Of a stretch of DNA of 64,000 nucleotides, positions 1 through 64,000 are shown one piece after another. Where the stretch lies: the NCBI GenBank assembly GCA_026874595.1, contig CM049311.1, positions 32,569,176-32,633,175 on the forward strand. The letters run 5' to 3'. Below the pieces are notes generated by a model. The model worked only from the letters and a program-made list of their open reading frames with translations, was not told the DNA's origin and searched no databases. The translations under genes were made by a program, and so were the position numbers. Numbering within the stretch: position 1 is the first letter of the stretch; each line of letters starts with the position of its first letter. The DNA comes from Sipunculus nudus. Its lineage: Eukaryota; Annelida; Sipuncula; Golfingiida; Sipunculidae.

Positions 1-213
1 CAAAGTGACGTTAAGGTAGTGAAGTCAGATTACTATCAACTACATGTTTCGGCACGGCGACTTTTCATACAGCAGGGAGTACTGATGACCTTTTATGGTA
101 TGCGGCATATATTATAGGGATATGGGAGATTTCATGGCAGTGAACCCACTTTCCTGTGTATTCTACTTCTATCTCTATATAAAATGAACCAGCATGGCTA
201 TTCATCCCTCTCA

Positions 214-267
<54 letters not shown>

Positions 268-312
268 CTCTATTGTTGTCGAGGTTGTATTATTAACTTA
301 TTGTCCCCTTAC
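1..312. other. intron or flank left of the last visible exon
   Basis: No exon was found. The stretch lies downstream (minus sense) of the last visible VWD exon, whose donor is at 307-312, so it is most simply intron. It contains a (TA)n tract at about 219-265. Confidence 0.6.
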
Positions 313-533
313 CTCCAAAACTTGGAGAACTGTTCCGCTTCCTTGCTTGTCCGTTTACGGTTACAGTTAAGGAAGGGATGCAGATCATCTTCTGCGTCGC
401 CATTATAAGATCCACACAGGCCCTCGGTTTCATATTGATCCCGGTCAACCGCTGTAATCGTCACACCTTGGATGTAGCCGTACGAAGTTCCGATCCCTTT
501 AACAGACACCGTTGTGCCAGTCGGTAACCTGAT
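313..533 (-). CDS. exon 12: end of VWD domain; gene continues off the left edge
   Basis: A TTTAACAG acceptor and an AG|GTAAGG donor bound 221 bp, phase 0 to 2. It encodes IRLPTGTTVSVKGIGTSYGY, then TITAVDRDQYETEGLCGSYN and GDAEDDL. GLCG-yNG-a-DD is the diagnostic VWD motif with its acidic Ca-binding residues. The phase-2 end requires another exon beyond the window. Confidence 0.92.
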
Positions 534-2100
534 CTGTTAAAAATAAACGGTTTATAAGGTAAAAGCTTGTTTGTAAATTAATAAATAAAATCGAATGTAA
601 AGCACGACAAATATATTAACATAATGCTGCAAGTTTTGTCTAAAATTCGTAAATAGGCAAAAAGCAAACAGGAAAAACGTTCCAAGAATAACTGTTTTGC
701 ATTTTGCTTGTGAAATTACTTACTAATATAGGTCAAGGTCTAGATCCCGATCTTGATCAATCGGCAATTTGTCTAGACCAGATCTCTATCGGGATTTAGT
801 CCTGCCTAATCCCCGATCGGAATTTGCTTTGGACCAATCGCCGATTGGTCGGGAGCAATTATATACCATTTGGTCCAGACCAAAGCCCGATGAGGATTCT
901 TACCAGTCGAAACTCCGATCAGGATCTGGTCCAGCTCAAATCCTGACTCAGACGATGACATAATACTAAAAAAGGCCTTCAGCACATACCTCTGATTTAG
1001 TTAAAGAAAATTCACCCCAGTTCAGCCTACTCGTAAACTTAAATCGAATTTCGTCATGACAAAATTGCATTCATGCCTCGCATGAATGAATATTAGGAAG
1101 ACTGATACCTGACTTGAATTTATTAATTGGATAAAAGGATACTACGGGCTTTTGTTGCACAATTTAACCTTCATTAAAAGAATAAAAATATGTTAAACTT
1201 GATGAATAATGTTTTCTTCTCTGGTTAATAATACCTACATGCATCATGTATGTGTGAATCAAAAGAATTAAATTCTGTATCTAAAATAAACAAACACTTT
1301 TTATAAATACAAACAATTTTACATTGATTTAAAAATTTAAAAAAGGAGCCTTTTGGACATGAAGTTAGCAAGTAGATACAGTTATGAGCTGGATCAGTGG
1401 TATGGGTAGCCAAAACCTTGAACTGATTAGGCAGGAAGTAATTAATTCTCTTTGTTATTAATTGAAAGTCGGGATTTAGGCCGGACTGAATCTTGATAGG
1501 GAATTAGTCTGAACCAGTCGCCGACTGGTTAAGATCGGGATCTTGGCAGAACATATATACTGATATAGTGAATCATATGTCATAATTGTGTTTTATATTG
1601 ATAATACACAAACAGTTATAACGAAATACCATATAAGAATGGGATCCGCTTGAAAGCACGGTGAGTGATCCGTCAGGACACTGAACATAGGCGCTGAATT
1701 TCCGTATAACATTCGGACAGTAATTTATGGCAAACACATCTTTGCCAGACTTTATGAACACTGCACAGTTACAACTGGCAACTCCATTGCATCGTACATA
1801 GTACGCGTTCACCTGCAACTCATTCAAATGCAGAAATATAATTGATTTTACACTTGTTATATTGAAAGAAGTCATATAATGTGTTGACAAATATATTTCA
1901 GTTCAGATTAATCATTACATGTAAAATATATGTCTAGTTCTATCATTTCGTCCTGGGAAAAGATTTATTCCACTATATATTTTAAACATACCTGAAGAGG
2001 AAGCGTCTTGTGTCTGTATAGAATGAATTCACCTTGCAGGTAATTATCATATTTGCTGTAATGAGTGAATATGTGAGTAAATATATATCCACCACATACC

Positions 2101-2154
<54 letters not shown>

Positions 2155-5100
2155 TAAATGAATATCTGAACCAATACATGTCAGTGCACACATAAATGAC
2201 ATTGCCTTTGACGTCTATGGAACGTAAACTTTTAATTATGAATATTACAAATTTTGATAATAAACATAATGCAATATTACCAGCCATCAAATGAAGTCAT
2301 ATGTGGATCGTTCAGTGATCGACAGACCCCTGCACTTTGGAATGAGCTACCTCGACGATCATGGACTGTTACCTGCGTCATTGAAGAGATAAAAGACAGA
2401 CTGAAGCTGTGTTTTACGGAGGCGAATACTTCTTCTAGCTCCTTCGTATATGAACAATACTCAATAAATGAACCATGTACAGTATTAGGAGTTTCCTTGT
2501 TGTGAAACTAAATGATATGCGCATGCTTAATCCAGTGTTCGCACTCTTAGTTTAATACCAACAGTTTTTTTCAGACACAAGAATTTTCCAGTTGTTTAAA
2601 AAATTTACGATGGATTTAAATAAAACCTCCGTTACAATTCAATGTTTCTTTCCAGTTATATTACAGGGTGATTCAGCGACTAACAGTTATTTCTGGCAGC
2701 CTGTATTTCTGCCAGATTAAATGACTGAAGAATCTCTCTGACGTCTGAAGTGTCACTTTCATGATTCTGTTTGGATTGCCGTCGATATTATCCCTGGGAG
2801 CATGTACACGTAATATACCCTTTGTGCCAGGTCGCCAGGATTCACCAGGCCCGATAGCTAAAATACATTAAATTCTTCAAACCAAATTCCAAATTAAGCT
2901 CACTTTTCTGCTGTTTAGTATTTGATGTATGAAAGGAGTGATCTCAACCACGTACTTGCTTCTAACGTGAATTTTTTTCATATCATTTTAGTCATTCCCT
3001 GCCCTAGCACATATTAATAAATGTTACTAATCAAAAGTCGTACCATATGAGGATGTCGCAACAGAATAGACTAGTTTCTCATAAATGATTTAAAGTTGTT
3101 TAAGTAAAAATGACAAAATGGCCTATTATTTCTAAAATAATTAATTACGCATTTTCCTGTTTCTGCGCTAGGGGCCAAAAAAGTTGGCTTTCTTTGACTT
3201 CCTAAAGATATTCGAAAAAAAAGGTGGATATGGATTGTGGAACGGACTACAATAACTTATAAGGAATCAGGAAAAATTGCAGCAAAAGCGTGCGGTTACC
3301 TTTGATAGTGACATTACACTTAACAGTTTTCCCGTCTTGTATCTCTTCTACTTTCAGCCCAGTATAATAGCCTTTGGAGATACAGGAGTCATCTTCAAGT
3401 GTGGGTGTGATAACCTCCACCGCCATCTCTCTAACAAAAGTTGAGCCAAGAATCGGAATGGTCGGTTCCAGCTCAGTTTCCACACTTTCGTCCTCATAAA
3501 CCGTTAGGACAAGGTCACGAAGCTGTCAAGAGTCACATTACATAAATACGTGTTGGTCGCCATGTAAATATTATTCATATAACGTCATTGTTACCTGAAT
3601 GGAAAGCTTTAGAAACGACAATAAATTGGTCTATACTCTTTTATTTAAAAAGGAATGTGTTATTACAGCATCGGTTTATACAAATATTGATTAAAATCTT
3701 TTGTGTAAACATCGAAATGCATTGCCTCGTTTCTTAGATTTCTAATTTTATATCGTATAAGTTACACGAAAGTGTATCTTGTATCTTTATGTGGATATTA
3801 ACCTTTCTTATGTAAACTATATGTTTTTTAAAAAAAAACATGATCTTGTATCTCTATACCTAGAATCTTGTTTACTATTTAGATACATTTACATGTTGTA
3901 CCACTTCGGAGTCATATTTAAACAGATGCCTATTGCAGTTTTCCGTGTAATTTCTGACATGTAATGGACTCATATTTATTCTGCATTGGTATACATACCG
4001 AAAATGATTATGACATTAATTTTATAATGTTCTACTAATGTTCTAATGGTCTATATCTCTCAGTGTTTATTAAGAGAGTTACAAGGAACATCAAATTTAG
4101 AGTTATGGGAAAGCGCTTCCGCATCTTGTGAGGGATCTGATCTTCTAATGTATCGCTAATTTTTATTTTGAATTTTCTGGTATAAAAGCCTCCCCACCCA
4201 CCCTTTTAAGAAGGTTATGACCATTCAGTGTGAAGCAGGTTTTGTGCAACGTATGTGACATCGGTTGATTGGAGGCATGGGTGCAGAATAAAACGTGTAT
4301 GGTTGCTTAACTGGGAACTCTAATAAAGAAAACTTTACATAAGTTATGAATTTCAATTCAGCATGACGCTGCTTGCACGTGACCCATGAAGCTCCTTCCC
4401 CAGTAGAAATTATGAAATCCACTACGTAAAACAACACTACGCTATTACCTTTACCCTTCTTGAAATCTAACGATTTGTTTGGTTAAACTAGGTTTGAAAA
4501 ATTAATTTAATAATTTTAGAGAATAGTTTCTGTACCTGTATTCCGGCAAAGAATCTGTTACTTTCCTTTTCCGGGCTTGGTGCGTCATATTGTGGTCCAT
4601 CGGCTCTGACCCTACAGTAGACCTATAAAATATTTAAATTAACAAATTATACGAGAAACCGCTAATGATTATCTGATAGGAGCACTGAGAAAGAAACCGT
4701 ACTTGCCTCTTTACCGAGAGCGTCTGGTTGTCCGTGGTACCAGTCTTCCTCGTGTAGATGATGGGGAAGCTCTTTTCGTGTTACCCTGGTAACGCTGAGC
4801 ACCTCCTCTTCTTGTATAAGCCATCTAATGTCTAACCACATATCATTACTAATGGCCGCCGGATTTGGAATATTACACCGAAATAACACCTCTCGTCTCC
4901 CAGAGGTGGACACAACGTAGTCTACCATAGGAGTCTGGTCGAACGATGGAAAATTTACTAAAATACAGAGCAGAACTCTATAAATAATAACACTCCCTAC
5001 CTTCAATATACATTAAAACGTGAGGTGAAATGAAAATAAGGTATAAATAATATCAAGGGTCTGTAAAGTCCAAATCAAAAAGCGAAAGTTTGCTTCCAAC

Positions 5101-8100
5101 TTAGTCTAAAGCTCAAAGATATGACCCCTGATCAAACTGGCATGCCACTTACATCCCATTTTAAACGGACTATATCAAACGTAAATTACAAGAACTGGAA
5201 CATGTTTTATTCTTGTAATGGCCGCAAGTGAAAAAACCCCATTCTGTTACCTCATGTATTGTAAAAAGGCCTTAACAATGAGTGCGACAATCATTTATCA
5301 CTTTGCTTTAGATAGGATGAATTGAAATGAAAACCCATTATGGGAATTAATTGGTGAATCATCTGATGTATGGATTCGCAGGTAATTTGAAATTCCATCG
5401 CCTGGGCGACATACCGGAGCAATCAGGTTGGTGGCCGGATGGTGAACTTTGACCCGGAGGGCAAGGTGCATTGTCCCCTGTGACGAAACGTGCAGAAAAA
5501 AACAGGTATAGTTACATTTCTCTTTCCGTAAATTTAATCAGCAGTTGAATTAGTAATTTATATAATATAATAACCGTATTCTAATTAAAAGCACGATAAA
5601 AATAGTTTGCATTGTGTTATTTTAAGATTTATTTACTCATTCTTAATTATGATATGTTTCTATATGCCAAATTATGTATCTCACCGAAGCAGTAAGCGAT
5701 TGGGCATCCTCCAACATTAGGCAGATAATACACGTTGAATTCTCCGCAGTTCTTCACGCGGATATTGAGCGTGTCCGCCTTGCAAAAGTCATTCACATTT
5801 ATGAAAGCAGAGCGGTCATGGATTTGGCCGTCAGCAGGCGGCGGGTCCCCTGAAATTTTCATTACAGATATTATTTTCAAAAGCCATCTTAGACTTGATA
5901 TCAAAATTCGTGAACTAATAAAAACAAAACAAAATATTTTCGGTCGAGGCAACAGCCTGTTTTTTTTTAATATTGGCTGAACTAGATATTTTGTACAAAA
6001 ACATAATGTCATTCGGCTTTCGGACTTCATATCTGTGCTCTAATATGATTATTCTGGCATCAACGACGCTCTAAGTACCGTAGCTTGGTGTGTAATAGCC
6101 AGGAACCCCCGAAAGGCATATTTGTTTGTCACGTTCTTTCGTCTGGGAGCAATGTGCACTAAACCTAGACCGAGAAGGGCGATTAAAAAATAAAAAAAAT
6201 ATGTTAACCTTCCATCCAAACAGGATATGCGGTACTGCATGCTCCGCTCACTGGGCACGAATCAACCATGTCGCCCCCTGCCGGTGAATTAACACGGAAC
6301 CAACCCTCAGCTAAGTAATCGTCGCACTGTGGCGCCCCCTGAAGCATGGTGTGATTACTTCGTTTAGCCTCATGGTCATTCAGAACGTTGTGGCCGTCAG
6401 ACTCACAAGGGTCAGAAGCTGAAGATAAAGAATATAGGATCAATTATAAATAAAAACATATATTATATTTATACTTTGAAATCACCAACAGGACTAGAAA
6501 ACTGTTGAATATATAAAATATGTAGATACTTGAATTATGTCATATTCATCGACACATTTGAGCATTGGCAGCTCATGTGCTCCATGTGTTTTTAAATTTG
6601 AAGAAAAAAAATCTGTATTGAAACGTTTCACTTGTTATATATTTAGCTTTGTGTAAGATCAGAAAAGATAAAACCTTTAACATCGTGTAAACATGAAGTA
6701 AGCACAAAGGGAGAGAATCTAAACGACATGAATGACTTGAAACAAATGAGTATAAGCTTTATTGTATTAAAAAAAATTTATCCTGTATACTGTGGTCATA
6801 ATTACGGTGGCTGATTTAGGACACAGAAAAAAAAAATATTTATCTCGAGATCTCGAGATAACATCTCGAGATCTCGACATAGAATTTCGCAATAAAAAAA
6901 TTTTAGGAAGCAAAAAAAAAAAAAAATTTTAGGAAGCAAAAAAAAAAAATTTTAGGAAGCAAAAAAAAAAAATTTTAGGAAGCAAAAAAAAAATTTTAGG
7001 AAGCAAAAAAAAATTTTTAGGAAGCAAAAAAAAAAATTTAGGAAGCAAAAAAAAAATTTTTTTAGGAAGCAAAAAAAAAATTTTAGAAAGCAAAAAAAAA
7101 ATTTTTAGAAAGCAAAAAAAAAAATTTTTAGGAAGCAAAAAAAAAATTATCTTTTGAGATCTCCAGAAAAAATGTCACACTTGTACGAACCATTCGAAGC
7201 TGAATTGACATAAAACAAAGCAACCTTATGGGGACAGTATACGTTAAGAGTGCTTACTATTGCAATTATAAAACAAAGGCCATGTATACTGTGTTTAACT
7301 GAACGGTAATACAATATAATTAATTTAAAATCAATCAAGTTTGTATATCCCCTGAGATAAGGCGAGTTGAAGAAAAGTTCAATATAAATTCAATATTTAA
7401 TATTCATATCCGTAAGGAAGATGTCAAAGCCTAAAGAATCTGAAACATTCTACCTGAACGGCGGATTCGGAGCCATGTCTGTTAAATCACTCAAATAGAA
7501 ATGTTTAGGTCTGCATGCATGCATTGTGGGTACCTTATTATTTTAAGAATACAAACAAATATGAGCTTCTTATAGAAACACGCTTTTTGTACAATTTCTT
7601 TCAGCTTTTGTTTTATTGAAATGGTGTGTCGTTTTATGGAACATGTATTAGACCATCATAAATTAAAATATGCTAAAACTGATTACTGTGTTTTCTGGTA
7701 GGTGGGGGGGGGGGGTCGGGGTGGGGCGTTGCTTCAGCCCCTAAAGCCCAAGTCTTGATCCACTATAGCTCTTACTATAGCTCAGATTAATTTAATCAAC
7801 CTATTTTCATAAATGTTTTATATTCATAAATAAACGGTTTAAAATTTCGATCATCTCTCATCATGATTTTTCTTCAGCAAAATGCTTTGCTTTGGTCTTA
7901 AAGTCGCTATTCACCTGTCTTATTTATAGAATCTTTGTAAAAACTCTGCATATACATATTAAAGAAGTGAAAGTAATCATAAACATAATCTAGGTAAACA
8001 TAATCTATTAATCTTTCATAAAAATGAGCCAATGCCATGGGTAAAGGCGGTGTCTTTGTCTATATCCACGTTTTTTTATAACATGGGTCGGGGGGGGGGG

Positions 8101-9784
8101 GGGGTGCAAATATTGCCACCGATCGTAATAGAAAGACGTCCGGCAGAAACATCTGGCTTCAATTCAGAGATTACAGATTTCTGTAAATGACAAATACTGC
8201 ATTGCTTCACATGCTCTAACGAATATCAACTAGGGTTAACACTTGCTCAAGTGGCTTGTATACAAGTAGCCTTTAGATAAAATGTTTATACGTCAAAGTG
8301 ACGTTATAAGACCTATTCCCAGCTGGGGTTTCTTCCTAAATTGTTTTTTTTGCTTCCTAATTTTTTTTTTTGCTTCCTAAAATTTTTTTTTTGCTTCCTA
8401 AAAATTTTTTTTTTGCTTCATAAAATTTTTTTTTTATGCTTCCTAAATTTTTTTTTTGCTTCCTAAAATTTTTTTTTTTTGCTTCCTAAATTTTTTTTTT
8501 TTTGCTTCATGAAATTTTATTTCATGCTTCCTAAATTTCTTTTTTTTTGCTTCCTAAAATTTTTTTTTTTTGCTTCCTAAAAATTTTTTTTTTGCTTCCT
8601 AACATTTTTTTTTTTGCGAAATTCTATGTCGAGATCTCGAGATGTTATCTCGAGATCACGAGATAAATATTTTTTTTTCTTTGTCCTAAATCAGCCACCG
8701 TACATAATTAAGCACTAACAATATTTTATGTCAATGCAACATCAATAAATGGGTTTTAGGAGAACACGTTAACTTGGCGCTGCACTTAAATGCGGTGTGT
8801 TATTTGTGCCAATGCATAGATGAAATGTAAAGAGGACGTAGATTTATGACAAAACTCTTCACTGTGAGAACTCTTTATTTTTTAGATAATTAGGGTACAG
8901 ACTAACATCACTGACAAAAGATGATACGCCATTATAGGGTAAATTGTTTAGGGCGGATATCATCTCGTAGAACACTGACTAACAATAATTAATGCTGCAG
9001 ACATTACACATCAATTCGAAAGTTGTTGATTTATACACAAAATAAAACCTAAGACTATTTTGTATTACAAAAAAATAAAGATTAGACATTTAAAAATTAG
9101 ATTTAAGATGAATTATACATTTTACAAAAAAGTTTACACATGTAAGTTTTAACAAGTTCGCTTTAGTTAAATAATTATTTTGTTAATTATAAGCAGCACA
9201 CCATTACCTATTTGGCAACATTGGCCATGGTGACTTGGTGTGCAGTAACATCCCGTATCATGTGGTGTCCCTCCGTTATGACAGTACAAATTACATGATT
9301 GTTCCTCTGTTGCGGTCCCGTCACACTCTCCGCCACCACAAAATGCCTTCACTGCTATTACTCTCTGTCTCGTCTGAGTTCCGGACAAACCACAAGGGGC
9401 GCTGCATGTTGTCCATGGCGACCAATCGTCCCAGGTACAATTTCTCTTCGTACAAATTTCACAGCACCCACCAGATACGCCTGACAGACACTGGCAACCC
9501 GACAAGATGGGAGTTCCACCATTGTTACAAAAGCGGTTGCATGGTCTATTTTCAATAGATGGCCCAGTACAGGGGGAACCCCCACAAGACGGATGTTGGA
9601 CTATCCCACGTGACCGAGACTGCATCCCGCCTCCTCCACATTGATAGGAGCAGCTGCCCCAGTTACCCCAGCTTCCCCATCTGCAGTCTACCCTGGAACA
9701 CCCTCCGCCACCCAAAAACCACGCACACCCCACATGAAGATTGGTTTTGAGGAAAATAACCAACAGGATCGTCCGCAAACTCAT
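313..9784 (-). CDS. secreted TSP1-D8C-VWD protein gene (VWDE-like), 3' part outside window
   Basis: Twelve coding exons can be joined on the minus strand with consistent phases: 9784-9208, 6418-6209, 5849-5685, 5477-5415, 4957-4707, 4622-4536, 3522-3300, 2857-2685, 2372-2281, 2055-1992, 1812-1630 and 533-313, about 770 codons. The order is signal peptide, TSP1, Cys-rich, TSP1, Cys-rich, D8C domain, CPPG linker, VWDE-type region, then VWD with the hallmark DPHMTSFDG at its start and GLCGSYNGDAEDD near its end. This order is typical of von Willebrand factor D and EGF domain-containing (VWDE-like) proteins and related molluscan secreted proteins. Such proteins are extracellular and probably act in adhesion, matrix or innate defence; that role is inference. 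The last exon ends in phase 2, so the C-terminal part lies beyond position 1. Additional small phase-1 exons in intron 1 cannot be excluded. Confidence 0.9.
534..1629. repeat. intron with palindrome-rich inverted repeat (about 735-1555)
   Basis: The two ends form imperfect inverted arms sharing AGATCCCGATCTT (about 742-754 on plus, 1530-1545 on minus). Both arms contain near-palindromes of the type ACCAATCGCCGATTGGT (about 834-850) and CCAGTCGCCGACTGG (about 1516-1530). The middle (1000-1440) shows nothing coding. A non-autonomous DNA element or MITE is the likely origin; no clear target duplication was seen. Confidence 0.5.
1630..1812 (-). CDS. exon 11: central VWD segment
   Basis: A GTTGCAG acceptor and an ATG|GTATTT donor bound 183 bp, phase 0-0. 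It encodes VNAYYVRCNGVASCNCAVFI, then KSGKDVFAINYC and onwards to LSSGSHSYM. The C..ASCNCAV-v-sG-DVf-i--C pattern is characteristic of VWD domains in VWDE-like proteins. Confidence 0.9.
1992..2055 (-). CDS. exon 10: VWD microexon
   Basis: An ATTACAG acceptor and a CAG|GTATGT donor bound 64 bp, phase 2 to 0. The split codon gives Cys, then KYDNYLQGEFILYRHKTLPL. This is the 'G-f-LYrh' strand of VWD. A long (TA)n tract lies in the intron just upstream in transcription (about 2104-2156). Confidence 0.87.
2104..2156. repeat. (TA)n microsatellite in VWD intron
   Basis: A run of alternating T and A lies between exons 10 and 9. Similar tracts occur at 219-265, 17592-17639, 28339-28399, 35940-35981, 45160-45225, 54903-54953, 58876-58931 and 62063-62080. 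Confidence 0.95.
2281..2372 (-). CDS. exon 9: start of VWD domain (DPHMTSFDG)
   Basis: A GACGCAG acceptor and a TG|GTAATA donor bound 92 bp, phase 0 to 2. It encodes VTVHDRRGSSFQSAGVCRSL then NDPHMTSFDG, the canonical VWD opening with the DPH metal-site-associated motif. A plus-strand reading frame covers the same bases but is a shadow. Confidence 0.9.
2685..2857 (-). CDS. exon 8: pre-VWD segment
   Basis: A TATTTTAG acceptor and an ACT|GTTAGT donor bound 173 bp, phase 1 to 0. It encodes IGPGESWRPGTKGILRV, then TSERFFSHLIWQKYRLPEIT. The W-x-Y-LP-I-V pattern immediately precedes VWD domains in VWDE-like proteins. The GTTAGT donor is slightly non-consensus but required by frame. Confidence 0.85.
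2858..3299. other. intron 7, no other feature seen
   Basis: AT-rich sequence between exons 8 and 7; no recognisable repeat or exon. Confidence 0.6.
3300..3522 (-). CDS. exon 7: VWDE-type region
   Basis: A TTGACAG acceptor and an AAA G|GTAACC donor bound 223 bp, phase 0 to 1. It encodes LRDLVLTVYEDESVETELEP, then IPILGS, two Cys residues and VEEIQDGKTVKCNVTIK. No separate domain name applies; it is the spacer between the C-VRA segment and the VWD domain. Confidence 0.85.
3523..4535. other. intron 6, no other feature seen
   Basis: A minus-strand frame at 4225-4437 is open but lacks matching splice sites and family motifs. Exons 6 and 7 join in frame without it. Confidence 0.6.
4536..4622 (-). 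CDS. exon 6: VYCRVRAD segment
   Basis: A TTTATAG acceptor and a CAG|GTACAG donor bound 87 bp, phase 0-0. It encodes VYCRVRADGPQYDAPSPEKE and ends FFAGIQ. VWDE-like proteins carry the same 'C-VRA ... S-FFAGI' segment between the linker and the VWD domain. Confidence 0.87.
4707..4957 (-). CDS. exon 5: VWDE-type beta-rich region, GC splice donor
   Basis: The TTTTAG acceptor gives phase 1 entry (G|TA), then NFPSFDQTPMVDYVV, FRCNIPNP, WLDIRWLIQEEEV and so on to DALGKE. Only by ending at GAG|GCAAGT, a GC-type donor with otherwise perfect consensus, does the frame join exon 6 in phase 0 to give LGKEVYCRVRAD. The nearby GT options (CTCG|GTAAAG and GCAA|GTACGG) both give phase 1 and would put a stop codon at the start of exon 6. 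The exon is 251 bp. Confidence 0.85.
5415..5477 (-). CDS. exon 4: short Cys-rich linker (CPPG motif)
   Basis: A TCACAG|GG acceptor and a TCC G|GTATGT donor bound a 63-bp phase 1-1 exon coding GDNAPCPPGQSSPSGHQPDC. The CP-GQ-SP-G-QP-C pattern is the short linker that follows D8C in VWDE-like proteins. Confidence 0.85.
5685..5849 (-). CDS. exon 3: second half of D8C domain
   Basis: A TTTCAG|GG acceptor and a TTC G|GTGAGA donor bound 165 bp, phase 1 to 1. The peptide runs GDPPPADGQIHDRSAF, FCKADTLNIRVKNCGEF, VYYLP, CPIAYC. The motif I-VKNCG-f-VYYLP-p-CP-aYC is the C-terminal signature of D8C domains. The usual CCxW stretch is shortened here (DFCKAD), so a Cys pair may be missing. Confidence 0.9.
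6209..6418 (-). CDS. exon 2: first half of D8C domain
   Basis: A TATCTTCAG acceptor lies right of 6418 and a G|GTTAAC donor left of 6209; 210 bp, phase 1 to phase 1. It encodes SDPCESDGHNVLND through APQCDDYLAEGWFRVNS, GGDM, and CSTAYPVWMEG. The spacing DPC...C..L..GWfRF...G..M...C....CgT..p.WlnG is the signature of the D8C domain found in uromodulin, GP2, OIT3 and VWDE. The phase-1 start matches both exon 1 and the upstream signal-peptide exons. Confidence 0.9.
6895..7146. repeat. left tandem array, TTTTAGGAAGC-A(n) units
   Basis: About 12 units of 18-24 bp, each an A-run followed by ATTTTAGGAAGC. Reading it on the minus strand gives a repetitive Phe-Leu-Pro-Lys frame that is not a gene. 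The array is mirrored by the right arm. Confidence 0.92.
8334..8618. repeat. right tandem array, inverted copy of the left array
   Basis: About 13 units of GCTTCCTAAAA followed by a T-run, the reverse complement of the left array. Unit lengths differ between arms, so the arrays have slipped independently since insertion. Confidence 0.92.
9208..9784 (-). CDS. exon 1: signal peptide plus two TSP1 modules
   Basis: The start codon at 9784-9782 begins a hydrophobic signal peptide (MSLRTILLVIFLKTNL, then a likely cleavage near HVGCA). Two thrombospondin type 1 repeats follow, with WxxW-type cores (WGSWGNWGSC and WDDWSPWTTC) and the CSxxCG pattern. Each is followed by a CNNGGTP or CHNGGTP Cys-rich stretch ending in a CC pair. 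The exon ends ATA G|GTAATG, phase 1, at 9208. Upstream of the ATG a TTTCAG acceptor at 9800-9802 could splice in a non-coding 5' exon, so this may be an internal exon carrying the start codon. All four TSP1 flanking Cys patterns look intact. Confidence 0.92.
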
Positions 9785-10288
9785 TCTATTCGGTTCAGTC
9801 TGAAATATTAATTTTCATATTGTTTCTCGTCTTCGACTACACTGAAAATATCATTGATATGGGTCAACAAACCCCAGGAAAGTAAATTTTTGATTCTGCA
9901 AAATGCTGCCTTATGTATGCTTTACGAAGCTGATCAAATATGCTTTTCCATAACTGCATGGATGTTTTCTACATAGCTTGTGCTTGGTGTTAGTTTTTTG
10001 TTTATGGTCACCAACGTTTTTATGGTCTGCTCCCTTTAGCCTTCCCATTTACCATTAGTTCGAAAAGCAAGATGGGATATTTCTTTTATGTCGCGATAAT
10101 GAGAAATAGGTACCTAAATTAGGTTAATCCACAGACTCAGATAGAACGGCTTTATATTTTCTCACAGATGGTAGTTTGTTTCATATATCATCTTGAAAGC
10201 TAACACTGAACAGGTTAAAACTTGTAGGACAAATGCGCGAATCCGAAAGTGAATTGATCTAATTATAATCTACGTCCGGTCAACAAAC
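9785..10288. other. region between TSP1 exon and nearest signal-peptide exon
   Basis: Contains a TTTCAG acceptor at 9800-9802 just upstream of the exon 1 ATG. Otherwise nothing was recognised. Confidence 0.5.
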
Positions 10289-10352
10289 ATTCGGAGATAT
10301 GAGTTCCAAGTAATACCAAAGCAACAGTGAGCAGTCCCATAGAGGTGATCAT
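10289..10352 (-). CDS. signal-peptide first exon, type A (copy A0)
   Basis: The ATG is at 10352-10350. The 64 coding nt read MITSMGLLTVALVLLGTHIS and end GAA T|GTTTGT (phase 1), a weaker donor than the GTAAGT of the 13.9-kb copy. The preceding 5' untranslated sequence and several hundred bases of upstream DNA (about 10,353-10,700) match those of the 13.9-kb copy, including TACCGGTAATAA. A short hydrophobic leader that stops at a phase-1 donor is a typical secreted-protein first exon. It could splice in frame to exon 2 (phase 1) of the VWD gene, giving a form without TSP1; that is inference. Confidence 0.65.
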
Positions 10353-13300
10353 GTCGGCAGCAGTGTAAATCTGGTTAGCAAATTAAAAGGAACCTCTTCT
10401 AAAAACGAATGGTTCGTTAGCAACTGTAGTTTAAGATCGTAAATATCGTGTTTGTTGATAAAGCACGTAGACAAAGCACTTTTTTTATATTGTTCTGCGG
10501 CAAATGACGCAAGCGTTTCTAATCGTATGTGACACAAACATATAAAACCACACGCTTTCTGCCACTCTTTCCCCCTTTTAGATAAGGTTTTAGTTTATAG
10601 CCAACACTTGAAAACATTTTTATTACCGGTAATAAATTATTGTCTGTGTAAGAGTACATAAATGTTGTTCTATGCGTATTCAGTGCCATTCCTTTAATTT
10701 TTTTTTATTCTGTGATTAAATGAATCAGCCTAACTGATAATTCCTTGAATATTTTGATACAAATGCATGATTTGTAACTTGACGAACATGCTCATTTAAG
10801 TTTAAAAACCTATTACTGGAATACGCTTATGTTACGTTTTTTAACCTAACTTCTTCACCGATTTCAGTAAAACCCATTAGTGAATTATCTTAATTAACGA
10901 CCACTCTGCATTGGTTTTTGACGTAGACTACTAATACTTATACTTCTAATTATAAAAGACAATTTCTTACATGTCATGTGTACAATCACAGATGGCGGCC
11001 CAAGAAAGAGAACGCAGTTTATGGGACACGTGGGTTTGATTCAAGGACACAGAACTGGTTCCCTTTGTACCTTTCCTGTTTGCGCTTATAATTCAGATAT
11101 TGTGTAACTGTTTTGTTGAACTTGTTTTCAATATCTTAATATTTTCAATATTCAACTAACAAGAGAGGTAAAGGATAGGTTGCCTGGGATGTAAAAGTGT
11201 GGGGACAGCATTTAAACCTATTCCCTCCATAAGCAGCGGCTACGCTACGCTCAACTATTTGCCACATTACCCGCTGCATTAAACCGCGGTTGCCGGTCAG
11301 GTTTGGCCACCAGGCGGTGCTGTCTCTGTTGAATTCCCCCTGCGTTATATTTAACCAAACACATTGCAGGTATCACCAGCCAAACGGATGTTCTTTGAGG
11401 TACCGGTCTTTTTACACTGCTGTGGAAAGCGCTTGGTGGCACAGACTTTTTTCACCCCCATTGAAATACACACGATGCAATCGTCAGCTTTCAACACAGT
11501 CTATATATACTGACTTGCCTGAGGTCAGTTATCCCCCACTGTCTGCATATTTCCTGTACTGCGTGCCACACGAGCTTGTCACCGGCATAGCTATGTTTGT
11601 TTACACGCTAAGCCAATCAGATTTCTTCTACCATTTTTGCAGATTTGTTTTAAACGCAGAGCCAATCAGATTTTACTTTATCCAGCAAACTGACTGGGTG
11701 TTGCCAAACCTGAAGAATCCTGCTATCTCTCACAGCGTGTAAGTGGAAGGTCAACAGGCCGGGAGGTCACGCGCTGTGTTCAAAGCATATTTAACCAATT
11801 GTTTTGGGAATATTAGAATATCTTATACTCTGACCAAAGATAAATAGATTTGGTACATAGCTGCAACATCTAAGATGATCATGAAATAAATACCATTTAC
11901 CTCTTACAATTGAAACTGAAATTTACCCTGTTTAATATAGAAAAAAAGAATTATACAAGAATCAGTTTTCACTGGGACAGATTTGATTAGATTAATTTAA
12001 GTCATCTGTACTATATTCCTCTAGAGGAAGCTGACCGGAGTTAAAGCTACGGGCTTCCCTGTCCAAGCCTGTCGTGATGGGTTGTATAAATGATTGATTT
12101 GTGTTGGGACTTCAGCCGTACATCGAGATTCCATTTTAATCCATTAAAAACAGTTGTAGTTGTTTTGATGAACATGTTCGGTCTCGCACAAGAAAGCGCT
12201 GAGCTTGGGCATTTTAAATGGGGTCACCATGATCTTGTAAAGAAGCACAAGGGCAAGTATTTAGAGATTTTATTACATAGAAGCTCAAAAATAAATAGAC
12301 GAATTGAGGAAACGTGCAGACGTCATGGCCGTTTATTTTCAGGACTTATATAGAAGGCCTTTCTAGGGAACATTGCTTTCTGGGAAACACAGGTACGGTC
12401 CGGCAAGCACGAAATTGGCAACAGTACACCACGATTTGTGCATGCGTTTTTCGTCTAGCCTGATTACACTTTGAAAGGCTGGGTGCAGTAAATGAGTGCA
12501 TAGTTTAGATATAAACCCACACAAATAAGGTGAATAGGACAAATATAGGACAAAATAGGACAAATAAGATAAAACATGTCCCAACTGGATGAAATCCAGC
12601 AACAGGCCCCTTACGCAAACAGAAACTATTTTAAATTGTTTTCCTTGTTTCCGTTGCACTCTTTTATTTGGAGATTTTATCCGTTAAAGTTTGGTCAGAT
12701 CTGACCAAATTGGTTCACTATATTCCGCATACAACATATTGCGCATGATACAGGTATCTTGACTCGAATGGGATTTAAGTTATAACTTAGTGTGTAGTAT
12801 GTATCAAAATATATAATTGGCACTTACTCCAAAGAAAATGAGATTATTGCAACATCTATAGGTTCTTGTTTACAACTTTACAAGGCATGTTGGGAAGGCT
12901 CAAGCAATGTACACATGCATACTTTTTACCTGGCAACGCAAAAGGCAACGGCAAAGTCAGCGGCAATGGCGCTTTGGGTGTACACATAATCCGGCAAACT
13001 TTATTATCGGAGGTCAAATGGCAAGTGTTTTATTCATCACAGTGGAACTCCAGGGTGACGATGGCCTTCTAAATATTGACTTAAATTTCTATGCCGACAA
13101 GATTAAAAGTTAGGAATATATTTGCCTTTTCTTGCACCAAAGTGGCAAAAATGCCGTGCATTATAGTAGTGACGCCATTTTATGGGCCGTATGATGATGT
13201 CAGGCAAAAATTGCTAATATAGCGATTCGGCAAAAAAAAAAAAAAAAAAAAAAAAAAAAGCCGGAAAGTCGTACCGCATTATCATTGCCGTGCCTTGCGC

Positions 13301-13862
13301 ATATGTACACCACAATGATTTTTTTCATACGACTGATTTTTTTGTCGTTGCTGCATTATCGTTGTCGGATCGTCGTTGCCGGAAAACGGGTGAACGTGTA
13401 CACAGCTTTAGGAGTATCCATTCATGGGCGATGTCATGGGGATCTATCAGGAAACCAGTATCCATCGGGTGCTTCAGGGAATTTGCAAAGTTGTCCTTTC
13501 TAATTTGCATAAGATTCCCATGTATTTCCTATTTATTTCCTATTTATTTCCCCACATATATTCGGACACCATTTCTATGAATGGTGGTTGAACGTTCGTG
13601 CTGGACGATAACATGCTTCTGAAATTTGCATCACGGACAAACTCATCCGAAAATCACATAAAAATATTAAACTTCAGATATTAATAATTTCTAGGAAAAG
13701 CTTAGCAGATATAACAACTTCAGAGGGTTGCCTCTGTTGAGAATATGGCCTTATCAAATGTTGTTTTTTCTCATGAAGCCTCTAAGGTAAAACACTTTTA
13801 TCAAATTGTAATCTCAAAAGAAATATACCTCCAGTCATGAAAACCGCGATTAAGATACTTAC
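10353..13862. other. upstream region with no recognised gene
   Basis: Positions 10,353-10,700 are paralogous to the flank of the 13.9-kb exon. At 11,290-11,742 (+) there is a 150-codon open frame of unknown nature (see findings), with two copies of AGCCAATCAGATT near 11,612 and 11,661. An A-run lies at about 13,231-13,259, with GGCAA/TTGCC-rich sequence on either side (12,920-13,400). No splice-supported exon was seen. Confidence 0.5.
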
Positions 13863-13926
13863 ATTCAGAGATATGAGTACCAAGTAATACCAAAGCGACA
13901 GTGAGCAGTCCCAAAGAGGTGATCAT
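13863..13926 (-). CDS. signal-peptide first exon, type A (copy A1)
   Basis: The ATG is at 13926-13924; the peptide begins MITSLGLLTVALVLLGTHIS and continues with Glu, ending GAA T|GTAAGT, a perfect donor in phase 1. It straddles the left edge of the segmental triplication: all but its last 5 nt lie inside the unit, while the last 5 nt and the donor lie outside it. It is the only type A copy with a consensus GTAAGT donor. Confidence 0.72.
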
Positions 13927-14886
13927 GTCGGCAGCAGTTTTGAACTGGTAAGCAAATTGAAAGGAACCTCTTCTAAAAACATTTCAAGTAGGAAATTGTT
14001 TGTTGGCAACTGCTATATCGTAAATACCGTGTATGTTGATAAGACAGGTGTATGAAGCACTCAAATTCATTGTTAAGTGGAAAATGATGGAAGCGTTTCT
14101 TAATCATACGTGACACAGACGTATCTAACCACACGCGACCCTTTTACCCTTTTAGATAAGGTTTGAGCATAAGTGACGTACGGGTGACCATAATGGAAAA
14201 CTTTTTATTGCCGGTAATAAAATGGAATTCAGGTTCAGGTAGGGCAAACCTTAGGTATAAGTTTATTGTTGCAGGCTTTTATGGTAAAAAGAGGGTTTTG
14301 GAAAGAAAATTATTCAGATTACATCGGTTCTTAATATTGTCCATGTGAGAATACATAAATCTTTTTGTACGGGTGGCCACACTTGAACAAGTTTTCATTA
14401 AACAAAACTACCATTCCGTTTACGTTTATCGTTAGCAGGCGTATATGGAATAATGAAAGCTTTTGGAATGAGGTAGTGCTGATGGAAAAGCAATGAGACC
14501 ATTCTAAAATAATTCTAAAAAGTAAACAATTCAAACATCAATTCAAACAACAGCTCTTAAACTTAACATAAATACGGACAATTTAAATGATACTTAACTT
14601 TCCAATTCCAAATAGGGGCACAAAAATATGAACAAGCATTTGCAAGCAGATAAAATTCTCTCATTATTAATTTTTTTTATTGAAAAAAAACACCTTTAAT
14701 AATGAATTTTCAAAGAAATATCAGATATGCGTAAGTAATTTGTAACTGTTTAACAAGTGAGCCATGGGTCATGACGCTAAGCCGACTGACATGTTGACAA
14801 TATGTCCATGCATGCACAGGCAACTTATTAAGATAATGTAGGTTGTATCATCTTTCTTGCCCAGTAGCTAAGGCTCATTAACGGAG

Positions 14887-15530
14887 CACCGCATATTTGA
14901 AGCTGTCAAAAATAGAGATAAAAATACAAAAAAAATAATATAAATGCAGGTGGCGCCAAGAGTCTGCAAGAACTGATGAAACACTCAATAAGGAAAATGC
15001 ATGCAAAGAATCTTGGTGATCAATGTAATAAATGTACAGATACTGGAGCTTTTGTATCAAATTTTTAATTATTCTGGGAGTACTTCTGAGCCCCATAGCT
15101 CGGAGGATATGGTTAACAGAGATCTAATTTCAGGTTTCCAAGGAGATTTTTCATGGACCTCCCTGGATATCAAGTTAGAAGATTCCAGGTCTAATGGTTA
15201 CGACTTGTGCCCTGTTAACGGACGACTGCATTTTTGAAGGTATCAAAAACAGATAAAAAAAAATACGTAAAAATTGAACATGCATGCAAAGAATCATGGT
15301 GAATCAAGTTGTTCAGATACTGGATCTCATGTATCGAATTTTCATTTATTCTGGGGGGGGGGGGGGTTACTTCTGAGCCTCATAGCTCAAAGATATGGGT
15401 AACGGAGACCCGATTTACGGCTACCAAGAACATTTTCAAGCACCTCCCTGCATGTCAAGTTAGAAAATTCTAAGTCCAACGGTTAGGATTTGTGCCTGGT
15501 TATCGGACAGAAGGACGGACGACGGACAAA
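14887..15530. repeat. diverged tandem dimer, period about 284 bp (copy 1)
   Basis: GCATGCAAAGAATC...GGTGA, the 'tctgagcc-catagctc' block and the 'acctccctg-atatcaagttagaa' block each occur twice, about 284 bp apart. The second half holds a G-run (15,354-15,366) and ends with GGACGGACGACGGAC, a tail seen in dispersed bivalve repeats. Equivalent dimers lie at about 25,634-26,270 and 42,446-43,090. Confidence 0.8.
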
Positions 15531-17159
15531 GAGTGATCGCTATGGCTAAGATGACTTTCAGGCAGCTGAGATAAAAAAAACAAAACAAATTGTTTGTTCA
15601 CGCGTTCTCCAGAATGAACACAGGAGGTCAAATTGAGGGCTACGAAGGCTTTAACACTTCGAGTTCCAACAGGTAAGTAACACATGTTCAGCACGATACA
15701 TGTCACTTGACAGAGAGCTGTTATTGTAGCCGGATAAATCATCTGTAAATCACACGTTCACACATCCTACACCTAGGTACAAAAACGTGTTCGTAGGACT
15801 CAATTCGACCCCCCACATACTTTCTGGAGAAGGCGTTAACACAAATTTATAATCGACACCTGGATCCGCATTAACATATATCCAGCTTTTAACAGATTAA
15901 CCAAAGAAAAGTTATCAGTTGTTCCTTGGCCAATGGTCCACTGTTCCACAAAATTTTATTTAATTCCATAAAAAATACATGTTGTGTCAACAAAATATTT
16001 AGTTGTAGTTTGTACAATAGGTATGGCCGACCACTTGCTGATTTCAGGTAACCTGTAAGTATATCATATACACTATCGCTCCGTGCTCCCTGGTTCCAAC
16101 TAGTGGATTAAGATTTAGCTTAATTTATTCAGAAGATATGAAACTGACCCTTTTATACTTCCATTAATATTCCGTCAATCCATTGTTCCATCTTTACATC
16201 ATTGACACCATTATCTCACTCGCTGATAGTGAAGGCATAGAAATCCAGCTCTTTCGGTTAGTTTACCCAAAAAGTATATCTAAAGGTTCCTAATGAATTT
16301 AAATGAGTTTTATAGATATTATGGTCATGAGCTAATAAAGAACTGATAAAACTTTAATTAAGGTGGATTATTAATTTTTATGTATATCTTTTGAAGGATA
16401 AGCAGCAGCAAAAAAAGGGCAACTTTGGCTGTATTGAGTTCCGGGTCCTCTCTCACTACGCACTGATTCATCCCAAAGTTTTAGGAATCGTTCCCTAGTC
16501 CACAATTCACAATGTTACAAAATTTCATTCAACTTTTAAAGCCAGTGTGTGGTCATATTACCAAGCAAAAGAATGAAAAACGCTGATCACATAACGTCAG
16601 CTAACTTCTTTACGTGAAAAAAATAATGTGTCATTTAGGAACAAATAACCATCTGTTGGGCAGCTGTAGGCGTAAATAATTTAACATTTCATTAATTATC
16701 TTTTGTAAGCTGTGAACATCAGGAAGTTTACACTTGACAATTATTTACATACATTTACGTAGGGATGTGGCGAAAAGGGCAGATAAATAACATAGAATGA
16801 AAAGCACATTTTTATCTGAAGAATGCATTCAGGAGAATGTTAGGGGAAATACAAGTGATTTTTTTAGAAAATGTATCAACATTAAGTTGTGTTGAAGGAA
16901 ACAACCTTTTCAAATTAAATATCAAATTAAAAAAACTTTAAAGAGTGTCACTTTGAGTCATATTATGTTCACCTACGTGTTTGCATATGATCTTCTATTC
17001 CATCTCCCCCCCCCCTGGGCAGGTAAATTTTTCAATGATTTCTTTTGGCGGAATATTTTTTATATTTATGGGAATATGAAATCATGGGCATTTGAATACT
17101 AGTATGAGAATTAAAATCTTAACAAACACAAGTAAAACAACGGTGAAATATTAAATGCA
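15531..17159. other. no gene recognised (copy 1 interior)
   Basis: AT-rich sequence conserved in all three copies, with a C-run at about 17,007. Small open frames are not supported by splice sites or motifs. Confidence 0.5.
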
Positions 17160-17574
17160 TCGGCTTCTGTAACACAAGGGTGGAGCACAGGATTAAAAGC
17201 CGGAAGGTCGTGTGTTCGAATCTCAGCCGAGGCGGTGAGATTTTTCACGGTCGGCCCTCACCCCTCACGGTTAGCACTCCGCAGGCTTAATGGGAAGGCT
17301 GTGCCCCAAAGCCATATATCACTCACAAACAAGTGCGTCTTAGGGGTCCCTCGGCGTTTTGACCTAGCAAAGGGGATGATTATACATCCACAGGTGCGGT
17401 AGACACCGGGCCTGGGTGACACCAGGATACAAAAATAACATGATAGGAAGCGAGTGCTACCGCCCTGTCACGTATAGTCCCGAATCGAAATGGTGGTATG
17501 CAGATGAATATACTTAGATTAAGAATTAGAAAAGAAAGTATAAAAAATGGGATGGTTACCTCCAGCAAAAAAAG
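17160..17574 (+). mobile_element. tRNA-derived SINE (copy 1)
   Basis: The head resembles a tRNA with a B box (TGTTCGAATCTC) and a degraded A box. A body containing GAGATTTTTCACGGTCGGCC and GACACCGGGCCTGGGTGAC follows, and the 3' end is TTACCTCCAGC plus an A-run. The same family stands alone at 56,535-56,945 with better-preserved boxes. Confidence 0.85.
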
Positions 17575-17589
17575 TTAAATGCTGGTATT

Positions 17590-17641
<52 letters not shown>

Positions 17642-18574
17642 TATGAATACCTGTTATTTGCAAGCGCATTTCTATACAAGTCTGACGAGCTTACATCATT
17701 TCTTTATGGCATTAAAATAGAGGGCACAAACATGTTAAGTAATGTAATGTTTTGAAAAGATAACAATACATGCACATGTTTTAAGGAACTGTCAATTGTT
17801 ATTCTGGCCAACCCTAGATTTCCGATTCCTATGCGCAGTTTGATATTAAATTATTAAATGCCCTTCCTATAATAACTCCTTATTGATTCAAATTCCCCAT
17901 CATTTGTTATGACTTAAGAGCTCCATGTTTAAGAAAGTAAGTATCTATAAACCCATACGAGCGTGAGCTACATACAACAACTACTCAATTACTAAAGAGT
18001 ATCGTTGCTTAAGCAAGAATAATCATTACTAAATCCCCCGCCGGAAATGTTAAAGCTACATAGACATTTACAATAATATGTGCACTTTCCCTAGTCATTA
18101 GTACATTGTAGCTGAAACATTTTTATGCTAAACTCTCCCGGCACACGGACTTCATTTCACACGCATCTCCAGTTCACCTGTTTTATACGTTGTTTTGGTT
18201 ATGTATGCGAGTAAAAACAGCCCATGTGCGTTTGTTTACCATAACAAGACTATATGGCCAGAGGTCCAACCGTGCGCATGCACAACATTCAAACAAGGAG
18301 AATTGACAGGAAAAAAGAAACATCGGTTAGACTTGAAATATTTTGATTTGTGAAGTCACGAGGTATGGCCACAAGGTGGTGTGCCCGCTATGTCTGTATT
18401 TTGTACGACTGGTTTCGCCAGGTGAAAGCTTTGTGTCCAGAAGTGTAATTATGATTCTAAGATCAGAATGAAATACTCGCATATATCATAATATTTCAAG
18501 GAGAAAAGCGCTATATGTGTACATATTTTGTAATACTATGTGTATATTTAACATACAAGATCTCTTTAAATATA

Positions 18575-18989
18575 AGCCCAATTTACGCTAGAAAATTGTG
18601 GCGCGCTAGACCGGGCCAGAAAAATGTGGAGCGGGCTACATTTTAATTTGCGTTCACACTGTGCCGGACAAAGTGACCATGTAAAGCGCGCTACCGTGTC
18701 AAGATAGGCCGCATTGCACTTGGCACGGCCTAGAATCTGCATTTTGTTTACACGCAGATAAACACTGCAATCTAGCGCGGTCTAGACTGGATTCCCCCTT
18801 GCGGGCATGGCTAAATCCTAGTCACCTGACAGCCGAGTCTGGCGCGCGCTAGCATCTGGAACCAACTCAAACCGGTGGTCAAAATGTAGCGCGCTCCAGA
18901 CCAAAAATCCTCGAAATCTGGCGCGTTTGGGGGACTTGGCGCGCGTAAACGATGTAGAGCGCTTCAAAAAAACGTGTGTAAATGGGGCT
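18575..18989. mobile_element. GCGC-rich MITE (copy 1)
   Basis: 415 bp with ends AGCCCAATTTAC and, inverted, AGCCCCATTTACAC, flanked by ATA on both sides (18,572-18,574 and 18,990-18,992). The interior has many GCGCGCTA and TAGCGCG motifs, far richer in GC than its surroundings. No coding capacity. A 3-bp AT-rich target site suggests the PIF/Harbinger type, but this is tentative. Confidence 0.65.
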
Positions 18990-19339
18990 ATAAACTCAAA
19001 ATTTGATTTAAGACAATCCCAAAGTGTTTTGACAAAAAACAATTTGTGCCTTTAGTATGTAAGGACATTCTAAAATTAACCTTTCTTATGCTCTTCCCCC
19101 TGTTAACGTTAATGTTTCGGTCGCAGTTTATTTAAATCTTTTAGAACAAGCTAAAAGAAATGCACAATGCTTTTTTGGTTTCATAGGAAGGTGAAGGACA
19201 AAAATGCATAGGATGTTATATTTTTATAAACAAAATTTACTCATAATGAATTTGCTACATATGCTCCTACATTATTAAGCTGATTAGGGTTGTTTTCAGG
19301 GAATCCTCATAAATAATATATTAGATTCTTCTAAAATTG

Positions 19340-19806
19340 ACATAATCACACGTTTACAGTTAGATTGCATCACAAAAGACGTAACACGTTGTATCACTCA
19401 GGCCATCAATGCGGTCGCACCAGAGAGAGAAGTAAAAGATTAAAAAAAAAAAAAAAACTATTGGAACTTCACCCAAGAAATAAAAGATATTGTAGCCTTA
19501 TGGCGACCAAAAAGGCGCTACCAGCAACGGACATGTACCACGGAAGCCAAAGATTTATTTAATAGAATAAAAAGGTTAGTTGATCAAGCTATCTAGGCGC
19601 TAAAACGATATCAATGGTCAGAATATATTAACAGTCTAGGTCAAATGATGAAACAAACTCAGGTGAATTTTGGAAACAATTCAAACATTTCTCTATCTCT
19701 AAATATAACCCAAATACAGGACAGGCTAAACCCCTAATAAACTCTGACGGCACAGTTGCTGCTACAGCAAAGAGTCGTGCATGTCTATTTGCGAATACTC
19801 CAAAAT
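19340..19806 (+). pseudogene. LINE fragment, endonuclease-RT linker (copy 1)
   Basis: Conceptual reading gives YWNFTQEIKDIVALWRPKRR-like and FWKQFKHFSISKYNP-like stretches, then a SDGTVAAT motif. These are typical of the segment between the endonuclease and reverse transcriptase of Jockey/Nimbus-type non-LTR retrotransposons. The frame is broken by an A-run insertion, a stop (TAG) and a small indel. Confidence 0.72.
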
Positions 19807-20689
19807 AAATACGAAAAACCCCGACACACCCTAACTTCAAGAATGCTTCCTAAACACAACGAAACAAATAATTGATGAAAATAAAGCACTATTTAATGTA
19901 GAAAACCCGACCACGGAAGACAGTGACGACAACTTAGCAGTAAGACCCATGGTAATTCTACAGGTAAAGCGGGCCCTTGCTTTATCCAAAGGCAAATCAT
20001 TTGTTCCTTCTTTTTAAAAAGTCATCAGTCGCAGCCTACTGCTGTTTACCACGACATCAATGCAATAGGATGAATGGCCCTTGAAGAGCATTTCCCCGTA
20101 TCACTTTTCACGACTCAAGTAGGCTAATAAAAAGCCTACACCTCAGTTGGATTTCGAAAGGTCTCACTGTTTCACAGAATTTTCACTGTGATGTCAAACG
20201 GTCAAACCTGCAGAGGCAGACTCTCCATGGTAGCGTAACTGCTCCTTGTATTTGGTCATCAGTTAATAGGTTTTGGTTGGATAACTCACCTATATTATTT
20301 TTATGCTATTCCTTTTTTAAAGTGCGTGTGTATGTGCATGCGGTGATGGCGTCACATTTCGTCTTAATATTCATTTATCCTGCAAATCACAGACTATAGG
20401 TAACCATAACCCAATATCCGGAAGATTTCAACACGCATTCTCTGGAGGTTAAGTCAGATTGTACATTAATGATATTTGTCCTGCTTAGGGATAACCGGAC
20501 GAGGGAGGGACAAACAGCTGCGATTTTGCTAAGCTGATTATTAATATGCTTAGCTAAATCATATAATATGCTATGAAATTGAGAGAAATCTTAAATATTA
20601 TATACGAGGTGTCAATATCCAGAGAAACCCTATAAAAAACTGAGAAAAAAATCGGCACCCGAAACACACCGGAGCCAACAATTCTTAAT

Positions 20690-22218
20690 AAGCAGTCTCA
20701 GAAAATCAAAGAGCGCCCCTGGACCTTCGTAAATAGCATGGACTCAGGATGAACCGTGCATGTATTTGAAAACCCAGCATGGAGACTTGCATGGAGACTG
20801 CAGCAATGCAAGACTGCAGCCTTTAACTTAACAAAGGAAGCAAAGCGTGGTTTCGAGAAAGATTCGATATGTAGACTATTTAACATTAAGCCTGATAGGG
20901 ACAATTGGAAAAATACCACTATTATTCCTCAACTGCGCAGATGAATCTCCTAGCAAAAGTATGAGAAAATATGGAATATTGGCCAAAACAAAGTGAGATT
21001 AAACCAGTGAAGGATTATGATTATATTTCAAATGATACCATATTTGCTAGGTACTTGATCGATATGTGATTGATGTAACTTGGTTAAAGCCTCTAGAATG
21101 CAAACGCTGGATGTGAAAAAAGAATCTCTATGAAAGTTATAAACAGGCATTGTTGGCCTGGAAATTGATTACTGAACTAAAAATAAGCTAAGGGTACATT
21201 TATTGTTATCTCTACCTGAAGAAGAAAATATTGGTATCAGAGAGAAAGTAAGTCCTACATGAATTGTAAATTGAAGAGTCAAACAACGTTTTAAAAATTT
21301 TCATAGCTTATCTAGCCAGGAAATTAGGAAAATATGTTTAAGCTGATAGTGTGATAAAATTTAAGAATTTTACAGATAATTAGAGAATGCCTGGGCAGTC
21401 CATAGAAGAATCTATAATAAACTTTTAGGTACAACAATATCATGAAACTGAATATTTTTTTACCTCCATGGTATTTTGGCTTTCAGGATATTGAAAAGAA
21501 TCAAAATCAGCAAAGCTGAGCGGATGCTGGCATTTACAGAAGTAGACTATCAGAAGAAAGAACTTTTGTTTGACCAGTCCAAGAAATATTTACGATAAAA
21601 GCCAAAGAATATCAAGGAGAGGAGCTGATAGTGGAAATTCGGGTGCGACCATGTGCTAGCATGGTGTGGGGCAAAACTTCTTACACGCTATGATCTGTGG
21701 ACAAAATGAGAATTAAGATAAAAGCAGGAGCTCCATTTTTTTTAAATTAGGAGGTGTTGAGAAATAAAAAAAAATCTTCTAATACCATATTCCTGGTGAG
21801 ATTGCAGGTGAGAATTTTACTGTGGCCCTGGATCTGGTGGATTCTGATATCCTTCTTCTGTTATCCATGGAAGCAAATAAAACAGCCAGGGTAACAGCTT
21901 CCAGAAACAGGCATTGAGGTACTTTGGTGCAGTACACACGAGGCGACAAATTGTCTTCATACGTGATAGTTTCAGTGGCTCTCAACTTGTCTTTGGTTGA
22001 AAAAACAATTTTGCATAACGTCATGGCTAAGCAAACACCCAACTGATGTAGATATTGGTGATAGTGACAAGAAGTCACGGACACAAGCAGCTAAATTACC
22101 TCTAATTACCTCAACCACAAAAAAACAAAAATTACCAAGCAGAGCTTTAGTAAAGGAAGATCCTCCTAAAATATTACCCTTTTTAAAATATTTTATATCA
22201 ACATCAGACCCTGTGTAA
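20690..22218 (+). pseudogene. LTR-type retroelement relic, gag-like and protease-like parts (copy 1)
   Basis: Broken reading frames contain, in order, an unrecognised MDSGWTVHVFENPAWRL segment, a gag-like region with LPEEENIGIREKV, KKELLFDQSKKYL near 21,550-21,595, and LDLVDSDILLLLS near 21,820-21,870. The last resembles the protease region of metazoan gag-pol retroelements. Many stops and frameshifts; no reverse transcriptase seen. Confidence 0.55.
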
Positions 22219-23338
22219 CTAGTCTAAATATTCTAGTAAACTAGAGGTGATGGTACTCAATTAGGGCCCCGAGTTCCTCAAAATGGCAGCCCTGTGGCCA
22301 TATTGGATGTCAGATTGGTCTGAAAGTTTTCACCACAAACAATATAAAATTCATGACATTATCTGAACAGTTATTGCGAAAGGATTTTAACATAATTGCC
22401 TAGCAGCCATAATGGATTTAACAGAAGTGTAAAATTTGAAAGTGACATCTCCTAATTGTTGAAATATTCTATTTAATTTTCGCAAAAGAAAATCATCGTT
22501 AGCACTGTGGCGTTCATATTGGTTTTTGGATGGGTATGAAATTCGATAGGGCTCACAGGAACCAAAACATATCTGTGAAATTGAGAAAGCATACTTTCAT
22601 TGAGATATTTCGCACGAAAGAAGATCGCCGATTCTGCTCTGGCGGTCTTATTGCAATTCAGGGCCATCCCCCTCCGAAAAACTTTTCTCGATCCCTCTAG
22701 ATTTCTTCGTTGAGGTCTCTTTTACTCATTCCCAGGTGTTTCCAAACATCTAAACGGAGCAAACAAGCTAAAAAATCGACCCAGAATTGTGACTATCCCC
22801 TGAATTTAGAATTACGTATACATTTTCTGGTTCCAAAGTTAATGTAGCCCCGAAAATGCTACCACTTGGTACTGTTGAAACACTAAGCCCAAGACACCAG
22901 CCTCGCAGAGTGTCCCTGCCGGGCAAATGATTGTTTCATAGAGGGCAACACACGGCCCGTGTGCACACGGTTACACACACTTACACAAATGCACACACAG
23001 CTATATATATCTTTGTGTGTGCGTGGGAGTGGATGGGCGAGTTTGAATGGGTGTGTCAAAGTCGCTAATATTGCCTGTCATTGCGATATGTATGATCAAG
23101 GACAAATAAATTTTGTTTTGTGTACGTAAAAAAAGTAAGTGTCTTATGACAAAATAGCTTTGTAAAAAAATATTATCCGTTCAATTATGTATGATCTCCA
23201 CTTAAATGAAATATTATGCAAAGCATTTGAAATAAAAACTGTGATGTCGAAACTGCATTATCTGTCAGTTAATTGTATACAATGCCTTAGAATGGTTGCA
23301 AATGATTTTCATGTAAAAGTATTGATAGAGGTACTTAC
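22219..23338. other. no gene recognised (copy 1); empty insertion site
   Basis: Contains ATAGGGCT at about 22,547-22,554, the intact target site of the large element present only in copy 2. A GT/CA-rich stretch lies at 22,950-23,050, followed by GACAAATAAA, which may be the 3' end of an old retroelement. Confidence 0.6.
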
Positions 23339-23402
23339 AGACACATATATGACTACAGGTGAACACTAAGGCGATAGTGAGCAGTCCTTTAGAAGTGCTC
23401 AT
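23339..23402 (-). CDS. signal-peptide first exon, type B (copy B1)
   Basis: The ATG is at 23402-23400. 64 nt encode MSTSKGLLTIALVFTCSHIC plus Val, ending GTC T|GTAAGT in phase 1. Related to type A by the GLLT-ALV core, by 5' untranslated sequence (GAAGAG-TTCCTTC) and by length. The donor is perfect, so this copy is potentially functional. Confidence 0.68.
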
Positions 23403-24607
23403 GTCGACCGAAGGGCTGAACTAATGAGCAAAATGAAGGAATCTCTTCTTAAAACAAAGCAAGGAGGAAGTTGGTTGATAAAGTTCTTGAGAACAATAAA
23501 TATATCAGTTAATCAGACAGGTACTTAGAATACTTAATGTTCTAAATTCTTGGAAATGATGTAGGCAAGTTCCCACACCTAGAGTAAGTTATGCGGTATG
23601 CGGCTGTCCACTTTTGAAAGTAATTTATTGTCTGCAAACATTTCAGATCGGTGTAATCCGTTTTAGGCGTGTGGCATTTAGGCAATCATTAGATTTATTA
23701 TTGCTGTTCAAAGAGTTCAATGAGCAGTATATAATGTAAAATATTGTTGTTCAGCCCTTGGTTACTGATCTCGAGATTGCGATTCAGCTGTAAATGTGTC
23801 ACACCCCATCGCCGGCAGACTGTTTCTTCGATATTTCGTGCATAAATCATGTATTTGAACAATGAAGTATCAGGATATAAACAAATAAGATTTACTTTGA
23901 AATGACTTAATTTTAATGTTCCGAAACGTGATTGCCTTGCCGTATAAAGTAACTAAGATGACGGATGTATGGGGTAACAGTTTGTTCTCTCTATGTTAAA
24001 AGCAGATATTTTAAAATGTAGGATTTCTCTTATGGCCTTCTATGAAGCTTACATGTAAAAGTTTTGAGTGGTGTACTTGGCTGGACTACTTAAGTGCGTG
24101 CTTGACTGTTATCAAACTGATATATAAGACAACAAACAATATAAATGAAGTTTATTCCATTTTTTTAATTAATCTGATAAGACAAGTACCAGTACCAGGT
24201 TGTTACGAGTTCAAAAGCACTTGGTTTGACTTGTCACATGGAATTATATCGCAGGTGTTACCAAAAGCTACAAATAAAATTGATTTCCCTTTATTCTTTT
24301 TTTTAATCATTATTTTACTTGTTTTATACAGAATCCTCTATAGATACGTATGCATGTTCTCTTCCGTTTATTCTCTGTTATGTACGTGTATATATTGAAA
24401 GGATGATTGGATTATCATAATTAAGAATAATTCATTATAATTATTCACTTCATATCGGGTTTTAATGTTTTTGTCATTATGTATCACCAACTGATACCCA
24501 AAGTTATAAAACAAGAAAATAGAAGAATTCATGGGTTTAGTATTTAACATATAACGAGGAAAAGACTGTTTAGATATGACTACAAACAATTTGTTCATTT
24601 GTTCAAT
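23403..24607. other. upstream flank of type B exon, no gene recognised
   Basis: Contains TTTATTGTCTGCAAAC and neighbouring blocks resembling the flank of the 10.35-kb exon, consistent with a copied promoter region. Nothing else was recognised. Confidence 0.5.
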
Positions 24608-24671
24608 TTGTTGAGATATGAGTACCAAGTAATACCAAAGCGACAGTGAGCAGTCCCAAAGAGGTGATCAT
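24608..24671 (-). pseudogene. signal-peptide exon, type A (copy A2), donor destroyed
   Basis: Same ATG and leader as the 13.9-kb copy up to CATATCTC, then the sequence switches at the duplication junction to AACAAATTGA. The GAA T|GTAAGT donor is absent and the frame stops after two residues. It could only make a very short leader peptide. Confidence 0.75.
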
Positions 24672-27600
24672 GTCGGCAGCAGTTTTGAACTGGTAAGCAA
24701 ATTGAAAGGAACCTCTTCTAAAAACATTTCAAGTAGGAAATTGTTTGTTGGCAACTGCTATATCGTAAATACCGTGTATGTTGATAAGACAGGTGTATGA
24801 AGCACTCAAATTCATTGTTAAGTGGAAAATGATGGAAGCGTTTCTTAATCATACGTGACACAGACGTATCTAACCACACGCGACCCTTTTACCCTTTTAG
24901 ATAAGGTTTGAGCATAAGTGACGTACGGGTGACCATAATGGAAAACTTTTTATTGCCGGTAATAAAATGGAATTCAGGTTCAGGTAGGGCAAACCTTAGG
25001 TATAAGTTTATTGTTGCAGGCTTTTATGGTAAAAAGAGGGTTTTGGAAAGAAAATTATTCAGATTACATCGGTTCTTAATATTGTCCATGTGAGAATACA
25101 TAAATCTTTTTGTACGGGTGGCCACACTTGAACAAGTTTTCATTAAACAAAACTACCATTCCGTTTACGTTTATCGTTAGCAGGCGTATATGGAATAATG
25201 AAAGCTTTTGGAATGAGGTAGTGCTGATGGAAAAGCAATGAGACCATTCTAAAATAATTCTAAAAAGTAAACAATTCAAACATCAATTCAAACAACAGCT
25301 CTTAAACTTAACATAAATACGGACAATTTAAATGATACTTAACTTTCCAATTCCAAATAGGGGCACAAAAATATGAACAAGCATTTGCAAGCAGATAAAA
25401 TTCTCTCATTATTAATTTTTTTTATTTAAAAAAAAACACCTTTTATAATGAATTTTCAAAGAAATATCAGATATGCGTAAGTAATTTGTAACTGTTTAAC
25501 AAGTGAGCCATGGGTCATGACGCTAAGCCGACTGACATGTTGACAATATGTCCATGCATGCACAGGCAACTTATTAAGATAATGTAGGTGGTATCATCTT
25601 TCTTGCCCAGTAGCTAAGGCTCATTAACGGAGCACCGCATATTTGAAGCTGTCAAAAATAGAGATAAAAATACAAAAAAAAATAAAATAAATGCAGGTGG
25701 CGCCAAGAGTCTGCAAGAACTGATGAAACACTCAATAAGGAAAATGCATGCAAAGAATCTTGGTGATCAATGTAATAAATGTTCAGATACTGGAGCTTTT
25801 GTATCAAATTTTTAATTATTCTTGGAGTACTTCTGAGCCCCATAGCTCGGAGGATATGGTAAACAGAGATCTAATTTCAGGTTTTCAAGGAGATTTTTCA
25901 TGGACCTCCCTGGATATCAAGTTAGAAGATTCCAGGTCTAATGGTTACGACTTGTGCCCTGTTAACGGACGACTGCATTTTTGAAGGTATCAAAAAGAGA
26001 TAAAAAAAATACGTAAAAATTGAACATGCATGCAAAGAATCATGGTGAATCAAGTTGTTCAGATACTGGATCTCATGTATCGAATTTTCATTTATTCTGG
26101 GGGGGGGGGGGGGGGATTACTTCTTAACCTCATAGCTCAAAGCTATGGGTAACGGAGACCCAAATTACGGCTACCAAGAACATTTTCAAGCACCTCCCTG
26201 CATGTCAAGTTAGAACATTCTAAGTCCAACGGTTAGGATTTGTGCCTGGTTATCGGACAGAAGGACGGACGACGGACAAAGAGTGATCGCTATGGCTAAG
26301 ATGACTTTCAGGCAGCTGAGATAAAAAAACAAAACAAATTGTTTGTTCACGCGTTCTCCAGAATGAACGTAGGAGGTCAAATTGAGGGCTACGAACGCTT
26401 TAACACTTCGAGTTCCAAGAGGTAAGTAACACATGTTCAGCACGATACATGTCACTTGACAGAGAGCTGTTATTGTAGCCGGATAAATCATTTGTAAATC
26501 ACACGTTCACACATCCTACACCTAGGTGCAAAAACGTGTTCGTAGGACTCAATTCGACCCCCCACATACTTTCTGGAGAAGGCGTTAACACACAAATTTA
26601 TAATCAACACCTGGATCCGCATTAACATATACCCAGCTTTTAACAGACTAACCAAAGGAAAGTTATCAGTTGTTCCTTGGCCAATGGTCCACTGTTCCAC
26701 AAAATTTTATTTAATTCCATAAAAAATACGTGTTGTGTCAACAAAATATTTTGTTGTAGTTTGTACAATAGGTATGGCCGACCACTTGCTAATTTCAGGT
26801 AACCTGTAAGTATATCATATACACTATCGCTCCGTGCTCCCTGGTTCCAACTAGTGGATTAAGATTTAGCCTAATTTATTCAGAAGATATGAAACTGACC
26901 CTTTTATACTTCCATTAATATTCCGTCAATCCATTGTTCCATCTTTACATCATTGACACCATTATCTCACTCGCTGATAGTGAAGGCATAGAAATCCAGC
27001 TCTTTCGGTTAGTTTACCCAAAAAGTATATCTAAAGGTTCCTAATGAATTTAAATGAGTTTTATAGATATTATGGTCATGAGCTAATAAAGAACTGATAA
27101 AACTTTAATTAAGGTGGATTATTAATTTTTATGTATATCTTTTGAAGGATAAGCAGCAGCAAAAAAAGGGCAACTTTGGCTGTATTGAGTTCCGGGTCCT
27201 CTCTCACTACGCACTGATTCATCCCAAAGTTTTAGGAATCGTTCCCTAGTCCACAATTCACAATGTTACAAAATTTCATTCAACTTTTAAAGCCAGTGTG
27301 TGGTCATATTACCAAGCGAAAGAATGAAAAACGCTGATCACATAACGTCAGCTAACTTCTTTACGTGAAAAAAATAATGTGCCATTTAGGAACAAATAAC
27401 CATCTGTTGGGCAGCCGTAGGCTTAAATAATTTAACATTTCATTAATTATCTTTTGTAAGCTGTGAACATCAGGAAGTTTACACTTGACAATTATTTACA
27501 TACATTTACGTAAGGATGTGGTGAAAAGGGCAGATAAATAACACAGAATGAAAAGCACATTTTTTTATCTGAAGAATGCATTCAGGAGAATGTTAGGGGA

Positions 27601-27905
27601 AATACAAGTGATTTTTTTTAGAAAATGTATCAACATTAAGTTGTGTTGAAGGAAACAACCTTTTCAAATTAAATATCAAATTAAAAAAACTTTAAAGAGT
27701 GTCACTTTGAGTCATATTATGTTCAGCTACGTGTTTGCATATGATCTTCTATTCCATCTCCCCCCCCCCCCGCAGGTAAATTTTTCAATGATTTCTTTTG
27801 GCGGAATGATATTTTTTGGAATATGAAATCATGGGCATTTGAATACTAGTATGAGAATTAAAATCTTAACAAACACAGGTAAAACAACGGTGAAATATTA
27901 AATGC

Positions 27906-28316
27906 ATCGGCTTCGGTAACACAAGGGTGGAGCACAGGATTAAAAGCCGGAAGGTCGTGTGTTCGAATCTCAGCCGAGGCGGTGAGATTTTTCACGGTCG
28001 GCCCTCACCCCTCACCTATACCACTCTGCAGGCTTAATGGGAAGGCTGTGCCCCAAAGCCATGTATCACTCTCAAACAAGTGCGTCTTTGGGGGTCCCTC
28101 GGCGTTTTGACCTAGCAATGGGGATGAATATACATCCGCAGGTGCCGTAGACACCGGGCCTGGGTGACACCAGGATACAAAAATATGGGAAGCGAGTGCT
28201 ACCGCCCTGTCACGTATAGTCCCAAATCGAAAGGGTGGTATGCAGATGTACATACTTAGATTAAGAATTAGAAAAGAAAGTATAAAAAATGGAGATGGTT
28301 ACCTCCAGCAAAAAAA
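27906..28316 (+). mobile_element. tRNA-derived SINE (copy 2)
   Basis: Orthologue of 17,160-17,574. It reads CACCTATACCACTCTGC where copies 1 and 3 read CACGGTTAGCACTCCGC, and lacks AACATGAT further on. Confidence 0.85.
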
Positions 28317-28334
28317 GCTAAATGCTGGTATTTA

Positions 28335-28400
<66 letters not shown>

Positions 28401-29340
28401 TATGAATACCTGTTATTTGCAAGCGCATTTCTATACATTCTGACGAGCTTACATCATTTCTTTATGGCATTAAAATAGTGGGCACAAACATGTTAAGTAA
28501 TGTAATGTTATAAAAAAATATCAATACATGCACATGTTTTAAGGAACTGTCAATTGTTACTCTGGCCAACCCTAGATTTCCGATTCCTATGCGCAGTTTG
28601 ATATTAAATTATTAAATGCCCTTCCTATAATAACTCGTTATATTGATTCAAATTCCCCATCATTTGTTATGACTTAAGAGCTCCATGTTTAAGAAAATAA
28701 GTATCTATAAACCCATACGAGCGTGAGCTACATACAACAACCACTCAATTACTAAAGAGTATCGTTGCTTAAGTAAGAATAATCATTACTAAATCCCTCG
28801 CCGGAAATGTTAAAGCTAAATAGACATTTACAATAATATGTGCACTTTCCCTAGTCATTAGTACATTGTAGCTGAAACATTTTTCATGCTAAACTCTCCC
28901 GGCACACGGACTTCAGTTCACACGTATCTCCAGTTCACCTGTTTTATACCTTGTTTTGGTTATGTATGCAAGTAAAAACAGCCCATGTGCGTTTGTTTTA
29001 CCATAACAAGACTATGTAGCCAGAGGTCCAACCTTGCGCATGCACAACATTCAAACAAGGAGAATTGACAGGAAAAAAGAAACATCGGTTAGAGACTTGA
29101 AATATTTTGATTTGTGAAGTCACGCGGTATGGCCACAAGGTGGCGTGCCCGCTATGTTTGTATTTTGCACAACTGATTTTGCCAGGTGAAAGCTTTGTGT
29201 ACAGAAGTATTATTATGATTCTAAGATCAGAATGAAATACTCGCATATACCATAATATTTTAAGGAGAAAAGCGCTATATGTGTACATATTTTGTAATAC
29301 TATGTGTATATTTAACATACAAGATCTCTTTAAATATATA

Positions 29341-29751
29341 AGCCCAATTTACGCTAGAAAATTGTGGCGCGCTAGACCGGGCCAGAAAAATGTGGAGCGG
29401 GCTACATTTTAATTTGCGTTCACAATGCCGGACAAAGTGACCATGTAAAGTGCGCTACCGTGTCAAGTTAGGCCGCATTGCACTTGGCCCGGCCTAGAAT
29501 CTGCATTGTGTTTACACGCAGATAAACACTGCAATCTAGCGCGGTCTAGACTGGATTCCCCCTTGCGGGCATGCCTAAATCCTAGTCACCTGACAGCCGA
29601 GTCTGGCGCGCGCTAGAATCTGGAACCGACTCAAACCGGTGCAAAATGTAGCGCTCCAGACAAAAAATCCTCGACATCTGGCGCATTTGGGGGACTTGGC
29701 GTGCGTAAACGATGTAGAGCGCTTTAAAAAAAAACGTGTGTAAATGGGGCT
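29341..29751. mobile_element. GCGC-rich MITE (copy 2)
   Basis: Orthologue of 18,575-18,989 with the same ends and ATA flanks. Several CG-to-TG or CA differences and small deletions, as expected of CpG decay. Confidence 0.65.
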
Positions 29752-30080
29752 ATAAACTCAAAATTTGATTTAAGACAATCCCAAAGTGTTTTGACAAAAA
29801 ACAATGTGTGCCAGTATGTAAGGACATTCTAAAATTAACCTTTCTTATGCTCTTCCCCCTGTTAACGTTAATGTTTCGGTCGCAGTTTATTTAAATCTTT
29901 TAGAACAAGCTAAAAGAAATGCATAATGCTTTTTTGTTTTCATAGGAAGGTGAAGGACAAAAAATGCATAGGATGTTATATTTTTATAAACAAAATTTAC
30001 TCATAACGAATTTGCTACATATGCTCCTACATTATAAAGCTGATTAGGGCTGTTTTCAGGGAATCCTCATAAATAATATA

Positions 30081-30550
30081 TTAGATTCTTCTAAAATTGA
30101 CATAATCACACGTTTACAGTTAGATTGCATCGCAGAGACGTAACACGTTGTATCACTCAAGGCAATCAATGCGGTCGCACCAGAGAGAGAAGTAAAAGAT
30201 TTAACTATTGGAACTTCACCCAAGAAATTAAAGATATTGTAGCCTTATGGCGACCAAAAAGGCGCTACCAACAACGGACATGTACCACGGAAGCCAAAGA
30301 TTTATTTAATAAAATAAAAAGGTTAGTAGATCAAGCTATCTGGGCGCTAAAACGATATCAATGGTCAGAATATATTAACAGTCTAGGTCAAATGATGAAA
30401 CAAACTGAATTTTGGAAACAATTAAAACATTTCTCTATCTCTAAATATAACCCAAATACAGGACAGGATAAACCCCTAATACACTCCGACGGCACAGTCG
30501 CTGCTACAGCAAAGTGTGGTGCAGATCTATATGAGAATACTCCAAAATAA
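30081..30550 (+). pseudogene. LINE fragment, endonuclease-RT linker (copy 2, longest frame)
   Basis: Best preserved of the three: an open 141-codon frame (30,125-30,550) reads through positions that are stopped or shifted in copies 1 and 3. Motifs include YWNFTQEIKDIVALWRPKRR, FWKQLKHFSISKYNPNTG and HSDGTVAATAK. Downstream frames are again broken, so this remains a relic of a Jockey-type element. Confidence 0.75.
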
Positions 30551-31444
30551 ATACGAAAAACCCCGACACACCCTGACTTCAAGAATGATTTTTTAAACAC
30601 AACGAAACAAATAATTGATGAAAATAAAGCACTATTTAATGTAGAAAACCCGACCACGGAAGCCAGTGACGTCAACTTAGCAGTAAGACCCATGGTAATT
30701 CTACAGGTAAAGCGGGCCCTTGCCTTATCCAAAGGCAAATCATTTGTTCCTTCTTTTTAAAAAGTCATCAGTCACAGCCTACTGCCGTTTACCACGACAT
30801 CAATGCAATAGGATGAATGGCCCTTGAAGAGCATTTCCCCGTATCACTTTTCACGACTCAAGTAGGCTAAGCAGTCCAATAAAAAGCCTACACCTCAAAT
30901 GGATTTCGAAAGGTCTCACTGTTTCACAGAATTTTCACTGTGATGTCAAACGGTCAAACCTGCAGAGGCAGACTCTCCATGGTAGCGTAACTGCTCCATG
31001 TATTTGGTCATCAGTTGATAGGTTCAGGTTGGATAACTCACCTAAATTATTTTTATGCTATTCCTTTTCTAAAGTGCGTGTGTATGTGCATGCGGTGATG
31101 GCTTCACATTTCGTCTTAATATTCATTTATTCTGCAAATCACAGACTATAGGTAACCATAACCCAATATTCGGAAGATTTCAACACGCATTCTCTGGACG
31201 TTAAGTCAGATTGTACGTTAATGATATTTGTCCTGTTAAGGGATAGCCGGACGAGGGAGGGACAAACAGCTGCGATTTTGCTAAGCTGATTATTAATATG
31301 CTAAGCTTAATCATATAATACGCTATGAAATTGAGAGAAATCTTAAATATTATATACAAGGTGTCAATATCCAGAGAAACCCTCTAAAAAAACTGAGAAA
31401 AAAATCGGCACCCGAAACACACCGCAGCCAACAATTCTTAATAA

Positions 31445-33122
31445 GCAGTCCCAGAAAAGCAAAGAGCGCCCCTGGACCTTCGTAAAAGGCATGGACCCAG
31501 GATGAACCGTGCATGTATTTGAAAACCCAGCATGGAGACTTGCATGGAGCCTACAGCAATGCAAGACTGCAGCCTTTAACTTAACAAAGGAAGCAGAGCG
31601 TGGTTTCTAGAAAGATTCGATATGTAGACTATTTAACATTAAGCCTGATAGGGACAATTGGAAAAATACCACTATTATTCCTCAACTGCGTAGATGAATC
31701 TCCTAGCAAAAGTATGAGAAAATATGGAATATTGGCCAAAAGAAAGTGAGATTAAACCAGTGATGGATTATGATTATATTTCAAATGATACCATATTTGC
31801 TAGGTACTTGATCGATATGGGATTGATGTAACTTGGTTAAAGCCTCTAGAATGCAAACGCTGGATGTGAAAAAAGAAACTCTATGAAAGTTATAAACAGG
31901 CATTGTTGGCCTGGAAATTGATTACTGAACTAAAAATAAGCTAAGGGTACATTTATTGTTATCTTTACCTGAAGAAGAAAATATTGGTATCAGAGAGAAA
32001 GTAAGTCCTACATGAATTGTAAATTGAAGAGTCAAACAACGTTTTAAAAATTTTCATAGCTTATCTAGCCAGGAAATTAGGAAAATATGTTTAAGCTGAT
32101 AGTGTGATAAAATTTAAGAATTTTACAGATAATTAGAGAATGCCTGGGCAGTCCATAGAAGAATCTATAATAAACTTTTAGGTACAACAATATCATGAAA
32201 CTGAATATTTTTTTACCTCCATGGTATTTTGGCTTTCAGGATATTGAAAAGAATCAAAATCAGCAAAGCTGAGCGGATGCTGGCGTTTACAGAAGTAGAC
32301 TATCAGAAGAAAGAACTTTTGTTTGACCAGTCCAAGAAATATTTACGATAAAAGCCAAAGAATATCAAGGAGAGGAGCTGATAGTGGAAATTCGGGTGCG
32401 ACCATGTGCTAGCATGGTGTGGGGCAAAACTTCTTACACGCTATGATCTGTGGACAAAATGAGAATTAAGAGAAAAGCAGGAGCTCCATTTTTTTTTAAA
32501 TTAGGAGGTGTTGAGAAATAAAAAAAAATCTTCTAATACCATATTCCTGGTGAGATTGCAGGAAAGAATGTTACTGTGGCCCTGGATCTGGTGGATTCTG
32601 ATATCCTTCTTCTGTTATCCAAGGAAGCAAAGAAAACAGCCAGGGTAACAGCTTCCAGAAACAGGCATTGAGATACTTTGGTGCAGTACACACGAGGCGA
32701 CAAATTGTCTTCATACGTGATAGTTTCAGTGGCTCTCAACTTGTCTTTGGTTAAAAAAAAACAATTTTGCATAACGTCATGGCTAAGCAAACACCAGCAC
32801 TTGCAGGAATTACCACAAATGTAACTGTAACAAAATATCTCAGAAGGTTGTATGCTGCATGGAAAGCCGTTAGGTATTCCGACAGCGATGGAGTATTTCG
32901 GCGATCAGCTGTAAAATTAGAGGCTCTGAAGAAAGACCGGATACAGCAGAACCCAACTGATGTAGATATTGGTGATAGTAACAAGAAGTCACGGACACAG
33001 GTAGCTAAAGAATTACCTCAACCACAAAAAAAAAATTACCAAGCAGAGCTTTAGTAAAGGAAGAACCTGCTAAAATATTACCCTTTTTAAAATATTTTAT
33101 ATCAACATCAGACCCTGTGTAA
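31445..33122 (+). pseudogene. LTR-type retroelement relic (copy 2, less deleted)
   Basis: Same gag/protease-like relic as in copies 1 and 3, with LDLVDSDILLLLSKEA. It keeps about 158 bp (near 32,796-32,953) missing from the other two; across it the frame is open and reads TKYLRRLYAAWKAVRYSDSD. Confidence 0.55.
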
Positions 33123-35089
33123 TAACTAGTCTAAATATTCTAGTAAACTAGATGTGATGGTACTCAATTAGGGCCCCGAGTTCCTCAAAATGGCAGCCCT
33201 GTGGCCATATTGGATGTCAGATTGGTCTGAAAGTTTTCACCAAAAACAATGTAAAATTCATGACATTATCTGAACAGTTATTGCGAAAGGATTTTAACAT
33301 AATTGCCCAGCAGCCATATTGGATTTAACAGAAGTGTAAAATTTGAAAGTGACATCTCCTAATTGTTGCAATATTCTATTTAATTTTCGCAAAAGAAAAT
33401 CATCGTTTGCACTGTGGCGTTCATATTGGTTTTTGGATGGGTATGAAATTCGATAGGGCTGTTGCAACCACTATTGTAATAACGTTCACTATTGTAATAA
33501 TTATTACAATACTGGTTGGTAAGGGCCAGTTTTTGCCAACCATTATTGTAATAACGGTCACTATTGTAATAATTATTACAATAGTGGTTGCAAATGCAAC
33601 CACTATTGTAATAATTTTTTATTAAAATAGTGGTTGATGTTGAAGGCGGAAAATTTTTCTAGATTTGTCGAGATTCTTCCAAACAAATGACATTTAAAAA
33701 AAAACCCACACAATTCAGACTCTGTCTCCCCAAAAACGCATCAGTTTGTATTTCATATGTTATTACACTAGTGAACTTTATTACATTAGTGACCATGTCG
33801 AGAAACCACTATTGTAATAACGGTCACTAATGTAATAAAAAATAGCCGCCACTTCTATCTCACCACTGAAGAAATAATTTCCCTCATATTTCATCTTGAA
33901 ATGCCTCCATCTTTTTTATATATGTGTTCAAGTGTAAAATGCTGGGGAATTATAGTATGACAAATGTTGTAATCCATCCGTACTTAATTAATTATACTAT
34001 AACGAAATTTATTACAATAGTGAACGTCATTACAATAGTGACCGTGGCGAGAAACCACTATTGTAATAACGGTCACTAATGTAATAAAAAATAGCTGCCA
34101 GTTTTACATCACCACTGAAGAAATAATTTTTTCATAATTTAACGAATTTAACGAAATTCATAAAAGTAAAAGGTTAGGGGTCTTTATTATTCAGAATACA
34201 TTCACAATCCTCTCATACGTGTTTATTTATGCCACAAACGACATTTATTACAAGAGTAACAATTATTGCAGTATTAAAGGCAAATAGTTCGTCCCATTTT
34301 TTAAAGTTTAAATTGGAGTTCTTTCATAATTTTGTGATCTGGGATTTTCATGTTTTATTTACCACGCTGAGCCAACTTTATCTTGCTATCTATATCAGTA
34401 TAATAAAACACTGGATTAACGCAGTGTTATCTTATCCTCATTATTCATTATAAGCGAGTAGTTAAAAAATTGCAGTTAATGGAAAGTACCTTCATTGTGA
34501 GTGAAATGCAATTCTAAAAGGTAATTTAATGTTTAACTAAAATATGTCCTGGGAACTTCCTCACATGGCAGTAGTGAATGCGAGACATGCGTATTATGTT
34601 GTAATATATTGTAAGTGAATGTAAATATATTGAAAGTAATTTAGAAATCTTTTATATAATCAGGGAATAAACGAAAAATCCAGCCAAACCTAATGGACTC
34701 GGGAGACTCAACAGATTCGCCTGATATGGAGGAAAAATTAAACCTCATAAGATATACAATATATAAATCTATCTCGCTGGGAAATTTCCGTGTCAATTTC
34801 TGAAGTTAATCAGGACAGATGTTATGGGACCTGTAATTAGATTCTTAAGAGGATCGAATCCACTGCGACATGAAAAAAAGAGAGAAATGTGTTCCTTAGC
34901 TAAGAAAATAGATTGAGCAGTCGTAGAATTAAAACAAACTAAGTCAACCAAGAATATACAAGGGAAAAGTTTATCTGTGGAACAGATCTAGTATCCCCCC
35001 TGCCTGTTGTTGATATACCTGGAAAAAATTGTGAACACCTATATGAAATTTAAGATGGGTCAATGTCAACCACCAAGTTTACTGTGAGT

Positions 35090-35470
35090 TTGAAAAACTG
35101 CATCAACATCATCCATATTCGAACGTGACCTAGCCCCCATGAAGAAGGTAAATGCTGCAAATTTTGTGATTGTGCTTCATTTTTTTCGAATTATTGCGTA
35201 ACATTTATTTAATCATCATTGCCTCTGTGACCTTGAAAAATGTTTCAAGGTCATCAATAGTTGAACTCGAATTAGCCCTTGATAAGGCAAATAAATGCTG
35301 AAGTTTGGTGGCTGTAACTGAAACTCTTTTTAGAGTTTTTGCGTTAAAATCATTTCAGCATTATCGCCCCTGTGACCTTGAAAAATGTGTCAAGGTCATC
35401 CATGTCTTGGCCCTTGATAAGATGCATCAATGCTGCATGTTTGGTGGCTGTACTTCATATTCTTTTTTAG
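35090..35470. repeat. tandem repeat, period about 145 bp, inside the copy 2 transposon
   Basis: TGTGACCTTGAAAAATGTNTCAAGGTCATC-type blocks recur near 35,224 and 35,371, with a weaker earlier unit. It is followed by GGACGGACGGCACGACG, a motif common in dispersed bivalve repeats. Confidence 0.7.
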
Positions 35471-35937
35471 TTTTTTTTTGTTAACATCTTATCTGTGACG
35501 GACGGACGGCACGACGAACGGACGCTGACCATTTCGATGGAGGTGGCAGGGGATAATATTAACCCAATCATAGGGGGCGTAGCCAAGTAGGCCCACAGGG
35601 CCACGCCCCAACCCCCGGTCCTCCCTTTGGTACTACCAGTTATCCCGGGATTTCATAGAATCATAAAATTCTTGTGCTTGCATAACACTGATGTCAGTTC
35701 ACATGCAGATACAATGATCTACATCCTTAGGATGAAATATCGGAGTTTGCCTGGAGACATCCAAGAAAACTTTAACCCCTTAACTTATAGGACGGCTGAG
35801 GTGTCTGTGAAACATGTACGCATTGCAAATGCAGTAATTAATATTTTATTTATCGATAACGCTAGACAGCATATATATTAAAATATATTTTTTTAATTTA
35901 TTTATCTTGCACAATAGTTCTAATTGTAATAAAAATA

Positions 35938-35983
<46 letters not shown>

Positions 35984-37009
35984 ATGCTACCCTGCTGGGA
36001 TTTGTACCAGCAAAAGTCCCTAATTGCGATCTGTACTGGTACAATTGCCAAGCGTACCAGATTGCCATTTGTACCATGATATAGATATATATATACCAAC
36101 ACATACCTCAAACGAAGTTAAACAAAACAAGGTTGAAACCAACCTGGCGGCAATTTTCACATTTACATTTTTACAATGTCTGTCATACGGGAGTGAGAAA
36201 GTAACAAATAAAAGTAATTTCTTGAAAAATGAATATAATATAAATATGATCATATAATAATTGTTAGGATAAATAAAGACGTATCTGTGTTCACATGGTG
36301 ACATTCTAAATGACATTAGATACAACTCGAGTGCACTGGATGTTTGGATGTCTATATATACATACTAGTTTGAAGCAACATATGTTGGTCATTTAAAATC
36401 AACCGCGCATTTATCAGCAGCTTGTCTCACAGTATTACGTGATCTCATAAAGCACTGGACCATTGTCAACCATGAAAACACTTTGGTTTCCAGGTGTTTA
36501 TATCGAGCCGCTTATAAACACCCGAGTGTTTTTACTGCTCATGTTTTAAGGGCTGATGAATTAATGAATAAACGGAAGGGCATTATAAAACCTATTATAC
36601 CTCGAATCCCCGATAAATTATTTAACAGCAAATATATATGGTCAAACTAAGTACTGACCCCTGACAATAATGCTTGAAATACGTTTATGTACATTAAATA
36701 TTTGTTTAAAGTTCATTCAAACAAATTTGAAACTATTACAATGTATTGAGATTTATTTTGACAGAATTATACCACTTTAAAGGGACCTTTAAACATGTTG
36801 GTAAAAGCACGTCTTGTGTCTATCTGTAGACACCAGTGTTTTCTGCATAAACACAGACAATTTAAACATGTGGCTATTCGAATATAACACTGGTGTATTG
36901 TACAAAACATTAGACGTGTCTCCATTTTTTACAGTGTACTATGTACGGGATTCGCTATGACCATTATTGTGTTATATGTTTAATTACGTTTTTGTTTGAT
37001 TAATTTATA

Positions 37010-37790
37010 CCTTTAAAAGGGCACGGTAGGTGGCGTCACCTGTCTTTTTGATGAGAAAACTCTCCAAAATAGATGTACATGCCAAATTGCAGCAAAATTG
37101 AACCACTCCTAGGATATGAGCAATTTATACCTAAAACATATGAATGTATGGACGCCACACGAAAACAATTGCAGATGGCGCCACCAGTCTTGAATATAAG
37201 ATATTCAGGTCAATGAACATGAACGATTTCATTCCAATCTGGCCATTAGTTTTTATACTTTTAATGCTTACAGTACTGCAAAGTGGCATTGATGGGATAT
37301 TAACGGCACGAAAACAAGAAAAGGACAAAAGATGGTGCCAATAATCTTCCACAGAAGACAAAACTATCCAGAATCTTAGGTCAGCTTGATTTTTGGACCA
37401 TTCCATGCATCACGTATCGAGATATTTAAGATTTTATGTGATTGTCGCCATATATGGCAATACTCAAGGTCAAAGCCACTCTCATAGGAAAGGTCTTGAC
37501 CCCATTTTAAATATACATCATCCCATAACCCATATCTATGTAAGTATATAATATCATAGAAATCTGTCTATTTGTTTTTGACTTATAATCCTTACAGTAC
37601 TGTCAAGTGGCACTGATAGGGATATTATACGGCACGAAAACAAGAAAAGGATAATAGGTGGCGCCACAAGTTTCCGGTATATGACCACACTATCCAAGAT
37701 CTTCGGTCAACATGATTTTTGGAGCAATCCATGCAAGATGTCTTGAGATATTTAAGAATGAGTGTAATTTTCCCATTTTGTACCAAGCGA
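37010..37790. repeat. tandem repeat, period about 326 bp, inside the copy 2 transposon
   Basis: GGCACGAAAACAAGAAAAGG occurs at 37,305 and 37,631, with matching flanks (GGCGCCAC, TTTTTGGA-CA-TCCATGCA). A third, more diverged unit begins near 37,020. Confidence 0.75.
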
Positions 37791-37865
37791 CCCGTGACAT
37801 GACGTCAAAATATTGGTGACTAAGGTATTCATGCAGTTGCGGCAAATTTTATGAGTGGAGCAATG

Positions 37866-37866
<1 letters not shown>

Positions 37867-37919
<53 letters not shown>

Positions 37920-37941
37920 AAAATATATATATATATATATA
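37867..37941. repeat. (CT)n plus (TA)n compound microsatellite
   Basis: A (CT)n run of about 34 bp passes directly into (TA)n. Confidence 0.95.
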
Positions 37942-38139
37942 TGAGAAAATAAATAAATTCTATAGACTAACTAACTTTTTAATCCGAGCTTTCAAGGCGC
38001 ACAGGAATCTTCATCACGTTGTGAGAGGGAACGGGTAGAGATGTGTTTTTACATATCGAGTAATAATGTATGGAGTCCATGGTGCAAGAAATAGTTTGCA
38101 CAAATATGAAATATAAGTGGAATTGCAAGATATAAGATA

Positions 38140-39010
38140 AGGAAAAATTATTTCTTCAGTGGTGAGATAAACGTGGCGGCTAATTTCTATTACAATAGTG
38201 ACCGTTATTACAATATTGGTTGCACGACACGGTCACTATTGTAATGACGTTCACTATTGTAATAAATTTCGTTATAGGTATAATTAATTAAGTTAGAATG
38301 TATTACAATTTTTAGAATACTATAATTCCCCAGCATATCACACTTGAACAAAAATATAAAAAGATGGTGGCGTTTCAAGACATACTATGAAGGAAATTAT
38401 TTCTTCATTGGTGAGGTAACAGTGCTGGCTATTTTTATAACAATAGTGACCGTTATTACAGTAGTGGTTGCTCGACACGGTCACTATTGTAATAACATTC
38501 ACTATTGTAATAAATTTCGTTATAGGTATAATTAATGAAGTAAAGATGGATTACAACGTTTGGAATACTATAATTCCGCAACATTTTACACTTGAACACA
38601 AATATAAAAAGATGGTGGCATTTCAAGATGAACTACGAGGGAAATTATTTCATCAGTGGTGAGATAACAGTGGCGGTTATTTTTTATTACAATAGTGACC
38701 GTTATTACAATAGTGGTTGCTCGACACGGTCACTATTGTAATAACGTTCACTATTGTGATAAATTTCGTAATTGCTATAATTAATGATGTAAGAGTGGAT
38801 TATAAAGTTTGGAATACTATAATTCCGCAGCATTTTACACTTTAACACAAATATAAAAAGATGGTGGCATTTCAAGATGAACTACGATAGCATTATTTCT
38901 TCAGTGGTGAAATAAAGGTGGCCGCTAGTTTTTATTACAATAGTGACCGTTATTACAATAGTGGTTTCTCGACACGGTCACTAATGTAATAAGGTTCACT
39001 ATTGTAATAA
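38140..39010. repeat. tandem array of about 240-bp units in the right arm
   Basis: Each unit contains TTATTTCTTCAGTGGTGAGA, paired CACTATTGTAATAA palindromes, ATAATTAATGAAGTA and a TTGAACACAAATATAAAAAG segment. About four units, with point differences. Confidence 0.85.
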
Positions 39011-40154
39011 CATATGAAATACAAACGGATGCGTTTTTGGGGAGACAGAGTCTGAATTGTGTGGCTTTTTTTTCGGAAATGTCATTTGTTTGGAAGAATC
39101 TCGACAAATCTAGGAAAATTTTCCGCCTTCAACATCAACCACTATTGTAATAAAAAATTATTACAATAGTGGTTGCATTTGCAACCACTATTGTAATAAT
39201 TATTACAATAGTGACCGTTATTACAATAGTGGTTGGCAAAAACTGGCCCTTCCCAACCACTATTGTAATAATTATTACAATAGTGAACGTTATTACAAAA
39301 GTGGTTGCAACATAGGGCTCACAGGAACCAAAACATATCTGTGAAATTGAGAAAGCATACTTTCATTGAGATATTTCGCACGAAAGAAGATCGCCGATTC
39401 TGCTCTGGCGGTCTTATTGCAATTCAGACAGATCTATTCGATAGGTCTGGAGCCCTTATAGCCAACACAGTCCAAGGGCCATCCCCCCTCCGAAAAACTT
39501 TTCTCGATCCCTCTAGATTTCTTCGTTGAGGTCTCTTTTACTCATTCCCAGGTGTTTCCAAACATCTAAACGGAGCAAACAAGCTAAAAAATCGACCCAG
39601 AATTGTGACTATCCCCTGAATTTAGAATTACGTATACATTTTCTGGTTCCAAAGTTAATGTAGCCCCGAAAATGCTACCACTTGGTACTGTTGAAACACT
39701 AAGCCCAAGACACCAGCCTCGCAGAGTGTCCCTGCCGGGCAAATGATTGTTTCATAGAGGGCAACACACGGCCCGTGTGCACACGGTTACACACACTTAC
39801 ACAAATGCACACACAGCTATATATATCTTTGTGTGTGCGTGGGAGTGGATGGGCGAGTTTGAATGGGTGTGTCAAAGTCGCTAATATTGCCTGTCATTGC
39901 GATATGTATGATCAAGGACAAATAAATTTTGTTTTGTGTACGTAAAAAAAGTAAGTGTCTTATGACAAAATAGCTTTGTAAAAAAATATTATCCGTTCAA
40001 TTATGTATGATCTCCACTTAAATGAAATATTATGCAAAGCATTTGAAATAAAAACTGTGATGTCGAAACTGCATTATCTGTCAGTTAATTGTATACAATG
40101 CCTTAGAATGGTTGCAAATGATTTTCATGTAAAAGTATTGATAGAGGTACTTAC

Positions 40155-40218
40155 AGACACATATATGACTACAGGTGAACACTAAGGCGATAGTGAGCAG
40201 TCCTTTAGAAGTGCTCAT
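40155..40218 (-). CDS. signal-peptide first exon, type B (copy B2)
   Basis: Identical in coding sequence to the 23.4-kb copy, with the same perfect GTAAGT donor in phase 1. Confidence 0.68.
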
Positions 40219-41422
40219 GTCGACCGAAGAGCTGAACTAATGAGCAAAATGAAGGAATCTCTTCTTAAAACAAAGCAAGGAGGAAGTTGGTTGATAAAGT
40301 TCTTGAGAACAATAAATATATCAGTTAATCAGACAGGTACTTAGAATACTTAATGTTCTAAATTCTTGGAAATGATGTAGGCAAGTTCCCACACCTAGAG
40401 TAAGTTATGCGGTATGCGGCTGTCCACTTTTGAAAGTAATTTATTGTCTGCAAACATTTCAGATCGGTGTAATCCGTTTTAGGCGTGTGGCATTTAGGCA
40501 ATCATTAGATTTATTATTGCTGTTCAAAGAGTTCAATGAGCAGTATATAATGTAAAATATTGTTGTTCAGCCCTTGGTTACTGATCTCGAGATTGCGATT
40601 CAGCTGTAAATGTGTCACACCCCATCGCCGGCAGACTGTTTCTTCGATATTTCGTGCATAAATCATATATTTGAACAATGAAGTATCAGGATATAAACAA
40701 ATAAGATTTACTTTGAAATGACTTAATTTTAATGTTCCGAAACGTGATTGCCTTGCCGTATAAAGTAACTAAGATGACGGATGTATGGGGTAACAGTTTG
40801 TTCTCTCTTTGTTAAAAGCAGATATTTTAAAATGTAGGATTTCTCTTATGGCCTTCTATGAAGCTTACATGTAAAAGTTTTGAGTGGTGTACTTGGCTGG
40901 ACTACTTAAGTGCGTGCTTGACTGTTATCAAACTGATATATAAGACAACAAACAATATAAATGAAGTTTATTCCATTTTTTTAATTAATCTGATAAGACA
41001 AGTACCAGTACCAGGTTGTTACGAGTTCAAAAGCACTTGGTTTGACTTGTCACATGGAATTATATCGCAGGTGTTACCAAAAGCTACAAATAAAATTGAT
41101 TCCCTTTATTCTTTTTTTTAATCATTATTTTACTTGTTTTATACAGAATCCTCTATAGATACGTATGCATGTTCTCTTCCGTTTATTCTCTGTTATGTAC
41201 GTGTATATATTGAAAGGATGATTGGATTATCATAATTAAGAATAATTCATTATAATTATTCACTTCATATCGGGTTTTAATGTTTTTGTCATTATGTATC
41301 ACCAACTTATACCCAAAGTTATAAAACAAGAAAATAGAAGAATTCATGGGTTTAGTATTTAACATATAATGAGGAAAAGACTGTTTAGATATGACTACAA
41401 ACAATTTGTTCATTTGTTCAAT

Positions 41423-41486
41423 TTGTTGAGATATGAGTACCAAGTAATACCAAAGCGACAGTGAGCAGTCCCAAAGAGGTGATCAT
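41423..41486 (-). pseudogene. signal-peptide exon, type A (copy A3), donor destroyed
   Basis: Same truncated structure as copy A2: the second duplication junction replaces the donor by AACAAATTGA. Confidence 0.75.
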
Positions 41487-44400
41487 GTCGGCAGCAGTTT
41501 TGAACTGGTAAGCAAATTGAAAGGAACCTCTTCTAAAAACATTTCAAGTAGGAAATTGTTTGTTGGCAACTGCTATATCGTAAATACCGTGTATGTTGAT
41601 AAGACAGGTGTATGAAGCACTCAAATTCATTGTTAAGTGGAAAATGATGGAAGCGTTTCTTAATCATACGTGACACAGACGTATCTAACCACACGCGACC
41701 CTTTTACCCTTTTAGATAAGGTTTGAGCATAAGTGACGTACGGGTGACCAAAATGGAAAACTTTTTATTGCCGGTAATAAAATGGAATTCAGGTTCAGGT
41801 AGGGCAAACCTTAGGTATAAGTTTATTGTTGCAGGCTTTTATGGTAAAAAGAGGGTTTTGGAAAGAAAATTATTCAGATTACATCGGTTCTTAATATTGT
41901 CCATGTGAGAATACATAAATCTTTTTGTACGGGTGGCCACACTTGAACAAGTTTTCATTAAACAAAACTACCATTCCGTTTACGTTTATCGTTAGCAGGC
42001 GTATATGGAATAATGAAAGCTTTTGGAATGAGGTAGTGCTGATGGAAAAGCAATGAGACCATTCTAAAATAATTCTAAAAAGTAAACAATTCAAACATCA
42101 ATTCAAACAACAGCTCTTAAACTTAACATAAATACGGACAATTTAAATGATACTTAACTTTCCAATTCCAAAAAGGGGCACAAAAATATGAACAAGCATT
42201 TGCAAGCAGATAAAATTCTCTCATTATTAATTTTTTTTATTTAAAAAAAAACACCTTTTATAATGAATTTTCAAAGAAATATCAGATATGCGTAAGTAAT
42301 TTGTAACTGTTTAACAAGTGAGCCATGGGTCATGACGCTAAGCCGACTGACATGTTGACAATATGTCCATGCATGCACAGGCAACTTATTAAGATAATGT
42401 AGGTGGTATCATCTTTCTTGCCCAGTAGCTAAGGCTCATTAACGGAGCACCGCATATTTGAAGCTGTCAAAAATAGAGATAAAAATACAAAAAAAAAAAT
42501 AAAATAAATGCAGGTGGCGCCAAGAGTCTGCAAGAACTGATGAAACACTCAATAAGGAAAATGCATGCAAAGAATCTTGGTGATCAATGTAATAAATGTT
42601 CAGATACTGGAGCTTTTGTATCAAATTTTTAATTATTCTGGGAGTACTTCTGAGCCCCATAGCTCGGAGGATATGGTAAACAGAGATCTAATTTCAGGTT
42701 TTCAAGGAGATTTTTCATGGACCTCCCTGGATATAAAGTTAGAAGATTCCAGGTCTAATGGTTACGACTTGTGCCCTGTTAACGGACGACTGCATTTTTG
42801 AAGGTATCAAAAACAGATAAAAAAAAAAAACGTAAAAATTGAACATGCATGCAAAGAATCATGGTGAATCAAGTTGTTCAGATACTGGATCTCATGTATC
42901 GAATTTTCATTTATTCTGGGGGGGGGGGGATTACTTCTTAACCTCATAGCTCAAAGCTATGGGTAACGGAGACCCAAATTACGGCTACCAAGAACATTTT
43001 CAAGCACCTCCCTGCATGTCAAGTTAGAACATTCTAAGTCCAACGGTTAGGATTTGTGCCTGGTTATCGGACAGAAGGACGGACGACGGACAAAGAGTGA
43101 TCGCTATGGCTAAGATGACTTTCAGGCAGCTGAGATAAAAAAACAAAACAAATTGTTTGTTCACGCGTTCTCCAGAATGAACGTAGGAGGTCAAATTGAG
43201 GGCTACGAACGCTTTAACACTTCGAGTTCCAACAGGTAAGTAACACATGTTCAGCACGATACATGTCACTTGACAGAGAGCTGTTATTGTAGCCGGATAA
43301 ATCATCTGTAAATCACACGTTCACACATCCTACACCTAGGTGCAAAAACGTGTTCGTAGGACTCAATTCGACCCCCCACATACTTTCTGGAGAAGGCGTT
43401 AACACACAAATTTATAATCGACACCTGGATCCGCATTAACATATATCCAGCTTTTAACAGATTAACCAAAGAAAAGTTATCAGTTGTTCCTTGGCCAATG
43501 GTCCACTGTTCCACAAAATTTTATTTAATTCCATAAAAAATACATGTTGTGTCAACAAAATATTTAGTTGTAGTTTGTACAATAGGTATGGCCGACCACT
43601 TGCTGATTTCAGGTAACCTGTAAGTATATCATATACACTATCGCTCCGTGCTCCCTGGTTCCAACTAGTGGATTAAGATTTAGCTTAATTTATTCAGAAG
43701 ATATGAAACTGACCCTTTTATACTTCCATTAATATTCCGTCAATCCATTGTTCCATCTTTACATCATTGACACCATTATCTCACTCGCTGATAGTGAAGG
43801 CATAGAAATCCAGCTCTTTCGGTTAGTTTACCCAAAAAGTATATCTAAAGGTTCCTAATGAATTTAAATGAGTTTTATAGATATTATGGTCTTGAGCTAA
43901 TAAAGAACTGATAAAACTTTAATTTAGGTGGATTATTAATTTTTATGTATATCTTTTGAAGGATAAGCAGCAGCAAAAAAAGGGCAACTTTGGCTGTATT
44001 GAGTTCCGGGTCCTCTCTCACTACGCACTGATTCATCCCAAAGTTTTAGGAATCGTTCCCTAGTCCACAATTCACAATGTTACAAAATTTCATTCAACTT
44101 TTAAAGCCAGTGTGTGGTCATATTACCAAGCAAAAGAATGAAAAACGCTGATCACATAACGTCAGCTAACTTCTTTACGTGAAAAAAATAATGTGTCATT
44201 TAGGAACAAATAACCATCTGTTGGGCAGCTGTAGGCGTAAATAATTTAACATTTCATTAATTATCTTTTGTAAGCTGTGAACATCAGGAAGTTTACACTT
44301 GACAATTATTTACATACATTTACGTAAGGATGTGGCGAAAAGGGCAGATAAATAACATAGAATGAAAAGCACATTTTTATCTGAAGAATGCATTCAGGAG

Positions 44401-44726
44401 AATGTTAGGGGAAATACAAGTGATTTTTTTAGAAAATGTATCAACATTAAGTTGTGTTGAAGGAAACAACCTTTTCAAATTAAATATCAAATTAAAAAAA
44501 CTTTAAAGAGTGTCACTTTGAGTCATATTATGTTCACCTACGTGTTTGCATATGATCTTCTATTCCATCTCCCCCCCCCCTGGGCAGGTAAATTTTTCAA
44601 TGATTTCTTTTGGCGGAATGATATTTTTTATATTTATGGGAATATGAAATCATGGGCATTTGAATACTAGTATGAGAATTAAAATCTTAACAAACACAGG
44701 TAAAACAACGGTGAAATATTAAATGC

Positions 44727-45142
44727 ATCGGCTTCTGTAACACAAGGGTGGAGCACAGGATTAAAAGCCGGAAGGTCGTGTGTTCGAATCTCAGCCGAGG
44801 CGGTGAGATTTTTCACGGTCGGCCCTCACCCCTCACGGTTAGCACTCCGCAGGCTTAATGGGAAGGCTGTGCCCCAAAGCCATATATCACTCACAAACAA
44901 GTGCGTCTTACGGGTCCCTCGGCGTTTTGACCTAGCAATGGGGATGATTATACATCCACAGGTGCGGTAGACACCGGGCCTGGGTGACACCAGGATACAA
45001 AAATAACATGATAGGAAGCGAGTGCTACCGCCCTGTCACGTATAGTCCCGAATCGAAATGGTGGTATGCAGATGTACATACTTAGATTAAGAATTAGAAA
45101 AGAAAGTATAAAAAATGGGATGGTCACCTCCAGCAAAAAAAG
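44727..45142 (+). mobile_element. tRNA-derived SINE (copy 3)
   Basis: Orthologue of the copy 1 SINE, nearly identical. Followed by the longest of the three (TA)n tracts (45,160-45,225). Confidence 0.85.
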
Positions 45143-45157
45143 TTAAATGCTGGTATT

Positions 45158-45225
<68 letters not shown>

Positions 45226-46158
45226 TATGAATACCTGTTATTTGCAAGCGCATTTCTATACAAGTCTGACGAGCTTACATCATTTCTTTATGGCATTAAA
45301 ATAGAGGGCACAAACATGTTAAGTAATGTAATGTTTTGAAAAGATAACAATACATGCACATGTTTTAAGGAACTGTCAATTGTTATTCTGGCCAACCCTA
45401 GATTTCCGATTCCTATGCGCAGTTTGATATTAAATTATTAAATGCCCTTCCTATAATAACTCCTTATTGATTCAAATTCCCCATCATTTGTTATGACTTA
45501 AGAGCTCCATGTTTAAGAAAGTAAGTATCTATAAACCCATACGAGCGTGAGCTACATACAACAACTACTCAATTACTAAAGAGTATCGTTGCTTAAGCAA
45601 GAATAATCATTACTAAATCCCCCGCCGGAAATGTTAAAGCTACATAGACATTTACAATAATATGTGCACTTTCCCTAGTCATTAGTACATTGTAGCTGAA
45701 ACATTTTTATGCTAAACTCTCCCGGCACACGGACTTCATTTCCCACGCATCTCCAGTTCACCTGTTTTATACGTTGTTTTGGTTATGTATGCGAGTAAAA
45801 ACAGCCCATGTGCGTTTGTTTACCATAACAAGACTATATGGCCAGAGGTCATACCGTGCGCATGCACAACATTCAAACAAGGAGAATTGACAGGAAAAAA
45901 GAAACATCGGTTAGACTTGAAATATTTTGATTTGTGAAGTCACGAGGTATGGCCACAAGGTGGTGTGCCCGCTATGTCTGTATTTTGTACGACTGGTTTC
46001 GCCAGGTGAAAGCTTTGTGTCCAGAAGTGTAATTATGATTCTAAGATCAGAATGAAATACTCGCATATATCATAATATTTCAAGGAGAAAAGCGCTATAT
46101 GTGTACATATTTTGTAATACTATGTGTATATTTAACATACAAGATCTCTTTAAATATA

Positions 46159-46573
46159 AGCCCAATTTACGCTAGAAAATTGTGGCGCGCTAGACCGGGC
46201 CAGAAAAATGTGGAGCGGGCTACATTTTAATTTGCGTTCACACTGTGTCGGACAAAGTGACCATGTAAAGCGCGCTACCGTGTCAAGATAGGCCGCATTG
46301 CACTTGGCACGGCCTAGAATCTGCATTTTGTTTACACGCAGATAAACAGTGCAATCTAGCGCGGTCTAGACTGGATTCCCCCTTGCGGGCATGGCTAAAA
46401 CCTAGTCACCTGACAGCCGAGTCTGGCGCGCGCTAGCATCTGGAACCAACTTAAACCGGTGGTCAAAATGTAGCGCGCTCCAGACCAAAAATCCTCGAAA
46501 TCTGGCGCGTTTGGGGGACTTGGCGCGCGTAAACGATGTAGAGCGCTTCAAAAAAACGTGTGTAAATGGGGCT
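46159..46573. mobile_element. GCGC-rich MITE (copy 3)
   Basis: Orthologue of the copy 1 element with the same termini and ATA flanks. Confidence 0.65.
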
Positions 46574-46899
46574 ATAAACTCAAAATTTGATTTAAGACAA
46601 TCCCAAAGTGTTTTGATAAAAAACAATTTGCCTTTAGTATGTAAGGACATTCTAAAATTAACCTTTCTTATGCTCTTCCCCCTGTTAACGTTAATGTTTC
46701 GGTCGCAGTTTATTTAAATCTTTTAGAACAAGCTAAAAGAAATGCACAATGCTTTTTTGGTTTCATAGGAAGGTGAAGGACAAAAATGCATAGGATGTTA
46801 TATTTTTATAAACAAAATTACTCATAACGAATTTGCTACATATGCTCTTACATTATTAAGCTGATTAGGGTTGTTTTCAGGGAATCCTCATAAATAATA

Positions 46900-47387
46900 T
46901 ATTAGATTCTTCTAAAATTGACATAATCACACGTTTACAGTTAGATTGCATCACAAAAGAGGTAACACGTTGTATCACTCAGGCCATCAATGCGGTCGCA
47001 CCAGAGAGAGAAGTAAAAAATTAAAAAAAAAAAAAACTATTGGAACTTCACCCAAGAAATAAAAGATATTGTAGCCTTATGGCGACCAAAAAGGCGCTAC
47101 CAGCAACGGACATGTACCACGGAAGCCAAAGATTTATTTAATAGAATAAAAAGGTTAGTTGATCAAGCTATCTAGGCGCTAAAACGATATCAATGGTCAG
47201 AATATATTAACAGTCTAGGTCAAATGATGAAACAAACTCAGGTGAATTTTGGAAACAATTCAAACATTTCTCTATCTCTAAATATAACCCAAATACAGGA
47301 CAGGCTAAACCCCTAATAAACTCTGACGGCACAGTTGCTGCTACAGCAAAGTGTCGTGCATGTCTATTTGCGAATACTCCAAAATAA
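46900..47387 (+). pseudogene. LINE fragment, endonuclease-RT linker (copy 3)
   Basis: Carries the same A-run insertion, in-frame TAG and indel as copy 1, supporting a closer relationship of copies 1 and 3. Confidence 0.72.
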
Positions 47388-48271
47388 ATACGAAAAACCC
47401 CGACACACCCTAACTTCAAGAATGCTTCCTAAACACAACGAAACAAATAACTGATGAAAATAAAGCACTATTTAATGTAGAAAACCCGACCACGGAAGAC
47501 AGTGACGACAACTTAGCAGTAAGACCCATGGTAATTCTACAGGTAAAGCGGGCCCTTGCCTTATCCAAAGGCAAATCATTTGTTCCTTCTTTTTAAAAAG
47601 TCATCAGTCGCAGCCTACTGCTGTTTACCACGACATCAATGCAATAGGATGAATGGCCCTTGAAGAGCATTTCCCCGTATCACTTTTCACGACTCAAGTA
47701 GGCTAATAAAAAGCCTACACCTCAGTTGGATTTCGAAAGGTCTCACTGTTTCACAGAATTTTCACTGTGATGTCAAACGGTCAAACCTGCAGAGGCAGAC
47801 TCTCCATGGTGGCGTAACTGCTCCTTGTATTTGGTCATCAGTTAATAGGTTTTGGTTGGATAACTCACCTATATTATTTTTATGCTATTCCTTTTTTAAA
47901 GTGCGTGTGTATGTGCATGCGGTGATGGCGTCACATTTCGTCTTAATATTCATTTATCCTGCAAATCACAGACTATAGGTAACCATAACACAATATCCGG
48001 AAGATTTCAGCACGCATTCTCTGGAGGTTAAGTCAGATTGTACATTAATGATACTTGTCCTGCTTAGGGATAACCGGACGAGGGAGGGACAAACAGCTGC
48101 GATTTTGCTAAGCTGATTATTAATATGCTTAGCTAAATCATATAATATGCTATGAAATTGAGAGAAATCTTAAATATTATATACGAGGTGTCAATATCCA
48201 GAGAAACCCTATAAAAAACTGAGAAAAAAATCGGCACCCGAAACACACCGGAGCCAACAATTCTTAATAAG

Positions 48272-49799
48272 CAGTCTCAGAAAAGCAAAGAGCGCCCCTG
48301 GACCTTCGTAAAAGGCATGGACTCAGGATGAACCGTGCATGTATTTGAAAACCCAGCATGGAGACTTGCATGGAGACTGCAGCAATGCAAGATTGCAGCC
48401 TTTAACTTAACAAAGGAAGCAAAGCGTGGTTTCGAGAAAGATTCGATATGTAGACTATTTAACATTAAGCCTGATAGGGACAATTGGAAAAATACCACTA
48501 TTATTCCTCAACTGCGTAGATGAATCTCCTAGCAAAAGTATGAGAAAATATGGAATATTGGCCAAAACAAAGTGAGATTAAACCAGTGAAGGATTATGAC
48601 TATATTTCAAATGATACCATATTTGCTAGGTTCTTGATCGATATGTGATTGATGTAACTTGGTTAAAGCCTAGAGAATGCAAACGCTGGATGTGAAAAAA
48701 GAAACCCTGTGAAAGTTATAAACAGGTATTGTTGGCCTGGAAATTGATTACTGAACTAAAAATAAGCTAAGGGTACATTTATTGTTATCTCTACCTGAAG
48801 AAGAAAATATTGGTATCAGAGAGAAAGTAAGTCCTACATGAATTGTAAATTGAAGAGTCAAACAACGTTTTAAAAATTTTCATAGCTTATCTAGCCAGGA
48901 AATTAGGAAAATATGTTTAAGCTGATAGTGTGATAAAATTTAAGAATTTTAAAGATAATTAGAGAATGCCTGGGCAGTCCATAGAAGAATCTATAATAAA
49001 CTTTTAGGTACAACAATATCATGAAACTGAATATTTTTTTACCTCCATGGTATTTTGGCTTTCAGGATATTGAAAAGAATGAAAATCAGCAAAGCTGAGC
49101 GGATGCTGGCATTTACAGAAGTAGACTATCAGAAGAAAGAACTTTTGTTTGACCAGTCCAAGAAATATTTACGATAAAAGCCAAAGAATATCAAGGAGAG
49201 GAGCTGATAGTGGAAATTCGGGTGCGACCATGTGCTAGCATGGTGTGGGGCAAAACTTCTTACACGCTATGATCTGTGGACAAAATGAGAATTAAGAGAA
49301 AAGCAGGAGCTCCATTTTTTTTTAAATTAGGAGGTGTTGAGAAATAAAAAAAAAATCTTCTAATACCATATTCCTGGTGAGATTGCAGGTGAGAATTTTA
49401 CTGTGGCCCTGGATCTGGTGGATTCTGATATCCTTCTTCTGTTATCCATGGAAGCAAATAAAACAGCCAGGGTAACAGCTTCCAGAAACAGGCATTGAGG
49501 TACTTTGGTGCAGTACACACGAGTCGACAAATTGTCTTCATACGTGATAGTTTCAGTGGCTCTCAACTTGTCTTTGGTTGAAAAAACAATTTTGCATAAC
49601 GTCATGGCTAAGCAAACACCCAACTGATGTAGATATTGGTGATAGTGACAAGAAGTCACGGACACAAGCAGCTAAATTACCTCTAATTACCTCAACCACA
49701 AAAAAAACAAAAATTACCAAGCAGAGCTTTAGTAAAGGAAGATCCTCCTAAAATATTACCCTTTTTAAAATATTTTATATCAACATCAGACCCTGTGTA
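48272..49799 (+). pseudogene. LTR-type retroelement relic (copy 3)
   Basis: Orthologue of the copy 1 relic, with the same deletion of about 158 bp and the same broken frames. Confidence 0.55.
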
Positions 49800-50922
49800 A
49801 TAACTAGTCTAAATATTCTAGTAAACTAGAGGTGATGGTACTCAATTAGGGCCCCGAGTTCCTCAAAATGGCAGCCCTGTGGCCATATTGGATGTCAGAT
49901 TGGTCTGAAAGTTTTCACCACAAACAATATAAAATTCATGACATTATCTGAACAGTTATTGCGAAAGGATTTTAACATAATTGCCTAGCAGCCATAATGG
50001 ATTTAACAGAAGTGTAAAATTTGAAAGTGACATCTCCTAATTGTTGCAATATTCTATTTAATTTTCGCAAAAGAAAATCATCGTTAGCACTGTGGCGTTC
50101 ATATTGGTTTTTGGATGGGTATGGTATTCGATAGGGCTCACAGGAACCAAAACATATCTGTGAAATTGAGAAAGCATACTTTCATTGAGATATTTCGCAC
50201 GAAAGAAGATCGCCGATTCTGCTCTGGCGGTCTTATTGCAATTCAGGGCCATCCCCCTCCGAAAAACTTTTCTCGATCCCTTTAGGTTTCTTCGTTGAGG
50301 TCTCTTTTACTCATTCCCAGGTGTTTCCAAACATCTAAACGGAGCTAACAAGCTAAAAAATCGACCCAGAATTGTGACTACCCCTGAATTTAGAATTACG
50401 TATACATTTTCTGGTTCCAAAGTTAATGTAGCCCCGAAAATGCTACCACTTGGTACTGTTGAAACACTAAGCCCAAGACACCAGCCTCGCAGAGTGTCCC
50501 TGCCGGGCAAATGATTGTTTCATAGAGGGCAACACACGGCCCGTGTGCACACGGTTACACACACTTACACAAATGCACACACAGCTATATATATCTTTGT
50601 GTGTGCGTGGGAGTGGATGGGCGAGTTTGAATGGGTGTGTCAAAGTCGCTAATATTGCCTGTCATTGCGATATGTATGATCAAGGACAAATAAATTTTGT
50701 TTTGTGTACGTAAAAAAAGTAAAAGTCTTATGACAAAATAGCTTTGTAAAAAAATATTATCCGTTCAATTATGTATGATCTCCACTTAAATGAAATATTA
50801 TGCAAAGCATTTGAAATAAAAACTGTGATGTTGAAACTGCATTATCTGTCAGTTAATTGTATACAATGCCTAAGAATGGTTGCAAATGATTTTCATGTAA
50901 AAGTATTGATAGAGGTACTTAC

Positions 50923-50986
50923 AGACACATATATGACTACAGGTGAACACTAAGGCGATAGTGAGCAGTCCTTTAGAAGTGCTCAT
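50923..50986 (-). CDS. signal-peptide first exon, type B (copy B3)
   Basis: The coding sequence and GTAAGT donor match copies B1 and B2. It is the farthest-upstream intact-looking copy. Confidence 0.68.
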
Positions 50987-52076
50987 GTCGACCGAAGAGC
51001 TGAACTAATGAGCAAAATGAAGGAATCTCTTCTTAAAACAAAGCAAGGAGGAAGTTGGTTGATAAAGTTCTTGAGAACAATAAATATATCAGTTAATCAG
51101 ACAGGTACTTAGAATACTTAATGTTCTAAATTCTTGGAAATGATGTAGGCTAGTTCCCACACCTAGAGTAACTTATGCGGTATGCGGCTGTCCACTTTTG
51201 AAAGTAATTTATTGTCTGCAAACATTTCAGATCGGTGTAATCCGTTTTAGGCGTGTGGCATTTCGGCAATCATTAGATTTATTATTGCTGTTCAAAGAGT
51301 TCAATGAGCAGTATATAATGTAAAATATTGTTGTTCAGCCCCTAGTTACTGATCTCGAGATTGCGATTCAGCTGTAAATGTGTCACACCCCATCGCCGGC
51401 AGACTGTTTCTTCGATAATTCGTGCATAAATCATGTATTTGAACAATGAAGTATCAGGATATAAAGAAATAAGATTTACTTTGAAATGACTTAATTTCAA
51501 TGTTCCGAAACGTGATTGCCTTGCCGTATAAAGTAACTAAGATGAAGGATGTATGGGGTAACAGTTTGTTCTCTCTTTGTTAAAAGCAGATATTTTAAAA
51601 TGTAGGATTTCTCTTATGGCCTTCTATGAAGCTTACATGTAAAAGTTTTGAGTGGTGTACTTGGCTGGACTACTTAAGTGCGTGCTTGACTGTTATCAAA
51701 CTGATATATAAGACAACAAACAATATAAATGAAGTTTATTCCATTTTTTTAATTAATCTGATAAGACAAGTACCAGTACCAGGTTGTTACAAGTTCAAAA
51801 GCACTTGGTTTGACTTGTCACATGGAATTATATCGCAGGTGTTACCAACAGCTACAAATAAAATTTATTCCCTTTATTCTTTTTTTTATCATTATTTTAG
51901 TTGTTTTATTCAGAATCGTCTATAGATACGTATGCATGTTCTCTTCCGTTTATTCTCTGTTATGTACGTGTATATATTGAAAGGATGATTGGATTATCAT
52001 AATTAAGAATAATTCATTATAATTATTCACTTCATATCGGGTTTTAATGTTTTTGTTATTATGTATCACCAACTGA

Positions 52077-52233
52077 ACGAAATTTGGTACTAGCCGAATT
52101 GACGTTGTTTTTAAACCAAATAAATGCATTCAGATGACTAATGTCAAAATATTACAGTGCTGTCTTTACAGATAAGTATGAGAGCCATTAAATAAAAATA
52201 AAGACCAATTGGTTCAGACACGGCTCTTCAAAT
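52077..52233. mobile_element. copy 3-specific insertion of about 157 bp
   Basis: Copies 1 and 2 read straight from ATGTATCACCAACT into CCCAAAGTTATAAAAC. Copy 3 has about 157 extra bases beginning ACGAAATTTGGTAC and ending CGGCTCTTCAAAT. No clear terminal repeat or target duplication, so its class is unknown. Confidence 0.6.
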
Positions 52234-52349
52234 CCCAAAGTTATAAAACAAGAAAATAGAAGAATTCATGGGTTTAGTATTTAACATATAACGAGGAAAA
52301 GACTGCTTAGATATGACTACAAACAATTTGTTCATTTGTTCAATTTGTT

Positions 52350-52800
52350 GATTTCGCCAGGAGGTTATGCGTTCATCCCCGTTCGTTTACGTGTTTGTAT
52401 GTTTGGTCAAAACATAACTCAGGCAATCATGAACGGAATCTCAAGAAATTTTCAGGACATGTCGGGAATGAACCAATAATGAATCGTTTTTATTTTGTTG
52501 TTGATCCGGCACCTGATCTGGATACAGGAACGTTATCAAGGAATGTCCACAATGGTAAAGTCATTCATGCACGAATGGACCTGCGATTATGGGCTGAATA
52601 ACTATATGGAAACACTGATTTTGGGAAATACTACACTAGGGAACCCCCATACGGCCGAGGATTGCATTAGAATTGAGATTTCTAGTATACATATGAACTC
52701 CTATGGATGCGAGATTGTGTTAAAGTTAACTTGGACCGGCAGAACCTGTATAATGCACACCAAGCAGTGATTGTAAAAGTAGGCCAAGTATGTTTCTAAA
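52350..52800 (+). repeat. dispersed invertebrate repeat (CGCCAGGAGGTTATG type)
   Basis: The sequence TTTCGCCAGGAGGTTATG, a GTTTGTATGTTTGG stretch and ATTTTGTTGTTGATCCGG, ending near GGCCGAGGATTGCA, has the layout of a dispersed repeat I recognise from many mollusc and cnidarian genomes (gene-proximal 'aaggaggttatg ... gcggatcc ... ggcggagg'). Two overlapping short frames in it are not genes. It abuts the duplication breakpoint exactly. Confidence 0.6.
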
Positions 52801-53334
52801 TCATATGATTACATAAGATTAGTCGCTCATATTTGGTTTCTCCATCGGTTCATTAGTAAGACAATAATCATGAACAAAAGGGGTAGAAACACAAAGATTT
52901 GCAACCTGACACGTCTTGGCAAGACTTCATGTATTAGAATGTATCATAAAAGTTCCCTCTTCCAAAAATATGTGGTCTGCTGAACGATGTTAACTCTTTC
53001 TGGGGAACATATGTACCCTCCTGCAAGAAGATGTCACCAAAACAATGCTTGCGTCAGGATGATTTGTTATTGCGTCTTGGTCGAGTTTGGTTACATTATG
53101 GTGCAAAACGTGTACATTGTGACGCCAACTTATGCATGGCACCCGTAATAGTGTCGGACAGATAGGATAATACATGTCCCAGCTAAAGAACAGCAGATTA
53201 AAAAAAACCGAGATTTAAAAAAATTCGGTTTATACACATAGAAAAATACTAATTTTTATGATGGAGTGCTTATGGGAATATAACCCTATCAAATGTAAAT
53301 TTCTGGCCCTGAATCCCGACAAATAGACAATATG

Positions 53335-53400
53335 TCGCCAGCTGTGTTGCACTGGTAAGGGAAGTGAAAGAACCTCTCCTAAATGCAATGCAAGGAGGAA
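53335..53400 (-). pseudogene. relic of signal-peptide exon (5' untranslated part only)
   Basis: Minus-strand AGGAGAGGTTCTTTCACTTC, TTACCAGTGCAA and GCGACAT align with the 5' untranslated region of the type A and B exons. The sequence diverges at the start codon (CGACATATTG instead of CGACATGATC), so the leader is lost. Confidence 0.5.
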
Positions 53401-54901
53401 GTTGTATGTTTCAGATTGTAACTAGACTTAACCCTGCACTACTACATTATAAATGGCAGATTTTTGTTAAAGTATTAACATTTTAGGTGATATGGTTTAT
53501 GTGGAGACGCGAGTTTGAAAAGTGCGGAGTCACCTATTTAATAACTTGACGTCTGGGTAACTTCCAAAATCTTGGCATAAAAATGGACTCAACTAAATTT
53601 TTGTTTAACATTTTCATCAATTTTACTATACCTATCATGTATTTATGAGATAATTGACATTAAAAAGCTTAACAAATCAGACAACCCTGTGACTTTGAAA
53701 TATAGGTCAAGCTCACTGAAGCTGGAATAAAGGAAGGCACATTCTGGGTAACAATCAATAAAACCGGATAAAAGGTGGAAGAATAATAAGAAAAAAGAAG
53801 CACATATCTATCTGATTCTCCACTGTGACCGATGTAATTTCTCTCTATTATTTCGGAAAGAACTACAGTCCTGCAAAACAGAAATGAAATTACTTTGTAT
53901 GATTTTTCCAACGGCACACCTGTCAAATGTAGGACATCTCGGGTTGATAACATACAACAAAACAGGAATTTAGTTTAAAGTCACCAAGATAGTTAACACT
54001 TCTGTCAAATTTAGAATGGATGAGCATTTATCTATTGATAGTGAAAGATGTTGGTAACTAAGCTTCGTCGGTACTGAACTCGACACATCCACACATACAC
54101 TTGTACGCCAATAACCAGAAAGCCTAGGCAAGGTTGTTTACGTTTGAATAAAAATAAATTGACGGGGTTACAGAGTAAATATGTAAACTATAGTATAGTA
54201 TATGATATGTTTATCCATCCTCGTTCTGTGTAGCTATATAATCCAGCTGCTGGACCCCGCGGACCCCTCTCTCCCTCTCTCTCACCCACCCCGACATGCA
54301 TTCACGTGTCCGTACTCCTGTTATTAACAACAGCTATTCCATATGTGATGAATCAAGTGATTCATTGTTTACAGTTAAACCAATACGCGTATATGGAGTG
54401 CTGTGTTAGTTTAAAGCCAGTCAGCTATTCATCTGCCTTATCTGTTGAAATTTATGTGATATTTTGCTGACTGTGTACATATTAATGAACCGTTGGTAAA
54501 TCCTGAAAAGAAGAACACCTCTGTGACGGATATATGAGCTTGTGTATATACAAGCTGTTAGTAAAGATGGTACATGCGCCAATTCTAATCAACAGCTACA
54601 GAAAAACCATCTACACCTGAAGCCGTCAAAGCGATGCACACGTGACTGATTTCCCTGTCATGACAAATAGACACAAAGAAATGTCTTTACGTCGTCTCTA
54701 TCTATACCTTATGCGTCATGCAAGTTTTTTTATACACGCCTTTCTTTTTTCTCTCATGATTACTGGGCGGCTAATTATATATACAAGAAATTGATGTTGC
54801 TCATATAGGAAAAGTAGTCATGAATTAAGTATAATCTGCCCAAACTTAAAACCCGCGAAGTCGAAAATAGGTTTTTAATTTCAAATTTTTCTGGTGATAT
54901 A

Positions 54902-54949
<48 letters not shown>
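53401..54949. other. no gene recognised
   Basis: AT-rich, with a short pyrimidine run near 54,268-54,285 and a (TA)n tract at 54,903-54,953. Short open frames lack support. Confidence 0.5.
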
Positions 54950-54956
<7 letters not shown>

Positions 54957-54959
54957 CTT

Positions 54960-56260
54960 GACTTTGAACTTTAATCTATTTTAGAAAATACACATACGGC
55001 TTTCACAAACACCTCAATATGTGCTTTTGGTAAGTTACAAAGTGATTCCTGCAAGACTATGGCCTGTAAAATGCTATATGTAAGACGCAAAAACCAGCAT
55101 GAAGGCGAAATTGAGAACAACTGACAAACAGACGGACATACTGACAAAGAAACAAAAAGTGGAGGGCAGATGACTAGACCAGGTCATGGAAAGACGACGA
55201 CAAAGAAAATGAGCCATAGTTTGTAAAAAATGGGACCAACAGATTTTAAGGAAAATAAAATTTTGATATATTTTGATATGTTTTGATATGATGAATAATA
55301 TACATACGGCTTCCATAAATCGTTCCAATATACGATATGTGTAGGTTACAAAGTGATTCCTGCAAAACCGTGGCCTGTAGAATGCTGTATGTCACAGGCT
55401 AGAACCTGATAGCTCGCGAAATTGAGGACAACTGACAAACGGAAAGTCCTACTGACAAACTGACAGTTTGGGCAAGTTACCAGATCATTTCATAAAAAAA
55501 ATGACAAAGAGGAAGAAAATGAACCAAAGTTTGTGAAGACAGGACCAATATTGACAAAGTTATTAGGAAAATAAGTTTTTTTGATCTTGATTCTGCACTT
55601 AAATCTAATTAAATAATACATATACGGCTTTTATAAATCGTTCCAATGAACGATATGTGTAAGTTACAAAGTAATTCCTGCTATGCTGTGACCTGTAGAA
55701 TGCTTTATTTAAGACGCAAGAACCAGCGAGCAGGAGAAATTGAGGAAAACTGACAGACACACTGACAAAGTGACACAAAGTGGAGGCAAGTTTACTAGAC
55801 CAAATCATGAAGAAAATGAAAAGGAAGAATAGGAGCCATAGTTTGTGGAAAGTAGACTAAAAATAACAAAGTTACCATGAACATAAGATTTTGATATGTT
55901 TTGATGACCTTTACCTCGAACTTTGATCTAAAATAATACATATACGGCTACCAAAAATCGTTCCGATACATATATTTTTAGGTTACAAAGTTATTCCTGC
56001 AGAGCTGTGTCCTGTAGAATGCTATATGTAAGGCGCAAGAACCAGCAAGCAGGCGAAATTGAGAAACACTGACAAACAGACAGGCATACTGACAAAGTGA
56101 CACTAGTTTGAGACAAGTTGACTAAACCAGATCATGCGGAAGACCAAGAGGAAGATAAGGAGTCTAACTTTGTGAAAAATATGTCTTATATAATTGCCGC
56201 AAAATTGTGGCCTGTAGAGTGGACACAAACAAACAGACAAACAGACATACTGAACTGACC
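54960..56260. repeat. tandem repeat array, period about 310-320 bp, four copies plus a partial
   Basis: The block CATACGGCTT-(C/T)-A-AAA starts near 54,993, 55,303, 55,621 and 55,941. Each unit also contains GTTACAAAG-GATTCCTGC, GGCC/ACCTGTAGAATGC, and a run of CTGACAAAC repeats. A fifth, truncated unit begins near 56,195. Confidence 0.85.
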
Positions 56261-56534
56261 AACCTGCTTGCCGAAATCGAATATTTTTGGAAAGCAAAAC
56301 CCTCATTTAAAGAAAATATATTGACACACCAGATATGTTTAATTTACAGGAAGTTTAGATTTTTTGCCTTAAATATTAAGGTATACGCAAATATATTTGT
56401 CTAAAACCTTTTGCATAGTCCTGTACACGAATGGAAATAAACTTAACCGGGCGCAGTCAGTGTCACAAAACATAAATGTAATCTTTTTGTGTTTCTTCTT
56501 TCATGTGTTTTCTCATTTGTTATTGCGCAAGACC

Positions 56535-56945
56535 GGACCTTCCGTGGCTCAGGGGTAGGGCACAGGACTCAAAGGCGGGGGATCGTGAGTTCGAGTCCCA
56601 GCCGAAGCGGTGAGATTTTCACGGTCGGCCCCCACCCAGGGTGAGCGCTGTGCAGGCTCCATGGGAAGGCCGTGCACAACAGCCGATATTCACATACTAG
56701 CGAGTGCGTTTTTCGGGGGTTCCTTGGTGGTATGACCAAGGAATGCGGTCGATTACGCAACCAGGTCCCGTAGGTGCAGTAGTCACCGGGCCAGGTTGAC
56801 GCTAGGATATAAAATGGAAGGAAGCGTGTGATACTGCTCTGTCACGTAGTCCGAAACCGGAATGGAATTCTGCAGATGTACATATACGTAGTAAAGTTAG
56901 CATTAAAAAATGGAAGCAGTTACCTCCACCAAAAAAAAAAAAAAA
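56535..56945 (+). mobile_element. tRNA-derived SINE (free-standing copy)
   Basis: The head carries an A box (GTGGCTCAGGGGTAG) and a B box (GAGTTCGAGTCCC) at tRNA-like spacing. The same body as the copies in the triplicated units follows, ending TTACCTCCACC and 15 A. It lacks a foldable complete tRNA, so it is a SINE, not a tRNA gene. Confidence 0.88.
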
Positions 56946-57188
56946 TAGATCGGACCTCTGGTCACGCAGTCCTTCTACTACAGTGACTCACGGTTCAGCC
57001 ACGGCAAGCCAGAACGTGGCACTGTCAGGAATGAACGTAATGAAACTGAAGCCCACTTTCTCGTGGCCTTCGTGGCACGTTCTTCCCAGGTTGGCTTGTC
57101 ATAGAAGAACGTGGGTAGGCATCGTTCTTCCCAGTGCTCGCCACGGTCTCGCTACGTTCTCCTACGGCAGAGTCACGGTTACCACGTT

Positions 57189-57456
57189 CAGTCACGTTTT
57201 CCATGGTATCATACGGCAGTGGACCAAGTTCTGAGATTTCAAGAGGATTTACCATGGTAAAAATCAGTTCCCTGATCCTCTTTGAAATGTTCAAAACGGA
57301 TAGAACAGAACGCGGTCCCTGTCATAAAAATGAAGCCCGTGGACCTCGATAGAACTAAATTGGCGTGTCAAACCCTTGAAGCTGGGCCACGGTAAATCCT
57401 CTTGTCACCCCAGAACGTGGTCCTTTGCCGTAGGATTCCGTAGGAAAACGTGACTG
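57189..57456. repeat. imperfect inverted repeat (hairpin)
   Basis: CAGTCACGTTTTCC...TACGGCA..GGACCA-GTTCTG...CAAGAGGATTTACC occurs on plus at 57,189-57,257 and on minus at 57,456-57,389, with a spacer of about 130 bp. The surroundings (56,990-57,180) have further scattered CACGTTC and GAACGTG words. Possibly a MITE. Confidence 0.6.
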
Positions 57457-58460
57457 AACATAGTTGCTTATAGAAAGAGGAGTTAAACGCCACGAACAGG
57501 CCACTATAGGTATAGCTTTACAGAATAACCTTCTCTTAGAATAAACAACATCCGATTAGACAGAAGTTACACGACCATGCGCATGCGCGAGGAGTAAAAG
57601 TGTCAGGTCAGTGCACTGACCGTCTAAGCGGGCATTGATATATTCTATTAAAAGACCGTAAGCTGATTTTGTTAATTAAGAGTGACAGAGGGTAGATGTA
57701 ATACTAGTCAGTATGCAGCTGCCCAGGTCACGTGTTATACAAGTCAATATATATAGAAACATCCAACGATTGTTCGGTCAGTGTCCTCCGGCTCAGCTGA
57801 TATTGTGCAAAACCCATCTTGACCACATATATTTCTCACTGTTAAATTCTCATGAAATGTATGCATTTCCTCAGTTTTCGTCTTCCTTTTTATCTCCCTT
57901 CACAAACAGTGTAACACTAAGGAGACATTTTACGGGTTTTACGGTATCGCAACTCCGACTTTTCAGGGATCTTTTTGGGGAGGGGGAGGGCAACGTCTAC
58001 AGAATGTATGTTGTTCACTGTACTGCCATTTGGAATATTAAAGTATAAAATCTTGCCCAAAAAGTAACAAATTGTCTGGAAAAGTATGAAAAAGTATAAA
58101 TCAATGAGAAATTACGCACTTTTTGTACAATTTTACATCTTGTTATACTTTTAAACAAGCTTCACGTTTGAAATTTGCAGTCATAGCATGACTCTTCAGT
58201 ATTCCATATATCCAAAGATTTTTTTTATATTAGAAAGATAAAAAAATGTAAACACATGTAAAATGCCATTTTTAATTAAATATAGTGGGTATGTCTGCAG
58301 CACTCGATAAATTCATGTAAATAGTATAAAATCACTACCTAAAAATGAGGACTAGATGAATAAAAGTGTAAAAAAAAGTATTGGCTTCTGAAAAAAGTAT
58401 GTGAAAGGAAAAAATAGGTCTTTTTTTGAGAAAAAGAACTATTAAAAATATAGTGGCAGC
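57457..58460. other. no gene recognised
   Basis: Contains an open frame at 57,713-58,048 (+) with no recognisable motif, then AAAAGTAT-rich sequence (58,040-58,400). Confidence 0.4.
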
Positions 58461-58539
58461 ACTTTCATTACCATTTTCTATGGATTATAGTAGGACGCAG
58501 GTCTCAGAGCTTGGAAATTGTTCAAATCACAGCTGAGAG

Positions 58540-58640
58540 GTGAGCGCTCTGCATTCCACAGGCGCGTATCACTCACAAACGAGTGCGACTTTAGAGAGAT
58601 CCTCGATGCTATAACCCAGAAATAGGAGTGTTCTATTTGG
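58540..58640 (+). mobile_element. degraded SINE fragment
   Basis: GGTGAGCGCTCTGCA, TATCACTCACAAACGAGTGCG and CCTCGATGCTATAACCCAG correspond to the body of the SINE at 56,535. Confidence 0.5.
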
Positions 58641-58871
58641 TTGTTGTAATGCTCTGTTCAGAGATTTAATTAACCCTTAAAAATTTAACTGTCCTTATAT
58701 ATGTAAGGCAGTTAGGTAATGACCATCAGGTGGTGACATCACCCGTTCTGACCACACAGACGGTCATGCATGCGTATACTGTCAAGTTATAATGTCAGGT
58801 CAATGTTCGTTTAATTGATTTACTTTATAAAACACCCAAAGCTGATACAATGATTGAGAGCAGCGGGGTTT

Positions 58872-58934
<63 letters not shown>

Positions 58935-59189
58935 GGGTCGAAATAATCAAATTTGGTTACATTCCCTCGCAGGAATGCAACAATTTTCTTAGCATTCCCA
59001 CCAGACCTATCACATTCCCTCAGAAACTTTGTTTAAATATCAAAAGCTTTTAGCTGAAAAAAAAGCGTAAGCAATATCCCTATGACTACAAAGATAACAC
59101 TTAATTTAGATATGGAAATGTAAATATATTAAAAACGAACAACAAGGGTATCTTAATGACTTGTTGGAGCAAAAGAAAAAGGATCATCT

Positions 59190-60077
59190 CATGCACAGGC
59201 ACTCGTTTCCAGCACTAAAATGGCTTAGAAACCGTAAGCACGTTGAGTATGCGCGATATACCAGTTAGAAAAGAACAAGGTAATGAACTCCACCGCTACG
59301 CGGGCAAGACAACTTTTTTTCACAAGTCCGAATTCCGGAGAATTATCCGCTTCACAAGCATGATCGCGCGCCTTTTTGTTGAAAACTAATTTATACACAA
59401 GATTAAACTTCCAAAAATAAAAGTTCTTCACATTAACTGCGAAATCCAGTACGTTTATTCCAGCTTTGACACGGTATTTTGTCATGTATACATTTACTAG
59501 TTGCGGAAGCTGACGTCACCCCGGGCTGAATGGATTTCCCCCTGAACTGGGCGCTGTGATTGGCTGCATGGTACCAGTCGTTTTCTACATCTCTTTTGGG
59601 CGCACTATTCAAACAGCTGTCAAATGGTCAATGAAGTTGAAAATCAGTGGGCATGGCATGCAAACACAACCAGGACCATTATGTCACTTGTTTTGTATAC
59701 ATTAACGTCTGTTCTATAACCATAACATACATTAAGCCCGGGATGACGTCAACTTCCGCAACTAGTAAATGTATACATGACAAATGACCGTGTCAGAGCT
59801 GGAATAAACGTGCTGGAATTCGCGGTTAGTGTGAAGAACTTTTATTTTTGGAAGTTTAATCTTGTGTATAAATTAGTTTTCAACAAAAAGGCGCGCGATC
59901 ATGCTTGTGAAGCGGATAATTCTCCGGAATTCGGACTAATGAAAAAAAAGTTGTCTTGCCCGCGTAGCGGTGGAGTTCATTACCTTGTTCTTTTCTAACT
60001 GGTATATCGCGCATACTCAACGTGCTTTCGGTTTCTAAGCCATTTTAGTGCTAGAAACGAATGCCTGTGATCTCATG
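59190..60077. mobile_element. foldback element with 340-bp inverted arms
   Basis: The left arm 59,190-59,527 and right arm 59,734-60,077 are near-perfect inverse copies, outer end near ATGCACAGGCACTCG and inner end GACGTCA-CCCGGGCT, separated by about 206 bp. Both arms contain the same open frame (FYFWKFNLVYKLVFNKKARD) on opposite strands; it is a by-product of the repeat. Confidence 0.85.
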
Positions 60078-60164
60078 CATCATGCTCTGACAAAGTTCAC
60101 CATATATAAAAAAAACTTCAAAATACAAATGGTATTCAGTGAAATGCATTTCTTGTAGGGTTGG

Positions 60165-60350
60165 GGTCAAATACGTATTTGTAGTCAAATACAGCTACAT
60201 TGTGTATTTGCATGTAGGCCTATTTGCATTTGTGTTGTATACAATTATAATATTTGCATTTGCATTTGTATTTGGCCTCCGTACTGGATGTTTTTAATCA
60301 AATACTATACAAATACATGTAAATGTGTTGCCTGCATGCGAGACCCGCAT
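60165..60350. repeat. CAAATAC-rich repeat (possible hAT-related terminal sequence)
   Basis: GGGTTGGGGTCAAATACG followed by many CAAATAC and ATTTGCATTTG words. It resembles terminal sequences of invertebrate hAT elements; boundaries unclear. Confidence 0.4.
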
Positions 60351-62062
60351 ATTTGGAAAGGGTACCTAGGGGAAAAATTTGCATGAATGTATTGTACCCG
60401 GGATCAAAATGAATGTCCCCGCCAAAGTCAAATGACACACGTGACCCAAGAGAAACTCAAGTGCAGAGGGTACGTTCGGACAAGCTTTGTTTTTTTTTCG
60501 TTCACAATATTTGAAAAAAAAATAACAGTAGTAATGTTGATTTTTAGATAATAAATTGTTGGTTTATCACCTCAGATTTTCTTTTGATGCGGTCCACTCA
60601 TCTTGAACAAGTACCTGATATCCAGGTTTGAAACCCTTGTTTACCAAACCGCTGGCACTTTTTACTACAAATATGCACCATAGGTGCCCGCACCAGAGAT
60701 AAGGGCCATTTTAACAACGCGTCCCTACGGCTGCTGACATGTGAGGCGTTTGGAAAAATTCCGTTGGAATAAATGGACATCGTTTTTATTCAATCGGACG
60801 GCGATTTTCATCAGTGCCCGTTTTAACATCAATCACATCATGAAACATATTTTTCATTAATTAATAAGCGTGTGATTTCAGTTGATCATCAAACCAGGGT
60901 TGCCCGTAATTTTTGATCGGGCCCGAATAATGTGGAGGTACAAGCCCGGGCCCGTAAAAAGTCTGCCTTCATGTGCTAGAATAACAGCCCTCTATTAAAT
61001 TCTTACACTCCTTCGTTTCATGTGGAAGGTGTTCTTTGTTTCCATAATGAAATGTATTACCAGACGTAGCCGATAATTTAATTTGAGCCTGTAAAATTAG
61101 TCTGATTTTGCCTATATTCGTGGAACGACAGATACACTCTCGTATGTAAGAGGGAAAAAAAATGCCGGTAAACCGCTCCCAAATTTCGTCACTCGGGCGA
61201 AACAGCCTGCGGGCATCATCAGCCAGAGATGAATGAAATTTGACATATTATGCACAAATATTTATAAAAAATAGGCGAATCGCGGAAAAACATTAAGAAA
61301 TTAGAAATCGTTCTCATTTGATTACAAATAAAGCGCAAGCTTAACGCTGTCGCATTATAATGCTCATCTTTCATACTGTCAACCTGTCGTTGTTGGCAAT
61401 AAGGCCGAATAGAAACCATGTGACACGTTGATTTGCATAAATCCGTGCCGCGTGCATAGATTCTTGTGGTTGGCGGAGCGATGACGTGTCATTTATAGAG
61501 AGCCAATAAGAGATTCGTTGTAAAAATCCAACCCGCGTGACTTCATTCATGACAATTTTGGCGGGAAAATATTCGCTGACATCGCGTTGCCTCAGTGGTT
61601 ATGAATATTTTTTTACTGCTAAGATAACGGCGCCACCGTGCATTTATAAAACAAATGAGGAAGGACTATATAATGGAACCTGCATCTGACGATGTCTAGT
61701 GCACGATCTCCAAAAATTAGATGTTTGTTATTGCAAGAATTGCGTGATTTCTTCAGTTCTGTAACGATCATGACAGGGTATTAGAAGCAGGTCAGTTTCT
61801 GACAAATCATCCTGTATACCGGCCACAACTGATCAGGACACGCATAAAATTAAAGCAACTGCGTATACCGTCTATTTTTGGTAGTGTTTCTTTTTAACTG
61901 CCTTCCTTTACGTAAATTTTATAAACGACCTGTAAAATAAACTCAATTAATTCTTTGATTATAGGCTGGCATTCCCGATCGGGAATTCAATGAAAAATAC
62001 AGCATTCCCTCCGTGAATATTGCCCTCCTCGGGAATGCGGGAATGCAATAAATCGAGGCCTG
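60351..62062. other. remaining interior of the hAT-like element, no gene recognised
   Basis: GC-richer patches near 60,900-60,960 (GGGCCCG words) and near 61,560-61,640, but no open frame with transposase motifs. Confidence 0.4.
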
Positions 62063-62080
62063 ATATATATATATATATAT

Positions 62081-64000
62081 AACGATCGTCGGGTCAGCGC
62101 CTTTTGGGTCAGCTCAACTTCGTGAAAGGTACATTTTAATAAATATTGGACCGATAAGCCTACATTGCGTCGTGACACTGGTTGAATGATTAATGAAAAA
62201 ATGTCATTGTACAAGCCATCATAGCAATCCCATCTCCAAGGAAGTCACCGTGTTTTTCTGTGCTTCTCACGACTTAGCTGCAAATTATAAATGACACGAT
62301 ACCTGTATGCGATAAAGCGTTGTTATAGATAACATTTTTTTGTCCCCTTATCGAGATCCTCAGCTCGATTTTCGATAAGACTGAAACCGCCACTCTGACC
62401 TCTCTCGGTGACTTTCTTGTGTCAGACAGCAAAAAATCTACCGTCGATTAAGTGACCTTTTGTTGAAAAGAAGGTCGCGCTAGAGAGGAGACGAGATGAG
62501 ACAGTCCTGAGCAATCCTGGCCATATAAAAAAGTAATATTTCAGGACTGGTCCTGTGTAGTCCGGTCCGATCCGTTTGAGTTCGGTCTTTTTGCGGGGGT
62601 TTCAGGACCAGCCAAGGAGAGTTTATCATTGACCAATGACATTAGTTATATAAATCATATGATAGGCATAAAATTTGAAGACGTGGGTCACACATGGAGA
62701 CTGGAGGCCTCTTTAGCTATATATAGAAATATTTGCTAAAAAAAGTTGACTGTTGCTCACCTTATCTTATTCAGCCTAAAGGATTCACGTGTTATTGCTG
62801 TTCAATATAACATTAACAAATTGGTTTTAAAAATGTTGACCCTAGTAAATTGTCTGACATGAAGATCCGTATTCATAATGAAACAGTCAATCCACTCCCA
62901 TCCAAGGTCGACTTGCCATCGGACGATTGTTGGCTGCCCAAGGTTCCGTTTTTTGCCGTTTGTTTCTCTGATGGGATAAGATTCCCTGCACGTGTATACA
63001 TAATCGTTTTAATCGATTATGCACAAAGCAATTGATTTAATCGATTTTTAAATAAAACTACCAATCAATGATTTAATCGATTAATCGTCACATCACTATT
63101 ACAAAATACCATTGATATTGTTGGTTCCTGATGGTTACTCATGTAGGGACATACCTGATGTGTCAGAAAATTAGAAAGAGTAAAAAAAGTAGTTAAAAAT
63201 AAAATTCATATATACTCCAAATTATTAATTACCTTATTCGGCCTTAAATTTTATATGCAGCTATTTGGAAATGACTCCGCTGGTAGTCACACAAACAGTT
63301 AAACTGCATGTGCTGCCGCCTATGGAGGAAAGCGGTACTAAGTAGGCGACAGGCTAACGGTGCATTCATGACAGGTGCTTATGACCCTGGATTCTTCATA
63401 AATGCATGTCGCCATGTCCTCGGGTCCTAGGTTCAGACATTTCAGTGATGGTGTAGTACTGGGCAAAGATAAGGCACATTGTAAATTATTGCATGTTCTA
63501 AATAAATTGTTTGCAGTTTACTTGTTTGCTGTGACGTAGATTTGCTGAAATGGAATATGACTCGACATAGTTGTCATGTAGATGACATGTTAAGAACATG
63601 TATACCAATAAAAATTATATATAACGACTTTGTTCGGGGCAGTTGTATGGCCAACTATTTTCCCTGCACTGTTCTGTCAGAAAATATATATTGTAATCTG
63701 TAGACAGTGAATATACGCTGGATACAAGACCACAAATCTAAAACAATATACTTTTCAGTTCCTGATAGAACTTTCACCGGTCGCCATCGACGTAGGCTTC
63801 TGTTTTGACATTAAAGCATGAAAAATAAACATATAACAAAATTTTTATTTTGTCCCCTGCTACTAGCCCCAGAAATGAAAAAAATTGCGATCAAATCATC
63901 CGGCCCTACTTTTCTTTCCATTGTCCACAAAAATATGAGCATTTACTAATTATCATTGATACACGCCCCTATCTGGACGCTTTATGCGGGGTGTTTAATA
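62081..64000. other. right end of the window, no gene recognised
   Basis: TAATCGAT words at 63,000-63,110, ending CGATTAATCGTCACATCACTA, look like a hAT-type terminus (see findings). A stretch at 62,500-62,640 has recurring AGGACTGG/CAGTCCT words. No exon supported. Confidence 0.4.

Follow-up and report, generated by a model that had tools for sequence, protein, structure and literature searches.

A probable foldback DNA transposon with TG..CA ends and a 6-bp target duplication in a tandem array of Sipunculus nudus

The TU foldback elements of sea urchins reportedly have arms built of short tandem words and an 8-bp target duplication. Most foldback elements have been assigned to Mutator, although some, Galileo of the P superfamily among them, belong elsewhere (PMC4079207). 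Tetris of Drosophila virilis, which its authors placed with Mutator, is described with duplications of 8–10 bp (PMC4079207). The internal repeats in the terminal inverted repeats (TIRs) of Galileo are reported to hold transposase (THAP) binding sites (PMC3688188).

The window analysed here is a 64,000-nucleotide stretch of contig CM049311.1 of S. nudus. It contains three tandem units of about 10.75 kb. A foldback insertion is confined to unit 2, the same site being intact in units 1 and 3:
13868–24612: tandem unit 1, empty (unit comparison)
24613–41427, plus strand: tandem unit 2, filled (unit comparison)
41428–52233: tandem unit 3, empty (unit comparison)
22546–22553, plus strand: empty site of unit 1, ATAGGGCT once (flanks match the filled site)
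50131–50138, plus strand: empty site of unit 3, ATAGGGCT once (flanks match the filled site)
33454–33459, plus strand: target duplication, left copy, TAGGGC (copy comparison)
33460–39312, unstranded: probable foldback transposon, family A, 5853 bp, 5'-TGTTGCAACCACT...AGTGGTTGCAACA-3', no transposase recognised (17 paired copies)
39313–39318, plus strand: target duplication, right copy, TAGGGC (copy comparison)

A sequence-only reading of this DNA had placed the element in the second copy alone, with two natural empty sites, which the unit comparison bears out. Judged by that comparison, the empty sites are tandem paralogues and not the orthologues that it had named, the three units being 97.4–98.7% identical to each other.

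The terminus of the element, with at most one mismatch, occurs 208 times in the genome, and a reversed control gave no match. Among the first 100 ends listed, 23 inverted neighbour pairs lie less than 20 kb apart, with spans from 171 bp to 17.3 kb. The longest paired copies lie at C8:79585459–79602766, C11:1880677–1897818, C11:48682634–48695974 and C3:69279758–69290102. An exact 6-bp duplication flanks 11 of the 17 paired family-A copies; three have 6 bp with one mismatch (L036, L047, L075), two have 5 bp (L040, L044), and L050 has none. The nine pairs of a sibling family, B, comprise six with exactly 6 bp, two with 5 bp, and one (C3) without a duplication. One family-B copy is nested in a family-A copy and has TGGCAT on both sides, as checked against the known host sequence. 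Family A has the defined ends, target duplication and many copies that mark a DNA transposon. The genome search for termini with 8-bp duplications that had been proposed for this element recovered numerous copies, but the paired ones mostly carry 6 bp. Spread of the family via viral contigs was rejected, since single 16-base matches in four such contigs were taken as chance.

The sister copies also shift each end one base outward, giving TG..CA termini, so that the ends are not fixed to the base where they had first been placed. Among the 17 paired family-A copies, 16 have T just beyond the old left end and all 17 have A just beyond the right one; the sole exception is the left end of L050, with G. 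In addition, T immediately precedes GTTGCAACC in 30/30 ends of L001–L030, which were found with a query that did not include this outer T. Of the eight bases first taken as the duplication, the two outermost agree between the sides in only 9 and 5 of the 17 pairs. According to these copies, the terminal T and A are part of the element and the duplication is 6 bp (TAGGGC) instead of 8. Copies with other duplication lengths, which had been named as evidence against the first interpretation, count against its 8-bp claim and leave the transposon claim standing. Both central bases of the target are G or C in 17/17 exact duplications, and they read GC in 12/17; the 5-bp cases AGTTA (L044) and TAAGG (family B), which lie outside this count, do not have the G/C centre of the others.

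We consider it about 85% probable that the insertion is a foldback DNA transposon with these ends and a 6-bp duplication. The version with an 8-bp duplication, ends at GTTGCAAC and a place in an 8-bp superfamily draws on the presence of ATAGGGCT on both sides of the element (33453–33460 and 39312–39319), and three more of 16 pairs (all except L075) have eight identical bases as the window copy does. The other 12 of the 16 do not. Over all 16 pairs, the inner six positions match in 12 to 15 and the outer ones in 8 and 5, with the left outer T present in 15/16 and the right outer A in 16/16. Most copies would have to be mutated at exactly those two positions, and the nested family-B copy duplicates 6 bp of known sequence, which makes this version highly improbable. 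Because the outer target places here are A and T by chance, one filled and empty pair cannot separate 8 bp from 6 bp, and such a pair may still mislead on duplication length elsewhere. A different history, in which the ancestor was filled and precise excision later removed the element from units 1 and 3, gains from the closeness of these two units. They are 98.7% identical, against 98.1 and 97.4% for the other pairings, and share 169 sites, against 105 for units 1 and 2 and 37 for units 2 and 3, so that a single loss in the ancestor of these two is no longer a path than a single gain in unit 2. Neither empty site has a footprint or a second duplication copy; both are perfect. Most cut-and-paste elements leave an altered site more often than an exactly restored one, with exceptions, and we regard this history as very unlikely.

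The foldback structure is evident from long inverted arms of internal repeats that flank a middle part:
33460–34129, plus strand: left inverted arm (91.7% identical to 39312–38642; words)
33460–33636, plus strand: terminal palindromic zone of CACTATTGTAATAA words (folding as single-stranded DNA)
34137–38144, unstranded: interior of about 4 kb, no clear coding signal (locus comparison, ORF tests)
38145–39312, minus strand: right inverted arm, longer, holding tandem units (inverted repeat, tandem repeat, words)

The arms and the filled and empty sites uphold the initial identification of a large foldback transposon. Its description of arms made of palindromic words and tandem units of about 240 bp also agrees with what was found. 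The arms are arrays of the 14-bp word CACTATTGTAATAA, paired either directly, at a spacing of 18 bp, or in inverted orientation, and the right arm contains 3.5 copies of a 248-bp unit (38145–39010). Inside the element, the word has 42 starts at up to three mismatches, 40 of them at up to one; the rest of the window has none at up to two mismatches and nine at three. As single-stranded DNA, the terminal zone folds at -47.8 kcal/mol, compared to -16.3 +/- 2.9 for 200 shuffles (z -10.9). The number of arm units differs among copies.

The interior is common in part or whole to 18 of 20 fetched loci; five of the 20 contain incomplete copies (L042, L043, L046, L048 and L049). The synonymous/non-synonymous ratio of its 36 ORFs of at least 45 aa ranges from 0.09 to 0.78. 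A Pfam scan of ten interior ORFs of 60–114 aa from the window gave two weak matches, both below the cut-off (E 0.18 and 0.43). A clearly coding interior was rejected on the Pfam scan and the codon test, with one ORF standing out. This ORF of 64 aa (34796–34987, minus strand) has the top ratio, 0.78, and its second codon position is the least variable. No transposase was recognised by eye among the ORFs of at least 90 aa in the family-A copies read, or among those of at least 80 aa in the two longer family-B copies. Family A is apparently non-autonomous, the copies read including few, if any, of the longest, which span 9–17 kb by their end pairs. The idea of a little-described non-autonomous family has apparently held up: the family is multi-copy, and a literature text search in one library did not find its terminal letters in print, the three papers returned dealing, to judge by their titles, with other topics.

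The genome was searched with the IS3 profile NF033516, which gave 75 matches from the 74 scored of 4299 candidates. Five of the listed matches exceed the cut-off outright, and a sixth does so only with its neighbours. The five are located on small contigs (C106–C135) and appear to be bacterial. In the 601 bases read at each, the two best chromosome matches look by eye like Gypsy-type integrases, a judgement that does not distinguish Gypsy from Ginger1, and two integrase ORFs in the genome, of 405 and 478 aa, could be either Ginger1 or Gypsy. Among the matches listed, none was seen by eye inside any of the 23 paired spans, and no IS3EU/GingerRoot-type transposase was found within these ends with 74 of the 4299 candidates scored and two read.

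With a 6-bp duplication and TG..CA ends, the 8-bp superfamilies were the wrong comparison. Polintons have a 6-bp duplication, AG..CT ends and a large coding interior; only the first is found here, and they were rejected. P, Merlin and Zisupton, described with duplications of about 8 bp (PMC12730594, PMC10045372, PMC3706591), do not agree with the 6-bp pairs of families A and B. The 6–7 bp given for Dada fit in length, but Dada is described as lacking terminal inverted repeats and as targeting small-RNA genes (PMC3706591), and long terminal inverted repeats are present here. IS3EU and GingerRoot are reported to duplicate 6 bp (PMC10045372, PMC12730594), as here apart from the 5-bp cases in 2/17 family-A and 2/9 family-B pairs. 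Complete IS3EU elements are described as always having TA..TA ends, in contrast to TG..CA here, and GingerRoot as mostly having them, with TG..CA occasional (PMC10045372). Foldback arms, present here, are not mentioned for either in the portions of these accounts compared (PMC10045372, PMC12730594). Among the groups compared, the ends and duplication appear to fit IS3EU/GingerRoot best, with no transposase to tie them to it, and such an enzyme is our tentative best guess, at slightly less than an even chance. We put it no higher because duplications of around 6 bp have also been recorded for some hAT and Mutator-type lineages.

Another transposase, be it Ginger-like, a short-duplication hAT or Mutator type, or an undescribed integrase type with a 5–6-bp, GC-centred target, may be responsible, and we hold this plausible at just short of even odds. 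The TGTTG of the ends fits the TGTNR of Ginger and Gypsy (PMC2836005), the 5-bp variants of both families and the predominance of TA..TA in IS3EU and GingerRoot point the same way, and the two genomic integrase ORFs are possibly Ginger1. However, Ginger1 is described with a 4-bp CCGG/CCGT duplication and Ginger2 with 4–5 bp in an AT-rich RTATAY target (PMC2836005), and both were set aside against the mostly 6-bp duplications with a G/C centre here. The 8 bp usual for hAT were not seen, but 6 bp are within the range of hAT lineages with 5, 6 or 7 bp (PMC12730594). Likewise, the 8–10 bp of Mutator-type foldbacks were not seen, but 6 bp lie within the 4–10 bp given for IS256/MuDR as a group (PMC10045372).

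Based on the preferred reading of a foldback DNA transposon, a mechanism can be proposed. An enzyme supplied in trans would cut the element at its 5'-TG..CA-3' ends and paste it elsewhere, joining with a stagger of 6 bp, sometimes 5 bp, into targets with a mostly GC centre. On this reading, the element entered unit 2 at TAGGGC, and units 1 and 3 stayed empty. The 14-bp words are probably binding sites of the transposase, since they are more strongly conserved than the sequence between them: in 69 arm units from 20/21 sequences, word positions reach 97.4% and the remaining positions 90.7% (p 2.6e-6). Repeat homogenisation could account for part of this conservation. Unequal exchange or slipped repair may make the arm arrays grow and shrink. 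We speculate that families A and B form a foldback clan of an undescribed integrase-like transposase, with TG..CA ends, a 5–6-bp stagger, GC-centred targets and arrays of the 14-bp word, a proposal that we consider unlikely. Foldbacks with such ends and 6-bp duplications would suggest a further origin of this structure in an integrase-like lineage, and they offer a clean test of arm arrays as transposase sites.

The arms resemble those of the sea-urchin TU elements, which are said to consist of short tandem words too, with an 8-bp duplication against 6 bp here. Tetris is likewise a non-autonomous foldback with long TIRs, a non-coding middle and no autonomous partner found (PMC4079207). Its TIRs contain internal tandem repeats of about 220 bp in variable number, comparable to the 248-bp units around a 14-bp word, and it differs by its 8–10-bp duplications from the 6 bp and TG..CA ends described here. 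Galileo shares the long, internally repetitive TIRs (PMC3688188), and its THAP sites in the TIR repeats are the precedent for the proposed role of the arm words. It differs in belonging to the P superfamily, with duplications of about 8 bp (PMC3706591), and in retaining transposase remnants. If the integrase-like reading were true, families A and B would be, among the published accounts compared, the first foldbacks tied to that branch instead of Mutator or P. The non-autonomous foldback is a known kind of element, and it is the ends and the duplication that are unusual.

Family A is a real, well-bounded foldback family without a recognised transposase, and its foldback architecture is already known. 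The window contains three head-to-tail units, each ~10.75 kb, of which the family-A element interrupts the second.

Features of the window
6803–8702: second foldback, 1900 bp, ends TACGGTGGCTGATTT..AAATCAGCCACCGTA, 6-bp duplication CATAAT
9170–9814, minus strand: ORF in which Pfam identifies two thrombospondin type 1 domains
13868–24612: tandem unit 1
22546–22553: empty site in unit 1, junction ATAGGGCT present once
24613–41427: tandem unit 2, the sole unit interrupted by the family-A element
33460–39312: family-A element, ends TGTTGCAACC...GGTTGCAACA, target duplication TAGGGC
41428–52233: tandem unit 3
50131–50138: empty site in unit 3, junction ATAGGGCT present once
59194–60069: inverted-repeat element, 876 bp, ends CACAGGCA..TGCCTGTG, 8-bp duplication ATCTCATG

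Unit 2 is filled and ATAGGGCT is single in units 1 and 3, which confirms that the insertion described in the sequence-only reading is real, as are its two empty counterparts. The sites had been called orthologous, but they are paralogous, being located in tandem units of one window. Alignment of the units with the element removed gave identities of 98.1% (1–2), 98.7% (1–3), and 97.4% (2–3). Along 13868–52233, units 1 and 3 are most similar in the middle, the last ~2 kb of unit 1 is closer to unit 2, and near the start the best-matching pair is 2 and 3. This patchy similarity suggests exchange between the tandem units. The arms of the 59194–60069 element are 95% alike, and from its end pattern we take it to be hAT-like.

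The inverted arms of the family-A element (33460–34129 and 39312–38642) are 91.7% alike. The right arm is longer than the left and contains 3.5 tandem units of 248 bp. The building block of the arms is the 14-bp word CACTATTGTAATAA, with 42 sites at up to three mismatches and 40 at up to one; the remaining window contains none at up to two mismatches and nine at three. The words form direct pairs 18 bp apart and inverted pairs, some of them abutting. The repeated words and tandem units of about 240 bp noticed previously are thus borne out as CACTATTGTAATAA arrays and 248-bp units. The outer 177 bases, treated as single-stranded DNA, fold much more stably than 200 shuffles do (z -10.9).

The S. 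nudus genome (1.43 Gb, 153 contigs) was searched for the family ends, and 40 of 683 candidates were scored. The query started past the T that stands before GTTGCAAC. Reading into the element, a T precedes GTTGCAAC in 30/30 ends of loci L001–L030, two of these ends having a flank in common; a further end, the left one of L050, has G there. Locus L033 contains the left end twice (positions 1001 and 1423; C5:69874766 and 69875188), 422 bp apart with an identical outside flank, apparently owing to local duplication. Paired copies numbered 14 at first, 16 with L055/L058 and L056, and 17 with L075. Just outside T..A, eleven of these 17 have an exact 6-bp duplication, three a duplication with one mismatch, two a 5-bp match, and one none. 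An 8-bp duplication, as claimed originally, would have first and last bases that match like the inner ones. The outermost bases of the supposed 8-mer agree in only 8/16 (first) and 5/16 (last) pairs, and each of the six inner bases in 12–15 of the 16; both outer bases are identical in four of the 16 pairs, including the window copy. Because T..A is nearly constant and the outer bases match poorly, the element spans 33460–39312 with the 6-bp duplication TAGGGC. Its true limits are one base further out on each side than proposed, and the suggested genome check for 8-bp duplications at other copies gave mostly 6 bp.

Independent proof of the 6-bp duplication is provided by a copy of the sibling foldback family B.

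L043:3880–6807: family-B copy, 2928 bp, start TGTTACGTCCCCTATTGTAATAACG..., inside a family-A copy

Its arms are 255 bp long and 89.8% alike. The interrupted host sequence is known from the family-A arm unit (window 38612 onward), and the duplicated bases are the six TGGCAT. Among nine paired B copies, the duplication is exactly 6 bp in six, 5 bp in two, and absent from one. At least 40 family-B ends scored 93–100% (40 of 389 candidates scored). Four of them, the query itself included, are 100% identical over 191 bases, which suggests recent movement or duplication.

The family-A terminus occurs 208 times in the genome at up to one mismatch (100 forward, 108 reverse), and the reversed control does not occur. 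Among the matches listed (100 of 208), at least 23 inverted neighbour pairs lie within 20 kb, the shortest spanning 171 bp and the longest 17.3 kb, with a median of 6.55 kb, and at least two neighbour pairs have another orientation. The 171-bp copy, L075, is scarcely more than two outer ends and has the duplication ATGCCC/ATGTCC, with one mismatch; ~85 bp per end would be enough for movement if it moved in its present form. The central two positions are G or C in all 17 exact duplications of both families, and GC in 12; inexact pairs were excluded from this count, and AGTTA (L044) and TAAGG (family B) lack the pattern. In 18 target sites compiled earlier, six of them single left ends, the centre was G/C in 18 and GC in 14.

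A 4-kb interior is common, partly or wholly, to 18 of 20 fetched loci (L031–L050). Ten interior ORFs had no Pfam match above the cut-off. The synonymous/non-synonymous ratio ranges from 0.09 to 0.78 over 36 interior ORFs of at least 45 aa, a weak test for short exons; by this same weak measure, the 64-aa ORF with the highest ratio (34796–34987, minus strand) stands somewhat apart. Its second codon position is quiet across copies. Inspection by eye identified no DNA transposase among ORFs of at least 90 aa in the fetched loci, five of which contain incomplete copies, and none among the ORFs of two longer B copies, a set that takes in few of the longest A copies. ORFs judged by eye indicate a nested Gypsy-like retrotransposon in L031/L032, through which the family-A copy reaches 12 kb, and a 120-aa retrotransposon-like ORF in L046. 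Integrase-like frames of L073 and L074 (C8:76869700, C8:4778150; ORFs of 405 and 478 aa) appear Gypsy-type by eye, although by this look they could also belong to Ginger1 transposases. Small contigs C106, C110, C118, C128, and C135 contain strong bacterial-type IS3 transposases and probably entered the assembly from contaminating or symbiotic bacteria.

We propose that a trans-acting DDE enzyme would cut the element at TG..CA, with the arm words as candidate binding sites. In 69 arm units (20/21 sequences), majority-base agreement is 97.4% at word positions and 90.7% at others (p 2.6e-6), and 97.5% versus 92.3% at A/T positions alone (p 2.4e-4). Such conservation would be expected of binding sites; homogenisation of the repeats could contribute. 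The precedent is Galileo, whose THAP domain binds within repeats of its long arms (PMC3688188).

The literature searched, which was without Repbase and Dfam, yielded no foldback family whose ends are TG..CA, whose duplication is 6 bp, and whose targets centre on GC. The six bases of family A argue against P, Merlin, and Zisupton, whose duplications are 8 bp long (PMC12730594, PMC10045372, PMC3706591), and against Mutator-type Tetris with 8–10 bp (PMC4079207). The usual 8 bp of hAT is likewise unfavourable. However, hAT lineages with 5, 6, and 7 bp (PMC12730594) and a range of 4–10 bp for IS256/MuDR (PMC10045372) are described, and therefore duplication length cannot alone dismiss hAT or Mutator. 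Ginger shares TGTNR ends, but its 4- to 5-bp duplications and its targets differ from those of family A (PMC2836005). IS3EU and GingerRoot have the 6-bp duplication, and GingerRoot ends are mostly TA..TA and now and then TG..CA (PMC10045372). We put the affinity of family A to IS3EU/GingerRoot, as resemblance rather than membership, at slightly below even odds (about 0.45), a figure lowered because of the hAT and Mutator caveat. The 6803–8702 element, with ends TACGG..CCGTA and arms 89.9% alike containing ~22-bp tandem repeats, matches the fungal IS3EU signature of TAYGG..CCRTA and 6 bp (PMC12730594), and thus IS3EU-kind elements seem to be present in this genome.
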